64,000 bases of DNA from Mumia xiangluensis (lineage in GTDB: Bacteria > Actinomycetota > Actinomycetes > Propionibacteriales > Nocardioidaceae): NCBI RefSeq assembly GCF_010994095.1, contig NZ_WJYO01000001.1, forward strand, positions 868,001-932,000, given 5' to 3'. Positions 1 through 64,000 of this stretch are shown piece by piece; position 1 is the stretch's first letter; each line of letters starts with the position of its first letter. Both the position numbers and the translations under genes were made by a program. The notes beneath the pieces were generated by a model. It ran no database searches and had not been told where the DNA came from. It was given only the letters and a program-made list of their open reading frames with translations.

Positions 1-359
1 AGGTCGGCTGGCGCGACGCGGAACTCGACGCGGTCGGCGCGCCGTACCATCCAGGCGCGCAGCAGCGCTGCCGGATCGTCGGCCGCTTGCAGACGCTCGG
101 CGTACGTCCTGAGGCGGGCGCGCTCGGTAGAGGCGACCGTGGGCTCCCTGCCGGCGAGCAGGTCGAGCATCGCCCACGCCATCCGCGGTGAGAGCGGGCG
201 CGAGCGGCGCGGAGCGGCGAGCGGCAGGCGGGAGGGGTCGATCGCCCACTGCGAGCCGACGCGGATCGCGGGAAGGGACCCGTCCTCGATGCGCTGCTGC
301 ACGCGGCGAGGGCTGATCGCCAGGCGCTCGGCCGCCTCGCGGACTCCGATCAGGGTCAC
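1..359 (-). CDS. Helix-turn-helix (excisionase/MerR-like) DNA-binding protein, 3' end outside window
   Basis: A minus-strand reading frame opens with a GTG at 359-357 and runs off the left edge, so only the first 119 residues are seen. Residues 1-40 read as an excisionase-type winged helix: VREAAERLAISPRRVQQRIE followed by DGSLPAIRVGSQWAID, the usual helix-turn-helix plus wing. Residues 53-66 read RPLSPRMAWAMLDL. In actinomycetes this pairing of an N-terminal excisionase helix with an RPLS-x-x-xAWA motif is, from memory, seen in DNA-binding proteins encoded beside AbiEii-type nucleotidyltransferase genes, so an antitoxin or regulator role is possible, but the neighbouring gene is outside the window. 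No Shine-Dalgarno sequence decides the start; the ATG inside the frame is too far downstream to keep the helix. The DNA-binding call is reasonably safe; the toxin-antitoxin link is a guess. Confidence 0.6.
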   Translation of the reverse strand, partial: MTLIGVREAAERLAISPRRVQQRIEDGSLPAIRVGSQWAIDPSRLPLAAPRRSRPLSPRMAWAMLDLLAGREPTVASTERARLRTYAERLQAADDPAALLRAWMVRRADRVEFRVAPAD

Positions 360-472
360 GACAGAAGGCTACGTGATCACGAACCCCAGTGTGGGGAGCA
401 GGCGCAGGCGTGTCCATTGTCCAGCAGGCAACACTTGCCTTCGCGAGCGCGAAGAGATGTGAGCAGGGACGG

Positions 473-1261
473 TCAGGTGATGGCCTCGCGGACACGACGC
501 GTCAGCTCGGCGAACTCCGGCGACGCGCGCAGGTCCTTCGGGTCCACGTCCGCCGACGCTGCGGCGAACGGGGCCGGCTCGTCGAGCACGATCCGGCCGG
601 GGCGAGGACTCATCACCAGCACCCGCGTCCCCAGCAGCACCGCCTCGTCGACGCCGTGGGTGATGAAGAGGACGGTCTTGCCCGTCGCGCGCCAGAGCGA
701 GAGCAGCTCACCCTGCAGCCGCTCACGGGTGAGGGCGTCGAGCGCGCCGAACGGCTCGTCCATCAGCACGATGTCGGGATCGTTCGCCAGCACGCGCGCG
801 ATCTGCGTCCGCTGCTGCATGCCGCCGGACAGCTCGTACGGCCGTCGGTCGGCGAAGTCGGTCAGGCCCACCAGGTCGAGGTACGTGTCGGCGCGCGCCG
901 TCCGCTCCGCCTTGGCGACCCCGCGCAGCTTCGGTCCGAGCGCGACGTTGCCGCGGACGTCGAGCCACGGGTAGAGCGTCGGCTGCTGGAACACGACGCC
1001 CCGCTCGGCGCCGGGACCGCGGACCTCCCGGTCGCCGACCGAGATGTTGCCCGACGTCGGCCGCATGAACCCCGCGACCAGACGCAGCAGCGTCGTCTTG
1101 CCGCACCCCGACGGCCCGGCGAGCGTGACCAGCTCGCCGGGCTCGATCGTGAGGTCGATCCGGTCCAGCGCCGGCACCTCGGCGCCGCGGGAGCCGAAGA
1201 CGTGCTCGACTCCCGCGACCCGCACGGCGCCGGAGTGCGTACGGACCGACGTGGCGGTCAC
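473..1261 (-). CDS. ssuB: Sulfonate/taurine/nitrate-type ABC transporter ATP-binding protein
   Basis: Cytoplasmic ATPase of 262 residues that would energise import of an organosulfonate. Walker A is GPSGCGKTT near residue 49, the Q-loop lies in VVFQQPTLYPWL, the ABC signature is LSGGMQQR and Walker B is IVLMDEPFGALDALTR; this last motif is typical of the SsuB/TauB/NrtD subfamily. It starts with a GTG at 1261-1259 that overlaps the TGA of the binding-protein gene (GTGA), and it is the last of three genes in the order permease, binding protein, ATPase. Length and motif order are complete. The substrate is inferred from the divergent SsuD-type monooxygenase gene at 3295; nitrate or thiamine-precursor import would use the same protein family. 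Confidence 0.85.
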   Translation of the reverse strand: MTATSVRTHSGAVRVAGVEHVFGSRGAEVPALDRIDLTIEPGELVTLAGPSGCGKTTLLRLVAGFMRPTSGNISVGDREVRGPGAERGVVFQQPTLYPWLDVRGNVALGPKLRGVAKAERTARADTYLDLVGLTDFADRRPYELSGGMQQRTQIARVLANDPDIVLMDEPFGALDALTRERLQGELLSLWRATGKTVLFITHGVDEAVLLGTRVLVMSPRPGRIVLDEPAPFAAASADVDPKDLRASPEFAELTRRVREAIT

Positions 1262-2313
1262 TTGCTCGCCGCCTCCGCCGCGCTCGCGTCGACACCATCG
1301 GCGTACGCCGACTCGGGGCCGACCGCCGCGATGCCGTCCTGGGTGAGCAGGAACTGCGCCGTCGCGAAGAGGTCCTTCCCGAGCTTGCCGCCGAGGTAGT
1401 CGGGGCCGGCCTGCTCGGCTGCCGACAGATAGACGAATCCGTCGAACTGCGCCTTCGCCTCGTCCGTCGTCACGCCGACCTCGACCGCGACGCTCTCGGC
1501 CGCCTTGTCCGGATCGTCCGCGATCTGAGCGATCGCGTGGTCCTGCGCCTTCGCCCACAGCGCGAGGAAGTCCGGGTTCTTCTCCACGAAGGTGTTGTCG
1601 GCGATGCCCACGTCGAACGTCGGCTTCCCGGCCTTCGCGGTGTCCTCGCTGGTGAGGATGACAGTGCCCTTGTCCTTCTTGAGCTCGCTCAGCGTCGGGT
1701 CCCACACCCAAGACGCGTCGATGTCGCCCCGGGTCCACGCCGGCGCGATCTGCTCCGGCTCGGCGTTGACGAGCTTGTAGTCGGCCGCGTCCTCACCGGC
1801 GTCCGAGATCGCCTGGAGCAGCGAGAAGTGCGCCGTCGACCCGAACGGTGTCGCGATCGTCTTGCGCTTGAGCCCGGCGATGTCGGTGGCGGCACCGTCA
1901 CGCACGACGAGAGACTCGGCCGCGCCGATGACGTCGTGGATCCACACCACCGAGACCGGCAGGTTCAGCGGCGCGGACAGCGCCTTCGTCGCCGGCGACG
2001 AGCCGACGAGCCCGAGGTCGAGGCTCTTGCCGCCGAACGCCTGGACGACGTCGCCGCCGGAGGCGAAGTTGCTCCACGTGATCGTCGCGTTCGGCGCGCA
2101 GCTCTCGAGAATCTTCTGGTCCTTCACGACCACGTCACCGTTGGGGATCTTCTGGTAGCCGATCCGTACGGTCGCAGTGATCGACTCGTCGGGCTCCCAC
2201 GGGCAGTCCGAGCCGCCCGCGGTCGCTTCCTCGCCGCCGCCGACGCACGCGGTCGCGGAGAGGGCGAGCGTCAGCAGGCTCGCGGTCAGCACGGACTTCT
2301 TCCAAGGCAGCAT
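1258..2313 (-). CDS. ssuA: Sulfonate/taurine ABC transporter substrate-binding lipoprotein
   Basis: A 351-residue exported binding protein. The N-terminus MLPWKKSVLTASLLTLALSA is a lipoprotein signal ending in the lipobox LSATAC, so Cys23 would be lipidated and the protein tethered outside the membrane. The mature part carries the TauA/SsuA fold: VRIGYQKIPNGDVVV at the start, the DLGLVGSSPATKAL loop that contacts the ligand, and ASWVWDPTLSEL further on. The ATG at 2313-2311 is 3 nt from the TGA of the permease gene, and its own stop overlaps the ATPase start. Gene context with an SsuD-like enzyme points to alkanesulfonates or taurine; the ligand cannot be read from sequence. Confidence 0.82.
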   Translation of the reverse strand: MLPWKKSVLTASLLTLALSATACVGGGEEATAGGSDCPWEPDESITATVRIGYQKIPNGDVVVKDQKILESCAPNATITWSNFASGGDVVQAFGGKSLDLGLVGSSPATKALSAPLNLPVSVVWIHDVIGAAESLVVRDGAATDIAGLKRKTIATPFGSTAHFSLLQAISDAGEDAADYKLVNAEPEQIAPAWTRGDIDASWVWDPTLSELKKDKGTVILTSEDTAKAGKPTFDVGIADNTFVEKNPDFLALWAKAQDHAIAQIADDPDKAAESVAVEVGVTTDEAKAQFDGFVYLSAAEQAGPDYLGGKLGKDLFATAQFLLTQDGIAAVGPESAYADGVDASAAEAASK

Positions 2314-2315
2314 GG

Positions 2316-3140
2316 TCAGGCCTTTCCTCGCCACGGGGCGAGCGTTCGTTCGATGAGACGGATGACGAAATCGAGGGCGATCGCGGTCAGGCCGATGACG
2401 AGGATGCAGGCCACGGACAGCGCGATCTTGTTCTGGGTGCCGGAGAGGTAGGCGAGCCCGCCGATGCCGGGGAGGCCGTTGACGAGCTCGGCGGCCACGA
2501 CCGTGGTCCAGGCGAAGCCGACCGCGACGCGGATCCCGCTGAGGATGTCGGGCGTCGTCGCGGGGAGGACGACGGAGGTGACAGCCTGACGCCGGGAGGC
2601 GCCGAGCGAGAGCACGGCGTTCACCTGGTCCTCGCGCACACCCCGTACGCCGTTGATGGTCGCGAGCGCGATCGGCGGGAACGCCGCCAGGAACAGCAGC
2701 CAGATCTTCGAGGTGTCGTAGATCCCGAACCACGCCACGAGGAAGCCCATGTAGGCCAGCGGCGGGATCGACCGGAGGAAGTCGAGGTACGGCCCGGCGA
2801 CCCGGCGTACGGACTCGACCGTCCCCATCAGCAGGCCCAGCGGGACGCCGACCAGGATCGCCAGCACCAGCCCGATCGCGATGCGGCGCAGACTGACGAC
2901 GAGGTGCTCCCAGAGGAAGTAGTTCTCCTCGCCGCGCACGACGCGGTCCACCCCGCCGCCGACCGGGTGGTAGGTGTTGGCGCGCACGAAGGCGTCCCAG
3001 ACCTCGAGCGGACTCGGCGCGAGGTACGCAGGCTGGATCCAGTCCGAGGCCGCGACGACGGTCCACAGCACGAGCACCCCGACCGCGGTGACCACGGCGG
3101 GGAGCCAGCTGAGGCCCAAGAGGCGGGGACGGCGGCGCAT
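2316..3140 (-). CDS. ssuC: Sulfonate/taurine ABC transporter permease
   Basis: A 274-residue integral membrane protein of the BPD-type permease family (TauC/SsuC). About six hydrophobic helices are visible, starting with residues 12-32 (AVVTAVGVLVLWTVV). The EAA loop that docks onto the ATPase is seen as AVLSLGASRRQAVTSVVLPATTPDILSG with the conserved glycine. First gene of the import operon; the next gene begins 2 nt after its stop. I used the ATG at 3140-3138; a GTG at 3167 in the same frame would add nine residues and there is no clear ribosome-binding site for either. It diverges from ssuD, so the 3141-3294 gap should carry both promoters. Confidence 0.83.
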   Translation of the reverse strand: MRRRPRLLGLSWLPAVVTAVGVLVLWTVVAASDWIQPAYLAPSPLEVWDAFVRANTYHPVGGGVDRVVRGEENYFLWEHLVVSLRRIAIGLVLAILVGVPLGLLMGTVESVRRVAGPYLDFLRSIPPLAYMGFLVAWFGIYDTSKIWLLFLAAFPPIALATINGVRGVREDQVNAVLSLGASRRQAVTSVVLPATTPDILSGIRVAVGFAWTTVVAAELVNGLPGIGGLAYLSGTQNKIALSVACILVIGLTAIALDFVIRLIERTLAPWRGKA

Positions 3141-3294
3141 GGTCGAGAACGTAGGCCGCTGCCGCACGCGATCCGGGCCATCTCGTCGCAGACCGGCGAA
3201 CTCGTACGCTTTCGATCGACCTGACCGTTAGTCGTGCGCAGGGGCTCGCGACCAGGAAGGGTTACGTGGTCTGTCGCCGTCCTCCAGGAGTGTC
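3141..3294. promoter_or_regulatory. Divergent promoter region between the sulfonate transporter operon and ssuD
   Basis: The two divergent units share this 154-bp gap, which must hold both promoters and any sulfur-status operator. I see a ribosome-binding site (CCAGGAG) six bases before the ssuD ATG, but no convincing palindrome or -10/-35 pair. Confidence 0.35.
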
Positions 3295-4431
3295 ATGAAG
3301 CTGCACTGGTTCCTCCCCACCACCGGAGACAGCCGCACGCTGGTCGGCGGCGGCCACAGCGTGCCGACCGAGCTCGCCCGGGCGGGCGGCGCCGCGCACA
3401 CCGCGGGACGCTACCGCGAGCCCGACCTCGACTACCTCGTCGACGTCGCGCGTACGGCGGAGCGCCTCGGCTTCGAGTCGGTCCTCACCCCGACCGGCAC
3501 CCCGTGCGAGGACGCCTGGGTGATCGCGTCGGCGCTGCTGACCCAGACCGACCGGCTGAAGTTCCTCATCGCCGCGCGCCCCGGACTGATCAGCCCGACG
3601 CTGCTCGCGCAGATGGCGTCGACGTTCCAGCGGGTCTCCGGCGACCGGTTGGCGATCAACGTCGTCGTCGGCGGCGACCCGTCCGAGCAGGAGCGCTTCG
3701 GAGACCGGGTCGGCAAGGACGACCGGTACGCCCGCGCGGAGGAGTTCCTGTCGATCTTCCGTGGTGCCTTCACCGGCGACGGGTACGACCAGGCCGGCGC
3801 GTTCTACGACGTAGTGGACGCCCGCACGCGCAAGCCCGCGACCGTGCCCCCGATCTACCTCGGTGGATCGTCTGCCGCGGCGGGCCCCGTCACCGCGCGG
3901 CAGGTCGACGTCTACCTGACCTGGGGAGAGCCGCCCGCACAGGTCGCCGAGAAGATCGAGTGGATCCGCAAGCTCGCCGGGGAGGAGGGCCGCGAGGTCC
4001 GGTTCGGGATCCGGCTGCACACGATCACGCGCGACAGCAGCGAGGACGCGTGGGCGCTGGCCGACCGGCTGCTCGCCGACCTCGATCCTGCGGAGGTCGC
4101 GAAGGCGCAGGCAGTGCTGGCGTCCAGCGAGTCCGAGGGCCAGAAGCGGATGCGCGAGCTCCACGGCGGGCAGGCGCCGACCGACGCCCGCAGCCTCGAG
4201 GTCTATCCGGGGCTGTGGTCGGGCGTCGGTCTCGTCCGCTCCGGAGCCGGCACCGCACTCGTCGGCAGCCACACGGAGGTCGCGGACCTGATCGGCGAGT
4301 ACGCCGCGGTCGGGATCGACGAGTTCGTGCTGTCGGGCTACCCGCACGTCGAGGAGGCGTACTGGTTCGCCGAGGGCGTCGGCCCGATCCTCCAGCAGCG
4401 CGGACTGCTGGCTCGTCCGCCGGCGGAGTAG
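3295..4431 (+). CDS. ssuD: LLM-class flavin-dependent monooxygenase, SsuD (alkanesulfonate monooxygenase) type
   Basis: A 378-residue bacterial luciferase-like enzyme. SsuD enzymes use FMNH2 and O2 to split the C-S bond of alkanesulfonates, releasing sulfite and an aldehyde in the cytoplasm. SsuD hallmarks are present: the start MKLHWFLPTTGDSRTL, AERLGFESVLTPTGTPCEDAW, the RPGLISPTLLAQMASTFQR block, INVVVGGDP, YLGGSS and SGYPHVEEAYWFAEGV near the C-terminus. Start ATG has CCAGGAG upstream. The divergent transporter operon supports sulfonate scavenging; the flavin reductase that must supply FMNH2 is not in the window. Its stop codon TAG lies inside the first unit of the downstream repeat array. 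Close LLM relatives acting on dimethylsulfone or other substrates are the main alternative. Confidence 0.85.
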   Translation: MKLHWFLPTTGDSRTLVGGGHSVPTELARAGGAAHTAGRYREPDLDYLVDVARTAERLGFESVLTPTGTPCEDAWVIASALLTQTDRLKFLIAARPGLISPTLLAQMASTFQRVSGDRLAINVVVGGDPSEQERFGDRVGKDDRYARAEEFLSIFRGAFTGDGYDQAGAFYDVVDARTRKPATVPPIYLGGSSAAAGPVTARQVDVYLTWGEPPAQVAEKIEWIRKLAGEEGREVRFGIRLHTITRDSSEDAWALADRLLADLDPAEVAKAQAVLASSESEGQKRMRELHGGQAPTDARSLEVYPGLWSGVGLVRSGAGTALVGSHTEVADLIGEYAAVGIDEFVLSGYPHVEEAYWFAEGVGPILQQRGLLARPPAE

Positions 4432-4566
4432 TCCGAGCCCCTCGGATGGTCGAGTAGTCCGAGCCCCTCGGATGGTCGAGTAGTCCGAGCCCCTGGGATG
4501 TGTCGAGTAGTCCGAGCCCCTGGGATGGTCGAGTAGTCCGAGCCCCTGGGCGAGGGCGTATCGAGG
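4429..4566. repeat. Tandem 26-bp repeat array ending in a dispersed palindrome-arm sequence
   Basis: Five imperfect head-to-tail units of about 26 bp lie at 4429-4454, 4455-4480, 4481-4507 (27 bp), 4508-4533 and 4534-4566 (longer and divergent). Each begins TAGTCCGAGCCCCT and ends GGTCGAG. The first unit contains the stop codon of ssuD. The segment 4527-4565 matches 36 of 39 positions of the reverse complement of 38375-38413, an arm of the palindrome inside the pab gene, so this belongs to a dispersed family. Confidence 0.85.
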
Positions 4567-4572
4567 CCGCCG

Positions 4573-4863
4573 TCAGCCGGGGTTCGTCGCGGCGCCGTCG
4601 AGCCAGAGCGTGTCCGACGCGTCGCTGTGCGTCCCGCCGGTGCCGACGTGCTTGGAGCTGATCGTCGGGCCGTTGCGGATCACGTGCCACAGCGCCATCG
4701 CGTGACCTCGGCCGACGCCGTACTCCTCGTCGAGCCACGCGACGACCTGCCCGGCCTTCGCGCCCGGCTCGGCGAACCCGTGCGCCTTCGCCTCCTCGAC
4801 GAGCACGCGGGGGGTCTTGCCGGTCTTCTTCTCGATCGTGTCGAGGTACGCCTGGAATGACAT
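4573..4863 (-). CDS. DUF4287 domain protein
   Basis: A 96-residue soluble protein. Residues 1-60 match the DUF4287 pattern: MSFQAYLDTIEKKTGKTP, then LVEEAKAHGF, KAGQVVAWLDEEYGVGRGHAMALWHVI. The family is small, widespread in Actinobacteria and of unknown function. The ATG at 4863-4861 is preceded on the minus strand by GGAGGA at good spacing, which decides the start over longer in-frame options. It stands alone, divergent from the ABC exporter at 5065 and ending at the repeat array. Confidence 0.75.
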   Translation of the reverse strand: MSFQAYLDTIEKKTGKTPRVLVEEAKAHGFAEPGAKAGQVVAWLDEEYGVGRGHAMALWHVIRNGPTISSKHVGTGGTHSDASDTLWLDGAATNPG

Positions 4864-5064
4864 CGTCTTCCTCCGAGCTCGCGCCGCGGACCGTCCGCAT
4901 CTGCACTCACCCGTACGACGGTCGTGCCGTGCGGAACTCATCGGATGCCGCTTCGTACACTCCGCAAGATGCTGGAGATCCACCGAACGGTGGAGGCGCG
5001 AATCAACCCAGGCTCAGACGCTGCGGTCGATGTGGCGGGGGCGGTGCGCTCGTAGCGTCGCAGT

Positions 5065-6000
5065 GTGACCGCATTGGAAGTACGAAACCTGCACAAGCGC
5101 TACGGGCCGCACGTTGCCGTCGACGACGTCTCCTTCACGGTCGAAGCGGGAGAGATCTTCGGCATCATCGGGCCCAACGGTGCCGGCAAGACGACAACCG
5201 TCGAGAGCATCGCCGGCCTGCGAACTCCCGACTCGGGTTCGATCTCCGTACTGGGACTCGACCCGATCAAGGACCGCGCGGAGGTGCGTGAGCGACTCGG
5301 CGTGCAGCTGCAGGAGAGCAGCTTCCCGGACGCGATCACGGTCGCCGAAGCCCTCGAGCTCTACAGCTCCTTCTACCGGAACCCCGCCGACTGGCGCGAG
5401 CTCATGGAGCTCCTCCGTCTCACCGAGAAGCGCAACACCCGGTACAAGGCTCTGTCAGGCGGGCAGAAGCAGCGGCTCTCGATCGCGCTCGCCCTGGTCG
5501 GCAATCCGTCGGTCGCGATCCTCGACGAGCTCACGACGGGACTGGACCCACAGGCGAGGCGCGACACCTGGAGCCTCATCGAGCGGGTTCGTGGCACGGG
5601 CGTCACGATCCTCCTCGTCACGCACTTCATGGATGAGGCGGAGCGCCTCAGCGACCGGATCGCCGTCATCGACGGAGGCCGCGTCGCCGCAGTGGATACG
5701 CCCGCAGGCCTGATTGCGCAGTCGACTGCGGTGCAGCAGGTCCGGTTCCGCGTGAGTCGACCGCTGGACGAGAGCGTCCTGACCGAGCTTCCCGACGTGA
5801 CCGAGGTCGAGATCACGGACGGCCGCTGGCTGGTCACCGGCGGGGGATCGCTTCTGACCAGCGTCGCAGGAGCGCTCGCCAGGGCGCAGGTCGTGGCGGA
5901 GGATCTCCGCATCGACCAGCGCAACCTCGACGACGCGTTCGTGGCCCTCACGGGGCGCGCCGCGGAGTCCCCAGAACCCTCCGAGAGCAGCATCGACTGA
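5065..6000 (+). CDS. ABC exporter ATP-binding protein (ABC-2 type)
   Basis: A 311-residue ATPase partner of the next gene. Walker A GPNGAGKTT near residue 38, Q-loop VQLQESSFPD, signature LSGGQKQR, Walker B VAILDELTTGLDPQ, and H-loop VTHFMDEAE. Walker B carries LDEL where most members have LDEP. After the ATPase core a roughly 90-residue C-terminal extension (residues 220-300) matches what is seen in CcmA/DrrA-type exporter ATPases. GTG start at 5065. The stop codon shares its A with the permease ATG (TGATG), so the two are translationally coupled, and the kinase/regulator pair follows at once, suggesting a self-regulated efflux or envelope-stress system. Substrate unknown. Confidence 0.82.
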   Translation: MTALEVRNLHKRYGPHVAVDDVSFTVEAGEIFGIIGPNGAGKTTTVESIAGLRTPDSGSISVLGLDPIKDRAEVRERLGVQLQESSFPDAITVAEALELYSSFYRNPADWRELMELLRLTEKRNTRYKALSGGQKQRLSIALALVGNPSVAILDELTTGLDPQARRDTWSLIERVRGTGVTILLVTHFMDEAERLSDRIAVIDGGRVAAVDTPAGLIAQSTAVQQVRFRVSRPLDESVLTELPDVTEVEITDGRWLVTGGGSLLTSVAGALARAQVVAEDLRIDQRNLDDAFVALTGRAAESPEPSESSID

Positions 6001-6764
6001 TGCGTGCTCTCTCGAAGATGGTCAAGATCGAGACGAAGCTCTTCCTTCGAGACTCTGCCACCGTCACCTTCGGTGTGCTGTTCCCGACGGGCCTCCTGCT
6101 CGGGCTGGGTGCCATCCCGACGCTCAGAGAGTCGTCACCGGAAACCGGCGGGCTCCGGTCCATCGACGTCTGGGCGCCGACGGCACTGGTGTTCGGGATG
6201 GTGATGATCGCCGTGCAGCACGTCCCGACGGTGATCGCGACGTATCGTGAACGCGGCATCCTGCGCAGGCTGTCGACAACCCCGGCCCATCCGCGGAACG
6301 TCCTGCTCGCGCAGATGATCGTCGCGTTCGCTTCCGTGGTCGTCGCCGCGGCCCTCATGATCTTCCTCGCGTGGGCGGTGCTGGACATCGCGCCGCCCGA
6401 GCGTCCCCTGGAGTTCGTCGTCGCCTTCGTCGTCGGCTATGCGGCACTGCTCGGGCTCGGCATGGTCACCGCGGCCATGGCCCGCACGAGCAGCGCCGCG
6501 AACCAGATCGGGACCGTCATGTTCGTCGCGCTGATGTTCTTCGGAGGGGCATTCCTGCCCCGTGTCCTCATGCCCGACGTGCTGCGCGAGGTCGGCGAGT
6601 TCATCCCGCCCGGACTGCAGGCTCTCACCGCGGCGTGGTCCGCCGAAGCGGGTGAGATCACCGCCACCGCCGGTGGGCAGGCCTTCTGGCTGCAGATTGC
6701 CATAATGGCGGGTGTCGCCATGATCACGAGCGCGATCGCCGCGAAGCGCTTCCGCTGGGAGTAG
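6000..6764 (+). CDS. ABC-2 type transporter permease
   Basis: A 254-residue membrane protein with six predicted helices: roughly residues 20-40, 58-78, 103-128, 138-160, 170-190 and 225-247. The central NQIGTVMFVALMFFGGAFLPRVLMP stretch, with the FGG-x-x-x-P turn between helices, is the usual ABC2_membrane pattern for drug, lipid or polymer exporters. Overlaps the ATPase gene by one base and is followed directly by the histidine kinase GTG at 6765, so all four genes form one operon. What it exports cannot be told. Confidence 0.8.
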   Translation: MRALSKMVKIETKLFLRDSATVTFGVLFPTGLLLGLGAIPTLRESSPETGGLRSIDVWAPTALVFGMVMIAVQHVPTVIATYRERGILRRLSTTPAHPRNVLLAQMIVAFASVVVAAALMIFLAWAVLDIAPPERPLEFVVAFVVGYAALLGLGMVTAAMARTSSAANQIGTVMFVALMFFGGAFLPRVLMPDVLREVGEFIPPGLQALTAAWSAEAGEITATAGGQAFWLQIAIMAGVAMITSAIAAKRFRWE

Positions 6765-8117
6765 GTGTCGATGATTCGGGATGCCGGGGCCGGCGAGCGC
6801 CCGCGCTCCGGGACGTACGGGTCCGTCGTCGCGGAAGAGGCGGAGATCGCGAATCGATCCCGATTGGCCTGGAAAGCGCAGCAGCTGCGGATCTGGGACC
6901 TGCTGCAGCTGATCACCCCGTGGCTGCTGCTGACGATTTCGACGGCGATTTACTTCTCGTGGGTGCTTCCGGCCTCCGGTGAACGATTCTGGCCCGAGGG
7001 CGTAACCGTCCTCGGGCTGGTCGCGGTCGCGGTCCTGTGGGTGCTGTTCTGTCACACGCTGCCCCTCAAGAGGAGGACGCTCCGCCCCGTGTCGGCGGGC
7101 ATCTTCTTCGTCGGACTGCTGGCGCTGTGCGTCACCCTCATGACGTACTCCGACGTCTTCCTCGTCTTCACCATCGCGGGCTTCTTCCACGCGTACCTGC
7201 TCAGGCCGTGGCCGTTGGGGGTGCTCGGAGTCCTGGCCACCTCGGTGGTCCTCAACGCCTCGGTGATGCGCGTGTGGGCAGACCCGACCGCGGACGTGCT
7301 GGCGGAGTTCATCCTGATCGTCGCCGTGCAGACTGCGGCGATCGGGGTGGGTATCGTGCTGACGGCGCGCAGCGAGCCGGAGGAACGCAAGCGGGAGGAG
7401 CTCGTCGAGCGGCTCGAGGCGGCACTGCACGAGAACGCCGGGCTTCATGCGCAGCTGGTCGCCCAGGCGCGTGAATCCGGGGCGCAGGACGAGCGACAGC
7501 GATTGGCCGGCGAGATCCACGACACGCTGGCTCAGGGTCTCGCCGGCATCATCACGCAGCTCCAGGCAGCGGAGCGTTCCGCCAGTCGGCGGGGCGAGAC
7601 GGAAGAACACGTTGCGCGTGCACTTCGGCTTGCGCGGAGCAGCCTGACCGAGGCAAGACGGTCCGTGCGGGCGCTCGCTCCGCAGGAGCTCGGGCGAGCG
7701 CACCTCCCCGACGCGCTTCGCACCTTGACCGAGCGATGGTCGGAGGACCAGGGGGTCAGCGCGCAGGTGGAGGTCACCGGCACCCGAGAGCCACTGAGCC
7801 CGGCGATCGAGGTGTCGCTCTTCCGGGTCGCGCAGGAGTCGCTGACCAACGTGGCGAAGCACGCGAAGGCCTCGCGCGTCGGTGTCACCCTGTCGTACAC
7901 GGGCACCGAGGTGCTGTTGGACGTGCGTGATGATGGACGCGGGTTCGTGACAGGGGTCGGCACCGGCTTCGGACTGACGAGCATGCGCCAACGCATCAGA
8001 GGGGTCGGCGGTCACGTCGAGGTGCAGAGCGCACCGGGTGAAGGGACATCCGTCAGTGCGCGCGTCCCGGCGATCGCCCCCGGGGGCACGAGAGCAGAGG
8101 GGGAGACCGACCGATGA
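6765..8117 (+). CDS. Sensor histidine kinase, NarL/DesK (HisKA_3) family
   Basis: A 450-residue membrane kinase. The N-terminal 45 residues are polar, followed by about six hydrophobic helices (residues 50-205), a coiled linker (PEERKREELVERLEAALHENAGL), the HisKA_3 dimerisation box ERQRLAGEIHDTLAQGL with phospho-acceptor His252, and the HATPase_c motifs DVRDDGRGFV and GFGLTSMRQRI. Start is a GTG immediately after the permease stop; an ATG two codons later is possible. Its response regulator overlaps it by 4 nt. Kinases placed with ABC-2 exporters in this way generally sense membrane state or the exported compound; the signal here is unknown. Confidence 0.85.
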   Translation: MSMIRDAGAGERPRSGTYGSVVAEEAEIANRSRLAWKAQQLRIWDLLQLITPWLLLTISTAIYFSWVLPASGERFWPEGVTVLGLVAVAVLWVLFCHTLPLKRRTLRPVSAGIFFVGLLALCVTLMTYSDVFLVFTIAGFFHAYLLRPWPLGVLGVLATSVVLNASVMRVWADPTADVLAEFILIVAVQTAAIGVGIVLTARSEPEERKREELVERLEAALHENAGLHAQLVAQARESGAQDERQRLAGEIHDTLAQGLAGIITQLQAAERSASRRGETEEHVARALRLARSSLTEARRSVRALAPQELGRAHLPDALRTLTERWSEDQGVSAQVEVTGTREPLSPAIEVSLFRVAQESLTNVAKHAKASRVGVTLSYTGTEVLLDVRDDGRGFVTGVGTGFGLTSMRQRIRGVGGHVEVQSAPGEGTSVSARVPAIAPGGTRAEGETDR

Positions 8118-8734
8118 TCCGACTCGTCGTCGTCGACGACCACCCGATCGTGAGGGGCGGGCTTCGCGACACGTTCGCGGACGCCGAGGACATCGTCGTG
8201 GTCGGTGAGGCCGGGGACGGCGCCGAGGGCATCGAGCGTGCGGAGCAGCTGGCAGCGGACGTCGTGCTCATGGACCTTCGGATGCCCGGGATGGACGGCG
8301 TCGCCGCGACCGCGGCCCTGCGCGAGCGGGTTCCCAGTGCCCGAGTGCTGATCCTGACCACCTTCGACAGCGAGAGCGACGTCCTGCCGGCGATCGAGGC
8401 GGGTGCGATCGGCTATCTCCTGAAGGATGCTCTGCCCGACGAACTGATGCGCGCCGTACGTGCAGCCGCCCGTGGCGAGTCGGTGCTCGCGCCGTCGGTG
8501 ACGCAGCACCTCATGGGGCAGGTTCGGAGGCCCGGCGCCGGCACGCTGACCGATCGAGAGAAGCAGGTGCTGCAGCTGGTCGCGAACGGCAGCTCGAACC
8601 GGGAGGCCGCTGCGGCGCTCTTCATCGGCGAGGCGAGCATCAAGACCCACCTGCAACACATCTACGGCAAGCTCGGCGTTCGTGATCGAGCCTCGGCGGT
8701 GGCCGAGGGCTACCGCCGTCGCCTGCTCACGTGA
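8114..8734 (+). CDS. NarL/LuxR-family response regulator
   Basis: A 206-residue two-domain regulator. Receiver residues 1-120 contain the acidic pair D8/D9, phospho-acceptor D54 in VLMDLRMPGMDG, T in LILTTFDS and K in LLKDALP. The C-terminal LuxR helix-turn-helix reads LTDREKQVLQLVANGSSNRE then EASIKTHLQHIYGKLGVRDR. ATGA overlap with the kinase gene shows it is the cognate partner. It most likely controls the operon that starts at 5065. Confidence 0.88.
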   Translation: MIRLVVVDDHPIVRGGLRDTFADAEDIVVVGEAGDGAEGIERAEQLAADVVLMDLRMPGMDGVAATAALRERVPSARVLILTTFDSESDVLPAIEAGAIGYLLKDALPDELMRAVRAAARGESVLAPSVTQHLMGQVRRPGAGTLTDREKQVLQLVANGSSNREAAAALFIGEASIKTHLQHIYGKLGVRDRASAVAEGYRRRLLT

Positions 8735-8763
8735 CGCGCGTGGTGCTGGAATACGCTTTGTCC

Positions 8764-9642
8764 ATGAATCCCGTGCGTCGTCCCGCCCGTCTTGCTGCCC
8801 TCGCCGCCGCATCCCTCCTGACGCTGGCCGTCGGGTGCGCCCCGGCCGACGAGGGCGACGACGACACCAACGCGTCCGATGGCGCGGCGTCGTGTGAGAA
8901 GGCGGACCTCCCTCTGAAGAAGGCGGGCCAGCTGACGATCGGCACCGACTCCCCGGCATACGAGCCGTGGTTCGTCGACGACGACCCGAGCAACGGCAAG
9001 GGCTTCGAGAGCGCGGTCGCGTACGCCGTGGCCGACCAGCTCGGCTTCGCTGACGACGAGGTCGTGTGGGAGGCGGTGCCGTTCAACACGAGCTACCAGC
9101 CGGGCGAGAAGTCGTTCGACTTCGACATCAACCAGGTCTCGATCACCGAGGAGCGGGCCAACGCGGTCACGTTCTCGGAGCCGTACTACAAGGCCGCGCA
9201 GGCGATCATCACCCTCGAGAACAGCCCGTACGCGAAGGCCACGAGCTTCGCCGAGCTGAAGGACGCGCAGTTCGGTGCCCAGGTCGGCACGACGTCGCTG
9301 AACGCCATCGACCAGATCGCGCCCACCAAGCAGCCCCGCGTGTACGACGACAGCAACCAGGCCACCAAGGCGCTCGAGGTCGGCCAGATCGACGCGCTCG
9401 TCCTCGACCTGCCGTCCGCGTTCTACACGACGGCTGCCGTGCTCTCCGAGCCCGGCGTGATCGTCGGGCAGTTCCAGCCCGAGACCGGGCAGAGCGAGGA
9501 GTTCGGCCTGCTGCTCCAGAAGGACAGCGAGCTCGTCACCTGCCTGGACGAGGCGATCACCACGCTGCGTGAGGACGGCACCCTCGCCGACCTCGAAGAG
9601 CAGTGGCTGTCGCAGACCACGGGTGTGCCTGAGCTGTCGTGA
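8764..9642 (+). CDS. Amino-acid ABC transporter substrate-binding lipoprotein
   Basis: A 292-residue binding protein of the SBP_bac_3 (polar amino acid/glutamine) family. The signal peptide RLAALAAASLLTLAVGC ends in a lipobox (AVGC), so the protein should be a lipoprotein. The mature domain has the family pattern GQLTIGTDSPAYEPWFVDD, KGFESAVAYAVADQLGF, FDFDINQVSITEERA with FSEPYYKAAQAII, then GAQVGTTSLNAI and DALVLDLPSAFY. ATG at 8764 chosen because it starts the signal peptide; an in-frame ATG-less extension to 8731 would put eleven polar residues ahead of it. Stop overlaps the permease GTG. Ligand likely a polar or basic amino acid. Confidence 0.83.
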   Translation: MNPVRRPARLAALAAASLLTLAVGCAPADEGDDDTNASDGAASCEKADLPLKKAGQLTIGTDSPAYEPWFVDDDPSNGKGFESAVAYAVADQLGFADDEVVWEAVPFNTSYQPGEKSFDFDINQVSITEERANAVTFSEPYYKAAQAIITLENSPYAKATSFAELKDAQFGAQVGTTSLNAIDQIAPTKQPRVYDDSNQATKALEVGQIDALVLDLPSAFYTTAAVLSEPGVIVGQFQPETGQSEEFGLLLQKDSELVTCLDEAITTLREDGTLADLEEQWLSQTTGVPELS

Positions 9643-10487
9643 GCACCTCCTGGGAGGTGAGCGCGCGCCAGCTCGAACGACTGGCGTACAGGCGCCGCCG
9701 CGACCGCCGCCGGATGACGATCGCGCTCGTCTCGACCGTCGTCGTCCTCGTCGTCGCGTGGCTCCTCATCACCTCCGCGCCGGGGTGGGAGCGCGTCCGC
9801 GAGACGTACTTCGACTGGGACGACGCGAAGGCGGCGTTCCCGGACATCGCGAGGGCGTTCCTCACGAACATCAAGGCGTTCCTGGTCGCCGAGGTCCTGA
9901 TCCTCGCGCTCGCGCTCCTCGTCGCGGTCGTCCGCGTCGTGCCCTCGGCGTGGATGGCGCCGCTGAAGGTCGTCGCCACCGTCTACACCGACGTCTTCCG
10001 CGGCACGCCGACGCTGCTCGTCGTCCTGCTCGTCGGGTTCGGGATCCCGGCCCTCGGCCTCCAGGGTGCGCCGACGAGCCTGTTCTGGCTCGGCGTCATC
10101 GCGCTGACGCTGAGCTACGGCGCGTACGTCGCCGAGGTGATCCGCGCGGGCATCCTCTCGGTCCACCCGAGCCAGTGGGCGAGCGGACGGTCGCTGGGCC
10201 TCTCGTACGGCAAGACCCTCCGGCACGTCGTGCTGCCGCAGGCGCTCCGCCGGGTGACGCCACCGCTGCTCAACGACTTCGTCTCGCTGCAGAAGGACAC
10301 CGCCCTCCTGTCGGTCATCGGTCTCGTCGAGGCGCTGCGGCAGGCGCAGATCTTCTCCAGCCGCGACTTCGTCTTCACCCCGTACGTCGTGGCGGCCGCC
10401 TTCTTCATCGTGGCGACGATCCCCCTCGCCCGGTTCACCGACTGGCTGTCCCTGCGGGCGGCCCGACGACAGAGCGGAGCGGCATGA
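9639..10487 (+). CDS. Amino-acid ABC transporter permease (His/Glu/Gln/Arg family)
   Basis: A 282-residue permease. A basic N-terminal tail (QLERLAYRRRRDRRR) precedes the first helix (residues 27-46). The HEQRo signature is clear: FRGTPTLLVVLLVGFGIP, then LTLSYGAYVAEVIRAGILSVHPSQWASGRSLGLSYGKTLRHVVLPQALRRVTPPLLNDFVSLQKDTAL. It starts with a GTG overlapping the binding-protein stop and ends overlapping the ATPase ATG. A single permease gene implies a homodimeric channel. Confidence 0.85.
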   Translation: MSTSWEVSARQLERLAYRRRRDRRRMTIALVSTVVVLVVAWLLITSAPGWERVRETYFDWDDAKAAFPDIARAFLTNIKAFLVAEVLILALALLVAVVRVVPSAWMAPLKVVATVYTDVFRGTPTLLVVLLVGFGIPALGLQGAPTSLFWLGVIALTLSYGAYVAEVIRAGILSVHPSQWASGRSLGLSYGKTLRHVVLPQALRRVTPPLLNDFVSLQKDTALLSVIGLVEALRQAQIFSSRDFVFTPYVVAAAFFIVATIPLARFTDWLSLRAARRQSGAA

Positions 10488-11218
10488 GCGCCCTGCTGGA
10501 GGCTCGCGGCGTCCGCAAGACGTACGGCGACCACGACGTCCTGAAGGGTGTCGACCTGAGCGTCGACACCCACCACGTGGTGTGCCTGATCGGTGCGTCC
10601 GGCTCCGGCAAGTCGACCCTCCTGAGGTGCCTCAACCTCCTCGAGGTCGTCGACGACGGCGAGATCTGGTTCGACGGCGCCGAGATCACGGACCCGCGGG
10701 TCGACGTGGACGACGTGCGCCGCGACATCGGCACGGTCTTCCAGGCATTCAACCTCTTCCCGCACATGTCGGTCCTCGACAACGTCACGCTCGGGCCGCG
10801 CAAGGTCCGGGGTGCTCGTCGGGGTGACGCCGAGGAGCGGGCGACGGCGCTGCTGACCCGGTTCGGGCTCGCGGACCAGGCGCGCAAGCACCCCGACGCG
10901 CTGTCCGGCGGGCAGCAGCAGCGGGTCGCGATCGTACGCGCGCTCGCGATGGAGCCGAAGGTCCTGCTGCTCGACGAGGTCACCTCCGCGCTCGACCCGA
11001 TGCTCGTGGGCGGGGTCCTCGAGGCGGTGCGCGAGCTGAAGGCCGAGGGCATGACGATCGTGATGGCCACCCACGAGATGCAGTTCGCCCGCGAGGTCGC
11101 CGACGAGGTGCTGTTCCTCGAGAGCGGTGTCGTCTGCGAGCGCGGGACGGCGGAGCAGGTCTTCACGGATCCGAGCGATCCCCGTACGCGCGAGTTCCTG
11201 GCCCGTCACCTCGCCTGA
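10484..11218 (+). CDS. Amino-acid ABC transporter ATP-binding protein (GlnQ type)
   Basis: A 244-residue ATPase with Walker A GASGSGKSTLLRC, Q-loop TVFQAFNLFPHMSVLDN, signature LSGGQQQR, Walker B VLLLDEVTSALDPMLV and H-loop MATHEMQFAREVAD, the standard set for polar amino-acid importers. LDEVTSALDP is the GlnQ/HisP-type Walker B. Last gene of the three-gene operon, translationally coupled by an ATGA overlap. Complete. Confidence 0.88.
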   Translation: MSALLEARGVRKTYGDHDVLKGVDLSVDTHHVVCLIGASGSGKSTLLRCLNLLEVVDDGEIWFDGAEITDPRVDVDDVRRDIGTVFQAFNLFPHMSVLDNVTLGPRKVRGARRGDAEERATALLTRFGLADQARKHPDALSGGQQQRVAIVRALAMEPKVLLLDEVTSALDPMLVGGVLEAVRELKAEGMTIVMATHEMQFAREVADEVLFLESGVVCERGTAEQVFTDPSDPRTREFLARHLA

Positions 11219-11436
11219 CCGTGGGGCGGCGGGGAGATCCGCGCGTTGGTGCCTGAGTGGTCACGTCAGCGTTTCGGGTGACCACGGACGGACCAACGCT
11301 GACGGCAGCGTCGTGTCCGAAATATTCGAGATGCATCATTCGGTGCAATACGTAGCGTGGGGACGGATCGCCCCGCGTGGGGAAGCCGACGTCGACCAAG
11401 TCGCCGGTGCGCAGGGCGGTCTTCGGGGGGAAGACC

Positions 11437-12402
11437 ATGTCTCGTACGCACCTCGGGCGTACGGCGTCGCTGCTGCTGGCGCCGACCGTCCTGACTCTCG
11501 CACTGGCCGCACCGTCCGCCGCCAAGGCGCCGCCGAGTCCGGTCGCGCTGTCGACCATCGAACTGCCGGCGCCGCACATCGGTCCGGTCAGCTGCGCCAA
11601 GCCGCAGCCGGGGACCGTGAAGCTCGGCAACCTCCTGGTGAAGACCTGGCCGGTGACGAGCTGGATGGGGGCTCGCGACTGCGGGTCGTCGAGCAGCGAG
11701 CACTACGACGGCCGGGCTGTCGACTGGATGACCAACGCCCGCACGGCGAAGGGCAAGAAGCGCGGCAACGACCTGGCCGCGTGGCTGCTGGCGACCGACG
11801 CCGCGGGCAACCGCTTCGCGAACGCGCGCCGCCTCGGCGTCATGTACATCATCTGGAACAACCGGATCTGGTCGACCTCGCGGTCGCGCGAGGGGTGGCG
11901 CGTCTACAACGGCTGCACCGCGAAGGGCCGCTCCGGCACCGGCAGCGACACCACCTGCCACCGCAACCACGTCCACCTCTCGCTCTCGTGGGCGGGGGCG
12001 CGCGGCTACACGTCGTACTGGGACGGCACCGTCGCGGGCGCGAACTACGGGCCGTGCCGGCCGGCTGACCTCAACTGGGCGGGGCGGTACACGAAGCGCC
12101 GGGCGACTCCGTGTCCGTGGTACCCGCGCGTGACCGCGCCGAGGGGATCCTCGGCCGTCCACCGCAGCGTGGTGGCGTACTCGGGCCTACGGATCACGAA
12201 GGGCATGCGTGGCCCCGCCGTACGAGCGGTCCAGCACGCCCTGCGCATCCCGGTCACCGGCGTGTGGGACGCTTCGTCGCGGGCGCGGATGCGGTCGTAC
12301 AAGGGGGCGCGCCACCTGGGCGGGTCCGCCGTGGTCGGTGCGGCGACGTGGCGGTCCCTGATCGCTCTCACCGCCCCGAAGCCGAAGGTGCCGACGACCT
12401 GA
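11437..12402 (+). CDS. Secreted LAS-type metallopeptidase with C-terminal peptidoglycan-binding domain
   Basis: A 321-residue exported protein with a Sec signal ending near APSAAKA (about residue 33). Residues 45-215 hold a zinc-peptidase pattern: H89 in SEHYDGRAVDW with D96, and the H178-V-H180 motif in CHRNHVHLSLSW. HxxxxxxD plus HxH is the metal site of the D-Ala-D-Ala carboxypeptidase/VanY-like LAS group, and the overall shape matches the ARB_07466-like C-terminal family. Residues 240-310 resemble a PG_binding_1 domain (GLRITKGMRGPAVRAVQHAL, VTGVWDASSRARM). Probably trims cell-wall peptide crosslinks outside the cell. The ATG at 11437 has a G-rich run (GGGGGGAAG) before it. Catalysis is inferred, not shown. 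Confidence 0.68.
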   Translation: MSRTHLGRTASLLLAPTVLTLALAAPSAAKAPPSPVALSTIELPAPHIGPVSCAKPQPGTVKLGNLLVKTWPVTSWMGARDCGSSSSEHYDGRAVDWMTNARTAKGKKRGNDLAAWLLATDAAGNRFANARRLGVMYIIWNNRIWSTSRSREGWRVYNGCTAKGRSGTGSDTTCHRNHVHLSLSWAGARGYTSYWDGTVAGANYGPCRPADLNWAGRYTKRRATPCPWYPRVTAPRGSSAVHRSVVAYSGLRITKGMRGPAVRAVQHALRIPVTGVWDASSRARMRSYKGARHLGGSAVVGAATWRSLIALTAPKPKVPTT

Positions 12403-12417
12403 GCCGGCCGATCGCCG

Positions 12418-14586
12418 TCAGCGTCGCTTCTTGACCTTCACCGTGAGCGTCCCCGAGGTCGCCGTGCGCCAGCCCTTGCTGCCCGCCTTCGCCTTGACGA
12501 CGACGCGGAAACGCTTCTTGCCCTTCGAGGTCATGCGGACGTTCGTGGCGACCCTGCCGGTCTTCGAGGCGCGCAGCGTGCGGACCTTGCGCCACTTGCC
12601 CTTGCGCCACTCCTGGAGCACGACCTTCGCGCGCTTCGCGGGCAGGCCCAGCGACGTGGCACGAGCCTTGAACCGGACCTTCTGACCGACCCGCGCCTTC
12701 GCCTTCGACCGGCTGAATGACACCTTCGCCGCCAGCCGTGCGAACTCGTTGACGGACGTCGAGAAGGTGACCGCACGTCCGTTCACCGCGACCCGCAGCG
12801 CCTTGCGGCCGCTGCTCGTGGTCCGCGCGACCGACGGCGAGCCGCTGCTGGTGAAGACCGTGACCACGCGCGCGGTCTTGCCCGTCTTCACCGAGATCGG
12901 CACGCGGACGACGGAGCCGCGGGTCGAGACGCCGTACGACTGGCCGAGGATCCCGGCCGACGTCGAGCCGGCGTACGTGCGCGGGGCGCCGCTGGTGAGC
13001 ATGCGGGCACTGCGGGTCGCGCCGGTGGCGTCCTTGCCGGTCATCGAGACCCAGTGGCCACTTGCCTTGGCACTGACACCGGTCGGGAGGACCCACTGCT
13101 GCTGGACGGTGCCCGAGGCCTTCGTGGAGCGGACGAGATCCTCGACCACCACGGCGTCGATGGTGCGGAGGTAGTAGACGCAGCGCGCCAGCTCGAAGCC
13201 GCTGCCACTCAGGTAGCCCGGGTCGTACACGCACGTACGGTCGCTGCTCGCCGAGGTTGCCGACGCCTTGACCTGCCCGAGGACCGAGCGGTTCGGGGAT
13301 CCGGGTGCGATCAGCGCGCTGTGGGCGTTGCGGCGGACGACGGCGGAGCGGAGGCTTGAGCCGTTGTACGCGTAGGGGCCGGGGTCGGCGATCCACGAGA
13401 CTCCGTCGGCGAAGACGGTCAGCGCCGTGGTGTCGGCGTGCCGGTGCGACGGGAGGGCGTACCGGTCGGCGGTCCGCAGCGAGTAGAACGTGGACGACGT
13501 GTCGACGCCCGCGACCCACCCGGACCGGCCGAACGCGTAGCCGCCCGCGAAACGGGAGTAGTTGCTCGTCGGCTTGCGACCGCTCGCGCCGGACGTCCGG
13601 ACCCACTCCGCGCTCGACGACGCCGGGAAGACGCCCGACGGGATGCGCTGGAGGTGGGTGTCGCCGATCGTCTCGAGGTAGCGGTCGGGCCGGCTCGCGT
13701 GCGTGAAGAAGGCCCCGCGCGCAGCGATCATCGAGCCGATCGAGGCAGCCGAGCCGCTCGCGCCGTAGACGGTGAAGACGTTGTAGGTGCGGTGCATGAT
13801 CGTGCCGAGGTACATGCCGTAGCCGGGCGCACCTTCGAGGTCCGAGCCGTCGGAGTGCGCGAGGCGCGCGGCCACCGCGAGCGCCTGCTGGCGTGCCTTG
13901 GTGCGCTGTGCCTGGCTGCCTGCCTGCTTCGCGCCTGCGTACGCGGTGAGCTTGAGGTTCATCGTGGTGTTGTTGCCCGACGTGCCGTAGGCGAGGCCCT
14001 TCGCCAGCTCGACGCGCAGCTGCGCGGCCGCCCACGCCCGGTCGGTCGACGACGCCGCGAGGCGGTTCATGCAGACGAACGTGCCGATGCGGAAGCCGAG
14101 GTACTGGGGGTGGTTCTGCCAGTACGTGCGCTTCTTCACGGGATTGTCGGCGACCCAGTCGCGGACGACGGCGGTGAACCGGCGCTGCATCGCGAGGCCC
14201 TCTGCGTCGCCGAGCGCAAGCCCGGTCTTGAGGAGCGGCAGCGCCCAGTGCAGCGAGTGCATGTAGCGGTCGCCGGCCAGGTCGAGCCCGGACTGTGGCT
14301 TCCAGGACGGGTTGGCGGCGAGCTTCATCGTGCCGTACTGGTTCATGTCGACGGTGCCGGCCATGATCGCCCGCGCACGCCCCACGTCGGCCCGCGTGAG
14401 CGTGCCGAGCGTGTGCATGTTCTCGCAGACCGTGTCGTAGCCGGGCGTGGCTGCCGCGGTCGACGCGGGGGCGGTCGCTGCCTGGGCCACCACGAGGCCG
14501 GAGACGCCAAGGGTCGCCGAGACTGCCGCGGCGGTGAGGCGACGGAGCGTACGGGCACGGGCGGGGGTGCTGCGGGGGGAGCGCAT
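12418..14586 (-). CDS. Secreted heparinase II/III-like polysaccharide lyase
   Basis: A 722-residue exported protein. A twin-basic leader (RARTLRRLTAAAVSATLGVSG) is followed by an alpha-helical toroid (about residues 50-330) and a beta-sandwich containing the heparinase II/III signature SHRHADTTALTVFADGVSWI plus ADPGPYAYN (about residues 378-405). Such enzymes cleave uronate-containing polysaccharides by beta-elimination. The last 90 residues (SKAKARVGQKVRF...) are a Lys/Arg-rich Ig-like or surface domain ending KVKKRR, an unusual tail that could bind acidic polymers or wall. It converges on the metallopeptidase gene with only 15 bp between stops. Substrate unknown. Confidence 0.75.
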   Translation of the reverse strand: MRSPRSTPARARTLRRLTAAAVSATLGVSGLVVAQAATAPASTAAATPGYDTVCENMHTLGTLTRADVGRARAIMAGTVDMNQYGTMKLAANPSWKPQSGLDLAGDRYMHSLHWALPLLKTGLALGDAEGLAMQRRFTAVVRDWVADNPVKKRTYWQNHPQYLGFRIGTFVCMNRLAASSTDRAWAAAQLRVELAKGLAYGTSGNNTTMNLKLTAYAGAKQAGSQAQRTKARQQALAVAARLAHSDGSDLEGAPGYGMYLGTIMHRTYNVFTVYGASGSAASIGSMIAARGAFFTHASRPDRYLETIGDTHLQRIPSGVFPASSSAEWVRTSGASGRKPTSNYSRFAGGYAFGRSGWVAGVDTSSTFYSLRTADRYALPSHRHADTTALTVFADGVSWIADPGPYAYNGSSLRSAVVRRNAHSALIAPGSPNRSVLGQVKASATSASSDRTCVYDPGYLSGSGFELARCVYYLRTIDAVVVEDLVRSTKASGTVQQQWVLPTGVSAKASGHWVSMTGKDATGATRSARMLTSGAPRTYAGSTSAGILGQSYGVSTRGSVVRVPISVKTGKTARVVTVFTSSGSPSVARTTSSGRKALRVAVNGRAVTFSTSVNEFARLAAKVSFSRSKAKARVGQKVRFKARATSLGLPAKRAKVVLQEWRKGKWRKVRTLRASKTGRVATNVRMTSKGKKRFRVVVKAKAGSKGWRTATSGTLTVKVKKRR

Positions 14587-14692
14587 AGGGGTCCCATGGT
14601 GCCAGGTGTCCGGTTCACGACGGAATGGCCGTCATCGACTCGTGACCGGCGGGCGACAGCCATGCCGGACGAAAACCCCGTACATTTCCGGC

Positions 14693-15865
14693 ATGGACCT
14701 GCGTGACGAGGACCTGACGTCCCTAGCGAACTCCCTCGCCGAGCTCGTCGGGGCGCCGATCACGATCGAGGATCCGCAGTCGAGCGTCCTCGCGTACTCG
14801 CACAGTCTCGAGGCCGACCGCTCTCAGGCCGTCGACGACGCGCGGATCACGACGATCCTGGGCCGTCAGGTTCCGCCGCACTACCGGGCGCTGCTCGACG
14901 ACGCCGGCGTCTACGCGCAGATCGCGCGTTCCCACGACGTGGTCACCGTCGACCTTCCAGGGTCGGGGATGACACAGCGGGCCATCGTCGCCGTACGCGA
15001 CGACACCGGCACGCTCCTCGGGTCGGTCTGGGCAGCCGTGCCGTCCGGTCTCACCGACGCGCAGCGTCAGACGCTCCTCGCCGGCGCTCCCGTCGTGGCG
15101 CGCGGGCTCGTCCGCGAGCGCCAGCGCGCCGACTCGTCGCGCCGCCGGACGGTGGAGGTGGTCGAGGCGCTGCTGCGCGGCGGCGACGACGCGGCGCAGG
15201 CCGCACGCTCCGTGGGGCTGCGGATGCCGTGCACCGCTCTGGTCCTCGCATCCGACCGCGCTCGCGACAGCGTCCCTGCCCACCGCGCGGGCGCGTTCGT
15301 GCTCCACCTCGCCGCCGTCGCTCCGAGTGCGACCGCGGCGCAGGTCGACGAGGTCGTGTACGCGGTGGTCTCCGGTGACGAGGCGGGTGCCTCGCGGCTC
15401 GCCCGCGACTTCCTCGCACGCACGCGCGGGCCGCTCGTGATCGGCGTCGGCCGCACGGTGGACACCGCGGAGGCGATCGACGTCTCGGCGCGCGACGCCG
15501 ACGCGGTGGTCCGTGCGGTCCGCCGCCGGGGGCGTACGGGCGTGGTCGAGACCGTACGCGGCGTCCTCGCCGACGTGGTCGCGCTACGGGCGTCCGACGC
15601 ACTGGCGGGGTACGAGGAGTTCAGCCCGTTGTCGTCCTTGGAGCGCTTCGACGCCGAGCACCATGCCGACCTGCTGGAGAGCGCCCGCGCGTACCTCGCG
15701 CACGGGGGCGACGTCGCCGCCGCGGCCGCCGCGCTGCACGTCCACCCCAACACGCTCCGCAACCGGCTGCGCCGCGCGTCGCAGGCGGCGGGCGTCGACG
15801 TCGACGACCCGGACACGCGGCTGCTGCTCGGGCTCGCCCTGAAGCTGCGCGACCTCGACGCCTGA
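14693..15865 (+). CDS. PucR/CdaR-family transcriptional regulator
   Basis: A 390-residue regulator. The N-terminus is GAF-like: LAELVGAPITIEDPQSSVLAYS opens a sensor region that runs to about residue 140, followed by a GGDEF-like CdaR middle domain and the PucR C-terminal helix-turn-helix (LAHGGDVAAAAAALHVHPNTLRNRLRRASQAAGVDVDDPDTRLLLGLAL would span about 335-385; its core is HVHPNTLRNRLRRA). The start ATG follows CATTTCCGGC with no strong ribosome site. It precedes a DadA-like dehydrogenase gene on the same strand by 150 bp, so it is likely its activator, as PucR-type regulators often control nitrogen-compound catabolism. Ligand unknown. Confidence 0.82.
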   Translation: MDLRDEDLTSLANSLAELVGAPITIEDPQSSVLAYSHSLEADRSQAVDDARITTILGRQVPPHYRALLDDAGVYAQIARSHDVVTVDLPGSGMTQRAIVAVRDDTGTLLGSVWAAVPSGLTDAQRQTLLAGAPVVARGLVRERQRADSSRRRTVEVVEALLRGGDDAAQAARSVGLRMPCTALVLASDRARDSVPAHRAGAFVLHLAAVAPSATAAQVDEVVYAVVSGDEAGASRLARDFLARTRGPLVIGVGRTVDTAEAIDVSARDADAVVRAVRRRGRTGVVETVRGVLADVVALRASDALAGYEEFSPLSSLERFDAEHHADLLESARAYLAHGGDVAAAAAALHVHPNTLRNRLRRASQAAGVDVDDPDTRLLLGLALKLRDLDA

Positions 15866-16015
15866 CGGCGGGGCGGCAGCGGCGCTCGCGGCGCGCCGGG
15901 TTCGGCGCGTTGCGCTCCAGGTGCGCTGCATTCGGGGCGCACTGTGAGATCGCACACCGTGGGGTCGCGGATCGTGGCCGAACGAACAGCCCGCACTGCG
16001 CCGTACCCGCCGAGC

Positions 16016-17317
16016 ATGGACGACATGAGCACTCCGGGCAGCGCTGCGAGCGCATCGAGCACCCCCCGCCACGTCGTCGTCGCCGGTGCCGGCATGGTCG
16101 GCCTCTCGACCGCGTGGTTCCTCCAGGAGCGCGGCATCCAGGTGACGGTCGTCGACCGCACCGGGGTCGCCGCCGGCTCGTCGTGGGGCAACGCCGGGTG
16201 GATCTCGCCCGCGCTGACGCTGCCGCTCGCCGAGCCCGCCGTCCTCAAGTACGGCCTGAAGGCGATGCTCAGCCCGACCTCCCCCGTGTACGTTCCGCTG
16301 ACCGCCGACCCGAAGCTGCTGCGCTTCCTCGTCGGCTTCGCCCGTCACTGCACCCCGGCGAAGTGGCGCTCCGCCATGGCGGTGTTCACCGAGCTGAACC
16401 GCGACGCGCTCGGCACGTATGACGCCCTCTCCGACGGCGGCTCGGCCGGTCACGCCGTCCGCGAGCCGCTGCGAGACGCCGACCCGTTCCTCGCCGGCTT
16501 CGCGTCGGTCGAGGACCGCAAGACCCTCGTCGACGAGCTCGCCCACGTCGTCGCCTCGGGCGGCTCGGTCGACTACGACCTGCTCAGCGCCGACGAGATC
16601 CGTTCGCTCGAGCCGACGCTCGGTGACGGAGTGCGTGCGGGCGTGCGGATGCTCGGGCAGCGCTACGTGAACCCGCCCGCGTACGTCGCCTCGCTCGCCG
16701 AGTCCGTCGTCGCGCGCGGCGGTGTGCTGCAGAGCGGGTTCGACGTCGTGGACGTGGTCGACCTGGGCGCGCGTGGAGTCGAGGTCGTGGCCCGAGACGG
16801 CGAGCGGGTCCACGCCGACGCCGTCGTGCTCGCCACCGGCACGTGGCTGGGCGAGCTCGCCCGGTCGTTCGGGGTGAAGCGCGTGGTGCAGGCCGGCCGC
16901 GGCTACAGCTTCACCGTCGTGCCCGAGCACATGCCGAAGAACCCGATCTACTTCCCGGTGCAGCGGGTCGCCTGCACGCCGCTCGGCGACCGCCTCCGCG
17001 TCGCCGGCACGATGGAGTTCCGTGCGCCCGACGCGCCGCTGGAGCCGCGTCGCATCGAGGCGATCGTCGCTTCCGCGCGGCCGATGTTCACCGGCGTCGA
17101 CTGGGACGCGCGCCAGGAGGAGTGGGTCGGTTCGCGGCCGTGCACGACCGACGGGCTGCCGCTGGTCGGCGCGACCCGTTCGCCCCGCGTCCACGTCGCC
17201 GGCGGGCACGGCATGTGGGGCATCGCCCTCGGCCCGCTCACCGGCCGCATGGTCGCCGACGGGCTGACCGGTCGCGCCCTCCCGTCGTACGCCCCCCGGC
17301 TCGACCCGCTCCGCTGA
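16016..17317 (+). CDS. dadA: FAD-dependent D-amino-acid dehydrogenase-like oxidoreductase (DadA family)
   Basis: A 433-residue flavoprotein of the DAO family. The ADP-binding fold is VVVAGAGMVGLSTAWFLQERG (residues about 17-38) followed by VTVVDRTGVAAGSSWGNAGW, where GSSWGNAG is the DadA hallmark. Later motifs are VVLATGTWLGELARSFGV and the C-terminal DGLPLVGATRSPRVHVAGGHGMWGIALGP. DadA enzymes oxidise D-amino acids to keto acids and ammonia, passing electrons to the respiratory chain. Start could be the ATG at 16016 or three codons later at 16025; neither has a clear ribosome site. The PucR-type gene upstream is the probable regulator. Related sarcosine- or proline-type oxidases cannot be excluded. 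Confidence 0.78.
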   Translation: MDDMSTPGSAASASSTPRHVVVAGAGMVGLSTAWFLQERGIQVTVVDRTGVAAGSSWGNAGWISPALTLPLAEPAVLKYGLKAMLSPTSPVYVPLTADPKLLRFLVGFARHCTPAKWRSAMAVFTELNRDALGTYDALSDGGSAGHAVREPLRDADPFLAGFASVEDRKTLVDELAHVVASGGSVDYDLLSADEIRSLEPTLGDGVRAGVRMLGQRYVNPPAYVASLAESVVARGGVLQSGFDVVDVVDLGARGVEVVARDGERVHADAVVLATGTWLGELARSFGVKRVVQAGRGYSFTVVPEHMPKNPIYFPVQRVACTPLGDRLRVAGTMEFRAPDAPLEPRRIEAIVASARPMFTGVDWDARQEEWVGSRPCTTDGLPLVGATRSPRVHVAGGHGMWGIALGPLTGRMVADGLTGRALPSYAPRLDPLR

Positions 17318-17500
17318 CGCGGCGGCGCGCGGCGCCGTGCTCGCCGGTCTAGGCCCGACATTCTGGGGCGTACCAGGATGACTCGGTCATGGCTCCGTGC
17401 CGAGTCGGTATGCTTCGCGAGGCAACAGGCCGTGGTCACCGTCGACCGCGTACGCGCGCACTCCGGGCGCGCGCTCGGCTGAACGGAGGAGTCGGACCCC

Positions 17501-18139
17501 ATGGCATTTCTGCTGCGCATCGAGCTGCCGGACGTCCCAGGATCGCTCGGCGCCGTCGCGACCGCGCTCGGTGGGGCAGGCGCCGACATCCACGCGATCG
17601 AGATCGTGGAGCACCGCTCGGACGGCAAGGCGGTCGACGACGTGCTGCTCGAGCTGCCGGTGACGACGATGCCGGACAAGCTCATCACCGCGTGCCACCA
17701 CCTCGAAGGCGTGCGCGTGCAGTGGATCTCCCGCTACAACGCCGGCGCGAACCTGTCGATGGACCTCGAGGCCGTCGAGGCGTTCACCGCCGAGCCCGCA
17801 CGGGCCCTCGAGAGTCTGACCGAGAAGATCCCCGAGACGTTCCGTGCCGACTGGGCGCTGCTGGTCGCCCGGGCACACGTGGGGCTGCACGTCCTCCACG
17901 CGACCCCGACCGCGCCCGAGCGCGTGCCCGACGTCGAGGCGTGGTTCACGATGGACCACGCGCAGCGGCTCAGCCCGGTCGCCGACTGGGGCTCGATGGT
18001 CCTCGCCGGCGCCCCCGTCCCGCACCGCGACGCGGCCGTCCTCTTCGGGCGGCACGGGGGCCCGCCGATCCTCGACTCCGAGATCGCCCGGCTCGGGCAC
18101 ATCGTCGGCCTCGCGGCATCGGTGAGCGCGGCGGTCTAG
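17501..18139 (+). CDS. ACT-domain amino-acid-binding protein
   Basis: A 212-residue soluble protein. Residues 1-75 form an ACT domain: LLRIELPDVPGSLGAVATALGGAGADIHAIEIVE with the Gly turn between strand and helix that binds amino acids. The remaining ~135 residues are a GAF-like region without known motif (ARAHVGLHVLHATP, PHRDAAVLFGRHGGPPILDSEIARLGHIVG). Start ATG has CGGAGGAG at 17482-17489 upstream. It lies downstream of the dehydrogenase gene on the same strand but 183 bp away, so probably has its own promoter. A sensor of amino-acid level is likely; target unknown. Confidence 0.72.
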   Translation: MAFLLRIELPDVPGSLGAVATALGGAGADIHAIEIVEHRSDGKAVDDVLLELPVTTMPDKLITACHHLEGVRVQWISRYNAGANLSMDLEAVEAFTAEPARALESLTEKIPETFRADWALLVARAHVGLHVLHATPTAPERVPDVEAWFTMDHAQRLSPVADWGSMVLAGAPVPHRDAAVLFGRHGGPPILDSEIARLGHIVGLAASVSAAV

Positions 18140-18156
18140 CCCGCACACCTCGCCCG

Positions 18157-18276
18157 GCGTCGGTGGCTCAGCGTCCACCTTCGCGCGGCGTCGGTGCCTC
18201 AGCGTCCACCCTCGCGGCGCGGGTGGACGCCAGCGCACCGACGCGAGGCCCGAAGTGGACGCCAGCGCACCGACGC
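18157..18276. repeat. Palindromic repeat cluster: two direct copies followed by two inverted copies
   Basis: About 23-bp units (core GTCGGTG, then CAGCGTCCACC) occur at 18157-18179 and 18188-18210, and their near inverse (core GTGGACGCCAGCGCACCGAC) at 18222-18244 and 18255-18276. Transcripts of either strand could fold into a branched hairpin, which may serve as terminator for the convergent genes on both sides. A related inverted pair is at 22357-22412. Confidence 0.8.
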
Positions 18277-18286
18277 GAGGCCGGGT

Positions 18287-19162
18287 CTAGCCCTTCGTCA
18301 CGGGGACGTGGGCCGAGTGGTTGCGGCCCAGCGCCTCGACCTCGCGCTCCATCGCCGGCACGGTCTTCTTGACCAGGCGCTTGGCGACCGGCTCGGCGAG
18401 TGCGGAGCTGAAGATCGGCTTGGTGAAGTTGGCGACCGCGACGCCCTTGGGCACGTAGACCCGACGCTTCTTCTTGGCCATCCCGTGCGCGATCGCCTCG
18501 ACGCAGTCCTCGAGCGACGTCGTACCGTTCGCCGGCCACGGCAGCCGTCGGCGGATCGCCTTGAACGACGGGAGGTCCGCCTCTGCGCCGCGCACGATGT
18601 CGGTGTCGATCCACGACGGGTGGCAGACGCCGACCCTCACGCCCTGGACCCACATCTCCTGCCGGTACGCGAGAGCGAGCGCCTCGGCGCCGGCCTTGCT
18701 GGCGTTGTACGGGGCGAGTCCGGCCAGCGGCGTGAAGGCGGCGAGCGACGAGACGACGAGGACGTATCCCTTGCTCGCGATCACGTGCGGGGTGACTGCC
18801 CGCAGCGTGCGGAAGACGCCGTTGAGGTTCACGTCGACCACCCGCTCGAACGCCTCGGGGTCGATCTGGCGGACGGTGCCGTAGGACGCGATGCCGGCGT
18901 TGGCGAGGACGTGGTCGATGCGGCCGAAGTGCGCGGCGGCGGCATCCACGGCGGCGGAGACGCCGTCGGTGTCGCGGACGTCGGCCTCCCACCAGGCCGC
19001 GGCGTCGCCGAGATCTGCGGCGACGGCGGCGAGCTCGTCGGGCTCGAGGCCGATGAGGGCGACGCGCCCGCCGCGGCGGACGTACTCGCGAGCGACACCT
19101 GCGCCGATGCCGCGCGCGGCTCCGGTGATGACGGCAACCTTGCCGGTGAACGTGGAGGTCAT
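18287..19162 (-). CDS. Short-chain dehydrogenase/reductase
   Basis: A 291-residue NAD(P)-dependent SDR. Cofactor motif TGAARGIGAG (residues 10-19), NAG in VLANAGIASYG, catalytic Ser in VLVVSSLAAF and the Y-x-x-x-K pair in PYNASKAG. Length beyond about 250 is a C-terminal tail (KKKRRVYVPKGVAVANFTKPIFSSALAEPVAKRLVKK) resembling the SDRs of actinobacterial lipid metabolism that may lie against the membrane. I chose the ATG at 19162-19160, which places the cofactor motif in the usual position; a longer frame to 19198 would add 12 residues. Substrate unknown. Its stop abuts the palindromic repeat cluster. Confidence 0.82.
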   Translation of the reverse strand: MTSTFTGKVAVITGAARGIGAGVAREYVRRGGRVALIGLEPDELAAVAADLGDAAAWWEADVRDTDGVSAAVDAAAAHFGRIDHVLANAGIASYGTVRQIDPEAFERVVDVNLNGVFRTLRAVTPHVIASKGYVLVVSSLAAFTPLAGLAPYNASKAGAEALALAYRQEMWVQGVRVGVCHPSWIDTDIVRGAEADLPSFKAIRRRLPWPANGTTSLEDCVEAIAHGMAKKKRRVYVPKGVAVANFTKPIFSSALAEPVAKRLVKKTVPAMEREVEALGRNHSAHVPVTKG

Positions 19163-19226
19163 CAGGTCAAGATACCGACGGTATCCGAAATGCGCCACCC
19201 TCGATGTTACATAAGTGCAGAAACGG

Positions 19227-19262
19227 TACGACCCGGGAGCCGACGCGGGCTCCCGGGTCGTA
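19227..19262 (-). terminator. Hairpin terminator after pntB
   Basis: A perfect 15-bp stem (TACGACCCGGGAGCC at 19227-19241 with its complement at 19248-19262) around a 6-nt loop starts 14 bp after the pntB stop. There is no U tract, as is usual for actinobacterial terminators. The facing SDR gene starts at 19162, so its promoter lies just beyond. Confidence 0.75.
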
Positions 19263-19275
19263 CGACGTCGAACGC

Positions 19276-20661
19276 CTAGAGCGCCTTGAGGATGTCCTCG
19301 ACCCGCTCCTTGGCGTCGCCGAAGAGCATCTGGCTGTTCTCGCGGAAGAACAACGGGTTCTGGACGCCGGCGTAGCCTGCGGCCATCGACCGCTTGAACA
19401 CGATGACGTTCTCGGCCTCCCAGACCCGCAGCACCGGCATGCCGGCGAGCGGGCTGGTGGGGTCCTCGGCGGCGGCCGGGTTGACCGTGTCGTTGGCGCC
19501 GATGACCAGGACCACCGACGTGTCGGCGAGGTCGTCGTTGATCTCGTCCATCTCGAGCACGATGTCGTACGGGACCTTGGCCTCGGCGAGCAGCACGTTC
19601 ATGTGCCCGGGGAGGCGTCCCGCGACCGGGTGGACTCCGAAGCGCACCTCGACGCCGCGGTCACGCAGCTTGCGGACGAGATCGGCCACGGGGTACTGCG
19701 CCTGGGCGACCGCCATGCCGTACCCGGGTGTGATGACGACCGAGCGTGCGCTGGTGAGCAGGTCGGCGGTGTCGACGGCGGTGATCTCACGGTGCTCGCC
19801 GTAGTCCTTGTCGTCGCCGCTCGAGGCCTCGATGCCGAAGCCGCCGGCGATGACGGAGATGAACGACCGGTTCATCGCCTGGCACATGATGTACGACAGG
19901 TACGCACCGGACGACCCGACCAGCGCGCCGGTGACGATCAGCAGGTCGTTGTTGAGCAGGAAGCCCGACGCGGCGGCAGCCCACCCCGAGTAGCTGTTGA
20001 GCATCGACACGACCACCGGCATGTCGCCGCCGCCGATCGAGGCCACGAGGTGCCAGCCGAGCGCGAGCGCGAGGGCGGTGACGACGATCAGCAGGGTGAG
20101 GTTCGGGGTGATGACGAACCAGACCGTCAGCGCGACGAAGAGGACGAGCGCCCCGATGTTGATCGCGTTCTTGCCCGGAAGCATCAACGGGGCCGAACGC
20201 ATCTTGGCCGACAGCTTCAGGTTGGCGACGATCGATCCGGTGAACGTCACGGCGCCGATGAAGATGCCGATGAAGATCTCGGCGTGGTGGATGTCGGCCA
20301 GCGACCCCGTGAGGTGGTTCGGCGCCAGGTAGCCGTTCCAGCCGACCAGCACCGCGGCCAGACCCACGAAGGAGTGCAGCAGCGCGATGAGCTCGGGCAT
20401 CTGGGTCATCGCGACGATGCGCGCACGCCACAGGCCGATGGCGGCGCCGATCACGACGGCGACCAGCAGCAGCGCGATCGCGGTGCCGTCAGCGACGTCG
20501 GCGACGAGCGCGAACGTCGCGACCAGTGCGATCGCCATGCCGGTGATGCCGTACCAGACGCCGTTGCGCGACGTCTCGTGCCGCGACAGGCCGGCGAGGG
20601 AGAGGATGAACAGCAGCGACGCGACGACGTACGCGGCGGTGGCAGCACTCTGTGCGGTCAT
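19276..20661 (-). CDS. pntB: NAD(P) transhydrogenase subunit beta
   Basis: A 461-residue membrane subunit of proton-translocating transhydrogenase, which drives hydride transfer from NADH to NADP+ with the proton gradient and supplies NADPH. About nine hydrophobic helices fill residues 5-265; the NADP(H)-binding domain III follows ([76 protein letters not shown]). Length and end (KERVEDIL) are normal. Begins 7 bp after the pntA stop; the pair ends in a strong hairpin. Confidence 0.93.
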
Positions 20662-20668
20662 GTCGGCG

Positions 20669-22216
20669 TCAGTCCTTCGAGAACATGCTGAGCATGCGAC
20701 GGGTCACGGCGAACCCGCCGAAGACGTTGATGGAGGCCAGCAGGATCGCGATGAACGACAGCACACGGATCGTGGTGGCGTTGTCGGCCCCGTCGCCGAT
20801 CGAGATCTGCAGCATCGCGCCGACGACGATGATGCCGCTGATCGCGTTGGTCACCGACATCAGCGGTGTGTGCAGCGCGTGGTGCACCTTGCCGATCACG
20901 TAGTAGCCGATGACGACCGCGAGCGTGAGCACGGTGATGTGCTCGGGGAGCGGCGCCGGCGCGAAGGCGTTGACCAGGAACAGCGCGAGGATGCCCGAGC
21001 CGATCAGGCCCCACTTGACGGCGGGGTTCGGTGGTCGCTTCTCCGTGACGACGGCGGGCGTCGCGGCCGGGGCGGTGGTGGCCGGGGTGGCTGAGACGGA
21101 GACCGGCGGCGGCGGCCACGTCTTCTCGCCGTCGCGCACGACGGTCACGCCGCGCTGGACGACGTCGTCGAAGTCGAGGACGAGCTGACCGTCCGTGCCG
21201 GGAGTGAGCAGCTTGAGCAGGTTGACCAGGTTGGTGCCGTACAGCTGCGAGGCCTGGGTGGGGAGGCGGGCAGCGAGGTCGGTGTAGCCGAGGATCGTGA
21301 CGCCGTTGTCGGTGACGACCTTCTCGCCGGCGACCGATCCGGCGACGTTGCCGCCCTGGGCCGCAGCCATGTCGACGATGACGCTGCCCGGCTTCATGCT
21401 CGCCACGTCGGCCTCGGTGATGAGCCGCGGTGCCGCACGCCCGGGGATCAGCGCGGTCGTGATGATGATGTCGACGTCGGCGGCCTGCTCGGAGTAGATC
21501 TCCGCAGCGCGACGGTCGTACGCCTCGCTCGTCGCCTTGGCATACCCGTCGGTCGAGACCTCCTGCTCGGCGTCGACCTCGAGGTACTCGCCGCCGATCG
21601 ACTTGACCTGGTCGGCGACCTCGGGCCGTGGGTCGGTGGCGCGGACGATCGCGCCGAGGCTGCTCGAGGCGCCGATCGCCGCGAGGCCCGCCACGCCGGC
21701 GCCGGCGACGAGCACCTTGGCCGGCGGCACCTTGCCCGCGGCGGTGACCTGCCCGGTGAAGAAGCGGCCGAACTCGTGCGCAGCCTCGACCACGGCGCGG
21801 TAGCCGGCGATGTTGGCCATCGACGAGAGGACGTCCATCGACTGCGCGCGCGAGATGCGCGGGACCGCGTCCATCGCGAGGACCGTCAGGTTGCGCTGGG
21901 CGAGCTCGTCGACGAGCGCCTCGTTGAGGGCGGGTGAGACGAGGCTGACCAGGGTCGCGTCGTCCGAGAGGAGAGCGATCTCGTCCGTCGCGGGCGCATT
22001 GATCTTGAGCACGAGGTCGGCCTGCCAGGCCTCGTCGCGCGCCACGATCGAGGCCCCGACCTCGTCGTACGCCTCGTCGGAAAAGCTGGACGCTTTGCCT
22101 GCACCGGACTCGACCACGACGTCGTACCCCAGCTTGATCAGCTGAGTGACCGTCGCCGGAGTCCCAGCGACGCGTGTCTCACCCGGCGAGGTCTCCTTGA
22201 CCACGCCGATCTTCAT
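20669..22216 (-). CDS. pntA: NAD(P) transhydrogenase subunit alpha (single-chain)
   Basis: A 515-residue alpha subunit. Residues 1-370 are the NAD(H)-binding domain I related to alanine dehydrogenase ([75 protein letters not shown]). A Pro/Ala/Thr-rich linker (about 385-405) leads to four hydrophobic helices (about 410-505), so the soluble and membrane parts that some bacteria split into PntAA and PntAB are fused here, as in E. coli. First gene of the pntAB operon. A short inverted repeat (TGAGA-N6-TCTCA, 22259-22274) lies upstream and could be an operator. Confidence 0.93.
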
Positions 22217-22356
22217 TCGGCAGACGTTATCTCCACGCCGCCTCAGACGACCAGTGGGTGAGATGTGCGTCTCATCTTGTGGGAGCGGTGGGTGTTGGGC
22301 GGCACAACTTTTTCTGTAGCCTCACCGACCGTGACCTGGGGAAACATACCCGCCCC

Positions 22357-22412
22357 GCGTCGGTGCCCCAGCGTCCACCCGCGCGGCGTGGGTGGACGCT
22401 GATCCACCGACC
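22357..22412. repeat. Inverted pair of the dispersed GTCGGTG/GTGGACGC repeat
   Basis: Left arm 22357-22380 and right arm 22390-22412 are near-inverse copies of the unit seen at 18157-18276, with a 9-bp loop. The gap between pntA and upp (22217-22429) otherwise holds only the pntA promoter region. The hairpin lies 18 bp past the upp stop and could end its transcript. Confidence 0.72.
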
Positions 22413-22429
22413 GGCAGCGCCCGCAGGCC

Positions 22430-23068
22430 TCAGACCACGCCGTACAGACGGTCGCCCGCGTCGCCCAGCCCCGGCACGATGTAGCCGACCTCGTTGAGCT
22501 TCTCGTCGACCGCTGCGACGACGAGCGAGACGGGTACGCCGATGTCGGCGAGGTCGGCCTCGACGCGTGCGATGCCCTCGGGTGCTGCGAGCAGGCAGAC
22601 CGCCGTGATCGCCGAGCAGCCACGGGTCACGAGGAACTCGATCGCCGCCGACAGGGTGCCACCGGTCGCGAGCATCGGGTCCAGGACGTACGCCTGACGG
22701 CCGGTGAGGTCGTCGGGGAGGCGTTCGGCGTACGTCGCCGGCTCGAGCGTCTCCTCGTCGCGGATCATCCCGAGGAACCCGACCTCGGCCGTGGGGAGCA
22801 GGTGCTGCATGCCTTCGAGCATCCCGAGCCCGGCGCGCAGGATGGGCACGATCAGCGGCTTCGGCGGGGCGAGGCGGACACCCTCGGCGATCGCCACCGG
22901 AGTGGTCACCTGGACCGCCTCGACCCGGACGTCACGCGTCGCCTCGTAGGTGAGGAGCGTGACCAGCTCGTCGGTGAGCCTGCGGAACGTCGGCGAGTCG
23001 GTCGACGCGTCGCGGAGCGTGGTGAGCTTGTGCGCGACCAGCGGATGGTCGACGACGTGGATGTCCAT
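22430..23068 (-). CDS. upp: Uracil phosphoribosyltransferase
   Basis: A 212-residue cytoplasmic salvage enzyme that makes UMP from uracil and PRPP. Family signatures: start [46 protein letters not shown], the PRPP-binding loop [11 protein letters not shown] and the uracil-binding end [16 protein letters not shown]. Full normal length. Divergent from the tadA pair; no operon partner. Confidence 0.95.
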
Positions 23069-23175
23069 GACCGGAACACTACCGATGAGCGAACTCGCGG
23101 CGCCTTCCCAACACGGGATCGCGAACCTCTGTCATTCTCGTGTGTACGTGCTTCGACGCGCTGAGGAGGTGTGCC

Positions 23176-23640
23176 GTGCAGGACGACGTGGACGTCGCCG
23201 TCCTCGCCTATCGCGAGGCGGGCGTCTGGACCTTGACCCGGCTGCCCCACGGGGTGGGCGAGGACGTCGCCGAGCTGGAGCGCGCCCTGCGGCCCTTCCC
23301 GTCCGAGTGCGGTGTGCTCGGCATGGTCGCGATCGACGAGGACTTCTTCGTGCTGGCCCGGGTCTCCGGCGACCACACGCGCCTGCTGCTGTCGGACATC
23401 ACAGCGGTCGACGAGTGGCCGCTCGCGAGCTCGGTGGCCGACGAGCTCGACCTGCCCGACCCGGAGGACGACGACGACCCGCAGCCGGCAGGAGACATGG
23501 AGATCCTCGCGGACCTCGGCGTCACGGCGATCGACCTCGCGGTGATGCTCGACGACCCCGACGCCTACCCGGACGAGGTGCTCGGTGACATCGCGGAGCG
23601 CCTGGGCTTCGGCGCTGCCTACCAGGCGCTCATCGGCTGA
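23176..23640 (+). CDS. tRNA adenosine deaminase-associated protein
   Basis: A 154-residue acidic protein found immediately before tadA in many actinomycetes and named for that position. The N-terminal region (DVDVAVLAYREAGVWTLTRLP) and a highly acidic middle (DLPDPEDDDDPQPAGDM) lead to a helical end (LGDIAERLGFGAAYQALIG). No catalytic motif is visible. GTG start at 23176 chosen because GAGGAGGT at 23163-23170 sits at correct spacing. tadA begins 1 bp after its stop. Function unknown; an accessory role with TadA is inferred from linkage only. Confidence 0.78.
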   Translation: MQDDVDVAVLAYREAGVWTLTRLPHGVGEDVAELERALRPFPSECGVLGMVAIDEDFFVLARVSGDHTRLLLSDITAVDEWPLASSVADELDLPDPEDDDDPQPAGDMEILADLGVTAIDLAVMLDDPDAYPDEVLGDIAERLGFGAAYQALIG

Positions 23641-23641
23641 C

Positions 23642-24103
23642 ATGTCCTCGCTCTCGCACGACGAGACTCTGATGGGTCGTGCGCTCGACCTTGCGACCCG
23701 CGCCCTGGAGTCCGGCGACGTTCCGGTCGGTGCCGTGGTCGTCGACGCCGACGGCACGGTGATCGGCGAGGGGTGGAACGCTCGCGAGCGTGACGGCGAC
23801 CCGACCGCGCACGCCGAGGTGGTCGCGCTGCGGTCCGCAGCGCAGGCTCGGGGCGAGTGGCGGCTCGAGGGCTGCTCGCTGGTGGTCACGCTCGAGCCGT
23901 GCACGATGTGCGCCGGCGCACTGGTCCTCGCGCGGGTCTCGCGGCTGGTGTTCGGCGCGTACGACGACAAGGCGGGCGCCGTCGGCTCGCTGTGGGACGT
24001 GGTCCGCGACAGGCGGCTCAACCACCGGCCGGAGGTGCGTGCGGGGGTCCGCGCTGAGGAGGCGTCGGCCCAGCTGCTGGCGTTCTTCGCCGAGCACCGC
24101 TGA
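23642..24103 (+). CDS. tadA: tRNA(adenine-34) deaminase
   Basis: A 153-residue zinc deaminase that converts A34 to inosine in the anticodon of tRNA-Arg(ACG). Zinc and proton-shuttle residues are present: H57 and E59 in TAHAEVVAL, and C87/C90 in EPCTMCAG. GDVPVGAVVV and FGAYDDKAGAVGSLWD are TadA-typical. Directly downstream of its associated protein and just upstream of a tRNA gene. Complete length. Confidence 0.93.
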   Translation: MSSLSHDETLMGRALDLATRALESGDVPVGAVVVDADGTVIGEGWNARERDGDPTAHAEVVALRSAAQARGEWRLEGCSLVVTLEPCTMCAGALVLARVSRLVFGAYDDKAGAVGSLWDVVRDRRLNHRPEVRAGVRAEEASAQLLAFFAEHR

Positions 24104-24154
24104 GGGGCCGACCCGGTTTGGGAGCCGCAGACCCGGTCCGGTAATCTCTCCTGC

Positions 24155-24242
24155 GGTGGCGTGTCCGAGCGGCCGAAGGTGCAACACTCGAAATGTTGTG
24201 TAGGGAAACCTACCGTGGGTTCAAATCCCACCGCCACCGCCA
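24155..24242 (+). tRNA. tRNA-Ser(CGA)
   Basis: A class II tRNA with a 7-bp acceptor stem (GGTGGCG at 24155-24161 with CGCCACC at 24232-24238), an anticodon stem CAACA/TGTTG around CTCGAAA (anticodon CGA, 24189-24191), a long variable arm, and the T arm GTGGG-TTCAAAT-CCCAC (24215-24231). CCA is encoded at 24240-24242. Reads UCG codons. Confidence 0.97.
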
Positions 24243-24246
24243 GACG

Positions 24247-24274
24247 AACCCCGCCCGGGATCCCGGGCGGGGTT
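24247..24274. terminator. Perfect palindromic hairpin after tRNA-Ser(CGA)
   Basis: A 28-bp perfect palindrome: arm AACCCCGCCCGGGA at 24247-24260 and its complement at 24261-24274. It starts 4 bp after the tRNA and can end both the tRNA transcript and the convergent HAD gene. Confidence 0.8.
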
Positions 24275-24326
24275 CAGTGCTTTCCGAGCCCACGCGCGGG
24301 CCGAGCGGCAGCGTGGGCGCGGGGCT

Positions 24327-24980
24327 CTAGCCGAGGCCGGCGACCAGCTCAGGAGTGATCGCGTCGACCCGGTCCACCGTGATCGCGGCGAGAGCAAGAG
24401 CGTCGTCGGCAGGCGGGTACGAGGGGTTGGGTACCGCGATCACCGTCATCCCAGCCGCGTGGGCCGAGCGGAGCCCGTTCGAGGAGTCCTCGACGGCGAC
24501 GCAGGCCCGCGGGTCGACGCCGAGCCGGGTCGCTGCCTCGAGATAGACGTCGGGCGCTGGCTTGCCGCGGTCGACCTCCTCGCTCGACACCACGGCACCG
24601 AACGACGGCGCGAGACCTGCGAGCTCGAGGACGAGGTCGATCAGCTCGCGGTTGGCCGACGAGGCGACGGCGAGCGGGTACGCCCGGGCGAGCGCGGTCA
24701 CGGCGTCGACCGCCCCCGGGAGCAGCGGCAGCGCCTCGCGGTATCCAGCGGCCATCGCGTCGACGACGGTGCGCCCGATCTGCTCGGGCGGGTCGGGCAC
24801 CCCGAGGTCGTCGTGCAGGTAGCGCTCCCACTCGGGTGCGCTCATCCCCTGCATCGCGCGCGTCGCGTCGTCGGGGAACGGTCTGCCTGCTGCCGCGACC
24901 AGGTCACGTCGCGCCGCGTCCCAGCGCTCCTCGGAGTCGACCAGCACCCCGTCCATGTCGAACACGACGGCTTCGATCAT
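24327..24980 (-). CDS. HAD-superfamily phosphatase (beta-phosphoglucomutase-like)
   Basis: A 217-residue haloacid dehalogenase-type hydrolase. Motif I FDMDGVLVDSE (nucleophile Asp8), cap helices, motif II VASSANRELI, motif III Lys in DRGKPAPDVYL and motif IV ACVAVEDSSNGLRSAHAAGM are in order. This is the subfamily of beta-phosphoglucomutase and small-sugar phosphatases. Physiological substrate unknown. Confidence 0.85.
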   Translation of the reverse strand: MIEAVVFDMDGVLVDSEERWDAARRDLVAAAGRPFPDDATRAMQGMSAPEWERYLHDDLGVPDPPEQIGRTVVDAMAAGYREALPLLPGAVDAVTALARAYPLAVASSANRELIDLVLELAGLAPSFGAVVSSEEVDRGKPAPDVYLEAATRLGVDPRACVAVEDSSNGLRSAHAAGMTVIAVPNPSYPPADDALALAAITVDRVDAITPELVAGLG

Positions 24981-25014
24981 GGCTCGGAGCCTACGGGAGG
25001 TCGGGCGGTGTCGA

Positions 25015-25941
25015 TCAGGACTCGGGTCGCCCGAGCCGCCAGTAACCCATGAACGCGACCGAGCGCCGATCGACGCCGCGCTCGGAGACGAGGAACCGGC
25101 GGAGCGTCTTGATGACGGCGGACTCGCCGGCCAGCCAGGCGTACAGGTCGCCGGTTGGCGGGAGCGGCATGCCGCGGTCGTCGAGCGGGACCTCCCACAG
25201 GATGTCGCGGTCGACGTCGATGTCGTCGAGCGTCGCGCTGGGAGAGGCCGTCGCGTCGCCGAGCATCGCCGACGCCACCTTGCGCACCGCGGGGATCAGG
25301 CGCTCGCCGTGCGGGGAGCCCTCACGGGCGAGCCAGGTCAGAGCGACGCCGGGGGGACGGTCGAGGTCGATGAAGTCCTCCGCATGCGGCACCTCGATCA
25401 CGGCGTGGCCGCAGACGTCGCTCGGGAGGTCCTCGAGGATGCGGCTGATCGCCGGCACCGCGGTCTCGTCGCCGACGAGGAGCAGCGGTCGGTCTGCGGG
25501 CGGGACAGCGAACTCGATCGCGCCGTGCGGGCCCGGGTGCAGCGCGTTCGGGCCCATCAGGACAGCGCGGGAGCCGGTGCGGCAGGAGCCGGCGAAGCGC
25601 CCGGCGGGTCCCGTGGGTCCGTGCATCACGACGTCGATGTCGACCTCGCGCGCTGCAGGGCGTACGGAGCGGATCGTGTACGTGCGGAGCGGGTTGCGGT
25701 GCTCGTCGGGCAGGGCCTGCCACTCGCCGTACCAGTCAGAGCCGCTCGGAGCGTGGTCGTAGCCGCCGGTCGCGTCCGGCAGCATCAGCTTGATGCGCTG
25801 GTCGAAGCCGTTGTCGGCCATCTCGTGGAGGTCGTCACCGCGGAACGTGAGCCGTACGAACGAGCGTGAGAGCAGGGTGGTCCGCGCGACCTCGACGTCG
25901 AAGAACCGCCATGCCTGGACGGCGGTGTCGGTGGTGGTCAC
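25015..25941 (-). CDS. Siderophore-interacting protein (ferric-siderophore reductase)
   Basis: A 308-residue cytoplasmic flavoprotein of the SIP/ViuB family that releases iron from imported ferric siderophores. Visible motifs: SFVRLTFRGDDL, the FAD-binding RTYTIRSV, GPAGRFAGSCRTGSRAVLMGPN, then the NAD(P)H domain LLLVGDETAVPAISRILEDLP and a C-terminal WLAGESAVIKTLRRFLVSERGVDRRSVAFMGYWRLG. It starts with a GTG at 25941 that follows AGGAGG by four bases. A DtxR/IdeR-type iron box lies 44 bp upstream, so expression is expected when iron is low. No siderophore transporter gene is adjacent. Confidence 0.9.
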   Translation of the reverse strand: MTTTDTAVQAWRFFDVEVARTTLLSRSFVRLTFRGDDLHEMADNGFDQRIKLMLPDATGGYDHAPSGSDWYGEWQALPDEHRNPLRTYTIRSVRPAAREVDIDVVMHGPTGPAGRFAGSCRTGSRAVLMGPNALHPGPHGAIEFAVPPADRPLLLVGDETAVPAISRILEDLPSDVCGHAVIEVPHAEDFIDLDRPPGVALTWLAREGSPHGERLIPAVRKVASAMLGDATASPSATLDDIDVDRDILWEVPLDDRGMPLPPTGDLYAWLAGESAVIKTLRRFLVSERGVDRRSVAFMGYWRLGRPES

Positions 25942-25984
25942 ATGACCTCCTGCTGAGGGGACGGACTGCGGAGGGACCGCTAGC

Positions 25985-26003
25985 AGAGGTAAGCCTAACC
26001 AAA
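25985..26003 (-). promoter_or_regulatory. DtxR/IdeR iron box upstream of the siderophore-interacting protein
   Basis: Read on the minus strand the site is TTTGGTTAGGCTTACCTCT, matching the DtxR/IdeR consensus TTAGGTTAGGCTAACCTAA at 15 of 19 positions, including the core GGTTAGGCT-ACC. It lies 44-62 bp before the GTG start of the minus-strand gene and 72-90 bp before the plus-strand protease gene, so it could also affect the latter. Confidence 0.82.
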
Positions 26004-26074
26004 CGACTCCACTGCGGTCCAGGGCGGCAGGCGCTAGCGTCCCTGCTACGAACCTTGCGACAAAGGAGCCCAGC

Positions 26075-27370
26075 ATGAAGACTCCACGCCTGCTCGTACT
26101 CGCCCCGGCCGCCGCTCTGGCGCTCGGGGCCGGACTGCTCGTCGCCGCCGGGTCCCCGGCACAGGGTGACGACGCGACACTCGACACCGCCGCCGCAACG
26201 GACGCAGTCACCGCCGCGTCCACCGCGGTCGTCCTCGCGGAGGACGGCCCACAACCGACCACCCTCCAGCGCACCGTCGCCGATCGCGTGACCGCGCTGC
26301 TCACCCCGAGAGGCGACAAGCCCGCCGACGGCGTGCCCGTGAGCCTCGACGTCGGCCTGATCGGCGTCACGGGCAGCCCCGTCGAGGGCTACACGCTCGT
26401 CGTCACCCAGGGCACCGACGGCAAGGCGCTCGTCAGCCGCCTGACGTCGGGTCTGCCGCTGACGGCCCGCCGTCTCCTCACCGTCGAGACCTCCGAACGG
26501 ACGACCGACGAGCTCCGCAACGCCTGGGACGGCGTACGGGGCGAGCGCTGGCGCTCGGCGGCCGCGGTCCCGACCGGGGCGTACGGGCTGGACCTCGACC
26601 CGGAGCTCGAGGCCGTCGTGGTCGACGTCGAAGGTGCTGAACCGGCTGCGCTGGCCAGGCTCAGCGACGAGGCGGCATCGGTCGAGGGGGCGCCGCCGGA
26701 GGCGGTCGTCGTGCGCTACACGGGTGAAGCGGCGCGTACGTCGCGGGCCGCCGACACCGCGCCGCACTGGGCGGGGGCACGGATCTCGGCCTCGACGGGC
26801 GTCTGCTCGTCCGGGTTCGCGGTCAAGAGCAAGACGTCGAGCACCCGGTACGGCGTGGTCGCCGGACACTGCGGTCCGAACGGCACCGCGTGGTACTCGG
26901 GCAGCAACTACTTCGGGCGTACGGCGGCGAGATCGAGCTATCCCGACTACGACCAGGCCCTGCTCAGCGGCTCGACGTACTCGAACTATCTCTACACCGA
27001 CGGCCGCGACACCGAGGACGTCCGCGTCGTCGGGGCCGCCAACGACGGGTCGATCGGCGACTCGGTCTGCGCGTCGGGCTACGTCTCGAAGTCGATCTGC
27101 GGGATCAAGATCAAGAGCCTGTCAGCGACGTTCTGCGACGACGGCGGGTCCTCGTGCACGACGTACCTCATGCGGGGCCGGCGGGACGACGACCTGCGGA
27201 TCGTCTACCAGGGCGACAGCGGCGGGCCTGTCTACTGGCGCAACCCCGACGCCGCCCGCGCGTCGATCCGCGGCATGGTCATCGCGTACGACATGAGCGG
27301 CGTCCGCCTGTACGCGGAGCGCTACACGTCGATCTCCAACCACCTCGGGGTGGTGGCGGTCACGAGCTGA
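26075..27370 (+). CDS. Secreted trypsin-like serine protease (S1 family)
   Basis: A 431-residue exported protease precursor. A Sec signal (LLVLAPAAALALGAGLLVAAG, cleavage near SPAQG) is followed by a ~200-residue pro-region and the S1 domain. His265 sits in VVAGHCG, the Asp is D291 or D293 in YPDYDQALL, and the nucleophile is Ser382 in GDSGGPV. Cysteine pairs expected for the fold are present (CSSGF/AGHC and CASGYVSKSIC). The large pro-region is typical of alpha-lytic/streptogrisin-type enzymes that need it to fold. The ATG has AAAGGAGC upstream. Extracellular nutrient scavenging is likely; specificity not predictable. Confidence 0.85.
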   Translation: MKTPRLLVLAPAAALALGAGLLVAAGSPAQGDDATLDTAAATDAVTAASTAVVLAEDGPQPTTLQRTVADRVTALLTPRGDKPADGVPVSLDVGLIGVTGSPVEGYTLVVTQGTDGKALVSRLTSGLPLTARRLLTVETSERTTDELRNAWDGVRGERWRSAAAVPTGAYGLDLDPELEAVVVDVEGAEPAALARLSDEAASVEGAPPEAVVVRYTGEAARTSRAADTAPHWAGARISASTGVCSSGFAVKSKTSSTRYGVVAGHCGPNGTAWYSGSNYFGRTAARSSYPDYDQALLSGSTYSNYLYTDGRDTEDVRVVGAANDGSIGDSVCASGYVSKSICGIKIKSLSATFCDDGGSSCTTYLMRGRRDDDLRIVYQGDSGGPVYWRNPDAARASIRGMVIAYDMSGVRLYAERYTSISNHLGVVAVTS

Positions 27371-27374
27371 CGAC

Positions 27375-27422
27375 GGTGGCGCCGGCCGTCGGGGCGGGGG
27401 AGCTCAGAGGGTCGGCGCCACC
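27375..27422. terminator. Possible bidirectional terminator between protease and LytR_C genes
   Basis: Inverted arms GGTGGCGCCG (27375-27384) and CGGCGCCACC (27413-27422) with a 28-nt loop lie between the convergent genes; the right arm overlaps the last codons of the minus-strand gene. The long loop makes this tentative. Confidence 0.4.
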
Positions 27423-27931
27423 GGAGCGCACATGGTGAAGCGGGCCTTCGCCTTGACGGCGGGGGTCGGGGTCTTCTTCAGGCCCTTGAAGTCGGTGCCG
27501 ATGTAGACGGCGACGCTCGCCTCGTCCTCGGGTGTGCCCTTCGTGTACTGGACCTTGCCCTTGAACTGGGCACCGACGAGTCGTGCGTCGGCGCGCTTGG
27601 GGTCGCGGGCGACGACGCGGACGTTGGCGACGCGGGTGTCGGCGGGGGCGTTGCCGACGGTGCCGCGGATGAAGCCGATGCCCTCGAGGTTGATCATCGT
27701 GCGGTTGGCGAGCCCGGAGCGGCCGCCGGCGTTCAGGACGTTCACGCTGACCTGACTGGTCGTCAGCTGCTCGCCCGGCTCGAGCGTGCGGTTGCGGCAC
27801 GAGCTGACGTCGTCGGCGTCGGGCAGGCCCGGCGCCTCGGCGAAGAGGAGACGAACCCCGGAGTAGGTGCCGCCGATGAGGATGACGGTGAGCACCGACA
27901 GCGTGAGGAACGTGCGCAGGCCGCGGCTCAT
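27404..27931 (-). CDS. Membrane-anchored LytR C-terminal domain protein
   Basis: A 175-residue protein with one N-terminal membrane helix (FLTLSVLTVILIGGTYSGVRLLF, residues 8-30) and an outside domain whose VSVNVLNAGGRSGLANRTMINLEGIGF block is the LytR_C fold found as a tail on wall-teichoic-acid/arabinogalactan ligases (LCP proteins). Here it stands alone without the LCP catalytic domain. It starts 2 bp after the small upstream gene and the two are co-transcribed. Likely acts at the cell envelope; exact role unknown. Confidence 0.75.
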   Translation of the reverse strand: MSRGLRTFLTLSVLTVILIGGTYSGVRLLFAEAPGLPDADDVSSCRNRTLEPGEQLTTSQVSVNVLNAGGRSGLANRTMINLEGIGFIRGTVGNAPADTRVANVRVVARDPKRADARLVGAQFKGKVQYTKGTPEDEASVAVYIGTDFKGLKKTPTPAVKAKARFTMCAPVAPTL

Positions 27932-27933
27932 GA

Positions 27934-28230
27934 TCACCTGTCCATCGCGTAGATACGTGCGTGCATGACCTGGCGCTGCTGCAGCGCCGCACGGAGGGCG
28001 CGGTGCAGCCCGTCCTCGAGGTAGAGGACGTTCTGCCACTCGACGACGTGCGGGAACAGGTCGCCGAAGAACGTCGAGTCCTCGTCGAGGAGGCTGGCGA
28101 GGTCGAGCTGCCGCTTGACCGTGACGAGGGTGTCGAGCCTGACCTGCTGCGGCGGCAGCTTCGCCCACTGGCTCTGGGTCAGGCCGTGGTCGGGATACGG
28201 CCGGCCTTCGCCCACTCCTCGGAAGATCAC
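27934..28230 (-). CDS. Conserved actinobacterial small protein (often labelled VapB-like antitoxin)
   Basis: A 98-residue soluble protein: VIFRGVGEGRPYPDHGLTQS, WAKLPPQQVRLDTLVTVKRQLDLASLL, EDSTFFGDLFPHVVEWQNVLYLEDGLHRALRAALQQR. From memory, automatic annotation often calls close homologues 'type II toxin-antitoxin VapB-family antitoxin', but there is no toxin gene beside it and no ribbon-helix-helix or AbrB motif I can recognise. Its constant partner is the LytR_C gene 2 bp downstream, which suggests an envelope or housekeeping role. Start GTG at 28230 (a second GTG at 28233 is equivalent). Confidence 0.7.
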   Translation of the reverse strand: MIFRGVGEGRPYPDHGLTQSQWAKLPPQQVRLDTLVTVKRQLDLASLLDEDSTFFGDLFPHVVEWQNVLYLEDGLHRALRAALQQRQVMHARIYAMDR

Positions 28231-28403
28231 CACTGCAGTGTAGTCAGGCGGCCGAGTCGCCTCGGTCTGCGCGCGTCCGGTCCGCGGCCGCTGGTTGTGC
28301 GGCATCGCTGGACGTGACCTGGCTCACACACTAGTTTCATCGGGCGGGACCATCTGCCCCCGCCCGGCCGAGCCCGGTGGCTCGATGGCGAGAGGTTGTG
28401 CTC

Positions 28404-30524
28404 ATGGGAGGGAAACGTGCATGGGGGGCTGTCCCCGCGGCGGGCGTGATGGTCGCGGGACTGCTGGTCGCGGGACTGGCGACCTCCCCCGCGAACGGCG
28501 CCGTCGCCGCAGGAGGTGATCGCGGGCACGGGCGGACGCTCTCGCTCGAGACGGTCTCCAACCCGCGGTCCGACCTGGTCAGCGGCGGCGACGTCCTCGT
28601 CCGGGTGAGCGGAGCAGCCGACGACGCGCGCGTGACCGTCCTCGTCAACGGACGCCGTACGCACACCTCGCTCGTCGAGCAGCCCGACGGGAGTCGTCTC
28701 GGACTCGTCACCGGGCTGCGCAACGGCGTCAACCTCGTGTCCGCCCACTCCGGCTGGCGCCTCGACGCGCAGGTCGTCCGGAACCACCGCATCGAGGGGC
28801 CGGTGCTCTCCGGCAAGCAGCAGACTCCGTTCTACTGCGAGACGGAGGCGTTCGGGCTCGGCGCGGCGACGCAGCCGGACTGCAGCGCGCAGACGACCGT
28901 GACCTACCAGTACCGAGCCGGCAACGCGTTCAAGGCCCTCGCCGACCCGACGCAGGTCCCCGCCGACGCGGCGACCGTGACGGTGGGCGGACGGACGTTC
29001 CCGTACGTCGTGCGCGTCGAGACCGGCACGATCGACCGGGCGGTCTACCAGGTCGCGGGCCTGTACGACGGCACCGACCCCTCGCCGACGGCGTCCGAGG
29101 GCACATGGAACGACCGGCTCGTCTACACCTTCGGCGGCGGCTGCAACGGCGGCTACCACCAGGGCGCGAGCACCGGCGGCGTGCTGGACCACATGATGCT
29201 GTCGCAGGGCTACGTCGTGGCGTCGTCGTCGCTGAACGTCCTCGACAACAACTGCAGCCCGATCATCTCCGCAGAGGCCGCGATGATGGTCAAGGAGCAC
29301 GTCGTCGAGACGTACGGCGAGCCCCTGCACACGATCGGGTGGGGGGGCTCCGGCGGCGCGATCCAGCAGTACACGATCGCCGAGACGTACCCGGGCATCA
29401 TCGACGGCATCATCCCGAGCATCGGCTTCCCCGACGTCGTCACCACGAACGGTCCCAACGCCGACTGCCGGCTGCTGCAGCGCTTCTACGCGGGTGCCGG
29501 AGCGTCGTGGACCGACGAGCAGAAGCGTGCCGCGACGGGCTTCCTCAACCTCAGCAGCTGCCTGTCGTGGGACGTCGCCTTCGCGAACCGCATCACCGCC
29601 ACCGACTCGTGCCCCGCGGTGATCCCGGTCGAGGTGCGCTGGAACGCGGCGACCAACCCCGACGGCGTGCGCTGCGCCGCGATGGAGCAGTTCGCCAACC
29701 AGGTGGGCCGCGACCCCAAGACCGGTTTCGTGCGCAGCCCGCTCGACAACATCGGCCAGCAGTACGGCCTCGCCGCGCTGAAGGCGGGGTCGATCGACGC
29801 CGAGCAGTTCGTGACGCTCAACGAGAAGATCGGCGGGTACGACCCCGCGGGCGCCGTGGTGCCACAGCGGAGCCGCGCGGACCTGAAGGCCGTCAAGGCG
29901 TCGTACAAGTACGGGATGATCAACACGGCGTCGCGCGGTCTGGCCGACACCCCGATCATCGACCTCCGCACGTACGCCGACGTGGCCGGCGTCCCGGCCA
30001 ACTTCCACACGGCCGAGTGGTCGTTCGTCATGCGGGAGCGGCTGCGCAAGGCCAACGGCAACGCCGACAACCAGGTGATCGTGGCGCACCTGCCGGTGCC
30101 GGCGCTCTCCGCCGCGGCGTACGCGCACGCGCTGGGGTCGATGGACGCGTGGCTGACCGCGATCGGTCGGGACGCAGGTCGCGGCTCGAAGTCCGCGAAG
30201 GTCGTACGCAACAAGCCGGCGTCCCTGACCGACGGGTGCTACCTGCCCACCGGGCAGCTCGTCGGCACCGACTGGGCCGCAGGCGGCGACGCCTGCGCGT
30301 CGATCTACAAGATCGGCTCGAACCCGCGCCAGGTGGCCGGGCAGTCGAAGGCACAGGACGTCCTCGCCTGCGCGTTCAAGCCGATCCGCTGGTCGGACTA
30401 CCCGGTGACGTTCACCAACGACCAGAAGGCGCGCCTCCAGGCGGCGTTCCCGGACGGCGTGTGCGACTACACGAAGAAGTCGCGCGGCTGGGCGGCGCCG
30501 GCCAGCACCTGGCAGCGGTTCTGA
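28404..30524 (+). CDS. Secreted DUF6351 protein, probable alpha/beta-hydrolase fold
   Basis: A 706-residue exported protein with a signal peptide (GVMVAGLLVAGLATSPANG). It matches my recollection of the DUF6351 family: an N-terminal beta domain (SLETVSNPRSDLVSGGDVLVRV), RIEGPVLSGKQQTPFYCET, GGGCNGGYHQG, and the serine-hydrolase elbow GWGGSGGAIQQYTIAETYPG with YVVASSSLNV before it. An extracellular esterase or depolymerase is a fair inference, not established. A second ATG-less choice at 28377 would put nine residues before the signal. It stands alone; the gap 28231-28403 must hold its promoter and that of the minus-strand pair. Confidence 0.75.
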   Translation: MGGKRAWGAVPAAGVMVAGLLVAGLATSPANGAVAAGGDRGHGRTLSLETVSNPRSDLVSGGDVLVRVSGAADDARVTVLVNGRRTHTSLVEQPDGSRLGLVTGLRNGVNLVSAHSGWRLDAQVVRNHRIEGPVLSGKQQTPFYCETEAFGLGAATQPDCSAQTTVTYQYRAGNAFKALADPTQVPADAATVTVGGRTFPYVVRVETGTIDRAVYQVAGLYDGTDPSPTASEGTWNDRLVYTFGGGCNGGYHQGASTGGVLDHMMLSQGYVVASSSLNVLDNNCSPIISAEAAMMVKEHVVETYGEPLHTIGWGGSGGAIQQYTIAETYPGIIDGIIPSIGFPDVVTTNGPNADCRLLQRFYAGAGASWTDEQKRAATGFLNLSSCLSWDVAFANRITATDSCPAVIPVEVRWNAATNPDGVRCAAMEQFANQVGRDPKTGFVRSPLDNIGQQYGLAALKAGSIDAEQFVTLNEKIGGYDPAGAVVPQRSRADLKAVKASYKYGMINTASRGLADTPIIDLRTYADVAGVPANFHTAEWSFVMRERLRKANGNADNQVIVAHLPVPALSAAAYAHALGSMDAWLTAIGRDAGRGSKSAKVVRNKPASLTDGCYLPTGQLVGTDWAAGGDACASIYKIGSNPRQVAGQSKAQDVLACAFKPIRWSDYPVTFTNDQKARLQAAFPDGVCDYTKKSRGWAAPASTWQRF

Positions 30525-30618
30525 GCGAACGCCTCGACGACGAAGGTCGAGGTCACGTGCCGGCGGCTCGGGCGATATTCGCTCGCTGCCGCCGGCTCGT
30601 GCTGCTCATACTGCCGCA

Positions 30619-31149
30619 ATGGATCCGGTGACTCTCGAGACTGACCGCCTGGTGCTGCGAGCCTTCACGTCGACCGACGTGGATGCGGTGTACGACGCCT
30701 GCCAGGACGAAGACATCCAGCACTACACACCGGTGCCGGTGCCGTACCAGCGAGCGGACGCGGAGAAGCGTGTCGGCGAGGACCTGCCCGCGGGGTGGGC
30801 CACCGAGAAGAACTTCACCCTCGGTGCCTTCCGCAAGGACAGTGGCGCCCTGGTCGGTTCCTACTGCCTGTTCATCGTCAGCAAAGGTGTCTATGAGCTC
30901 GGCTACTGGGCCGTCAAGGAACAACGCGGACGCGGCTATTCGGTGGAGGCCGCAAGGGCCTTGTGCAACTGGGGCTGGGCCGCGCTCGACGTCCACCGCA
31001 TCGAGTGGTGGGCGATGGTGGGGAACGCCGGCTCGCGAGCGGTCGCCGAGAACCTCGGCTTCACTGTCGAAGGCACCCTGCGGCATCGGGGAGTGGCCAA
31101 CGACGGCTTGCCGCACGACTGGTGGGTGGGTGGACTGCTGAGGCCCTGA
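30619..31149 (+). CDS. GNAT N-acetyltransferase (RimJ/RimL type)
   Basis: A 176-residue acetyl-CoA-dependent transferase. LETDRLVLRAF at the start, ELGYWAVKEQRGRGYSVEAARAL carrying the acetyl-CoA loop (R-G-R-G-Y), and NAGSRAVAENLGFTVEGTLRHRG at the end are the standard RimJ/RimL-like pattern. Acceptor unknown; members modify ribosomal protein termini or small amines. Stand-alone, followed by a terminator hairpin. Confidence 0.82.
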   Translation: MDPVTLETDRLVLRAFTSTDVDAVYDACQDEDIQHYTPVPVPYQRADAEKRVGEDLPAGWATEKNFTLGAFRKDSGALVGSYCLFIVSKGVYELGYWAVKEQRGRGYSVEAARALCNWGWAALDVHRIEWWAMVGNAGSRAVAENLGFTVEGTLRHRGVANDGLPHDWWVGGLLRP

Positions 31150-31170
31150 TGTCTCGAAGACACCGAGATG

Positions 31171-31209
31171 ACGAAGGCCCGGGACCGCATGCGCGGGCCG
31201 GGCCTTCGT
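31171..31209. terminator. Bidirectional hairpin between GNAT gene and tRNA-Ser(GGA)
   Basis: A perfect 12-bp stem (ACGAAGGCCCGG at 31171-31182 with its complement at 31198-31209) and a 15-nt loop lies 21 bp after the GNAT stop and 4 bp beyond the 3' end of the minus-strand tRNA, so it can end both transcripts. Confidence 0.78.
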
Positions 31210-31213
31210 CGTG

Positions 31214-31301
31214 TGGCGGAGGATAGGGGATTCGAACCCCTGAGAGCTTTCACTCAACACGCTTTCCAAGCGTGCGCACTAGGCCACTATGCGAATCCTC
31301 C
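31214..31301 (-). tRNA. tRNA-Ser(GGA)
   Basis: Minus-strand class II tRNA. Acceptor GGAGGAT (31301-31295) pairs with ATCCTCC (31224-31218), discriminator G, encoded CCA at 31216-31214. The anticodon loop CTTGGAAAG in the stem/loop around 31260-31275 gives anticodon GGA (31267-31265); a long variable arm and the T loop GGTTCGAATCC are present. Reads UCC/UCU. Confidence 0.97.
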
Positions 31302-31386
31302 GCGAGCAGGGTACCCGTTGGAGGGTCGGGCGCAGAAATCCGGGGTGCAGCCCCGGCCCCGACGTCGAACGCTTGCCGTGTCTGCG

Positions 31387-31392
31387 TAGGAT
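31387..31392 (+). promoter_or_regulatory. -10 element of the SRP RNA gene
   Basis: TAGGAT at 31387-31392 lies 7 bp before the first base of the RNA stem at 31400. A -35 at the right distance (around 31364-31369, GTCGAA) is weak. Confidence 0.5.
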
Positions 31393-31399
31393 GGTTCCA

Positions 31400-31485
31400 G
31401 TCCCTCGCGCGGCGGTACCTCGCCCAACTCCCCCAGGGCCGGAAGGCAGCAAGGGTAAGTGAGCTCTATCGGGTGCGCGAGGGAC
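31400..31485 (+). ncRNA. ffs: Small signal recognition particle RNA (4.5S type)
   Basis: Complementary ends GTCCCTCGCGC (31400-31410) and GCGCGAGGGAC (31475-31485) close a long hairpin whose apical part reads CCAGGGCCGGAAGGCAGCAAGGG, here seen as GCCGGAAGGCAGCAAGG around 31437-31455. The GGAA loop and the asymmetric bulge with GCAGCA are the Ffh-binding core of all bacterial SRP RNAs. A TTTT run follows at 31487-31490. The RNA partners Ffh to target nascent membrane proteins. It lies 1.9 kb upstream of dnaX, an arrangement common in bacteria. Confidence 0.95.
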
Positions 31486-31523
31486 CTTTTCATGTCCAGG
31501 GGCGCGCCACCCGCCCAGGCTGG

Positions 31524-32396
31524 TCACCGCGGGACGAGCGGGCGTACGCGTTCGGCGGCGAAGCGCACGAACCCCTCAGGGTCGGGCTCGTCTGCCGTCG
31601 GCTGGAGGACGACCGTGGTCGCCCCGGCCTCGGCGAGACCGCGTACGACGGCTGCGACCTCGTCGGCGTCACCGGCGGCTCCCAGCCCGTCGACGGAGTG
31701 GCCCGAGCTTGCCGCCTCTGCGGCGACGCGCTCCCGAGCACCCGGCCCGGTCGCAGCGAGGACGTAGACGACGACGGGCCACTCACCCGTACGACCCGCC
31801 CGGCGACGGCCCTCGCCGACGAGAGCGAGCGCGTCGCGCAGCCCGTCGGGCGTCACCCGGGCGTCGATCACCGTGCCGTCGCCCACCTCGCCCGTCAGGA
31901 CCAACGACCGCGGGCCCACCGCGCCGGCCAGCACCGGCACCGGCCCGAGGGGCGGCCAGTCGAGCGCGACGTCGTCGAGACGGACGTAGCGGCCGTCGGT
32001 GGAGACGCGCTCGCCTCGGAGCAGCGCCCGCAGCGCGGTCGCGTACTCGTGCAGCAGCGTGAGCGGTGACTCCACCCTCGCCCCGACCTGCGCCATCCAG
32101 TCCTGGACGCCGTGGCCGATGCCGACGGTGACGCGGCCGGGGAACAGGCGATGGAGGGTGGCGACCTCCATCGCCGTGAGCGCGACGTTGCGTAGCGGGA
32201 CCGGGAGCAGCCCGACACCGACGTGGAGCCGCTCGGACCATGCGAGTGCGGCGGAGGACGTGGCGATGCCGCTCTCGAGGAAGCAGTCCTCCCACAGCCA
32301 GAGCTCGTCGAGGCCCGCGCCGTCTGCGGCACGCACGATTGAGCGGAGCCGCTCGGGAGGAAGCTGGGGGCGGAACACGACGCCGAGTGCGGTCAT
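31524..32396 (-). CDS. LLM-class flavin-dependent oxidoreductase (F420-type likely)
   Basis: A 290-residue luciferase-like TIM-barrel protein. ALGVVFRPQLPPERLRSIVRAADGAGLDELWLWEDCF at the start, VGVGLLPVPLRNVALTAMEVATLHRLFPGRVTVGIGHGVQDWM in the middle and PVLAGAVGPRSLVLTGEVGDG later are usual for actinobacterial F420-dependent members. The barrel-top VGIGHG loop binds the deazaflavin. Cofactor and substrate are inferred by family only. ATG at 32396. It is read toward the SRP RNA gene, ending 38 bp beyond it. Confidence 0.82.
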   Translation of the reverse strand: MTALGVVFRPQLPPERLRSIVRAADGAGLDELWLWEDCFLESGIATSSAALAWSERLHVGVGLLPVPLRNVALTAMEVATLHRLFPGRVTVGIGHGVQDWMAQVGARVESPLTLLHEYATALRALLRGERVSTDGRYVRLDDVALDWPPLGPVPVLAGAVGPRSLVLTGEVGDGTVIDARVTPDGLRDALALVGEGRRRAGRTGEWPVVVYVLAATGPGARERVAAEAASSGHSVDGLGAAGDADEVAAVVRGLAEAGATTVVLQPTADEPDPEGFVRFAAERVRPLVPR

Positions 32397-32492
32397 GGGG
32401 CCACTGTGCACCACGACTCGGACGGCACGGCGGCTCGCGTGCGGGCGTGCAAGTCGACCCACGATGATCTGCGGCGGTCTCATCCTGGGGAG

Positions 32493-33083
32493 ATGTTCCT
32501 CGACGAGCCTCCGCACGACGACCAGGTCAAGGCGCTCTACGACGACGACCGCGACAGCGACGGGTACGTCAACAACCTGACCCGCCTCTGGGCATGGCGG
32601 CCCGACATCACGGCCGCGGTCACGGCGGCCCGCGCTGCAGCGGTGACCGACAGCGCACTGACCGACGAGGACCGCGCCGCGCTCGTCGTCGCGACGGCTG
32701 CTGCCCGTGGCGACTCGTACTGTGCGCTGGCGTGGGGACGCCGCCTCGCGACCCTCACCGACGCCGACACGGCGGCGAACCTGCTGCGCGGCGAGGTCGG
32801 CGGCGTCGAGCCGAGGCTTGCGGCGCTCGCCACCTGGGCGACGCAGGTCGTCCGCGACCCGAACGCCACCACGCCCGAGGACGTCGCCTGTCTGCGGGAG
32901 GTGGGTCTGGGGGACCGCGAGATCTTCGAGGCGACGATCTTCGTCTCCCTCCGCCTCGCCTTCTCGACGGTCAACGACGCGCTGGGCGCCGAACCCGACC
33001 GGCAGCTGGTCGAGACCGTCCCCGCCGAGGTGGCAGCGGCGGTCACCTTCGGGCGTACGGCTTCTGGCGTCTTCTCGCCATGA
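32493..33083 (+). CDS. Carboxymuconolactone decarboxylase/AhpD-like protein
   Basis: A 196-residue all-helical protein of the CMD/AhpD fold. LTDEDRAALVVATAAARGDSYCALAWGRRLA is the core helix pair; true AhpD enzymes have a CxxC here, whereas this protein has a single Cys in DSYCALAWG, so peroxidase activity by the classical route is doubtful. YVNNLTRLWAWRPDI and DREIFEATIFVSLRLAFSTVNDALG flank it. The ATG at 32493 has GGGGAG upstream. Divergent from the LLM oxidoreductase gene. Confidence 0.75.
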   Translation: MFLDEPPHDDQVKALYDDDRDSDGYVNNLTRLWAWRPDITAAVTAARAAAVTDSALTDEDRAALVVATAAARGDSYCALAWGRRLATLTDADTAANLLRGEVGGVEPRLAALATWATQVVRDPNATTPEDVACLREVGLGDREIFEATIFVSLRLAFSTVNDALGAEPDRQLVETVPAEVAAAVTFGRTASGVFSP

Positions 33084-33403
33084 CCCAGTGCTTGTTCCAG
33101 GGGTCGTCTGCCTGTGGGCAAACTGTGGATGAAGGCATCGGTTCTGTGGACGGTTCTCCACTGCCTGTGCATGAACCTCTGGATAGTCGGAAAAGTCCGG
33201 CGAGACCCTTGCATGCCCTCGGGCGAGCAGGGTAGGACAGTGCAGGTGCGCCTCGGGCGCCATGCGAAGAAGCAAACCCCCGGAAGGCCCCGCGACGCCC
33301 GCGTGTCGTGGGGCCTTGCGCATCGCAGGGGTGTCGCGCTCGAACCCCACAGCCGATGCCTGCGGGACTGCAGGACGTCAGGGACGATCGTTAGGGTTGA
33401 TGC
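33084..33403. other. 320-bp intergenic region before dnaX with hairpin and DnaA-box-like sites
   Basis: No gene is visible. The left part has three TGTGG-type 9-mers resembling degenerate DnaA boxes (33113-33121, 33124-33132, 33145-33153). The middle has a strong hairpin at 33284-33317. The dnaX promoter must lie in the last 85 bp. Confidence 0.45.
33284..33317. terminator. Hairpin between the CMD gene and dnaX
   Basis: Arms AAGGCCCCGCGAC (33284-33296) and GTCGTGGGGCCTT (33305-33317) form a 13-bp stem with one mismatch or wobble and an 8-nt loop. It is 200 bp past the CMD stop and 87 bp before dnaX, so it may be a terminator or a leader hairpin. Confidence 0.6.
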
Positions 33404-35437
33404 GTGGACGAACCTATGGCCCTGTACCGGCGCTACCGCCCGGAGACGTTCGCCGAGGTGATCGGCCAGTCGCACGTGACCGATCCGTTGCGGCATGCGC
33501 TCGCCAACAACCGCGTCAACCACGCCTATCTCTTCTCCGGCCCTCGCGGCTGCGGCAAGACGACGAGCGCCCGCATCCTCGCGCGAGCGCTCAACTGCGA
33601 GAAGGCCCCCGTCGCCGATCCGTGCGGCGAGTGCCAGAGCTGCCTCGACCTCGCCCGCGGCGGACCCGGCAGCATCGACGTGATCGAGATCGACGCGGCG
33701 AGCCACGGCGGTGTCGACGACGCGCGTGACCTCCGCGAGCGGGCGTTCTTCGCGCCGGTCAACAGCCGCTACAAGGTCTACATCATCGACGAGGCCCACA
33801 TGGTCTCGAGCCAGGGCTTCAACGCACTGCTCAAGCTCGTCGAGGAGCCCCCGCCGCACCTCAAGTTCATCTTCGCGACGACCGAGCCCGAGAAGGTCAT
33901 CGGCACGATCCGGTCGCGGACCCACCACTACCCGTTCCGGCTGGTCCCTCCGAAGACGCTCACCGCGTACCTCGAGGAGCTCGGACGTACGGAGGGGGTG
34001 CCGCTGGAGGCGACCGCGCTGCCGCTGGTGGTGCGGGCCGGCGGCGGCTCGGTCCGAGACACGCTCAGCGTCCTCGACCAGCTCATCGCCGGTGCCGATG
34101 ACGCCGGGGTGACGTACGACCTCGCCGCGGCGCTGCTCGGCTACACCCCTGACTCGCTGCTCGACGAGGTCATCGACGCGTTCGCTGCGGGCGACGGCGG
34201 GGCCGTGTTCGCGGCGGTCGACAAGGTCGTCGAGACCGGGCAGGACCCGCGTCGCTTCGCCGAGGACCTGCTCCAGCGCCTGCGGGACCTCGTCATCGTC
34301 GCCAACGTGCCCGACGCGATCGGCATGGGGCTGATCGACATCGCAGGCGATCGTGCCGAGCGCCTCGAGAACCAAGCCGCGCGCTTCGGTCGCGCCGACC
34401 TCACCCGGGCCGCCGACGTCGTCAGCGCGGGTCTCACCGAGCTGCGCGGCGCGACCGCTCCGCGTCTGCTCCTCGAGCTCATTTGCGCGCGCATCCTGCT
34501 GCCGGGCGCCGACGCGACCCCCGACGGCATCCAGGCACGTCTCGACCGCATCGAGCGGCGACTCACGATGGTCGGCGATGCGGCCCCCGCCCCGGCCGCC
34601 CCGCCGGTCGAGGCTGCCCCCTCTCCGCCGGTCGAGGCGCGAAGCGATCGAGACCAGTCCGCCCCCCCGGTCGAGGCTGCCCCCTCTCCGCCGGTCGAAG
34701 CTGCCCCCGCCCCGCCGGTCGAGGCTGCCCCCTCTCCGCCGGTCGAGGCTGCCCCCTCTCCGCCGGTCGAGGCGCGAAGCGATCGAGACCAGCCCGCCCC
34801 GCCCACCGGAGTCCCCGGTGTCGCCGACGTCCGCCGCCTGTGGCCGGAGATCCTCGACAAGGTCCGGGTGATCCGACGCTTCACGTGGGTGATGCTGAGC
34901 CAGAACGCCCAGGTCCACTCCCTCGAGGGCACGACGCTCACGATCGGCCTCGTGAACGCCGGTGCCCGGGACTCGTTCGCGCGCAGCGGGTCGGACGCGA
35001 TCCTGGTCCAGGCCCTGACCGACGTGCTCGGCGGCACCTGGCGCGTCGAGGCGGTCGTGGACCCGAGCGCGGGCAACGCGCCGGCCCCCACGCGTGCGCC
35101 CGCTCCGCAGCGTCCGGCGGAGCCCGCACCCCCCGAGACCCCGCGAGCCAACGCGCCGGCCGATCGTGACCAGGCTCCGCCGACGCAGGCGGACGATGCT
35201 CAGCAGACGCCGCCCACCCAGGCTGCTGCCCCGCCCGGACGCGAGCGGGCGAGCGCGGACGCGATCGCGGCTGCGCGCGCGAGCATCCGCGACGACGCCG
35301 CGCGGCCGGAGGCGTACGACCCGGACCACCACGCCCGGGCCGACGACCCGGCGATGGACAACGACGGTCTCAGCCATGAGGAGCTGCTCAGCCGGACTCT
35401 CGGCGCGCAGGTCATCAGCGAGATCCCGCACGACTGA
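33404..35437 (+). CDS. dnaX: DNA polymerase III subunits gamma/tau
   Basis: A 677-residue clamp-loader ATPase. LYRRYRPETFAEVIGQ at the start, Walker A GPRGCGKTTSARILARAL, a zinc site (NCEKAPVADPCGECQSC), Walker B IIDEAHMVS and the sensor FATTEPEKVIGTIRSR are all present. Residues ~400-465 are a Pro/Ala/Glu-rich linker made of PPVEAAPS-type repeats and two copies of PPVEARSDRDQ; a conserved C-terminal block follows (VRRLWPEILDKVRVIRRFTWVMLS). GTG at 33404 used; ATG at 33416 (MALYRRYR) is equally plausible. No slippery A tract for a gamma frameshift is seen. Immediately followed by a dispersed repeat. Confidence 0.94.
   Translation: MDEPMALYRRYRPETFAEVIGQSHVTDPLRHALANNRVNHAYLFSGPRGCGKTTSARILARALNCEKAPVADPCGECQSCLDLARGGPGSIDVIEIDAASHGGVDDARDLRERAFFAPVNSRYKVYIIDEAHMVSSQGFNALLKLVEEPPPHLKFIFATTEPEKVIGTIRSRTHHYPFRLVPPKTLTAYLEELGRTEGVPLEATALPLVVRAGGGSVRDTLSVLDQLIAGADDAGVTYDLAAALLGYTPDSLLDEVIDAFAAGDGGAVFAAVDKVVETGQDPRRFAEDLLQRLRDLVIVANVPDAIGMGLIDIAGDRAERLENQAARFGRADLTRAADVVSAGLTELRGATAPRLLLELICARILLPGADATPDGIQARLDRIERRLTMVGDAAPAPAAPPVEAAPSPPVEARSDRDQSAPPVEAAPSPPVEAAPAPPVEAAPSPPVEAAPSPPVEARSDRDQPAPPTGVPGVADVRRLWPEILDKVRVIRRFTWVMLSQNAQVHSLEGTTLTIGLVNAGARDSFARSGSDAILVQALTDVLGGTWRVEAVVDPSAGNAPAPTRAPAPQRPAEPAPPETPRANAPADRDQAPPTQADDAQQTPPTQAAAPPGRERASADAIAAARASIRDDAARPEAYDPDHHARADDPAMDNDGLSHEELLSRTLGAQVISEIPHD
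34603..34800 (+). repeat. In-frame repeat expansion in the dnaX linker
   Basis: About 24-bp units (CCGCCGGTCGAGGCTGCCCC and variants, 8 residues each) are repeated at least six times. Two 28-bp copies of GGTCGAGGCGCGAAGCGATC plus GAGACCAG lie at 34630-34657 and 34765-34792, exactly 135 bp apart. The reverse of that segment, GGTCTCGATCGCTTCGCGCC, resembles intergenic 35491-35512, so coding sequence and dispersed repeats share it. Confidence 0.75.
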
Positions 35438-35439
35438 GA

Positions 35440-35470
35440 TTTCGACTCGCTGCGCTCGCTCAACCAGCGG
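35440..35470 (+). repeat. 31-bp dispersed repeat, copy 1 (after dnaX)
   Basis: Begins TTTCGACTCGCTGCGCTCGC and ends CAACCAGCGG, two bases after the dnaX stop. It matches the copy at 35937-35967 at 30 of 31 positions in the same orientation. It runs into an uninterrupted run of eleven G at 35469-35479, then a partial second repeat motif (GGTCTCGATCCCTTCGCGCC) at 35491-35510. Confidence 0.85.
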
Positions 35471-35561
35471 GGGGGGGGGCTGCGTGGTCTCGATCCCTTC
35501 GCGCCTCAGCCGACAAAGCGCGAGCGTGGGCTGGCGGGTGTTCGCCAACCTGTCGCCGTGA

Positions 35562-35933
35562 TGTCGTGTTCTCGCCACCTCGCGCAACTGGTTCCTCGCC
35601 GTCTACAAGGGCGCCAAGCCGTCGTACCCGAACTACTCGTTGTTCATCGTCGACGGCGACCGCGCGCCGTACGAGCAGGTGGTCCGCGGGCAGGCCGCTC
35701 CGGAGCTCGGTGACCACCTGTCGTTGTTGCCACAGGGCCAGTACGACCCCGCGTCGTCCACGTTCGGCTGGACGTTCGACGCGTCGTACGGGCTCGTCTC
35801 GGTCGGGAACGGCTACTTCTACGGCGCGTCCGGTGGCCGTGTCGTCGAGGACGGCGTGACCAAGCAGACGGGGGCGCTCGACCTCTACCGCTGGACCGGC
35901 GCCGTACCGACGCCGTTCGAGAAGGTGAGATAG
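35562..35933 (+). pseudogene. Orphan C-terminal coding fragment between direct repeats
   Basis: The frame is open from 35562 to the TAG at 35931-35933 and has clear coding bias: RNWFLAVYKGAKPSYPNYS, LFIVDGDRAPYEQVVRGQAA, FGWTFDASYGLVSVGNGYFYGASG, ending ALDLYRWTGAVPTPFEKVR. There is no start codon with a ribosome site near its beginning and no upstream domain, so it looks like the surviving 3' end of a gene of about 120 codons or more. A short stretch in another frame just upstream (GWRVFANLSP, ending 35561) may be the preceding part displaced by a frameshift. I do not recognise the family. Bounded by 31-bp direct repeats. Confidence 0.5.
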
Positions 35934-35936
35934 GGG

Positions 35937-35967
35937 TTTCGACTCGCTTCGCTCGCTCAACCAGCGG
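35937..35967 (+). repeat. 31-bp dispersed repeat, copy 2
   Basis: Same orientation as 35440-35470, one mismatch, starting three bases after the fragment's stop codon. Followed by a degenerate doublet CCAGCGGAGCGCT at 35959-35971 and 35984-35996. Confidence 0.85.
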
Positions 35968-36104
35968 AGCGCTGCTGGACCAACCAGCGGAGCGCTCTGG
36001 ACCCACCGGCGGAAGTCCTCCTGGACCGCGGCCCCACGCACCGGCGTGCTTCCGTACGCTGTGGGCGTGGAGGTCGCGGGCAGGCGGCCGCGAGAGGAGC
36101 ACCG

Positions 36105-37109
36105 ATGGGCAGCTGGCAGGCGGACGTTCTCGGCGACGGCTACGAGCAGCGCCGGATCGATCTGGGCGTCGACCCGGACGGCGAGGGTGCGATCGACGCC
36201 ACCCTCGTACGCCGCGTACCTCGTGACGGCGAGCAGACCTCGGGTGCGGTGCTCTACGTCCACGGGTTCACCGACTACTTCTTCCAGACCGCGCTCGCTG
36301 ACTTCTTCGCCGAGCGAGGGTTCGCGTTCTACGCGCTCGACCTGCGAAAGTGCGGCCGGTCGCTGCAGCCGGGTCACACGGCGCACTACGTGTCCGACCT
36401 CGCGATGTACGACGCCGAGCTCGAGCAGGCGCTCGCCATCGTGCGTGAGGAGACGGGCTCCGACGTGCTGCTGGCGGCGCACTCCACCGGCGGTCTGATC
36501 CTGCCGCTGTGGCTCGACCGTCGCCGCAAGGCGAGCGGCGTGCGCGGCGACGGCGTCGCGGGACTCGTGCTCAACAGCCCGTGGTTCGACCTGCAGGGCC
36601 CCGCACTCGGGCGTTCGCTCGGCACCGAGGTCATCAAGCTCGTCGGCAGGGTGAGGCCGACGAACGTCATCAAGCTGCCGCCGGGTGACTCGTACGGTCA
36701 GAGCCTCGCGCACGCCGGCGAGTGGGAGTACGACGTCGCCTGGAAGCCGCTCGCCGGATTCCCGGTGACGTACGGGTGGATGCGCGCGATCCGGATCGGT
36801 CACGCGAAGCTTCACCGCGGCCTCGACATCGGCGTGCCCGCGCTGGTGCTGCGGTCGACCCGCACCCACTTCGCTCCCGCGTACTCCGAGAAGACCGACA
36901 CCGCCGACGCGGTGCTCGACGTCCGTCAGATCGCCCGGTGGTGCGGCTGCCTCGGCAACGACACCCGCGTCGTACCGATCGAAGGCGCGCGGCACGACGT
37001 CTTCCTCTCGCTTGCAGAGCCACGTCGTCGTGCGTACGCCGCGGTGGACACCTGGCTCCGGCACGACGCCGCCCTGCTCGCGCCGGTGCAGGAGCACGCG
37101 GCGGAATGA
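36105..37109 (+). CDS. Alpha/beta hydrolase (serine lysophospholipase/monoacylglycerol lipase-like)
   Basis: A 334-residue serine hydrolase. The oxyanion turn is VLYVHGFTDYFFQ, the strand FYALDLRKCGRSLQPG resembles monoglyceride lipases, and the nucleophile elbow is AAHSTGG with Ser127 (G-x-S-x-G replaced by H-S-T-G-G). The late His is in GARHDVFLS and an Asp precedes it (EKTDTADAVLD region). ATG preceded by GAGAGGAGC. Its TGA overlaps the ATG of the pab fusion (ATGA), so both genes are translationally coupled, although no biochemical link to folate is evident. Confidence 0.8.
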   Translation: MGSWQADVLGDGYEQRRIDLGVDPDGEGAIDATLVRRVPRDGEQTSGAVLYVHGFTDYFFQTALADFFAERGFAFYALDLRKCGRSLQPGHTAHYVSDLAMYDAELEQALAIVREETGSDVLLAAHSTGGLILPLWLDRRRKASGVRGDGVAGLVLNSPWFDLQGPALGRSLGTEVIKLVGRVRPTNVIKLPPGDSYGQSLAHAGEWEYDVAWKPLAGFPVTYGWMRAIRIGHAKLHRGLDIGVPALVLRSTRTHFAPAYSEKTDTADAVLDVRQIARWCGCLGNDTRVVPIEGARHDVFLSLAEPRRRAYAAVDTWLRHDAALLAPVQEHAAE

Positions 37110-39826
37110 TCCCGCCGACCGACCGGCGCCGGGTCGGTCCGTACGATCTCGCGACGCTGCTGCGGCGGTTGCGCGGGCGCGATCGGCTCGTGGCGCTGGT
37201 CGGTGACTGGGATGGCGGCCGCGACCTCGTCGCGTACGACCCGGTGCGGGTGCTCGGCACCGACGAGGACCCGTTCGACCTGGGCACAGGCCCGGCGGGA
37301 GCGCGCGAGGCGGGCACCTGGATCGGCTGGTGGGGCTACCAGCTCGGGAGCCGGCTCGAGGAGGTCGGAGCGTCGCCCCCACGGCCCGAGCGGCTTCCTG
37401 ACGCCGAACTCGCCCTGTACGAGACGGTCCTGCGTCGTGTCGACGGTGCGTGGTGGTTCGAGTCGGTGGCAGGGCCTGAGGTGGCCGAGGTCCACTGGCA
37501 GCGCCTGCGCGACCTGCTCGACGGCGACGATCCTCAGCCCACGCCGTACGCGTTGGAGCCGTTCGCGTCCGTTCCCGACCTCGCGTCGCACCGCGAGGCC
37601 GTCCGGCGCGCGGTCGCGCACATCCACGCCGGGGACATCTTCCAAGCGAACATCTGCCTGCGGCTCCAGTCGCGGATCGAGGGCGCCGATCGTGCGGGAG
37701 CTGCGCTGGAGATGTTCCTCGCCGGGGTCACGGCCCTGGCACCGGCGTACGCCGCGTACATCGCGGGGCGCGACGGCACGATCGTCAGCCTGTCCCCGGA
37801 GCTCTACCTGCGGCGGACCGGACGACACGTCGTGTCATCGCCGATCAAGGGCACCGCACCGGCTGACACCGACCCCGCGGACCTGGCGGCGTCGGTGAAG
37901 AACCGCGCCGAGAACGTGATGATCGTGGACCTCGTCCGCAACGACCTCGGCCGGGTCGCGGAGACCGGCAGCGTCCACGTCACCGCGACCGCAGCGCCCA
38001 GGCCGCACACCGGGGTGTGGCACCTCGTGTCCGACGTCGAGGCGACGCTGGTGCCGGATGCGACAGACGCCGACCTGCTGCGCGCGTCGTTCCCGCCGGG
38101 CTCGGTCACCGGAGCGCCGAAGGTGCGGGCGATGCAGGTGATCGGCGAGCTGGAGACGACCGGCCGTGAGGTCTACACGGGCGCCATCGGCCACGTTGGG
38201 CCGGGCGGGCTCGAGGCGAGCGTCGTCATCCGCACGTTCGAGATCCGCGGCGACCGTGTGTGGCTCGGCGTCGGTGGAGGCGTCGTCGCGGACTCGGATC
38301 CCGACGACGAGCTTCGTGAGTGCTTCACGAAGGCGTCGCCGCTGCTACGTGCTGTGGGAGCGGGGTTGGGGGGTCTCGATACGCCCTCGCCTAGCGGCTC
38401 GGGCTACTCGACCACCGAGGGTGGCGGCGGCTCGGGCTACTCGACCACCGAGGGTGGCGACGGCGGAACCCGCTGGTCGAGTAGGCCGAGGAACGAGGCC
38501 GTATCGAGACCCGACCCCGCCGCCGGCATCTTCGACACGCTCCTCGTGCGGGCCGGCCGCGCCGTCGACCTCGACGGGCACGCCGGCCGCTTCGCCGCGG
38601 CGGTCGCGGCGACGTACGCGGTGCCGCTCGACGCGGCGACGCTGGCCGACGACCTGCGTCACCGTGCGGCCACCCTCGACGGCGACCACCGACTGCGGGT
38701 GTCCTACGACCCGGCCGCCGCCGACGTCGACGTGCGAGTCACGCCCGCGGGAGCGATCCCGACGGCGCCGTGGGTGCTCCACCCGGCCGTCGTCCCGGGA
38801 GGCTTGGGCGAGGTGAAGTGGAACGACCGCACGCTGCTCGCCGCGCTACCTGGTGCGCCTTGGGGCGACACCCACGACCCGCTGCTCGTCGACGAGGACG
38901 GCACGGTTCTCGAGACAGGGCGGGGCAACCTGTTTGCGGTACTCGACGACGGCATCCACACACCCGTGCTCGACGGCCGGATCTTGCCCGGCGTCACGCG
39001 GGCCGTCGTGCTCGCCCGGCTGCGGGCGCACGACGTGCCCGTGTTCGAGCGCCGGCTCCGCGTGGATGAGCTCGCGAGCGCCGGCGAGCTGTTCGTGACG
39101 AATGCGATCGGCCGCGTGCGCCCGGTCGCGGAGGTCACGGGCGTCGTACGGCTCGAGCCCGGCCCGACGACGCAGTGGATCCGAAGACTCGACGTCACGC
39201 CCGGGCAGTCCGGCCGCGGGCGGGACCAGTCGCCGCGATCGGTCGGCGCATCCGTCCTGCTGATCGACAACTACGACTCGTTCGTGCACAACCTCGCGCA
39301 GTACGTCCGGGAGCTCGGCGCCGAGGCAACGGTGGTCCGCAATGACGCCGTGACCGCGGACGACCTCCTGGAGCTGCGCCGTACGGGTGCCTTCACGCAC
39401 CTCGTCATCTCGCCCGGCCCCGGCGCGCCGTCGGAGGCGGGGGTCAGTGTCGAAGCCGTGCGTGCTCTCGGTCCGACCACGCCGATCCTGGGCGTCTGCC
39501 TCGGGCACCAGGCGATCGGCGAGGCGTACGGCGCCGCGGTCGCGCGCGCCCCACGCCCCGTGCACGGGGTGCCGTCGCTCGTGCACCACGACGGCGCGGG
39601 CGTGTACGCGGGGATGGACGGCCCGCTGGTCGCTGCGCGCTACCACTCGCTGATCGTGCGCGACCTCCCCGAGGAGCTCGTCGCGACCGCGTGGAACGGG
39701 GAGGGCGTGCTGATGGGCGTCCGCCATCGCGAGCACCCCGTCGAGGGTGTCCAGATCCACCCCGAGTCGATCCTCACGCCCCGCGGCCACGAGCTGCTCG
39801 CGAACTTCCTGCGCGGCCGCTCGTGA
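37106..39826 (+). CDS. pabBCA: Trifunctional p-aminobenzoate synthase: PabB-PabC-PabA fusion
   Basis: One uninterrupted 906-codon frame encodes all steps from chorismate to p-aminobenzoate for folate. Residues 1-415: aminodeoxychorismate synthase component I; Lys248 in SSPIKGTAP marks PabB rather than anthranilate synthase, with VKNRAENVMIVDLVRNDLGRV and GSVTGAPKVRAM. Residues 415-470: low-complexity linker. Residues 474-700: aminodeoxychorismate lyase, PLP-dependent class IV, with Lys571 in EVKWNDRTLL, VLETGRGNLFAV and ELFVTNAIGRVRPV. Residues 717-906: glutamine amidotransferase component II starting VLLIDNYDSFVHNL, with Cys798 in GVCLGHQAIG and His885/Glu887 in HPESILTPRG. There is no start codon near either junction, so separate genes are unlikely. 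Coupled to the hydrolase gene by ATGA. Confidence 0.92.
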   Translation: MIPPTDRRRVGPYDLATLLRRLRGRDRLVALVGDWDGGRDLVAYDPVRVLGTDEDPFDLGTGPAGAREAGTWIGWWGYQLGSRLEEVGASPPRPERLPDAELALYETVLRRVDGAWWFESVAGPEVAEVHWQRLRDLLDGDDPQPTPYALEPFASVPDLASHREAVRRAVAHIHAGDIFQANICLRLQSRIEGADRAGAALEMFLAGVTALAPAYAAYIAGRDGTIVSLSPELYLRRTGRHVVSSPIKGTAPADTDPADLAASVKNRAENVMIVDLVRNDLGRVAETGSVHVTATAAPRPHTGVWHLVSDVEATLVPDATDADLLRASFPPGSVTGAPKVRAMQVIGELETTGREVYTGAIGHVGPGGLEASVVIRTFEIRGDRVWLGVGGGVVADSDPDDELRECFTKASPLLRAVGAGLGGLDTPSPSGSGYSTTEGGGGSGYSTTEGGDGGTRWSSRPRNEAVSRPDPAAGIFDTLLVRAGRAVDLDGHAGRFAAAVAATYAVPLDAATLADDLRHRAATLDGDHRLRVSYDPAAADVDVRVTPAGAIPTAPWVLHPAVVPGGLGEVKWNDRTLLAALPGAPWGDTHDPLLVDEDGTVLETGRGNLFAVLDDGIHTPVLDGRILPGVTRAVVLARLRAHDVPVFERRLRVDELASAGELFVTNAIGRVRPVAEVTGVVRLEPGPTTQWIRRLDVTPGQSGRGRDQSPRSVGASVLLIDNYDSFVHNLAQYVRELGAEATVVRNDAVTADDLLELRRTGAFTHLVISPGPGAPSEAGVSVEAVRALGPTTPILGVCLGHQAIGEAYGAAVARAPRPVHGVPSLVHHDGAGVYAGMDGPLVAARYHSLIVRDLPEELVATAWNGEGVLMGVRHREHPVEGVQIHPESILTPRGHELLANFLRGRS
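38372..38511 (+). repeat. 140-bp palindromic repeat element read in frame inside pabBCA
   Basis: Left end GGTCTCGATACGCCCTCGCC...CTACTCGACCA (38372-38414) and right end TGGTCGAGTAG...CGTATCGAGACC (38474-38511) are inverted. Between them is a tandem 33-bp duplication (38396-38428 and 38429-38461) encoding GSGYSTTEGGG/GSGYSTTEGGD. The left arm matches 36 of 39 bases of the inverse of 4527-4565. It forms the whole PabB/PabC linker. Confidence 0.85.
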
Positions 39827-39833
39827 CAAGCGG

Positions 39834-40331
39834 CTAGGACGAACGCGTGCGGGAGCGGCGGCGTACGAGGGCGATGGCGGTCGCGACCAGCACGATCGTC
39901 AGCGCTGCGGCGACGAGCCCCCACCCCGTCGTGAGCCCGGCGCCGACGGCCGCGTAGAACGCCGTCATCCCGACCGTCGTCCACACGAGCGCCCACGCCG
40001 CGCAGCCCGGCAGCATCGCCAACAGGTAGTGGAGGAACGGCATCCGGATCACGCCCGCGCCGGCGTTCACGACGGTCTGGAGCCCGACGGTCAGGAACGA
40101 GACCGGGACGGCGATCACGCCCCACCGGCGGAGCATGTCGATGCCGCGTTGCGTCGAGTCGCCCGACAGCCACGCGTGGACGCGCGCACGCCAGCCGCCG
40201 GTCGGGTGGGTGTGCGAGAGGACCTGGCTGGTGACGACGCGCGCGATCCAGTACGTCGCCTGGGCCCGCAGGAACACGACGACGAAGAAGAACAGCCACA
40301 CCTCGAGGGCCGGTCCGTCGGGTCGCTCCAC
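39834..40331 (-). CDS. Small DedA/VTT-like membrane protein
   Basis: A 165-residue protein with about four hydrophobic helices. VWLFFFVVVFLRAQATYWIARVV, then a soluble stretch, then GVIAVPVSFLTVGLQTVVNAGAGVIRMPFLHYLLAMLPGCAAWALVWTTVGM matches the VTT/DedA core (the F-x-x-G loop, N-x-x-A-G and M-P-x-x-x-Y), which occurs in lipid scramblase/transport proteins. It is shorter than normal DedA (about 200) and the first helix pair is divergent. Converges on the pab gene with 7 bp between. Confidence 0.65.
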   Translation of the reverse strand: MERPDGPALEVWLFFFVVVFLRAQATYWIARVVTSQVLSHTHPTGGWRARVHAWLSGDSTQRGIDMLRRWGVIAVPVSFLTVGLQTVVNAGAGVIRMPFLHYLLAMLPGCAAWALVWTTVGMTAFYAAVGAGLTTGWGLVAAALTIVLVATAIALVRRRSRTRSS

Positions 40332-40374
40332 AGCAGAAGCCTAGGTTGCTGGCCGCAGTCGCCGGAGGCCGCGG

Positions 40375-41745
40375 TCACCCCGCGAACAGCAGGAAGAGAC
40401 CGAGGAACGTGTAGCCGACCATCACGAGCATCAGAGCGAGCTGTCCCGTGAGGTGGTGGGCGCGGGGCAGCAGCCTGATGCAACGGTCGTGCGCGGCGAT
40501 GACGCCCAGCACGTGGCCGGTCAGGACGAGCCCGACTTTGAGGACGGCGAGCAGGTGCGGGTGCTCGGAGAGCCAGTACGACGGTGCGAGGCCGCCGATG
40601 CCGAGCGGGTCCCAGCCGCGGTCGAGCGGGTCGGCGAGCGCGATGAGGGTGCGCTGGCCCTTCTCGACGAGGTAGGTCAGGTAGTGCGCCCCGACGTAGC
40701 CGACCACGATCGGGACCAACGAATGCGCGAGCTCTGACGGCAGCTCGCGCCGCTGCACGGAGGTGACGCCGCCGGTCGCACGCGCGGCGAGCACGAACAC
40801 GGCACCGACCGCCCCGATCGCGGCCAGGAGGCCGAGCGACCTGTACGCGACGGCGAGCACCGGCGATCCGGCGTACCAGGTCTGAACCTCCGTCAACCAC
40901 CACGACGTGCCGGTCGCGGAGTCGAACGCGGTCGAGCCGAGCAGGACGGCGACGACCGCCACGATCCCGTGGTCGACCGGCAGCCCGGCGAGGTTGGAGA
41001 GCGGGTTGCGCGCGACGACGCGGCGGGCCTGCGGGGTGCTGCTCGCGGGATCGCGGCGCCCGAACGGCGAGAGTGCTGCCACGAACGCCGCGTACACGTC
41101 GAACGGGTCGGCCCGCTCGAACCAGCGGCGCCCGAAGGCGAGCCCGCCGAGCACACCGGCGACGACGTAACCGACCAGCCAGACCCGGATCGTCGTCAGC
41201 GCACCGGGATCGGGCGAGGCGAGCTCGGTCCACACGAACGCGAGCAGCCCGAGCGCCGCGGGCCAGTAGCCGAGCCGCTCGGGGTAGGTCCACACGCCGG
41301 TCGCGGGATCGCGCCGGAGCGCCCGGCACGCTGCATGGTGCAGGGCGCGGACGGGTGAGACGTACGCCCAGACGTGGCCGCACACGAGCGAGAGCGGGAC
41401 GAGGCCGACCCAGAGCAGCACGTAGAACGCGCCGGGTGCGCCGTTGGTGGGACCGGGCTCACCGCCGAACGCCGCGAGCGCGACCCACCCGGTGATCGCC
41501 ACTCCGAGCACGCCCAGGGCGGTGTGGGTCGCTGCGCCGTCGACGGCGCGGGTGACCCACGGAGGCAGGGCGGCGCCGGGCGACCTCGGATCGAGCTTCG
41601 GGCGCCGCCAGGCGAGCGCGAGGACCGCGAACGAGATCGCGAGCGCCCAGGTGGCGCCGAGCATCGCGTACTCGAGCGGCACCGGGAGGTCGGTCGACCC
41701 GCCGATCCCGTGGGCGACGACCACGTCGTTGCGAGAAGGAGTCAC
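40375..41745 (-). CDS. Uncharacterised polytopic membrane protein of the cupredoxin-linked cluster
   Basis: A 456-residue protein with about 10-12 hydrophobic helices. It begins VVVAHGIGGSTDLPVPLEYAMLGATWALAISFAVLALAW; His residues recur in or near helices (VAHGIGG, HTALG, CGHVWAY, ALHHAAC, HAHSLV... the region SELAHSLVPIVVGYVGAHYLTYLVEKGQ, EHPHLLAVLKVGLVLTGHVLGVIAAHDR). Homologues are, to my recollection, sometimes labelled 'fenitrothion hydrolase' without evidence I know of. GTG at 41745 overlaps the cupredoxin stop (GTGA). Histidine-rich helices would suit heme or metal binding. Last gene of a four-gene operon. Confidence 0.6.
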   Translation of the reverse strand: MTPSRNDVVVAHGIGGSTDLPVPLEYAMLGATWALAISFAVLALAWRRPKLDPRSPGAALPPWVTRAVDGAATHTALGVLGVAITGWVALAAFGGEPGPTNGAPGAFYVLLWVGLVPLSLVCGHVWAYVSPVRALHHAACRALRRDPATGVWTYPERLGYWPAALGLLAFVWTELASPDPGALTTIRVWLVGYVVAGVLGGLAFGRRWFERADPFDVYAAFVAALSPFGRRDPASSTPQARRVVARNPLSNLAGLPVDHGIVAVVAVLLGSTAFDSATGTSWWLTEVQTWYAGSPVLAVAYRSLGLLAAIGAVGAVFVLAARATGGVTSVQRRELPSELAHSLVPIVVGYVGAHYLTYLVEKGQRTLIALADPLDRGWDPLGIGGLAPSYWLSEHPHLLAVLKVGLVLTGHVLGVIAAHDRCIRLLPRAHHLTGQLALMLVMVGYTFLGLFLLFAG

Positions 41746-42098
41746 GGGCTGACGTCGATGGTCGCGATCGTCCCTCCGACGTGGTGGGACTCGAGCGAGA
41801 CGCTCCCGGGGACGTCGACGGTGAACTCGAACTGGTGCGTCCCGGGAGTTACGGCGAACGTCTCCTCTGGCTCGGCGTGGAGGTGGAGCTCGTCCTCGGT
41901 GTCGGAGGTGACACGGAGGATGATCGGCTGGCCGACCGTCGCTGTGCGGGCCTCGCCGAGCGGGGTGACCGCGCCGTCCTCGATCGTCACCGTGAGGGAG
42001 ACGGGCGTGTCCTCGTCCACGACGGGGTCGCTCGCGCAACCTCCGAGCGCGAGCAGGCCGGCGACGGCGAGGACGGGCAGCGTACGGGGAAGGGTCAT
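41742..42098 (-). CDS. Cupredoxin-like lipoprotein lacking the copper Cys
   Basis: A 118-residue lipoprotein: MTLPRTLPVLAVAGLLALGGC with lipobox LGGC (Cys21), then a single beta-barrel domain (SLTVTIEDGAVTPLGEARTATVGQPIILRV, ELHLHAEPEETFAVTPGTHQFEFTVDVPGSVSLESHHVGGTIATIDV). This has the spacing of the cupredoxin fold, but the Cys expected before the final H-x-x-G is replaced (SLESHHVGG). Two His pairs (HLH and HH) remain, so metal binding is possible but a blue copper site is not. Overlaps neighbours at both ends by 4 bp. Confidence 0.72.
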   Translation of the reverse strand: MTLPRTLPVLAVAGLLALGGCASDPVVDEDTPVSLTVTIEDGAVTPLGEARTATVGQPIILRVTSDTEDELHLHAEPEETFAVTPGTHQFEFTVDVPGSVSLESHHVGGTIATIDVSP

Positions 42099-42277
42099 CG
42101 GTCGAGCTCCTGGACGGTCGGGGCAGCGGTCTCCTGCGCGGCGGTCTCGCGTGCCTCGGCGATGCGGTCGCGTCGCGCGATGACGAGGACGACCACCGTG
42201 ATCGCGATCGCGGGGACGAACGCCGGGACGGCGAGCAGCAACGGGTGGTGCGCGAGGAGGACGGTGTCGGGGGTCAT
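42095..42277 (-). CDS. Small single-helix membrane protein of the cupredoxin-linked cluster
   Basis: A 60-residue protein: a short outside segment with a His pair (VLLAHHPLLLAVPAF), one membrane helix (VPAIAITVVVLVIARR) and a charged cytoplasmic tail (DRIAEARETAAQETAAPTVQELDR). Its ATG is 2 bp from the upstream stop and its stop overlaps the lipoprotein ATG, which supports it as a real gene despite its size. Likely a subunit of a membrane complex made by this operon. Function unknown. Confidence 0.68.
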   Translation of the reverse strand: MTPDTVLLAHHPLLLAVPAFVPAIAITVVVLVIARRDRIAEARETAAQETAAPTVQELDR

Positions 42278-42279
42278 GG

Positions 42280-44109
42280 TCAGACGAGCGCGGGTGGGCG
42301 GTCGTCGGCGTGCCGGTCGGCCGTCGTGGGCCGCGGGGTCGCGCGCGCCACGCGGGCCGCGCCCCAGGCGAGCGCCCAGAGCAGCAGCAGCGAGCAGATC
42401 GCGACGACGGTGCAGGCGGCGTTCCACAGCCACACGGGGTGGTCGGCGTTCTTCTCGCGTTGCAGGATCTCTGTCTCGGGGACGAACGCGCGGGTGAAGC
42501 TCGCCGGCGCGGCAAGCTCCTCGGCGTCGATCGCCTCGTCCGCAGGCAGCCAGATCGGGACGGCGGCGAGGATGCGGTCGTCCGAGACGCGGACGAGCGT
42601 CTTCCAGGTGCCGTGAACGGGGATCGGACGCGTCGTCTCCCAGACCCCCGGGGACGTCTCTCGGAGCTGGTCGACGACGACGCCGTCGCCCTGCCACGCG
42701 GTGATCTGGACCCAGGTCGGGTCGTCGCTGGGCAGGGTGGCCGGGTCGAAGGTGACGCGAGCGTCGACCGTACGCGTCGCCGGGTCGGAGTCGACGTCGG
42801 TGAGCTCCACGGTCGCGGTGGCGTCGGGGACGGTGGCGTACAGGCCGTTGCCGAGCGACACCGCCAGGGCGACGATGCCAGCCACGACGATCGCGCGGCA
42901 CACAGCCTTGCCGGGGATGTCGCCGGTCGTCAGTGCCGTGCCGAGCAGCGCTCCCGCCATGCCGGCGAGAACCCCTACCGGCACGGACATCAGCAGGCCC
43001 TCGGCCCACATGTCGCTGGTCCAGGGGAGAATGAACGCCGCCTGGACCCACAGTCCCTCCAGCACGAGGCCGAGCGTCGAGATCCCGAGCCCTGCGATCG
43101 CGCCGTACGCGAGCCGGCGCCGGTAGAGCGGTGCCGCCAGCGCCAGCAGCTCCACAACGACGGCGGTGCCGAGGTAGGCCGGGAAGACGTTGTATGCCTC
43201 GCCGAGGACCGGGCCGACGAACACAGCCGTGCCGATCCGGACGACCAGGTAGAACAGCACGGCGAGGATCGCGCCGAACGCGCCGAGCACGACTCGTGCG
43301 GCGACCAGCGCGAGGCCGGCGGCGGCCGCGATCATCATCGGGCGCAGCGGCATCCGGAACTGCTGGATGCCGAAGTCGTACTCGACCTGGAACACCGACA
43401 GGCCGACCAGGAGGCCGCCGAATGCGGCGGTGTAGGAGACGCGGACGCGCAGGTCGCGCAGCGACGACGCCGTCTTGCCACGTGCGAGGTCGCCCTCGCG
43501 GAGCAGCAGCAGGATGCCGATGAGCGACAGGCCCGCGCCGCCGATGAGCATGATGTGGGTCGGGCCCCACAGGGTCACGTCCTGGCCGAAGATGCGGTGC
43601 CAGACGTCATCGAGCGGGAAGCCGATCAGCGCGTAGAGTCCGGCGCCCGCGACGAGCAGGCCACCGACCGGGACGTGCCAGGCGCGGGTGATCTTGACGG
43701 CAGCGGGCCCGGGCACCTCGTCCAGCGGCAGGACCATCGCGGTGGCGCCGGCGATGAACGTGAGGAAGAGGCCGACGAGGATGAGGTAGTGCGCGGGGTT
43801 CGCGAGCGGCCCCTCGTCGCGTCCCACCCCGGCGTGCAGGCTGACGTCCCAGATGAACCCGAGGAACGCGGTCACGAGGGCGACTGCGAGCAACGCACCC
43901 GGCACGGTCACCCAGCCCGGGCGGCCGATCTTGGACTCGGACCACTCGCTCAGCCGGTGCAGCCACGTGATGCGGCGGGTGCGGTGCGCCCACGCGACCC
44001 ACACGAGAGCGGCGAAGACCACCATCGACGCCACGCTGACGCCGGCGACCTGGTCCAGGGCTGCTCCGCCGGCGGGGCGTGGCTCGGCGGCGAGAGGTGT
44101 GGAAAGCAT
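42280..44109 (-). CDS. Uncharacterised polytopic membrane protein with C-terminal extracellular domain
   Basis: A 609-residue protein. About 10-12 hydrophobic helices fill residues 25-420 (for example TVPGALLAVALVTAFLGFIW, ILVGLFLTFIAGATAMVLPL, THIMLIGGAGLSLIGILLLL). Histidines recur near helix ends (DVSLHAGVG, PAHYLILV, AWHVPVGG, GPTHIMLIGG). A beta domain follows (VELTDVDSDPATRTVDARVTFDPATLP... VWETTRPIPVHGTWKTLVRV) with FixH/YtkA-like character, then a last helix and basic tail. ATG at 44109 chosen because the palindrome at 44120-44138 then lies just upstream; an ATG at 44145 would put that palindrome inside the gene. First gene of the operon. Confidence 0.62.
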   Translation of the reverse strand: MLSTPLAAEPRPAGGAALDQVAGVSVASMVVFAALVWVAWAHRTRRITWLHRLSEWSESKIGRPGWVTVPGALLAVALVTAFLGFIWDVSLHAGVGRDEGPLANPAHYLILVGLFLTFIAGATAMVLPLDEVPGPAAVKITRAWHVPVGGLLVAGAGLYALIGFPLDDVWHRIFGQDVTLWGPTHIMLIGGAGLSLIGILLLLREGDLARGKTASSLRDLRVRVSYTAAFGGLLVGLSVFQVEYDFGIQQFRMPLRPMMIAAAAGLALVAARVVLGAFGAILAVLFYLVVRIGTAVFVGPVLGEAYNVFPAYLGTAVVVELLALAAPLYRRRLAYGAIAGLGISTLGLVLEGLWVQAAFILPWTSDMWAEGLLMSVPVGVLAGMAGALLGTALTTGDIPGKAVCRAIVVAGIVALAVSLGNGLYATVPDATATVELTDVDSDPATRTVDARVTFDPATLPSDDPTWVQITAWQGDGVVVDQLRETSPGVWETTRPIPVHGTWKTLVRVSDDRILAAVPIWLPADEAIDAEELAAPASFTRAFVPETEILQREKNADHPVWLWNAACTVVAICSLLLLWALAWGAARVARATPRPTTADRHADDRPPALV

Positions 44110-44119
44110 GTCCGCCAGC

Positions 44120-44138
44120 GTGACATCGGCAATGTCAC
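44120..44138. promoter_or_regulatory. Palindromic operator before the membrane/cupredoxin operon
   Basis: GTGACAT-CGGCA-ATGTCAC is a perfect 7-5-7 inverted repeat whose near edge is 11 bp from the chosen ATG at 44109. A TTGACA hexamer on the minus strand (44145-44140) abuts it and may be the -35 element. The divergent two-component operon starts at 44234. The binding regulator is not evident in the window. Confidence 0.6.
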
Positions 44139-44233
44139 ATGTCAACGGTCATATAGCGAGCGTCGCTCGCAGGAGACCTGACCGTCGCTCCACGGCGACC
44201 GCGCCGTCGCCCTCCCGGCCCTAGCATCATGGT

Positions 44234-45397
44234 GTGAGGACGCCGATCATGAGCCCGCGCAGGACGGACGTGCTGCTGTGCGTCGGCGTCGCGGTCGTGC
44301 TCGCCGTGGTCGCCACCTCCCACGAGGGGCGCGGCGGCGACGTCAACCCGCTGGCGTACCTGTGGGCTGTCGGGCTCGGGCTGCTCATGCTCATCCGGCG
44401 AAGCCACCCGGTGCTGGTGCTCGTGCTCACGACGCTCGGCTTCTTCAGCTACTACGCGGCAGGGTTCCCCGCGATCGGTGTCGCGGTGCCGATCGCCGCG
44501 GCGCTCTACTCGGCCGCGGAGATGGGGCACCTGCGTTCGGCCGTCGTCACGGGGGCACTCACGCTCGGTCTGTCCACGGTGTACCGGGTGGCGGTCGGGC
44601 AGAACGTGTCGATGGTGGTCGGGTACGAGTTCGTCACGCACGCGGCGCTCATCGCCGCCGCGATCGCGCTCGGCAACAGCGTCCGGGCCGGGAGGCGGCT
44701 GCGGCGACGCACCGAGCAGGTCTCGCGCCTGCTGACCCGCCAGAGGGAGCTGGACCAGGTCGTGGAGGTGCGGGAGGAACGGATGCGGCTCGCGCGAGAG
44801 CTCCACGACTCGATCGGGCACTCGCTGTCGGTCGCCTCGCTCTACTCCGACGTCGCCCGCGAGGCGCGCGACGACGCTGCGCGCGACGACGCGCAGGAGC
44901 TCGTACGGTCGTCGATCACGGAGGCGTCGTCCCACCTGCGCCGCACGGTCGCGGTGCTGCGGGGCAGCGGGCAGTTCGACTCGGACGCCGGACTCGACCA
45001 GGTGGACCGCCTGCGGGTGGCGCCGACCGCCGCGGGGTACGCCGTCGACGTGCGGGTGGATCCGGTCGACGTCGCACCCGAGGTCGGAGCCGCGGCGTTC
45101 CGGCTCGTCCAGGAGGCGATCACGAACACCCTCAGGCACTCGAACGGTCGCAGCATCAGCGTGCGGGTGGGCCTGCGGGAGCCGGGGCTTCTCGGCGTCC
45201 GCGTCGTCGACGACGGTACGGCCGTCGTACCCCCACAGATCCGGCCGGGGCACGGCCTGAGCGGCATGCGCGAGCGTGTCGCCGACCTGGGCGGCACCCT
45301 CGAGGTCGACGCCGACGCGTGCGGTTGGGTCGTGGAGGCGTCGATCCCGACGATGCCGGCGACGAGTGGGGACGGCACATCAGGGGACACCGCATGA
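44234..45397 (+). CDS. Sensor histidine kinase (HisKA_3 family)
   Basis: A 387-residue membrane kinase. Residues 12-150 have about five hydrophobic helices (VLLCVGVAVVLAVVAT through FVTHAALIAAAIALGN), then a coiled linker (RRRTEQVSRLLTRQRELDQVVEVREER), the dimerisation box RMRLARELHDSIGHSL with phospho-acceptor His about residue 191, and ATPase motifs (FRLVQEAITNTLRHS, VVDDGTAV where D-x-G-x-G is imperfect, GHGLSGMRERV). The imperfect G1 box may reduce ATP binding. GTG at 44234 or ATG at 44249 are both possible. Overlaps its regulator gene by 4 bp. Confidence 0.83.
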   Translation: MRTPIMSPRRTDVLLCVGVAVVLAVVATSHEGRGGDVNPLAYLWAVGLGLLMLIRRSHPVLVLVLTTLGFFSYYAAGFPAIGVAVPIAAALYSAAEMGHLRSAVVTGALTLGLSTVYRVAVGQNVSMVVGYEFVTHAALIAAAIALGNSVRAGRRLRRRTEQVSRLLTRQRELDQVVEVREERMRLARELHDSIGHSLSVASLYSDVAREARDDAARDDAQELVRSSITEASSHLRRTVAVLRGSGQFDSDAGLDQVDRLRVAPTAAGYAVDVRVDPVDVAPEVGAAAFRLVQEAITNTLRHSNGRSISVRVGLREPGLLGVRVVDDGTAVVPPQIRPGHGLSGMRERVADLGGTLEVDADACGWVVEASIPTMPATSGDGTSGDTA

Positions 45398-46044
45398 TCC
45401 GGCTGCTCCTCGTCGACGACCAGGTGCTCCTGCGGCACGGGCTGCGCGCCATCATGCAGAACACCGACGACATCGCGGTCGCGGGCGAGGCGAGCGACGG
45501 GCGCGACGCGCTCCGGGTGGCGCGCGAGCTCAGGCCGGACGTCGTCCTCATGGACCTCCAGATGCCCGTCATGTCCGGGACGGAGGCGATCCGGGCGATG
45601 CGCGCGGACCCTCTCCTCGCCGCGACGCCGGTGCTCGTGCTGACGACCTTCGACGACGAGGACGACGTGGTGGACGCGATCGCCGCCGGGGCCAACGGGT
45701 ACCTGCTCAAGGACATCGACGCTGACGAGCTGCGGCGGGCGGTCCGCAACGCTGCGGCCGGGCAGGCCCAGATCGCGCCGGGCGTCCTGCGTCAGCTGAT
45801 GGACCGCGTCGCTCGGCTACCCACCCGCAAGAGCCGTGAGGAGAAGCTCGCCGGACTCACCGAGCGCGAGGTCGAGGTGCTCACCCATGTGGGTCTCGGG
45901 CTCACGAACGACGAGATCGGCAAAGCGCTGTTCCTGAGCCCGGAGACGGCCCGCACCTACGTCAGCCGCCTGCTCGCCAAGCTCGACGCCCGCGACCGCG
46001 CGCAGCTGGTCGTTCTCGCCCACCGGGCCGGTCTCGTCGACTGA
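45394..46044 (+). CDS. NarL/LuxR-family response regulator
   Basis: A 216-residue regulator. Acidic pair D8/D9, phospho-acceptor D54 in VLMDLQMPVMSG, T in VLTTFDDED, K in LLKDIDADEL; C-terminal LuxR domain LTEREVEVLTHVGLGLTNDEIGKALFLSPETARTYVSRLLAKLDARDR. Cognate of the kinase that overlaps it. The MMPL gene 138 bp downstream is the likely target. Confidence 0.9.
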   Translation: MIRLLLVDDQVLLRHGLRAIMQNTDDIAVAGEASDGRDALRVARELRPDVVLMDLQMPVMSGTEAIRAMRADPLLAATPVLVLTTFDDEDDVVDAIAAGANGYLLKDIDADELRRAVRNAAAGQAQIAPGVLRQLMDRVARLPTRKSREEKLAGLTEREVEVLTHVGLGLTNDEIGKALFLSPETARTYVSRLLAKLDARDRAQLVVLAHRAGLVD

Positions 46045-46182
46045 CGCGACCCTGAGCCTCGTACGCCCAGAAGCGATGCGACTGCCGCTCCTGAGGGACT
46101 GATCCGCCCTTCCTGCGCTCCTAGCGTGGCCAGTCGTCGACCTGTCGTACGGACGGGCCAGACGTGGAGAGGAAGGGACGTC

Positions 46183-48318
46183 ATGGAGGGTCTTGCGCGC
46201 ATCTGTCAGAGGGCGCGGTGGTTCGTGGTGGCGGGGTGGATCCTGGTCGTGGTGGCGCTGTCAGCGCTGTCCGGGACGTTCGGGGGGGAGACGAGCGACG
46301 ACTACGAGCTGCCCGGATCGCAGAGCGCCCGCGCGGTGCAGATCCTGGAGGACGGAGGGTTCTCGTCCGACGCCGGGACCCAGGCACAGCTCGTGGTGCA
46401 CAGCGACGACGGCCTGGACGAGGAGCGCGCGCAGGTGGCGTCGATGGTCGCCGAGGTCGAGGACCGCGTCCCGGACGCGAACGTCGTCAGTCCCTTCGTC
46501 CCCGAGGGAGCCCACCAGCTCTCACCGGACCGTACGACCGGGTACGTCACGGTCGGGCTGCCCACCCAGGACGCCGAGGCGACGGCAGAGCTCGGCGACG
46601 ACCTGAACGAGGTGCGGGACTCGTTCGCCTCCGACGACCTGACTGTCGAGGTCGGCGGGCTCGGTGCTGAGCAGGAGGGCGAGAGCGGCCCGCCGAGCGA
46701 GCTGATCGGCGTGCTCGCCGCGATGGTGATCCTCCTCTTCGCCTTCGGGTCGGTGTTCGCGATGGTGCTGCCGATCCTCGTCGGCGTCGTCGGAGCAGCG
46801 AGCGGCGTCGCCCTGGTGTCGCTCGGCGCGCGAGCGGTCGACATGCCGAGCTTCGCCGCACCGGTCGCGGCGATGATCGCGATCGGCGTCGGCATCGACT
46901 ACGCGCTGCTCGTCGTCACCCGCTACCGGGAGGCGCTCGCGGGGGGAGCGAACCCCGCCCGTGCGGTGGTGGTCGCGCAGACGACGGCGGGTCGGTCCGT
47001 CCTGTTCGCCGGCGTGACGGTGGTCATCGCCTCGCTCGGTCTGGTGCTGATGGACCTCAAGGTCATCACCGGCGTCGCGCTGGGCATCGCGGGCTCCGTC
47101 CTCGTCACCATGCTGGCCGCCGTCACGCTGCTCCCCGCGATGCTCGCGATCACCGGCCGGCGGATCGACCGGCTGTCGGTCCACCGACGGCGTACGACCT
47201 CCGACGGCGGTCAGCTCGCTCGTCGGTGGAGCCGCGTGGTCCAGCGGAGGCCCTGGCCGGCGGCGATCGCGGCGACCGCCGTGCTCGTGCTGCTCACGCT
47301 GCCGGTGCTCGATCTGCGGCTCGGCTTCTCCGACGCGGGCACCCGCCCGACCAGCGACACCGGCCGACGGGCGTACGACCTCGTCGCGGAGGGCTTCGGA
47401 CCGGGTGCCAACGGCCCGCTCGTCGTCGCGGCCGCGGTGCAGGAGGGTGCCGGCACCGAGGACGTGGAGGCGCTCGCCGATGCGTTGGCCGCGACTCCGG
47501 GAGTCGCCGCCACGACGCCGCCGGTGTTCTCCGAGTCCGGTGACGTCGCACTCCTCCAGGTGATCCCGACGACAGGTCCTCAGGACGAGGCGACGGCCGA
47601 CCTCGTGCACCGACTCCGTGACGACGTCGTGCCAGCGAGCGCGGGCGACGGGCTCGAGGTCGCGGTCGGTGGAGCGACTGCTGCGGCGGTGGACTTCGCC
47701 GACTACACCGCGGAACGTCTGCCGCTCTTCCTCGCGGTCGTCCTCGGAGCGGCCCTGGTGCTGCTCGTCGCGGTCTTCCGCGGTCTCGCGGTCGCGGTCA
47801 AGGCCGTGCTGGTCAACCTCCTCTCGCTCGGCGCCGCGTTCGGGGCGGTGGTGGCCGTGTTCCAGTGGGGCTGGGGGGTCGAGCTGCTCGACCTCGGCGC
47901 GAGCGCGCCCATCGAGGCGTGGGTGCCGATGATGATGATCGCGATCGTCTTCGGTCTGTCGATGGACTACGAGGTGTTCCTCCTGTCGCGCGTCCGGGAG
48001 GAGTACGACCGCACCGGCGACAACGCGACCGCCGTGGCGGAGGGTCTCGCGCGCACGGCACGGGTCATCTCCGCGGCCGCCGCGATCATGGTGTGCGTCT
48101 TCGGAAGCTTCGTGCTCGGGTCCAGCCGCGAGCTTCAGCTCTTCGGCTTCGGGCTGGCGTTCGCGGTCTTCATCGACGCGACCCTGGTGCGACTGGTGCT
48201 CGTCCCGGCGGTGATGGAGCTGCTCGGCGACCGCAACTGGTGGCTGCCCCGTTGGTTGGACCGCGCCCTGCCGCGCCTCACCATCGAGGCCTCTCGCGGT
48301 CCCCGGGGTGATCGGTGA
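46183..48318 (+). CDS. MMPL-family RND transporter
   Basis: A 711-residue exporter with the two-halved MMPL layout: helix 1 at residues 12-33, a large extracellular loop (to ~185), five helices (~190-345), helix 7 near 370, a second loop, and five more helices to ~690. Signature stretches are AAMVILLFAFGSVFAMVLPILVGVVGAASGVALV, GIDYALLVVTRYREALAGG and, in the second half, VFGLSMDYEVFLLSRVREEYDRTGDN. Both GxDY/S-M-D-Y proton-relay motifs are intact. Such pumps move lipids or hydrophobic compounds. ATG has GAGAGGAAGGG upstream. The preceding two-component pair probably controls it. Confidence 0.88.
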   Translation: MEGLARICQRARWFVVAGWILVVVALSALSGTFGGETSDDYELPGSQSARAVQILEDGGFSSDAGTQAQLVVHSDDGLDEERAQVASMVAEVEDRVPDANVVSPFVPEGAHQLSPDRTTGYVTVGLPTQDAEATAELGDDLNEVRDSFASDDLTVEVGGLGAEQEGESGPPSELIGVLAAMVILLFAFGSVFAMVLPILVGVVGAASGVALVSLGARAVDMPSFAAPVAAMIAIGVGIDYALLVVTRYREALAGGANPARAVVVAQTTAGRSVLFAGVTVVIASLGLVLMDLKVITGVALGIAGSVLVTMLAAVTLLPAMLAITGRRIDRLSVHRRRTTSDGGQLARRWSRVVQRRPWPAAIAATAVLVLLTLPVLDLRLGFSDAGTRPTSDTGRRAYDLVAEGFGPGANGPLVVAAAVQEGAGTEDVEALADALAATPGVAATTPPVFSESGDVALLQVIPTTGPQDEATADLVHRLRDDVVPASAGDGLEVAVGGATAAAVDFADYTAERLPLFLAVVLGAALVLLVAVFRGLAVAVKAVLVNLLSLGAAFGAVVAVFQWGWGVELLDLGASAPIEAWVPMMMIAIVFGLSMDYEVFLLSRVREEYDRTGDNATAVAEGLARTARVISAAAAIMVCVFGSFVLGSSRELQLFGFGLAFAVFIDATLVRLVLVPAVMELLGDRNWWLPRWLDRALPRLTIEASRGPRGDR

Positions 48319-48764
48319 TGAGCCGCTCCCGGCTGGGGCTCCCGGTGTGGGCGATCGTCGCGCTGGCGGCCCTCGCGCTGCCGCGGGTCGTGGTGCACGA
48401 CCTCGGTGTCGACGTGGGCGCACTCGTCAACGCCGTGCTCGCGCTCGCCCCACCGGCGGTCTGGGTCGTCGTCGTGCTGCGGGCCCGCGTCCCGTCCCCC
48501 GTCACGACGCTCGTGGTCGTCGGCGCGGTGTACGGGATCGGGCTCGGCATCGGCCACAACCTCATGTGGGATTCCGCGTTCGAAGACTCGCCAAGCCTCG
48601 GCGGGTCCCTGGACGGCGACCTCAGCGACGGGACGGAGGAGGCCGTGATGCGATCGGCGACCTTCGCGAGCAGCCTCTTCACCGGTGCTGTGGTCGGTCT
48701 CGTCGCCGGTCTGGTCGCGTCCGGCCTCCGCCGCCTGGGCCGATCCGACGGTGCCCGCCGGTAG
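48318..48764 (+). CDS. Small hypothetical membrane protein
   Basis: A 148-residue protein with about four hydrophobic helices (VWAIVALAALALPRVVVHDLG; ALVNAVLALAPPAVWVVVVL; VTTLVVVGAVYGIGLGIGHNLMWD; FTGAVVGLVAGLVASGLRRLG). The GIGHNLMWDSAF loop is its most distinctive part. The ATG shares bases with the MMPL stop (TGATG; a GTG 3 bp earlier is also possible), so it is translationally coupled to the transporter and may be an accessory subunit. Family not recognised. Confidence 0.65.
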   Translation: MSRSRLGLPVWAIVALAALALPRVVVHDLGVDVGALVNAVLALAPPAVWVVVVLRARVPSPVTTLVVVGAVYGIGLGIGHNLMWDSAFEDSPSLGGSLDGDLSDGTEEAVMRSATFASSLFTGAVVGLVAGLVASGLRRLGRSDGARR

Positions 48765-48823
48765 GCTGGAGGAGCACTCCGCGGTGGCGACGCCGTGGTC
48801 GTACGACAGGTGAGGACGTCCCG

Positions 48824-49207
48824 GTGTTCGGTGATGATTTCGGCGGGCTCGGTCAGCCAGGTGGCGGCATGCCCGACATGTCCGCCCTGCTCGAGCAGGC
48901 CCAGAAGATGCAGGAGCAGCTCCTCGCCGCCAAGGAGGAGCTCGGCCGTGCCCGTGTCACGGGCGAGGCCGCCAACGGGCTCGTCCGTGCGACCGTCTCG
49001 GGCACCGGAGAGCTGATCGCGGTCGAGATCAAGCCCGAAGCCGTGGACCCCGACGACGCCGAGCTCCTCGGCGACATGGTCGTCGCCGCGGTCCGCGACG
49101 CCAACAACCAGGCCGAGCAGCTGGCCGCCGACAAGCTCGGCCCGTTCGCCGGTGGATTCGGCGGCGACGCGCTCGGTGGCGGCTCCGCGGGCGCACTCGG
49201 GTTCTGA
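48824..49207 (+). CDS. ybaB: YbaB/EbfC nucleoid-associated protein
   Basis: A 127-residue DNA-binding protein. Its core [62 protein letters not shown] is the YbaB fold, which forms tweezer-like dimers on DNA. Gly-rich ends at both sides ([10 protein letters not shown] and [10 protein letters not shown]) are usual for actinobacterial members. GTG at 48824, or ATG at 48869 for a shorter form. Begins a ybaB-recR-DUF5063 operon, 4 bp before recR. Confidence 0.9.
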
Positions 49208-49211
49208 CGCG

Positions 49212-49808
49212 ATGTACGAAGGGGTCGTCCAGGACCTGATCGACGAGCTCGGCCGGCTCCCCGGCATCGGTCCGAAGAGCGCTCAGCGCATCGCGTTCTA
49301 CCTCCTCGACGCCGACCCGGTCGACGTACGCCGTTTCGCCGACGTGCTGATCGAGGTCAAGGAGAAGGTTCGCTTCTGCGCCACCTGCGGCAACGTCGCC
49401 GAGTCGGAGACGTGCCGGATCTGCGCAGACCCGCGGCGTGACCAGTCGGTGCTGTGCGTGGTCGAGGAGTCCAAGGACGTCGTCGCCATCGAACGCACGC
49501 GAGAGTTCCGTGGCCGCTACCACGTACTGGGCGGCGCGATCTCGCCGATCGACGGGCGCGGTCCGGACGACCTCCGGATCCGCGAGCTCATGCAGCGGCT
49601 CGCCGACGGCGCCATCACCGAGATCATCCTCGCGACCGACCCGAACCTCGAGGGCGAGGCGACCGCGACCTATCTCACGCGTCTTCTCAAGCCGTTGGGG
49701 TTGCGCGTCACGCGTCTGGCCAGTGGACTGCCCGTAGGCGGTGATCTCGAGTACGCCGACGAGGTCACGCTCGGGCGCGCGTTCGAGGGCCGCCGGACGG
49801 TCGACTGA
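49212..49808 (+). CDS. recR: Recombination mediator protein RecR
   Basis: A 198-residue protein of the RecFOR pathway that helps load RecA at gaps. Helix-hairpin-helix [20 protein letters not shown], a four-Cys zinc site [16 protein letters not shown], and the Toprim domain [27 protein letters not shown] through [15 protein letters not shown]. Ends [14 protein letters not shown], typical. Full length. Confidence 0.95.
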
Positions 49809-49822
49809 CGAGGGGGCAGGGT

Positions 49823-50392
49823 TTGAGCGGGACGAAGGACGACGAGCTGGAAGCGGTGGCCAACGGGTTCGCCGAGGACGTCGAGGCGGTCCTGGAGGGC
49901 CTGCGTTCTCTCGACGGCATCACCGACCCGGAGGAGATCGTCGCCGGGCTCCTCGTCGAGCTGAGCCGCGCGCTCACGATCGGCGCGCGGATGGCCGCGA
50001 TGCCCCGGCTCGTGCCGCCCGACCGCTACGAGCCCGACAGCGGGCCTGACATCGACCTCGACGACACGCGGGTGGCGCTCGCGACCATCCTCGACGGGTT
50101 CGACACCTACGTCGAGGTCTTCGACCCGTACGACGATCCGGCAGCGCCGGCTGCCTACAGGATCTCCGACGACGTCATCTCGCTCACCGCCGCTCTCGCC
50201 CACGGGATGCAGCATGCGCGCGCGGGCCGGCCGATCGAGGCCCTGTGGTGGTGGCAGTTCTCGTTCTTCTCGTCGTGGGGCGGGGAGACGACCTCGGCGC
50301 TGCGGGCGCTGCAGTCGGTGATCGCGCGCGACCGCATCGTCGGCGCGATCCCTGCGATGTCGCCCGAGGAGCCCCCGCTCGACCCGCTGTGA
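49823..50392 (+). CDS. DUF5063 family protein
   Basis: A 189-residue soluble helical protein, regularly found after recR in actinomycetes. VANGFAEDVEAVLEGL, ITDPEEIVAGLLVELSRALTIGARM and HARAGRPIEALWWWQFSFFSSWGGETTSALRALQSVI are its blocks; the WWWQFSFFSSWG run is distinctive. The start is a TTG at 49823 with AGGGGGCAGG upstream; no ATG or GTG gives the conserved N-terminus. Function unknown. Confidence 0.8.
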   Translation: MSGTKDDELEAVANGFAEDVEAVLEGLRSLDGITDPEEIVAGLLVELSRALTIGARMAAMPRLVPPDRYEPDSGPDIDLDDTRVALATILDGFDTYVEVFDPYDDPAAPAAYRISDDVISLTAALAHGMQHARAGRPIEALWWWQFSFFSSWGGETTSALRALQSVIARDRIVGAIPAMSPEEPPLDPL

Positions 50393-50430
50393 CCTGCCGT
50401 CCTGTTTCGGCGTACGCCTAGGCTCGAGCC

Positions 50431-52509
50431 ATGACGCACACCGACCCGTACCTGTGGCTCGAGGACGTGGACGGCGACGCCGCGCTGGACTGGGTCCGCG
50501 CCCGCAACGCCGAGACAGCAGGAGCCCTCGAGGCGAGCGACGCGTTCCGCGCGACGGAGAAGCAGATCCTCGAGGTCCTCGACTCCGACGCGAAGATCCC
50601 GCCCATCGGCAAGGCCGGCGACTGGTACTACAACTTCTGGCGCGACGCGCAGCACGTCCGCGGGATCTGGCGCCGTACGACGCTCCCGTCGTACCGCACC
50701 GACTCTCCCGAGTGGGACGTCCTACTCGATGTCGACGCACTCGCCGAGAGCGAGGACGAGAACTGGGTCTGGCACGGCGCGAAGGTGCTGCGGACCGGCC
50801 CGCTGGCCTTCAAGCGCGCACTGGTCTCGCTCTCGCGCGGAGGCTCGGACGCCGACGTCACCCGCGAGTACGACCTCGAGTCGCGCAGCTGGGTCGCGGA
50901 CGGCTTCGTACGCCCGGAGGCCAAGGGCGACGTCAGCTGGATCGACGGCGACACGGTCTTCGTCGAGACCGACACGGGCCCCGGGTCGATGACCGAGTCC
51001 GGCTACCCCCGGATCGCCCGCCGCTGGCGTCGTGGTGAGCCGCTGGCCGACTCCGAGATCGTGTTCGAGGGTGCGCACGAGGACCTGTCGATCGGCGCGT
51101 TCCACGACCGTACGCCTGGGTTCGAGCGCGACTGGGTCGTGCGCGCGACGTCCTTCTACACGGCGGAGCGCTACCTGCTCACCGACGCCGCAGGTGGCGA
51201 CCTCGAGCTCACCAAGCTCGACGTCCCCGACTCCGCCGAGGCGAGCGTCAAGCGCGACCAGCTCCTCGTCGAGCTGCGCGACGACTGGACGGTGGGCGGA
51301 CGGACGTACGCCGCGGGGTCGCTGCTCGCGATCGCGTTCAGCCGGTTCCTCACAGGCGACAGCGCTGACGGCGGTCGCGACTTCACGGTCCTCTACGAGC
51401 CGACCGGCAACAGCGCGCTCGCGGGCTACGCGTTCACGGCGCACCGGCTCGTGCTCGAGCTGATGACCGACGTCCGATCGCGCCTGGAGATCCTCACGCT
51501 GCCCACGACGCCCGACGGCACCTGGGAGCGTGTCGCCGCGCACCACGTGCCCGAGCTCGGCACCCTGCAGGTGGCGCCGGTCGACGCCGACGAGGACGAC
51601 GCGGTGTGGCTCTACACGACCGACTACCTGTCGCCGACGACGCTCTCCCTGCTCGACCTCGGGTCGCGGGGCGTCAACGCGCGTCCGGTGCCGCTGAAGT
51701 CGATGCCGTCGTTCTTCGACGCCGAGGGCCTCGTCGTCGAGCAGCACTTCGCCGCCTCGACCGACGGCACGCGCGTCCCGTACTTCGTCGTCCGCCCGCA
51801 CGACCTCGCGTACGACGGCACGGCACCGACGCTGCTCTACGGCTACGGCGGGTTCGAGATCTCGCTGACGCCGTCGTACAGCGGTGGGCTCGGCCGCGCC
51901 TGGCTCGAGCACGGCGGCGTGTACGTCGTCGCGAACATCCGCGGCGGCGGTGAGTACGGTCCGACGTGGCACCAGGCTGCATTGCGCGACCAGCGCCACC
52001 GGGCGTACGAGGACTTCGCAGCCGTGGCTCGCGACCTCGCCGAGCGGCGCATCACCTCGGCCGCTCACCTCGGGGCGATGGGCGGTTCCAACGGCGGTCT
52101 GCTGACCGGCAACATGCTGACGCAGTACCCCGACCTGTTCGGCGCGATCGTCATCCAGGTGCCGCTGCTCGACATGCAGCGCTACCACCTGCTGCTCGCG
52201 GGCGCGTCGTGGATCGCGGAGTACGGCGACCCGGACAGCGCCGATTGGGACTTCCTCGCGACGTTCTCGCCGTACCACCTGTTCGACGCCGACCGGGCGT
52301 ACCCGCCCGTGCTGTTCACGACCTCGACGCGCGACGACCGCGTGCACCCGGGGCACGCCCGCAAGATGGCGGCGCGCATGCTCGAGGCCGGGAAGGACGT
52401 CACGTACTACGAGAACATCGAGGGCGGCCACGGCGGCGCGGCCAACAACGCGCAGGCCGCGCACATGTCGGCGCTCGCGTACCGGTTCCTCTGGGAACGG
52501 CTCGCCTAG
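50431..52509 (+). CDS. Prolyl oligopeptidase family serine peptidase (S9A)
   Basis: A 692-residue cytoplasmic peptidase. An N-terminal WLEDVDGDAALDWVRARN block and a seven-bladed propeller (about 75-410) cap an alpha/beta hydrolase domain. Catalytic triad: Ser553 in GGSNGGLL, Asp636 in TRDDRVHPGHARKM and His667 in EGGHGGAAN. YGYGGFEISLTPSYS and NIRGGGEYGPTWH are S9A hallmarks. No signal peptide. Cleaves short peptides, probably after proline. Its stop overlaps the stop of the convergent hydrolase gene (TAG at 52507-52509 against TAG on the other strand). Confidence 0.92.
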   Translation: MTHTDPYLWLEDVDGDAALDWVRARNAETAGALEASDAFRATEKQILEVLDSDAKIPPIGKAGDWYYNFWRDAQHVRGIWRRTTLPSYRTDSPEWDVLLDVDALAESEDENWVWHGAKVLRTGPLAFKRALVSLSRGGSDADVTREYDLESRSWVADGFVRPEAKGDVSWIDGDTVFVETDTGPGSMTESGYPRIARRWRRGEPLADSEIVFEGAHEDLSIGAFHDRTPGFERDWVVRATSFYTAERYLLTDAAGGDLELTKLDVPDSAEASVKRDQLLVELRDDWTVGGRTYAAGSLLAIAFSRFLTGDSADGGRDFTVLYEPTGNSALAGYAFTAHRLVLELMTDVRSRLEILTLPTTPDGTWERVAAHHVPELGTLQVAPVDADEDDAVWLYTTDYLSPTTLSLLDLGSRGVNARPVPLKSMPSFFDAEGLVVEQHFAASTDGTRVPYFVVRPHDLAYDGTAPTLLYGYGGFEISLTPSYSGGLGRAWLEHGGVYVVANIRGGGEYGPTWHQAALRDQRHRAYEDFAAVARDLAERRITSAAHLGAMGGSNGGLLTGNMLTQYPDLFGAIVIQVPLLDMQRYHLLLAGASWIAEYGDPDSADWDFLATFSPYHLFDADRAYPPVLFTTSTRDDRVHPGHARKMAARMLEAGKDVTYYENIEGGHGGAANNAQAAHMSALAYRFLWERLA

Positions 52510-53276
52510 GGCGGCCACGTCCCCGTGTCCGCGTGCGTGACGATCATGCGCGCGAACAGGGCGGGGTCCTCGATGTTCCAGATGTGGTGCATCCTGGGCG
52601 CCACCCAGGCCTGCAGCTGCGGGATCGACACTCCGAGCGCCTCGAAGCCGGCTCGGACCGATCGCGGCTCCCGCTCGCCGCTGACCGCGAGGACCGGCCC
52701 GGCGTAGTCGAACGCGCCGGCAGGGACGGTCCCGGCGGCGACCTCGCTGAACACGCGCCGGTTCGTCTCCGCCTGCACGCGGCTCCCCGAGTCGACGAAC
52801 AGCTCGCGAGCGTCGGCGGGGATGCCGAACGCCACGGCCTGGGCCGCCCAGTACCAGCGACGGCGCCACAGCGGCAGCTGCAGTACGACCAGCGAGCGCT
52901 CCAGCCGGCCCAGCCCCGCGGCCGCCACGCCGGTGACGGTGCAGGAGTGGACCAGGTCGGGGTGACGGTGGATCACGTGGATCGCGACGTGGCCTCCGAG
53001 CGAGAGTCCGACGAGGTGGGCGCGCCCCTCCAGGGCGCGCGTGCGGATCAGGTCCGCGACGAGGTCTGCGGCAGCTCCGAGGTCAGGCCAGACGGTGTCG
53101 GCGCGGGCTCCGTAACCGGGCAGGTCTGGTGTGAGCAGGTGCCGATCGGGGAGGAGCTCGATCTGCGGCTCCCACATCCACCCGGCGACGTTGGCGCCGT
53201 GCAGCAGCACGATCGTCTCGCCCTCGCGCGGACCGTGCTCGAGGGGGTGCCCCGACGTCGGCGTCGCGCGAGTCAT
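52506..53276 (-). CDS. Alpha/beta hydrolase
   Basis: A 256-residue hydrolase. Oxyanion loop VLLHGANVAGWMWEPQ, LLTPDLPGYG, nucleophile elbow GLSLGGHVAIH and catalytic His in APRMHHIWNIEDPALF. The D in AVSGEREPRSV is the expected acid position. It starts with an ATG overlapping the stop of the PadR gene (ATGA), so the two are one operon: the regulator may control this hydrolase. Substrate unknown. Confidence 0.82.
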   Translation of the reverse strand: MTRATPTSGHPLEHGPREGETIVLLHGANVAGWMWEPQIELLPDRHLLTPDLPGYGARADTVWPDLGAAADLVADLIRTRALEGRAHLVGLSLGGHVAIHVIHRHPDLVHSCTVTGVAAAGLGRLERSLVVLQLPLWRRRWYWAAQAVAFGIPADARELFVDSGSRVQAETNRRVFSEVAAGTVPAGAFDYAGPVLAVSGEREPRSVRAGFEALGVSIPQLQAWVAPRMHHIWNIEDPALFARMIVTHADTGTWPP

Positions 53277-53803
53277 CGTCGATCCGAGAGCTGGGCGTGG
53301 CGACGTCGGGTGTCGTCGAGCCAGTCGAGCTCGGCCTCCGCGTGGGCGACCCCCGACCGCAGGGTGGCTGCCTGCAGCTCGGCCGCGCGGTCGCCCGTCG
53401 GGACCGGGATGGCACGCAGCTGCTCCAGCACCTTCCGCGTCTCCTGCTCACGCTCGTCGAGGAGGCGTGCGACCTCGTCGTCACTCAGGGCTGCGGCGAA
53501 GAACAGGCGGGCGAGGAAGGGCTCCTTGGGCCGGTCCTGCTCGAGGGGCGAGATCAGCCAGTCCCTCAGCTCCGACCGCCCCGCGTCGGTGAGCGAGTGC
53601 ACCAAGCGGTCGGGGAGCTTCTCCTGCCGCACCCGCTCGGTCTCGATCGCGCCGTCGACCGCGAGGCGGTCCAGCACTCGATAGATCTGCGACTGGTCGG
53701 CGTACCAGAAGTGAGCCACCGAGCCTGCGAACGCGCGCCCCAGGTCGTACCCGCTCATGGGACGGATCGAGAGGAGGCCGAGGACGGCGTGCCGGAGTTC
53801 CAT
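53273..53803 (-). CDS. PadR-family transcriptional regulator
   Basis: A 176-residue repressor. N-terminal winged helix MELRHAVLGLLSIRPMSGYDLGRAFAGSVAHFWYADQSQIYRVLDRL and a C-terminal coiled coil for dimerisation (residues 95-176, LLDEREQETRKVLEQLRAI). PadR proteins repress phenolic-acid or multidrug genes until a ligand binds. ATG at 53803 chosen since MELRHAVLG is the canonical PadR start. Divergent from the drug-efflux gene at 53925, which it probably regulates. Confidence 0.88.
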   Translation of the reverse strand: MELRHAVLGLLSIRPMSGYDLGRAFAGSVAHFWYADQSQIYRVLDRLAVDGAIETERVRQEKLPDRLVHSLTDAGRSELRDWLISPLEQDRPKEPFLARLFFAAALSDDEVARLLDEREQETRKVLEQLRAIPVPTGDRAAELQAATLRSGVAHAEAELDWLDDTRRRHAQLSDRR

Positions 53804-53924
53804 GGCACGTAGCCTACGGCGCACCTATAGGACGATACAAGTATATGCCCGAGAGCGGGTCGGCTCCGGCGCGCGGCATCCCGGGCTCTGACCGAGAATC
53901 GGCCTCAGGGCGGACGGGGGTGCG
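53804..53924. promoter_or_regulatory. Divergent promoter region, padR / multidrug MFS
   Basis: 121-bp gap with an AT-rich island in a GC-rich setting. On the minus strand ATACTTGTAT forms a short inverted repeat (53835-53844) inside TATACTTGTATCGTCCTATA; this is the best candidate for the PadR operator and for a -10 element. Not verified. Confidence 0.45.
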
Positions 53925-55934
53925 ATGACGGGTCACACGCAGCAGGGGACCGTGCCCGAAGCGCTGCCGCAACGAAGGATCTGGTGGATCTTCGGCGGCC
54001 TGATGCTCGCGATGCTCCTCGCGGCGCTCGACCAGACCATCGTCGCGACGGCACTCCCGACGATCGTGTCGGACCTCGGTGGCGCCGAGCACCTGTCGTG
54101 GGTGGTCACGTCGTACATGCTCGCCTCGACGGTCACGACGATGCTGTGGGGCAAGTTCGGCGACCTGTTCGGTCGCAAGGGCGTCTTCGTCGTCTGCATC
54201 GTGATCTTCCTGGTCGGCTCGGCGCTGGCGGGCACCTCGCAGACGATGGGGCAGCTGATCGCGTGGCGCGCGATGCAGGGCGTCGGTGGCGGCGGCCTGA
54301 TGGTGCTCGCGCAGGCGATCATCGGCGACGTCGTCCCCCCGCGCGATCGCGGCAAGTACCAGGGTGTCTTCGGCGCGGTGTTCGGCGTCGCGAGCGTCGC
54401 GGGCCCGCTGCTCGGCGGCCTCTTCGTCGACCACCTGTCTTGGGAGTGGGTCTTCTACATCAACCTGCCGATCGGCGTGGTCGCGCTCTTCGCGGTCGTC
54501 ACCGTGCTTCCTCGTACGCGGCCCGACCGCACACCGAGCATCGACTACGCGGGCATCCTGCTCCTCGGCACCGTCGCGACCGCCATCGTGCTGGTCACCA
54601 GCCTGGGCGGCACGACGTGGGACTGGAACTCCGCGCCGGTGTGGGGCTCGATCGCCATCGGCATCGCCGCCGTCATCGGGTTCGTCGTCGCCGAGCGTCG
54701 CGCGGTGGAGCCCGTGCTGCCGCTGCGGCTCTTCGCGAACCGCGTCTTCACCACGGCGTCGGTCGTCGGGTTCGTGGTCGGCTTCGCGATGTTCGGGGCG
54801 ATCACGTTCCTCCCGCTGTACCTGCAGCAGATCAAGGGCTCGTCGCCGACGGAGTCCGGGCTGGAGATGCTGCCGCTCATGGCGGGCCTGCTGCTGACAT
54901 CGATCGGCAGTGGTCAGGTCATCAGCCGGACGGGCCGCTACAAGGCGTTCCCGATCATCGGTACGGCGGTGATGGCGGTCGGTCTGTACCTGCTGTCGCT
55001 GATGGACCGGGAGACGTCGACCGCGCAGGCATCGGCCAGCATGTTCGTCCTCGGACTCGGCATCGGCATGGTGATGCAGGTCCTGGTGCTCGCCGTTCAG
55101 AACTCCGTCGAGTACCGCGACCTCGGCACGGCGACCTCCGGCGCGACGTTCTTCCGGACGATCGGCAGCTCGGTCGGCGTCGCCGCGTTCGGCACGATCC
55201 TCACCCACGCGCTCACCGACTCGCTGACCCAGAGCCGGCCATCGACAGCCGCCGGCCCGTGCGCCGCGGACGCGCTCAGCAAGTCCTCGGAGGCACTCGC
55301 GCAGTGCCCGCCGGAGGTCCAGCTCTGGTTCATCGACAGCTACGCCGAGGCGATCGGGGTCGTGTTCCTCGCGGCCGTGCCGATCGCGGTCCTCGCGTTC
55401 TTCCTGACGTGGCTGATCCCCGAGGTGCGGCTGCAGAAGGTGGTCGGCAGCCAGAACGCGGGCGACGCCGCCGGCGAGACGTTCGCGCTCCCGTCGAGCC
55501 GGACGTCGTACGAGGAGCTCCGGCTCCTGCTCTGGCGTCGGGTGGGGCGACTGGACCCGCTCCGGGTGTACGAGGCGCTGGCCGCCGACCTGGACCTGCA
55601 GCTGGCGCCCGAGGAGTGCTGGATGGTCACGCGCGCGTCGATCAAGGGCCCGCGGTCGATCGAGACGATGGCCGCCCGGGCGGAGAGCACGCCCGAAGCC
55701 GTACGCCTCGTGGCCGAGTCGCTCGCCCGGCGGGCGATGGTCGTCGTCGACGGCGACACGGTGACCGCCACCGCCGCTGGGGAGGCGGCTGCCGAGGCGC
55801 TGCGCGCCAACGAGCGCGCGCGGCTGCAGGCGTACATCGCCGAGTGGGGCGCCGAGCCGGAGGTCGAGGAGCTCGTCGAGCAGCTGACCGAGCAGCTCCT
55901 CACCGACGAGCCGTCCGGGGCCTCGGAGAGGTAG
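53925..55934 (+). CDS. DHA2-family multidrug MFS transporter with C-terminal winged-helix extension
   Basis: A 669-residue drug:H+ antiporter. Fourteen helices fill residues 20-500: [28 protein letters not shown] (motif D2-like), [29 protein letters not shown] (motif A), [24 protein letters not shown] (motif B), [29 protein letters not shown] (motif C). After the last helix about 145 residues ([70 protein letters not shown]) resemble a MarR-type winged helix, a soluble tail seen in some actinobacterial pumps. The divergent PadR gene is the likely repressor. Confidence 0.85.
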
Positions 55935-55966
55935 TACCGTGAATCGGCAGGGACGGGGGTGGGCCC

Positions 55967-57421
55967 ATGGGTCTGGACGCGCGCTACCCCGCCGTCCGCG
56001 GCGTCGCCCCTGACGAGACCTTCCCGGTGTACTCCGAGGACGGTGTGGTCATCGACCGGACCACAGGGATGAACGTCACCTGCTTCCTGCCGATGCGCCC
56101 GGGTGCGCCCGCCTGCTATCGCACGCCGCCCTGGCCGCCCTTCACCGAGCGCGACCGGTTCGCGCTCGCGTCCGACGTCTTCGTGCTGCACCAGGACCAT
56201 CCGATCCCGCACGGCATCGGCTTCGACCGCAACCGGTTCGTCCTCGCGGACTTCGGTGCCGACCAGGGATGGCGTACGGACGGTCGCCTCCGCTTCGTCG
56301 CGGACCTCACCGGCGACGGTCGTGGCGACATCGTCGCCTTCGGTGACGACGGCGTCTGGGTCGCGCTCGGGGACGGCGCCGGCGGGTTCGCTGCACCGGC
56401 GCGGGTCCTGGAGGACTTCGGTCGCGACGCCGGCGGCTGGGACCTGGTGGCGCACCCGCGGTTCGTCGTCGACGTGACCGGCGACCGCCGTGCCGACATC
56501 GTGGGCTTCGGCGACGACGGCGTCTGGACGGCGCGGGGCGACGGCGCGGGCGGCTTCGAACCGCCACGGTTCGTGCTTGCCGACTTCGGCCGTACGGGTG
56601 GTGGCTGGGACAGCACGCGGCACCTGCGGGTCCTCGCCGACCTGACCGGGGACGGCTGTGCCGACATCGTGGGGTTCGGTCAGGACTCGGTGTGGGTGGC
56701 GCGCGCAGACGGCGTCGGCGGGTTCGGGCCGACCGAGCTCGGTGTGGCGGGCGGGTTCGCGTTCGACGACGGCTGGCGCACCGACGTCCACGTCCGCACT
56801 CTCGCGGACCTGACCGGGGACGGTCGACCGGACATCGTGGGCTTCGGCGACGACGGCGTCTGGGTCGCCCTGAACGACGGCACGGGACACTTCGGCGAAC
56901 GGCGGTTCGTCCTCGCCGAGTACGGCGTCGCCCAGGGCTGGACCGCCGCGACCCGCCCGCGGCTGGTCGCTGACGTCACCGGCGACGGTCGTGCAGACCT
57001 GATTGGCTTTCGCGACGACGGTGTGGTCGTCGCAACCGGTGACGGATCAGGCGGCTTCGGCACGCCCACGCTGGTGCTGCCGTTCTTCGGGAGTGCGACC
57101 GCTCCGGTGGCGTGGGACCCGTTCCTCCACCCCAGGATCGCCGCGGACCTGACCGGCAACGGTGGCGCGGACCTCCTGGGGTTCGCGGAGGACGGTGCCT
57201 GGGCGCTCGTCTTCGGCGGCGACGGACCGCTGGGGCCGCAGCTCGTGGTCCACGACTTCGGGACGGAGCAGGGGTGGCGCCCCGAGGTCCATCTCCGGGT
57301 GGCCGCCGACCTGACCGGCGACGGTCGTGCTGACATCGTGGGCTTCGGCGACGCCGGCGTCTGGGTGTCGCGCAACCTCGGCGAAGGCCCGCGGCCCCCG
57401 CTCGTCCTCAGCCCCGCCTGA
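55967..57421 (+). CDS. Seven-bladed beta-propeller (PVL/FG-GAP-like) protein without signal peptide
   Basis: A 484-residue protein. After an N-terminal ~85-residue region (YPAVRGVAPDETFPVYSEDG, TGMNVTCFLPMRPGAPACYRTPPW), seven tandem repeats of about 50-58 residues follow. Each has F-x-x-x-D/E-FG, GW, H-x-R and the D-x-TGDG-R-ADIVGFGDDGVWVA block that supplies a calcium-binding loop (D-x-T-G-D-G-x-x-D) and a sugar-facing surface, as in the fungal PVL-type lectins. The count of seven equals one complete propeller. There is no signal peptide or membrane helix, so it is either cytosolic or exported by another route. Carbohydrate binding is inferred. Stands alone after the efflux gene. Confidence 0.82.
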   Translation: MGLDARYPAVRGVAPDETFPVYSEDGVVIDRTTGMNVTCFLPMRPGAPACYRTPPWPPFTERDRFALASDVFVLHQDHPIPHGIGFDRNRFVLADFGADQGWRTDGRLRFVADLTGDGRGDIVAFGDDGVWVALGDGAGGFAAPARVLEDFGRDAGGWDLVAHPRFVVDVTGDRRADIVGFGDDGVWTARGDGAGGFEPPRFVLADFGRTGGGWDSTRHLRVLADLTGDGCADIVGFGQDSVWVARADGVGGFGPTELGVAGGFAFDDGWRTDVHVRTLADLTGDGRPDIVGFGDDGVWVALNDGTGHFGERRFVLAEYGVAQGWTAATRPRLVADVTGDGRADLIGFRDDGVVVATGDGSGGFGTPTLVLPFFGSATAPVAWDPFLHPRIAADLTGNGGADLLGFAEDGAWALVFGGDGPLGPQLVVHDFGTEQGWRPEVHLRVAADLTGDGRADIVGFGDAGVWVSRNLGEGPRPPLVLSPA

Positions 57422-57536
57422 GCCGTACGACCAGGTGCGCGATGCGCGCAGCGACGGTTCGACCCCCTGGGCGTCCTGGCCGAACCCGGCGCCGAGAGTG
57501 CCTGAACGTCGCCGAGCGACCGTCAGGTCGTACGGC
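57422..57536. other. Convergent gap with long-range 11-bp inverted repeat
   Basis: GCCGTACGACC (57422-57432) follows the propeller stop and its exact complement GGTCGTACGGC (57526-57536) overlaps the end of the convergent permease gene. The 93-nt spacing makes this a weak terminator candidate. Confidence 0.3.
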
Positions 57537-58311
57537 GCCGGAACAGCCGCGCCGACGCCACCGCCGAGACGACCAGGATCAGCGCGCACCAGCCGAGCGC
57601 CCACCACGCCTGGTCGGCGAGCGGCTGCCCCGTCGTGCTCGTCCCCATCCACAGTCCGCGCAGCGTCTCGATGACCGGCGTCATCGGCTGGTGCTCGGCG
57701 AACCCGCGCAGCGCGGTCGGGAGCGTGTGAGCGGGGACGAACGCGGTGCTCACGTACGGGAGGAACGCCAGCACCATCGTGAACGCGTTGGCGGCGTCCT
57801 TGGACCGCGCGAGCAGCCCGACCGTCGCGGCGAGCCACGAGATCGCCAGGACGAACAGTGCGAGGAGCCCGATCGCGGCGGCCCACTCGGCCACGCCCGC
57901 GTCGGGTCGCCATCCGATGAGGAGCGCGACGCCGATGACGAGCGCGGTCGCGATCGCGTTGCGCGCGACGCTGGCGACGACGTGGCCGACGATCACCGAC
58001 CCGGCGGCGATCGGCATCGAACGGAACCGGTCGACGATCCCGTTGGTCATGTCGTCCGCGACCGCGACGGCCGTCGTCCCGGCACCGAAGCCGGCGCACA
58101 GCAGGATGATGCCGGGTACCACGTAGTCGACGTACTCGCCGCCGGTCGACATCGCACCGCCGAACACGTAGACGAACAGCAGCATCAGCGCCACGGGCAG
58201 GGCGAGTGCCGTGAAGAACGCCTCGGGGTCGCGCGCGGAGCGGATCAGCCCGCGGCGGATCATCACACGGGAGTCGAGGACGGCGTCGGAGATGGTGGTC
58301 GCGGTGCTCAT
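57523..58311 (-). CDS. ABC-2 type exporter permease (DrrB-like)
   Basis: A 262-residue membrane protein with six helices. LALPVALMLLFVYVFGGAM, YVDYVVPGIILLCAGFGAG, the IVDRFRSMPIAAGSVIVGHVV stretch typical of DrrB, then three further helices and SAVASARLFRRRTT. Daunorubicin-type exporters move drugs or glycolipids across the membrane. Its ATG overlaps the ATPase stop (ATGA). Confidence 0.85.
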   Translation of the reverse strand: MSTATTISDAVLDSRVMIRRGLIRSARDPEAFFTALALPVALMLLFVYVFGGAMSTGGEYVDYVVPGIILLCAGFGAGTTAVAVADDMTNGIVDRFRSMPIAAGSVIVGHVVASVARNAIATALVIGVALLIGWRPDAGVAEWAAAIGLLALFVLAISWLAATVGLLARSKDAANAFTMVLAFLPYVSTAFVPAHTLPTALRGFAEHQPMTPVIETLRGLWMGTSTTGQPLADQAWWALGWCALILVVSAVASARLFRRRTT

Positions 58312-59249
58312 CGGAGCGCCTCCTGCTTCGGGTTGGTGAGGGTGAGGAAGACGTCGTCGAGGCTGGGGGCATGCATGCCGACGCGGCGGGGCGAGGCGCC
58401 GGCGACGGCGAGAGAGTCGAGCAGCCGGCGCAGGGACTCGGGTGAGCCGTCGGTGGGGACGTCGACGGTGAGGAGGACACGGTCGGCGGTCACCTCGGGC
58501 GTACGCAGGGTGGCGAGCGCGGCCTCGTACGCGGCGGTGTCGCCGTACGTGAGGCGTACGACCTCACCGGCGACCTGCGTCTTGAGCTCCTCGGGCGTGC
58601 CTTCGGCGACGATGCGCCCGCCGTCGAGGACGGAGATGCGGTCGGCGAGCTGGTCGGCCTCCTCGAGGTACTGAGTCGTCAGCAGCACCGTGACGCCGGT
58701 GTCGGCGAGCTCGCGCACGGTCGCCCACACCTGGTCACGGCTGCGCGGGTCGAGGCCGGTGGTCGGCTCGTCGAGGAACAGGAGCGTCGGCGGGACGACC
58801 ATGCTCATCGCGAGGTCGAGGCGTCGGCGCTGGCCCCCGGAGTACGTCGTGGCGCGCCGATCGGCGATCGCGCCGAGGTCGAACCGGCTGATCAGCTCGT
58901 CGGTGCGGGCCGCGCTCGCGGCGCCGGACAGTCGCCGCAGCCGCGCGACCATCGTGAGGTTCTCGCGGGTCGTGAGCACCTCGTCGACCGCGGCGTACTG
59001 CCCCGTGAGGCTGACGGCGCCCCGGACCGCGCGGGCGTCGCGAGCGACGTCGTGGCCGGCGACGCGTGCCGTGCCGCCGTCGTACCCGATCAGGGTCGCG
59101 AGGATGCGGACCAGCGTGGTCTTGCCGGCGCCGTTCGCGCCCAGCATGCCGTGAACCGTGCCGGCCGGGATCGTGAGGTCGACCCCGCGGAGGACCTCCG
59201 TCGCGCCGTAGCTCTTGGTGAGGTCAGCGACCTCGACTGTGTATGCCAT
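58308..59249 (-). CDS. Daunorubicin-resistance-type ABC ATPase (DrrA-like)
   Basis: A 313-residue ATPase. Walker A GANGAGKTTLVRIL, Q-loop SLTGQYAAVDEVLTTRENLTMVARL (DrrA family hallmark), signature YSGGQRRR, Walker B LLFLDEPTTGLDPRSR and H-loop TTQYLEEADQLADRI, plus the ~90-residue C-terminal DrrA extension ending LDDVFLTLTNPKQEALR. Probably regulated by the divergent TetR protein: the palindrome at 59241-59272 covers its start codon. Confidence 0.88.
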   Translation of the reverse strand: MAYTVEVADLTKSYGATEVLRGVDLTIPAGTVHGMLGANGAGKTTLVRILATLIGYDGGTARVAGHDVARDARAVRGAVSLTGQYAAVDEVLTTRENLTMVARLRRLSGAASAARTDELISRFDLGAIADRRATTYSGGQRRRLDLAMSMVVPPTLLFLDEPTTGLDPRSRDQVWATVRELADTGVTVLLTTQYLEEADQLADRISVLDGGRIVAEGTPEELKTQVAGEVVRLTYGDTAAYEAALATLRTPEVTADRVLLTVDVPTDGSPESLRRLLDSLAVAGASPRRVGMHAPSLDDVFLTLTNPKQEALR

Positions 59250-59272
59250 ACGCTAAACCGTATACGGCATAC
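59241..59272. promoter_or_regulatory. Palindromic operator between the DrrA-like gene and tetR
   Basis: Nested inverted repeats: GTATGCC (59241-59247)/GGCATAC (59266-59272), inner ATACG (59248-59252)/CGTAT (59259-59263), and the perfect decamer CCGTATACGG at 59258-59267. It overlaps the ATPase start codon at 59249-59247 and lies 60 bp before the TetR gene, fitting a TetR operator that also autoregulates. Confidence 0.68.
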
Positions 59273-59331
59273 GCAGTACCGCGCAAGGCTCTATCGTGGC
59301 CCCACCGACAAGGGCAGGACGAGGAGGTGGG

Positions 59332-60111
59332 ATGACCGACAGCGAGACCCCGCTACCGGATGAGCTCGCCCTGCTGTGGGGACGCCGCAGCGGCGCCCGA
59401 CGCGGGCCGCGACCCGAGCTCGACGTCCACGCGATCGTGGCGGCGGCCGTCGAGATCGCCGACGCCGAGGGCATCGACGCGGTCTCCATGGCGCGCGTCG
59501 CCAAGCAGCTCGGCTTCTCGACGATGGCGCTCTACCGACACGTCGCCAACAAGGACCAGCTGCTCGCCCTGATGTGGAACGAGAGCGCCTCCACCGCGCA
59601 CGGGGTGGAGATCACCGGCGACGGCTGGCGCGACCGGATGCGCTCGTGGGCAGTCCTGCAACAGGACATGCTCACCGAGCACCCGTGGCTCACCCAGCTG
59701 CCGATGAGCAACCCTCCGATGGGGCCGAGCGCGTTCGCGTGGATCGAGCGCGGGTTGGACGCACTCGCCGACACACCGCTGCGTGACGAGGAGAAGCTCC
59801 AGGCGATCGGGGCGATCAGCGCCTACACGCTCGCGGAGGGCCGGATGGCGTCCGAGGAGGCCGCCGCCGCGGCGCGACGTCGCGCCGAGGGCAAGCCGGT
59901 CGTCGCCTTCGAGACCATGATCGGCGTCCTGGCCGACCCCGCCGTCTATCCGAACCTCGCGCGCCTCGCGGCGAGCATGCCGTCGGTGCCGGCCGTCGGC
60001 GAGCCGGGGTACGAAGCGATGGGGCAGGCGAGCTTCGAGCTCGGGCTGGACCTCCTCCTGGACGGCATCGCCGCCCTCATCGCGCGGGCCGAAGAGCGCG
60101 CTAGCCCGTGA
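59332..60111 (+). CDS. TetR-family transcriptional regulator
   Basis: A 259-residue repressor. The helix-turn-helix is residues 30-75: DVHAIVAAAVEIADAEGIDAVSMARVAKQLGFSTMALYRHVANKDQLLALM, whose FSTMALYRHV recognition helix is typical of the TetR_C_1 subgroup (like tetracycline and drug-exporter repressors). The ligand domain is helical. ATG at 59332 has GAGGAGGTGGG upstream. It diverges from the drrAB-type exporter and probably represses it. Confidence 0.88.
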   Translation: MTDSETPLPDELALLWGRRSGARRGPRPELDVHAIVAAAVEIADAEGIDAVSMARVAKQLGFSTMALYRHVANKDQLLALMWNESASTAHGVEITGDGWRDRMRSWAVLQQDMLTEHPWLTQLPMSNPPMGPSAFAWIERGLDALADTPLRDEEKLQAIGAISAYTLAEGRMASEEAAAAARRRAEGKPVVAFETMIGVLADPAVYPNLARLAASMPSVPAVGEPGYEAMGQASFELGLDLLLDGIAALIARAEERASP

Positions 60112-60484
60112 CCGCGTGGATGCAGAGGACGTTGCCCTCGGTGTCGGCGAACCAGGCTGCCTGCTCGCCGTCGAACGTCGCGATGTGGTTCTCGGTCTTG
60201 AGCTCCGGAGTGTCGTAGTCCGCGAAGGCCACGCCCGCCTCTGCGAGCGCGACGACCTCCGCCGCGACGTCGGGCACCTCGAAGCTGATCGTCGTACGCC
60301 CGGTCGGCTCGCCGTCCGGATCGGGCAGGAGGGCGAGGGCGTGGCCGTCGGCGGTCTCGAACGCGTAGCCGCCGTCGATCGTGTCTCCCTTGCCCTTCAG
60401 GCCCAGCGTGTCCTCGTAGAACCGTCGCGCGCGGGCGACGTCGCGGACGGGGACCATGGCCGTGTATGCAGTGCCGTCGAGCAT
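60101..60484 (-). CDS. VOC-family (glyoxalase/bleomycin-resistance-like) protein
   Basis: A 127-residue protein of the vicinal-oxygen-chelate superfamily with paired beta-alpha-beta-beta-beta modules: YTAMVPVRDVARARRFYEDTLGL, TISFEVPDVAAEVVALAEAGVAF, and WFADTEGNVLCIHAV. The first metal ligand position is not a His (MVPV), so the metal site may be incomplete. ATG at 60484 has AAGGAGG upstream. Its last 11 bp overlap the end of the tetR gene. Function unknown. Confidence 0.82.
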   Translation of the reverse strand: MLDGTAYTAMVPVRDVARARRFYEDTLGLKGKGDTIDGGYAFETADGHALALLPDPDGEPTGRTTISFEVPDVAAEVVALAEAGVAFADYDTPELKTENHIATFDGEQAAWFADTEGNVLCIHAVTG

Positions 60485-60590
60485 CGGTGCCTCCTTGGAT
60501 CGTACGGCGGGGGCACCTCTCAGCGTGCGCTCGCCGTACGGGGGAGTCCAGCCGATTGCGGGCCGAGGCAGTGGCGACATCCGGACGGTG

Positions 60591-62765
60591 TCAGGAGGTC
60601 GTGAGCACGGCGAGCCGTTGCGTCGCACGGGTCATCGCGACGTAGCGGTCGACGGCCCCCTCGACGCCGTCGCCGAACCCCTCCGGGTCGACGAGCACGA
60701 CCAGGTCGAACTCGAGCCCCTTCGACAGCTCCGGGGTCAGCAGGCTCACGCGAGGGCTCGATGCGTACGCCTCGGCGCCGGCGTCGTCGGCAGCGATCAC
60801 GCAGGCGGTGCCCTCCGGGTGGTCGGCCAGCCAGTCGTCGAGCACGGTGGCCAGGCTCGACACCGGGCCGTGCGTGACCGGGACGCCGCTGGCACGGATG
60901 GACGTCGGGACGTTCGCGTCGGGGAACACCGCCCGGATGACCTTCTCCGCCTCGACCATCACCTCCTCCGGCGTCCGGTAGTTGATGGTCAGCGGCGCGA
61001 GCTCGATGCGGTCGAGGCCGACCCGCCCCAGTCGCTCCTCCCACGACTCGGTGAACCCGTGCCGGGCCTGGGCGCGGTCGCCGACGATCGTGAAGCTGCG
61101 GGACGGGCAGCGGAGCAGCAGCATCTGCCACTCCGCGTCGGTCAGCTCCTGGGCCTCGTCGACGACCACGTGCGCGAACGGACCGGCGAGCAGGTCGGGA
61201 TCGACGGTGGGCAGGGCGGCGTCGTCGACGAGCGCGTCGCGGAAGTCCTCGACCCGCAGCATCGTCACCAGGCCCTCGCCCTCGGGGTCCGACCCCATGA
61301 TGTCGGGGACGGACCGGATGAGGTCGTCGACGACGTCGGCCATGCGGGCTCGCTCCGCCGCGACGGTCGCCTGGAGCCGGCGCTTGCGTCGCGCCGCCTC
61401 CGGGTCGCCGAGCCGCTGCCGCGCCGCGTCGAGGAGCGGCAGGTCGGACACCGTCCACGCGTCGGGCCGGCTGCGCTGCAGCAGGCGGACCTCGTCGGGC
61501 TGCAGCCACGGCGCGCACATGCGCAGGTAGGCCGGGACTGTCCACAGGTCTCCGACGAGGTCGACCGCGTCGATCAACGGCCACGCGCGGGCGAAGGCGT
61601 CGACCAGCTCCGCGTTCTGCAGCAATGACCTCCGCAGCATCTCGGGGGGCACCTCCTCCGTGTCGTGCTTGTCGATGAGGATCTCGAGCAACGCCTCCCA
61701 GACCTCGTCCCGGGCCTCGTTGTGCGGGGTGCCGGGGTCGGGCGACTCGAAGGCCTCGGCCCAGTCCGCGGCACTGAGCCAGACGTCGGACCAGTGGGTC
61801 TCGACCGTCATCCCCTGCGTGGGCGCTTCCTCGTACAGCCGGACGGCCGGTTCGATCGCCCGCACCATGTCCGCGGTCGCCTTCAGGCGCGCGACCTCGG
61901 GGTCGGGTTCGGGGAGGGCTGCCGCGCCCTCGGGGACGAGGTCTCGCAGGGTGCACGTCTGCACACCCTCCTCGCCGAGGCTGGGGAGGACGTCGCCGAC
62001 GTACGCGAGGTACGGCTGGTGGGGGCCGACGAACAGGACGCCGCCCTTGCGGTGGCCGAGGCGCGGATCGGAGTAGAGCAGGTACGCGGTCCGGTGCAGG
62101 GCCACGACCGTCTTGCCCGTGCCGGGGCCGCCGTCGACGACGAGGGCGCCGCGCGACCCCGCGCGGATGATGGCGTCCTGGTCGGCCTGGATCGTGCCGA
62201 GGACGTCGCGCATGCGCGGTGACCGGGCGCTGTCGAGGCTGGCGATGAACGCCGACTGGTCGTCGAGCGCGGCGTTGCCCGCGAGCCCGTCGGGGGTGAA
62301 CACCTCGTCCCAGTAGTCGGTGATCAGGCCGCGGGTCCAGCGGTAGCGCCGGCGGCTCGCCAGCCCCATCGGGGTGGCGTGGGTCGCGCCGAAGAACGGC
62401 TCCGCGGCGGGCGACCGCCAGTCCAGCAGCAGGCGACGGCCGTCGTCGTCGGTCAGGCCGAGCCGTCCGACGTACAGGGCTTCGCCGTCGTCCGCGCCGA
62501 CCATGCGGCCGAGGCACAGATCCAGGCCGAAGCGGCGCAGCAGCCGGAGGCGGGCGGTCAGTCGATGGACCTCGAGGTCCCTGTCCATCGCGGCCTGACC
62601 CTGGCCGCCCGGCGCCTTGAGGGTCTCGTCGAGGCGTTCGGCGAGCTCCCGGATCGACTGTTCGAGCGTCGCCGCGATGGCTGCGAAGTGCTGTTCGTCG
62701 TCGCCGACCTGGATCGGGTCGGCCTTGTGAGAGAGGTCCGCGGGAAGGGCGAATGCGCTGGTCAC
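60591..62765 (-). CDS. helR: RNA polymerase recycling motor ATPase HelR
   Basis: A 724-residue UvrD/HelD-like ATPase. The N-terminal SHKADPIQVGDDEQHFAAIAATLEQSI and MDRDLEVHRLTARLRLLRRFGLDLCLGRMV coiled coil, DWRSPAAEPFFGATHATPMGLASRRRYRW, Walker A GGPGTGKTVVALHRTAYLL (about 208-226), Walker B VVVDEAQELTDAEWQML (about 535), NYRTPEE and the end AMTRATQRLAVLTTS match HelR of Streptomyces as I recall it. HelR binds RNA polymerase, dislodges rifamycins and so protects transcription; HelD proteins also recycle stalled polymerase. GTG start at 62765. A rifamycin-associated element lies 25 bp upstream. Confidence 0.88.
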   Translation of the reverse strand: MTSAFALPADLSHKADPIQVGDDEQHFAAIAATLEQSIRELAERLDETLKAPGGQGQAAMDRDLEVHRLTARLRLLRRFGLDLCLGRMVGADDGEALYVGRLGLTDDDGRRLLLDWRSPAAEPFFGATHATPMGLASRRRYRWTRGLITDYWDEVFTPDGLAGNAALDDQSAFIASLDSARSPRMRDVLGTIQADQDAIIRAGSRGALVVDGGPGTGKTVVALHRTAYLLYSDPRLGHRKGGVLFVGPHQPYLAYVGDVLPSLGEEGVQTCTLRDLVPEGAAALPEPDPEVARLKATADMVRAIEPAVRLYEEAPTQGMTVETHWSDVWLSAADWAEAFESPDPGTPHNEARDEVWEALLEILIDKHDTEEVPPEMLRRSLLQNAELVDAFARAWPLIDAVDLVGDLWTVPAYLRMCAPWLQPDEVRLLQRSRPDAWTVSDLPLLDAARQRLGDPEAARRKRRLQATVAAERARMADVVDDLIRSVPDIMGSDPEGEGLVTMLRVEDFRDALVDDAALPTVDPDLLAGPFAHVVVDEAQELTDAEWQMLLLRCPSRSFTIVGDRAQARHGFTESWEERLGRVGLDRIELAPLTINYRTPEEVMVEAEKVIRAVFPDANVPTSIRASGVPVTHGPVSSLATVLDDWLADHPEGTACVIAADDAGAEAYASSPRVSLLTPELSKGLEFDLVVLVDPEGFGDGVEGAVDRYVAMTRATQRLAVLTTS

Positions 62766-62789
62766 GGGGTCGATTGTGCGCCGTACCCA

Positions 62790-62808
62790 GGGCCTTGAAA
62801 CAAGCCCC
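62790..62808 (-). promoter_or_regulatory. Rifamycin-associated element (RAE) upstream of helR
   Basis: Minus-strand GGGGCTTGTTTCAAGGCCC matches the inverted-repeat RAE GGGGCTTG-N3-CAAGGCCC in all sixteen arm positions; only the centre differs from the usual GCGG-type middle. It is 25 bp before the GTG. RAEs are known to drive rifamycin-induced expression of resistance genes and of helR/rph/rox in actinomycetes. Confidence 0.88.
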
Positions 62809-62830
62809 GGGGTGCGCTATATGTTGGGAG

Positions 62831-62855
62831 TGGAAGAGGTCGTGGACCTCTTCCA
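62831..62855 (-). terminator. Hairpin terminator after gadB
   Basis: Perfect 11-bp stem (TGGAAGAGGTC at 62831-62841 with its complement at 62845-62855) and a 3-nt loop, 22 bp beyond the decarboxylase stop. It separates gadB from the RAE/helR promoter. Confidence 0.82.
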
Positions 62856-62876
62856 TCGTGGTTTCTGCAGCACGCC

Positions 62877-64000
62877 TCAGTGGTGGAACGTCGGGTGCTG
62901 GCCACTGGTCGGCATCGGCGACTCAAGTCCGTCGAGATACTCGACCTCAGTCTTGATGTCCTCGAGCAGGTGGGCCGCCAGCGAGTGGCTGAGCCCGTTG
63001 CGCACGACGATGCGCTGCACCGTCACGTCGACGAGGTCGGCCGGCATCGGATACGCCGGGACCAGCCAGCCCTTCATCCGCAGACGGTCGGACAGGTGGT
63101 AGAGGTTCCAGTTCTCGGTGTGCCCCTCCTTGAGCCGCCACGCGAACACCGGGATGTCGCTGCCGTCGTTCCACAGGTCGAAGGCGTCGAACTTCGCGAT
63201 CTCGGCCGAGAGGTACTGCGCGACGTCCGAGCAGGTCTGCTGGACGGCGCGGTAGCCCTCCCACCCGAGCCGCAGGAACAGGTAGTACTGCAGAAGAACC
63301 TGTGCGCCCGGTCGCGAGAAGTTGATCGCGAGCGTCGGCATGTCGCCGCCGAGATAGCTCACCCGGAACACCAGGTCCTCCGGCAGCGCCGCGGTGTCCC
63401 GCCAGACGATCCACCCGACGCCCGGGTAGACCAGGCCGTACTTGTGACCGGACGTGTTGATCGACGCGACCCGGTCGACCCGGAAGTCCCAGGCGAGGTC
63501 GGGCTGCACGAACGGCGCGATCATCGCTCCGGAGGCGCCGTCGACGTGGATGGGGATGTCGAGGCCGGTGTCGGCCTGGATCTGGTCGAGCACCGCGGCG
63601 ACCTCGGTCACCGGCTCGTACACGCCCGTGTACGTGACGCCCATGATCACGACGACGCCGATCGTGTTCTCGTCGACGTACTTGTCGAGGTCGTGGCCGT
63701 CGAGGCAGCGGTGGTCGTCGCTGATCGGGACGTAGCGCGCCTCGACGTCGAAGTAGTTGCAGAACTTCTCCCAGCACACCTGGACCGCGCTCGACATGAC
63801 GAGGTTCGGTCGGTCGCTGGACTTCCCGGCTGCCTTGCGTGCGTGCTGCCACCGGCGCTTGAGTGCGAGGCCGCCGAGCATGCACGCCTCGGAGGAGCCG
63901 ATCGTCGACGTGCCGATGGCGTTCAGCGGCTCGGGCGCGTTCCACAGGTCGGCGAGCATCGTCCAGCAGCGGGTCTCGACGGCCGCGGTCGCCGGGTACT
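62877..64000 (-). CDS. gadB: Glutamate decarboxylase, 5' end outside window
   Basis: The window holds the last ~373 residues of a PLP-dependent group II decarboxylase. Visible motifs: AAVETRCWTMLADLWNAPEPLNAIGTSTIGSSEACMLGG, VQVCWEKFCNYFDVEARYVPI, IPIHVDGASGAMIAPFVQPDLAWDF, the PLP lysine in INTSGHKYGLVYPGVGW and the C-terminal SPMPTSGQHPTFHH, where a penultimate His as in E. coli GadB closes the active site at neutral pH. Converts glutamate to GABA with proton consumption, giving acid resistance. No gadC antiporter is seen in the window. Confidence 0.92.
   Translation of the reverse strand, partial: YPATAAVETRCWTMLADLWNAPEPLNAIGTSTIGSSEACMLGGLALKRRWQHARKAAGKSSDRPNLVMSSAVQVCWEKFCNYFDVEARYVPISDDHRCLDGHDLDKYVDENTIGVVVIMGVTYTGVYEPVTEVAAVLDQIQADTGLDIPIHVDGASGAMIAPFVQPDLAWDFRVDRVASINTSGHKYGLVYPGVGWIVWRDTAALPEDLVFRVSYLGGDMPTLAINFSRPGAQVLLQYYLFLRLGWEGYRAVQQTCSDVAQYLSAEIAKFDAFDLWNDGSDIPVFAWRLKEGHTENWNLYHLSDRLRMKGWLVPAYPMPADLVDVTVQRIVVRNGLSHSLAAHLLEDIKTEVEYLDGLESPMPTSGQHPTFHH

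Follow-up and report, generated by a model that had tools for sequence, protein, structure and literature searches.

A putative trifunctional PABA synthase of Mumia xiangluensis with an interdomain linker probably built mostly from a dispersed palindromic repeat

Here, we report that a single open reading frame of Mumia xiangluensis, pabBCA, joins the three domains of p-aminobenzoate (PABA) synthesis in the order PabB-PabC-PabA and probably encodes one trifunctional PABA synthase, in which most of the PabB-PabC linker derives from a dispersed repeat acquired after the fusion. We place the probability of this reading at about 0.83. In the mechanism that we propose, the C-terminal PabA domain would free ammonia from glutamine, the N-terminal PabB domain would use this ammonia to convert chorismate to aminodeoxychorismate, and the central PabC domain would take pyruvate off aminodeoxychorismate to yield PABA for folate. 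We infer the three activities from homology and from a tested trifunctional enzyme, DIP1790. The linker of this species would consist mostly of an inverted pair of repeats and two tandem 33-nt copies that carry the right half of the repeat. The repeat has no stop in the frame used and sits between folded domains, which probably explains why it was tolerated, and comparison with other genera suggests that it arrived later than the fusion.

Results

One open frame carries PabB, PabC and PabA domains

pabBCA occupies 37106..39826 on the plus strand of the window (the whole 64,000-nt stretch that was analysed). Translation yields 906 residues and one stop, and Pfam places Chorismate_bind at residues 161-409 (E 3.1e-68), Aminotran_4 at 474-677 (E 1.6e-25) and GATase at 718-902 (E 3.7e-50), in agreement with the intact 906-codon chain and domain order described in an earlier, sequence-only reading of this DNA. 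The PabB part (aminodeoxychorismate synthase component I; residues 18-418; 37157..38359, plus strand) has its catalytic Lys248 at 37847-37849, within a PIKGT motif, and corresponds in alignment to Lys274 of E. coli PabB (1k0e). The PabC part (residues 471-690; 38516..39175, plus strand), which has a class IV aminotransferase fold and is a putative aminodeoxychorismate lyase, has Lys571 at 38816-38818, which we take to be its PLP lysine. The PabA part (class I glutamine amidotransferase; residues 715-903; 39248..39814, plus strand) contains Cys798 (39497), His885 (39758) and Glu887 (39764), presumably the amidotransferase triad. These five residues had been named as active-site residues before and are found at those places, invariant in 13 of 13 aligned fusions. 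Judged by dN/dS in five pairs, all three domains are under purifying selection, with values of 0.15-0.31 for PabB, 0.31-0.47 for PabC and 0.15-0.29 for PabA.

The three parts differ in how well they fit subfamily models. PabB models and structures, and not those of anthranilate or ADIC synthases, match the PabB part best, and its score of 376.8 falls slightly below the cut-off of 383 for NCBIfam PRK05877. The PabA part, at 189.4 bits, passes the cut-off of 121.05 for trpG_papA (TrpG/PabA subfamily). By sequence, the PabC part is diverged: it scores 69.7 bits against a cut-off of 260 for the NCBIfam aminodeoxychorismate lyase model PRK06092, and its top PDB matches are mixed class IV aminotransferases.

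The claim that neither junction contains a start codon proved partly correct. The repeat-built PabB-PabC linker is free of ATG and other start-like codons, but just 5' of it the frame includes GTG (codon 417) and, after the GGGAGCGGGG stretch, TTG (codon 421), and GTG codons 664 and 671 precede the second joint. These GTG and TTG codons could permit internal starts. Upstream, a gene whose product we take to be alpha/beta-hydrolase-like from its VHGFTDYF motif (36105..37109, plus strand) overlaps the start of pabBCA by 4 nt, its stop and the pabBCA ATG sharing ATGA; the motif was found upstream in 6 of 6 genus genomes.

The fusion is common in the family

The three-domain fusion is present in all six genus genomes, this one included, and at least 47 of 149 sampled Nocardioidaceae genomes have PabB, PabC and PabA in one frame (38 checked by profiles and 9 counted by shared frame length in the match table). 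Fifteen of the 149 had no match, and among the matches listed, 87 of the 134 matching genomes did not count as having the fusion. These 87 include four near-fusions: two are broken at a joint, with the frame interrupted at a linker (G013 and G125), one is cut by a contig end (G123), and one has PabB and PabA in a frame without PabC (G032). Two genomes of a second family (L238, L239) also keep the three domains in one frame, and related genomes additionally hold PabB-PabC and PabB-PabA forms. Among the matches listed for 121 genomes of the family that holds G588, none spanned both PabB and PabA. In these sequence comparisons, the three-in-one arrangement is common in Nocardioidaceae. The view that the fusion is rare is therefore not upheld by these counts, nor by a 2007 publication that, in the part consulted, already describes a fusion of all three activities (PMC1971073).

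pabBCA is likely the genome's source of PABA, since a Chorismate_bind profile search of the genome found no second PabB and a GATase-family search found no separate PabA/TrpG. The first search returned three proteins: pabBCA, one of isochorismate-synthase type and a 661-aa chorismate-binding and GATase fusion. The second returned 11 matches; besides pabBCA, only the 661-aa fusion and a 541-aa frame, presumably GuaA-like, matched its PabA domain at E 1e-5. The absence of a separate pabA/trpG, raised in the sequence-only reading, thus held on checking the genome. A further class IV aminotransferase gene (L005) is present.

These data bear on two other accounts of the chain. Its PabC-like domain could be weak, altered or merely structural, leaving an aminodeoxychorismate synthase whose product is completed to PABA by a separate lyase such as L005. 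The score far under the lyase cut-off, the highest dN/dS of the three domains, the second class IV aminotransferase and the PabB-PabA frame of G032 all fit such a division of labor. However, K571, W572, D574 and R575 of the PabC part are unchanged in all 13 aligned fusions, its dN/dS is well below 1, and aminodeoxychorismate lyase is the NCBIfam model that matches it with the best E-value; on balance we consider this account unlikely. The other account, that the fusion arose from an error of sequencing or assembly or recently by accident, draws on G125 and G013, which indicate that breaks at a linker occur or are miscalled. It was rejected and has next to no probability: one frame is kept in the six genus genomes, in the Nocardioidaceae fusions counted above and in L238 and L239, and an assembly error is excluded by this conservation. 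The sequencing error that had been named as a possible refutation of the fusion is likewise excluded by its presence in all six genus genomes.

The PabB-PabC linker contains two inverted copies of a dispersed repeat

The DNA between PabB and PabC (38360..38523) is a nested palindrome with two exact 33-nt tandem copies, a feature absent from the sequence-only reading. As single-stranded DNA, 38366-38520 folds far better than 200 shuffles (z -6.2, 0/200). Copy 1 of the repeat (38372..38413, plus strand; model match 38367-38418, E 3.3e-15) encodes GLDTPSPSGSGYST and is identical at 42 of 42 nt to a copy at G000:C1:789159-789200. The tandem copies (38394..38459, plus strand) each contain the right half of the repeat and encode GSGYSTTEGGG units. 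Copy 2 (38475..38511, minus strand; model match 38470-38516, E 1.2e-13) is inverted relative to copy 1. Residues 425-465 have pLDDT < 50, and the joint is predicted to be a disordered Gly/Ser linker.

Congener linkers vary in repeat type, orientation and length. In G002, 32 nt of the linker are identical to part of a repeat cluster at another place in the window's genome, and a 16-nt inverted repeat (L009:3526-3541 and 3567-3582) is also present in the second linker of this congener. The repeat covariance model finds nothing in the linker of L010 and only a match at E 0.36 in that of L013. In other genera, PabB-PabC linkers are also variable and of similar length. The possibility that the repeat created the fusion was rejected because the fusion is found without it in other genera: no linker match reached E < 1 in 24 loci (L014-L037). 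The matches below that value, three in L028 (813-961), one in L037 (205-251) and one in L032 (4709-4726), all lie outside the linker, and those overlapping or inside it in L018, L021, L028 and L016 have E-values of 2.2 to 9.6, within noise.

Genome-wide, a strict pattern recovered 38 copies of the repeat and its reversed control none. Units are 37-44 nt and expand as tandem half-units. Two stem pairs show compensatory changes on both sides, each pair in 8 of 21 copies. The covariance model, although trained on 21 copies that excluded those of pabBCA, Mfd and AtuA, finds both linker copies at the E-values given above; model E-values are optimistic, with 54 of 85 matches at E 1-10 where about 9 are expected. 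Inverted pairs are found in pabBCA and at C2:677665/677707 and C6:283834/283879. The reverse complement reads GGTCGAGTAG and then the stem; of the four letters of the GTAG tetramer, the consensus fold leaves three unpaired and predicts pairing of the fourth. The flanks beside the stem are invariant, for most letters because the search pattern imposes it. No Rfam family matched the repeat in 30000-46000 at gathering scores, and RAYT-type (Y1_Tnp, PF01797) transposases gave no match in this genome, compared with matches in 5 of 14 control genomes.

Two other explanations of the linker can be weighed against this evidence. Were it ordinary low-complexity coding sequence that resembles the repeat by convergence in a G+C-rich genome, variable linkers of similar length and without repeat matches at E < 1 would be unsurprising in other genera, and weak model matches are indeed commoner than their E-values promise. 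Convergence nevertheless sits badly with the perfect 42-nt identity of copy 1 to an outside copy, the 38-to-0 result of the strict pattern, the strong matches by a model that excluded the linker copies, and the paired stem changes; we regard it as very improbable. Alternatively, the palindrome could be kept for a nucleic-acid-level job, for example as a hairpin in the mRNA that delays ribosomes between the folding of PabB and that of PabC, with the linker as a by-product. The very stable fold, the paired changes in dispersed copies and the 16-nt inverted repeat of the second G002 linker are in its favor. Yet selection is not needed for the two arms of a newly formed inverted pair to fold strongly, the type, orientation and length of the repeats vary among congener linkers, and that of L010 has no detectable repeat, so we think such a role quite unlikely and favor a repeat-derived linker acquired after the fusion.

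The repeat lies in frame in other genes

Mfd and an AtuA-type protein likewise carry the repeat in frame, between their Pfam domains, and Mfd of the congener G003 lacks 65 residues of the repeat region, leaving a nearly empty site. Two variants lie in frame in dnaX (33404-35437), at 34601..34660 (minus strand; model E 0.0021), where 27 nt are identical to a repeat cluster at C1:789000-789400, and at 34760..34795 (minus strand; E 0.002). Coding status was judged for 30 of the 38 strict copies, and five were called coding: the two of pabBCA and single copies in Mfd, in the AtuA-type protein and in a 212-residue frame. L184 and L157 each have a copy close to the beginning of a frame that also contains other coding sequence, read there in other frames; these copies may lie 5' of the true start. 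A translated search of this genome gave 13 matches, several within long frames. These sequences indicate that a small dispersed palindrome is inserted in frame in several genes of one genome.

Discussion

The fusion itself is of a known kind, since a 2007 paper already presented a trifunctional PABA fusion. In the consulted part of that paper, the triple fusion PabAa-PabAb-PabAc of Corynebacterium diphtheriae, DIP1790, was tested; it reportedly rescued an E. coli strain mutant in pabA and pabB and formed PABA with no PabC supplied (de Crecy-Lagard et al. 2007, PMC1971073). pabBCA resembles DIP1790, by its domains only, in having PabB, PabA and PabC activities in one chain; the likeness covers this content and not the order, which the hyphenated name may or may not give. 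That paper knew one genome with such an enzyme, whereas here the arrangement is common in a family, and the passages seen report no repeat-built linker for DIP1790 (PMC1971073). In the parts consulted, two other papers mention PabA-PabB fusions and not a three-part PABA fusion (PMC7552465, PMC6451014). We found no description of the PabB-PabC-PabA order in the open-access literature.

The C-terminal amidotransferase, which the sequence-only reading had considered unusual, has precedents in this enzyme superfamily. PhzE (3r74/3r75) has its chorismate-binding domain first and GATase last, with an alignment spanning both, and the NCBIfam model for TrpE-clade3 (TIGR01815) matches both domains in the same order in a fused protein. 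To our knowledge, neither PhzE nor the TrpE-clade3 anthranilate synthases have a PabC domain. They also make other products, while the PabB part of pabBCA has PIKGT with the catalytic lysine of PabB enzymes. The bifunctional PabA-PabB aminodeoxychorismate synthase of Streptomyces venezuelae (8hx6) likewise carries an amidotransferase and PabB on one chain, but with the amidotransferase N-terminal (match 19-200 of 702) and no PabC part matched. Ammonia and aminodeoxychorismate may be channelled between the domains, as the sequence-only reading proposed. An AlphaFold model of pabBCA from 13 sequences, which settles nothing, did not place PabA on PabB (29-32 Å rmsd to PhzE over both domains), and AlphaFold and Foldseek neither support nor disprove docking of PabA on PabB within one chain.

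Dispersed palindromes tagged by GTAG were surveyed in 2013, by authors whom we take to be Di Nocera et al. The consulted part of that survey (PMC3733652) describes GTAG-tagged REPs as short dispersed palindromes adjoining a GTAG tetramer, often in inverted dimers and sometimes intragenic; many of the genes concerned serve replication and repair, and the survey suggests that such insertions may be neutral in flexible linkers. It links them to RAYT transposases, usual but missing in some species, and names them in Proteobacteria, Cyanobacteria, Chloroflexi and the PVC group; "actinobacteria", "Streptomyces" and "Mycobacterium" are absent from the text consulted. The pabBCA repeat resembles these elements in its dispersed copies, compensatory stem changes and inverted pairs, and differs in that no RAYT was found in this genome and that its invariance extends to the sequence flanking the stem. 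Rickettsia palindromic elements, of 105-146 bp, are described in a partly consulted source as in-frame inserts of conserved proteins (Ogata et al. 2000, 2002; PMC2229807). The in-frame copies in pabBCA, Mfd and the AtuA-type protein, the dnaX variant and the near-empty Mfd site of G003 are a likeness of kind and not of homology, the units here being 37-44 nt and the host an actinomycete.

Tentatively, a GTAG-REP-like palindrome may be a recurrent source of in-frame linkers in this genus, landing at and expanding within domain joints (PABA synthase, Mfd, AtuA-type protein, DnaX) with no obvious transposase. The clearest cases here use one frame that gives flexible Gly/Ser/Thr sequence, and congeners use other frames. 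If this is true, turnover of repeats would allow the spacing between domains to change rapidly. The linker itself illustrates that small dispersed palindromes can turn protein-coding in Actinomycetota, a phylum not named for GTAG repeats in the consulted part of PMC3733652, and sister species with filled and nearly empty sites are available for direct comparison. The fusion is a compact natural candidate for one-protein PABA production. Because related genomes hold PabB-PabC, PabB-PabA and three-domain forms, pabBCA is also well suited to a clean test of whether a pathway is accelerated or channelled when its three successive enzymes are tethered.

Elsewhere in the window, a further repeat copy (4522..4573, minus strand; model E 3.5e-10) lies beside about five 26-nt tandem half-copies (4426-4550), and GAGTAG of this array supplies the stop codon of the ORF at 3295-4431.

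pabBCA encodes a conserved three-domain chain, a probable PABA synthase

The pabBCA gene (37106-39826, forward strand) had been read from sequence as a single chain in the order PabB-PabC-PabA, and this was borne out: one frame yields 906 residues, in which Pfam identifies, from N- to C-terminus, Chorismate_bind, Aminotran_4, and GATase domains. The five active-site residues named in the sequence-only reading were likewise correct and are unchanged in 13/13 aligned fusions. E. coli PabB aligns to residues 44-415 with its PIKGT motif in register. The best NCBIfam model for the whole chain is aminodeoxychorismate synthase component I, with the first part slightly below the cut-off, and the last part scores above the TrpG/PabA subfamily cut-off. 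Divergence is greatest in the PabC part, for which the top NCBIfam model is aminodeoxychorismate lyase, at a score well below the cut-off, and the top PDB matches are variously named class IV aminotransferases. Pairwise dN/dS between the window's gene and those of five congeners was 0.15-0.31 for the PabB part, 0.31-0.47 for the PabC part, and 0.15-0.29 for the PabA part. Judged by sequence and by analogy, the product very probably functions as a trifunctional PABA synthase. Such enzymes are of a known kind, a 2007 study having both predicted a trifunctional PABA gene in Corynebacterium diphtheriae and put it to the test (PMC1971073); the order PabB-PabC-PabA was not found described in the literature searched.

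The full-length fusion is present in 6/6 genomes of the genus, the window's own included, at 65-100% identity. Among 149 sampled genomes of the family (Nocardioidaceae) it occurs in at least 47, a lower bound made up of 29 genomes with a single three-domain match and 18 with two matches in one open frame; profiles verified that 38 of the 47, along with two genomes from another family in the same taxonomic order (loci L238 and L239), have the B-C-A arrangement in one frame. Alternative partial fusions join PabB and PabA in one frame without PabC (G032, locus L241, G032:C20) or PabB and PabC without PabA (G350, locus L240, G350:C34), and the family genomes G125 and G013 have a frame interrupted at a joint. 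When 394 genomes from across the class were sampled, those beyond the order gave matches to PabB at E 1e-70 or better, one of which (G700) extends past a stop into the PabC region. The pabBCA fusion is genuine and conserved.

pabBCA is the likely source of PABA

The window's genome is 98.6% complete and holds three Chorismate_bind proteins: pabBCA, an isochorismate-synthase type, and a 661-residue chorismate-binding and GATase fusion. The sequence-only reading had called for a check for a separate pabA or trpG, and none was found: no stand-alone PabA or TrpG appeared among 11 GATase-family matches or in a PabA-domain search at E 1e-5, which hit, besides pabBCA, only the 661-residue fusion and a 541-residue GuaA-like frame. 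Given this set of three and the lack of a stand-alone PabA or TrpG, the pabBCA chain is likely the cell's sole PABA source. A second class IV aminotransferase of the genome could act as a lyase too. The preceding gene, which is hydrolase-like, shares four bases at its stop with the start of pabBCA, and its hydrolase motif lies upstream in 6/6 genomes of the genus.

The 661-residue fusion (L003; L155:9038-11023, G000:C1:289037-291022) matches fused anthranilate synthase models with scores well below their cut-offs. The window's genome yielded no other candidate anthranilate synthase and neither a TrpE nor a TrpG on its own, and nine nearby ORFs scanned along with the fusion gave no match to a trp family.

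The PabB-PabC linker is built from a dispersed repeat

Residues 425-465 are predicted to be disordered, with pLDDT below 50. The linker DNA (38360-38523) forms a nested palindrome that includes a tandem duplication of 33 nt, and its predicted folding is much more stable than that of shuffled versions (z -6.2). It holds an inverted pair of a dispersed palindromic repeat, copy 1 (38372-38413, forward strand) and copy 2 (38475-38511, reverse strand). A strict pattern drawn from the linker has 38 copies in the genome, these two included, and the reversed pattern has 0. Copy 1 shows identity over 42 nt to C1:789159-789200, a copy with a half-unit repeat alongside. In a set of 21 copies from elsewhere than the genes discussed here, each of two stem pairs has both of its bases changed in 8 copies. 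A covariance model built from those 21 copies gives optimistic E-values (54 matches at E 1-10 versus about 9 expected); it matched the two linker copies at 3.3e-15 and 1.2e-13 and the pabBCA linkers of congeners at 2e-8 (L011), 2.8e-7 (L012), 0.0034 (L009, from G002), and, weakly, 0.36 (L013), with no match in L010. By an exact check against the repeat cluster at C1:789000-789400, L009 shares 32 identical nt, L011 15, L012 11, and L010 and L013 9 each. The congeners' linkers read the repeat on other strands and in other frames. The linkers of 24 fusion loci in other genera had no match below E 1, and the simplest reading is therefore that the fusion predates the repeat in its linker. In G002 the PabC-PabA linker contains an inverted repeat too, one that differs from the dispersed repeat and has 16-nt arms (L009:3526-3582).

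The repeat enters other reading frames

Three further strict copies lie in frame. One falls between the AtuA (49-476) and AtuA ferredoxin-like (575-674) domains of an AtuA-type protein (L158, G000:C1:326826-326867), which has about five tandem units with the repeat; another between the UvrB-interaction (187-271) and CarD/RID (614-676) domains of Mfd (L183/L186, G000:C3:246536-249298), which has four; and the third inside a 212-residue frame without a Pfam match. These and copy 1 of pabBCA all read GLDTPSP.GSGYST, followed by GSGYSTSGG-like units. The copies that L184 and L157 have near a frame start are read differently. The length of the Mfd site is not constant across the six genomes (L183/L186, L192-L196) of the genus: the protein of the window's genome is 65 residues longer than that of G003, where the site is nearly empty; shorter inserts that look like the repeat occur in G002 (model E 2.7e-5) and G001 (2.3e-4), the one in G004 is doubtful (0.087), and in Mfd of G005 the covariance model found no repeat. 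Within the window, dnaX carries in-frame 24-nt tandem repeats (PPVEAAPSPPVEARSDRDQ) holding palindrome variants (34596-34803; model E 0.002), and 27 nt there match the cluster at C1:789000 exactly.

Read on the other strand, the repeat runs GGTCGAGTAG-stem-CGTATCGAGACC and so resembles a GTAG-tagged REP; of the four tag letters, the consensus fold leaves three free and predicts pairing of the fourth. A search of the window's genome turned up no Y1 transposase, and we accordingly call the repeat only GTAG-REP-like. GTAG REPs were described in 2013 with intragenic copies, many in replication and repair genes; Actinomycetota is not among the phyla in the available part of that report (PMC3733652). 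Palindromes that code for protein have been described in Rickettsia and Wolbachia (PMC2229807). The repeat-built linker adds a new instance to a phenomenon that is known but has received little study, and it does so in a group with no such report in the literature searched.

A 26-nt half-repeat tandem array with one full repeat (4426-4573) lies at the end of the ORF at 3295-4431, whose stop codon is supplied by the repeat's GAGTAG, much as GTAG REPs supply stop codons in described cases. The window also contains a bacterial small SRP RNA gene (31396-31492) and two tRNA-Ser genes (31214-31301 and 24155-24242).
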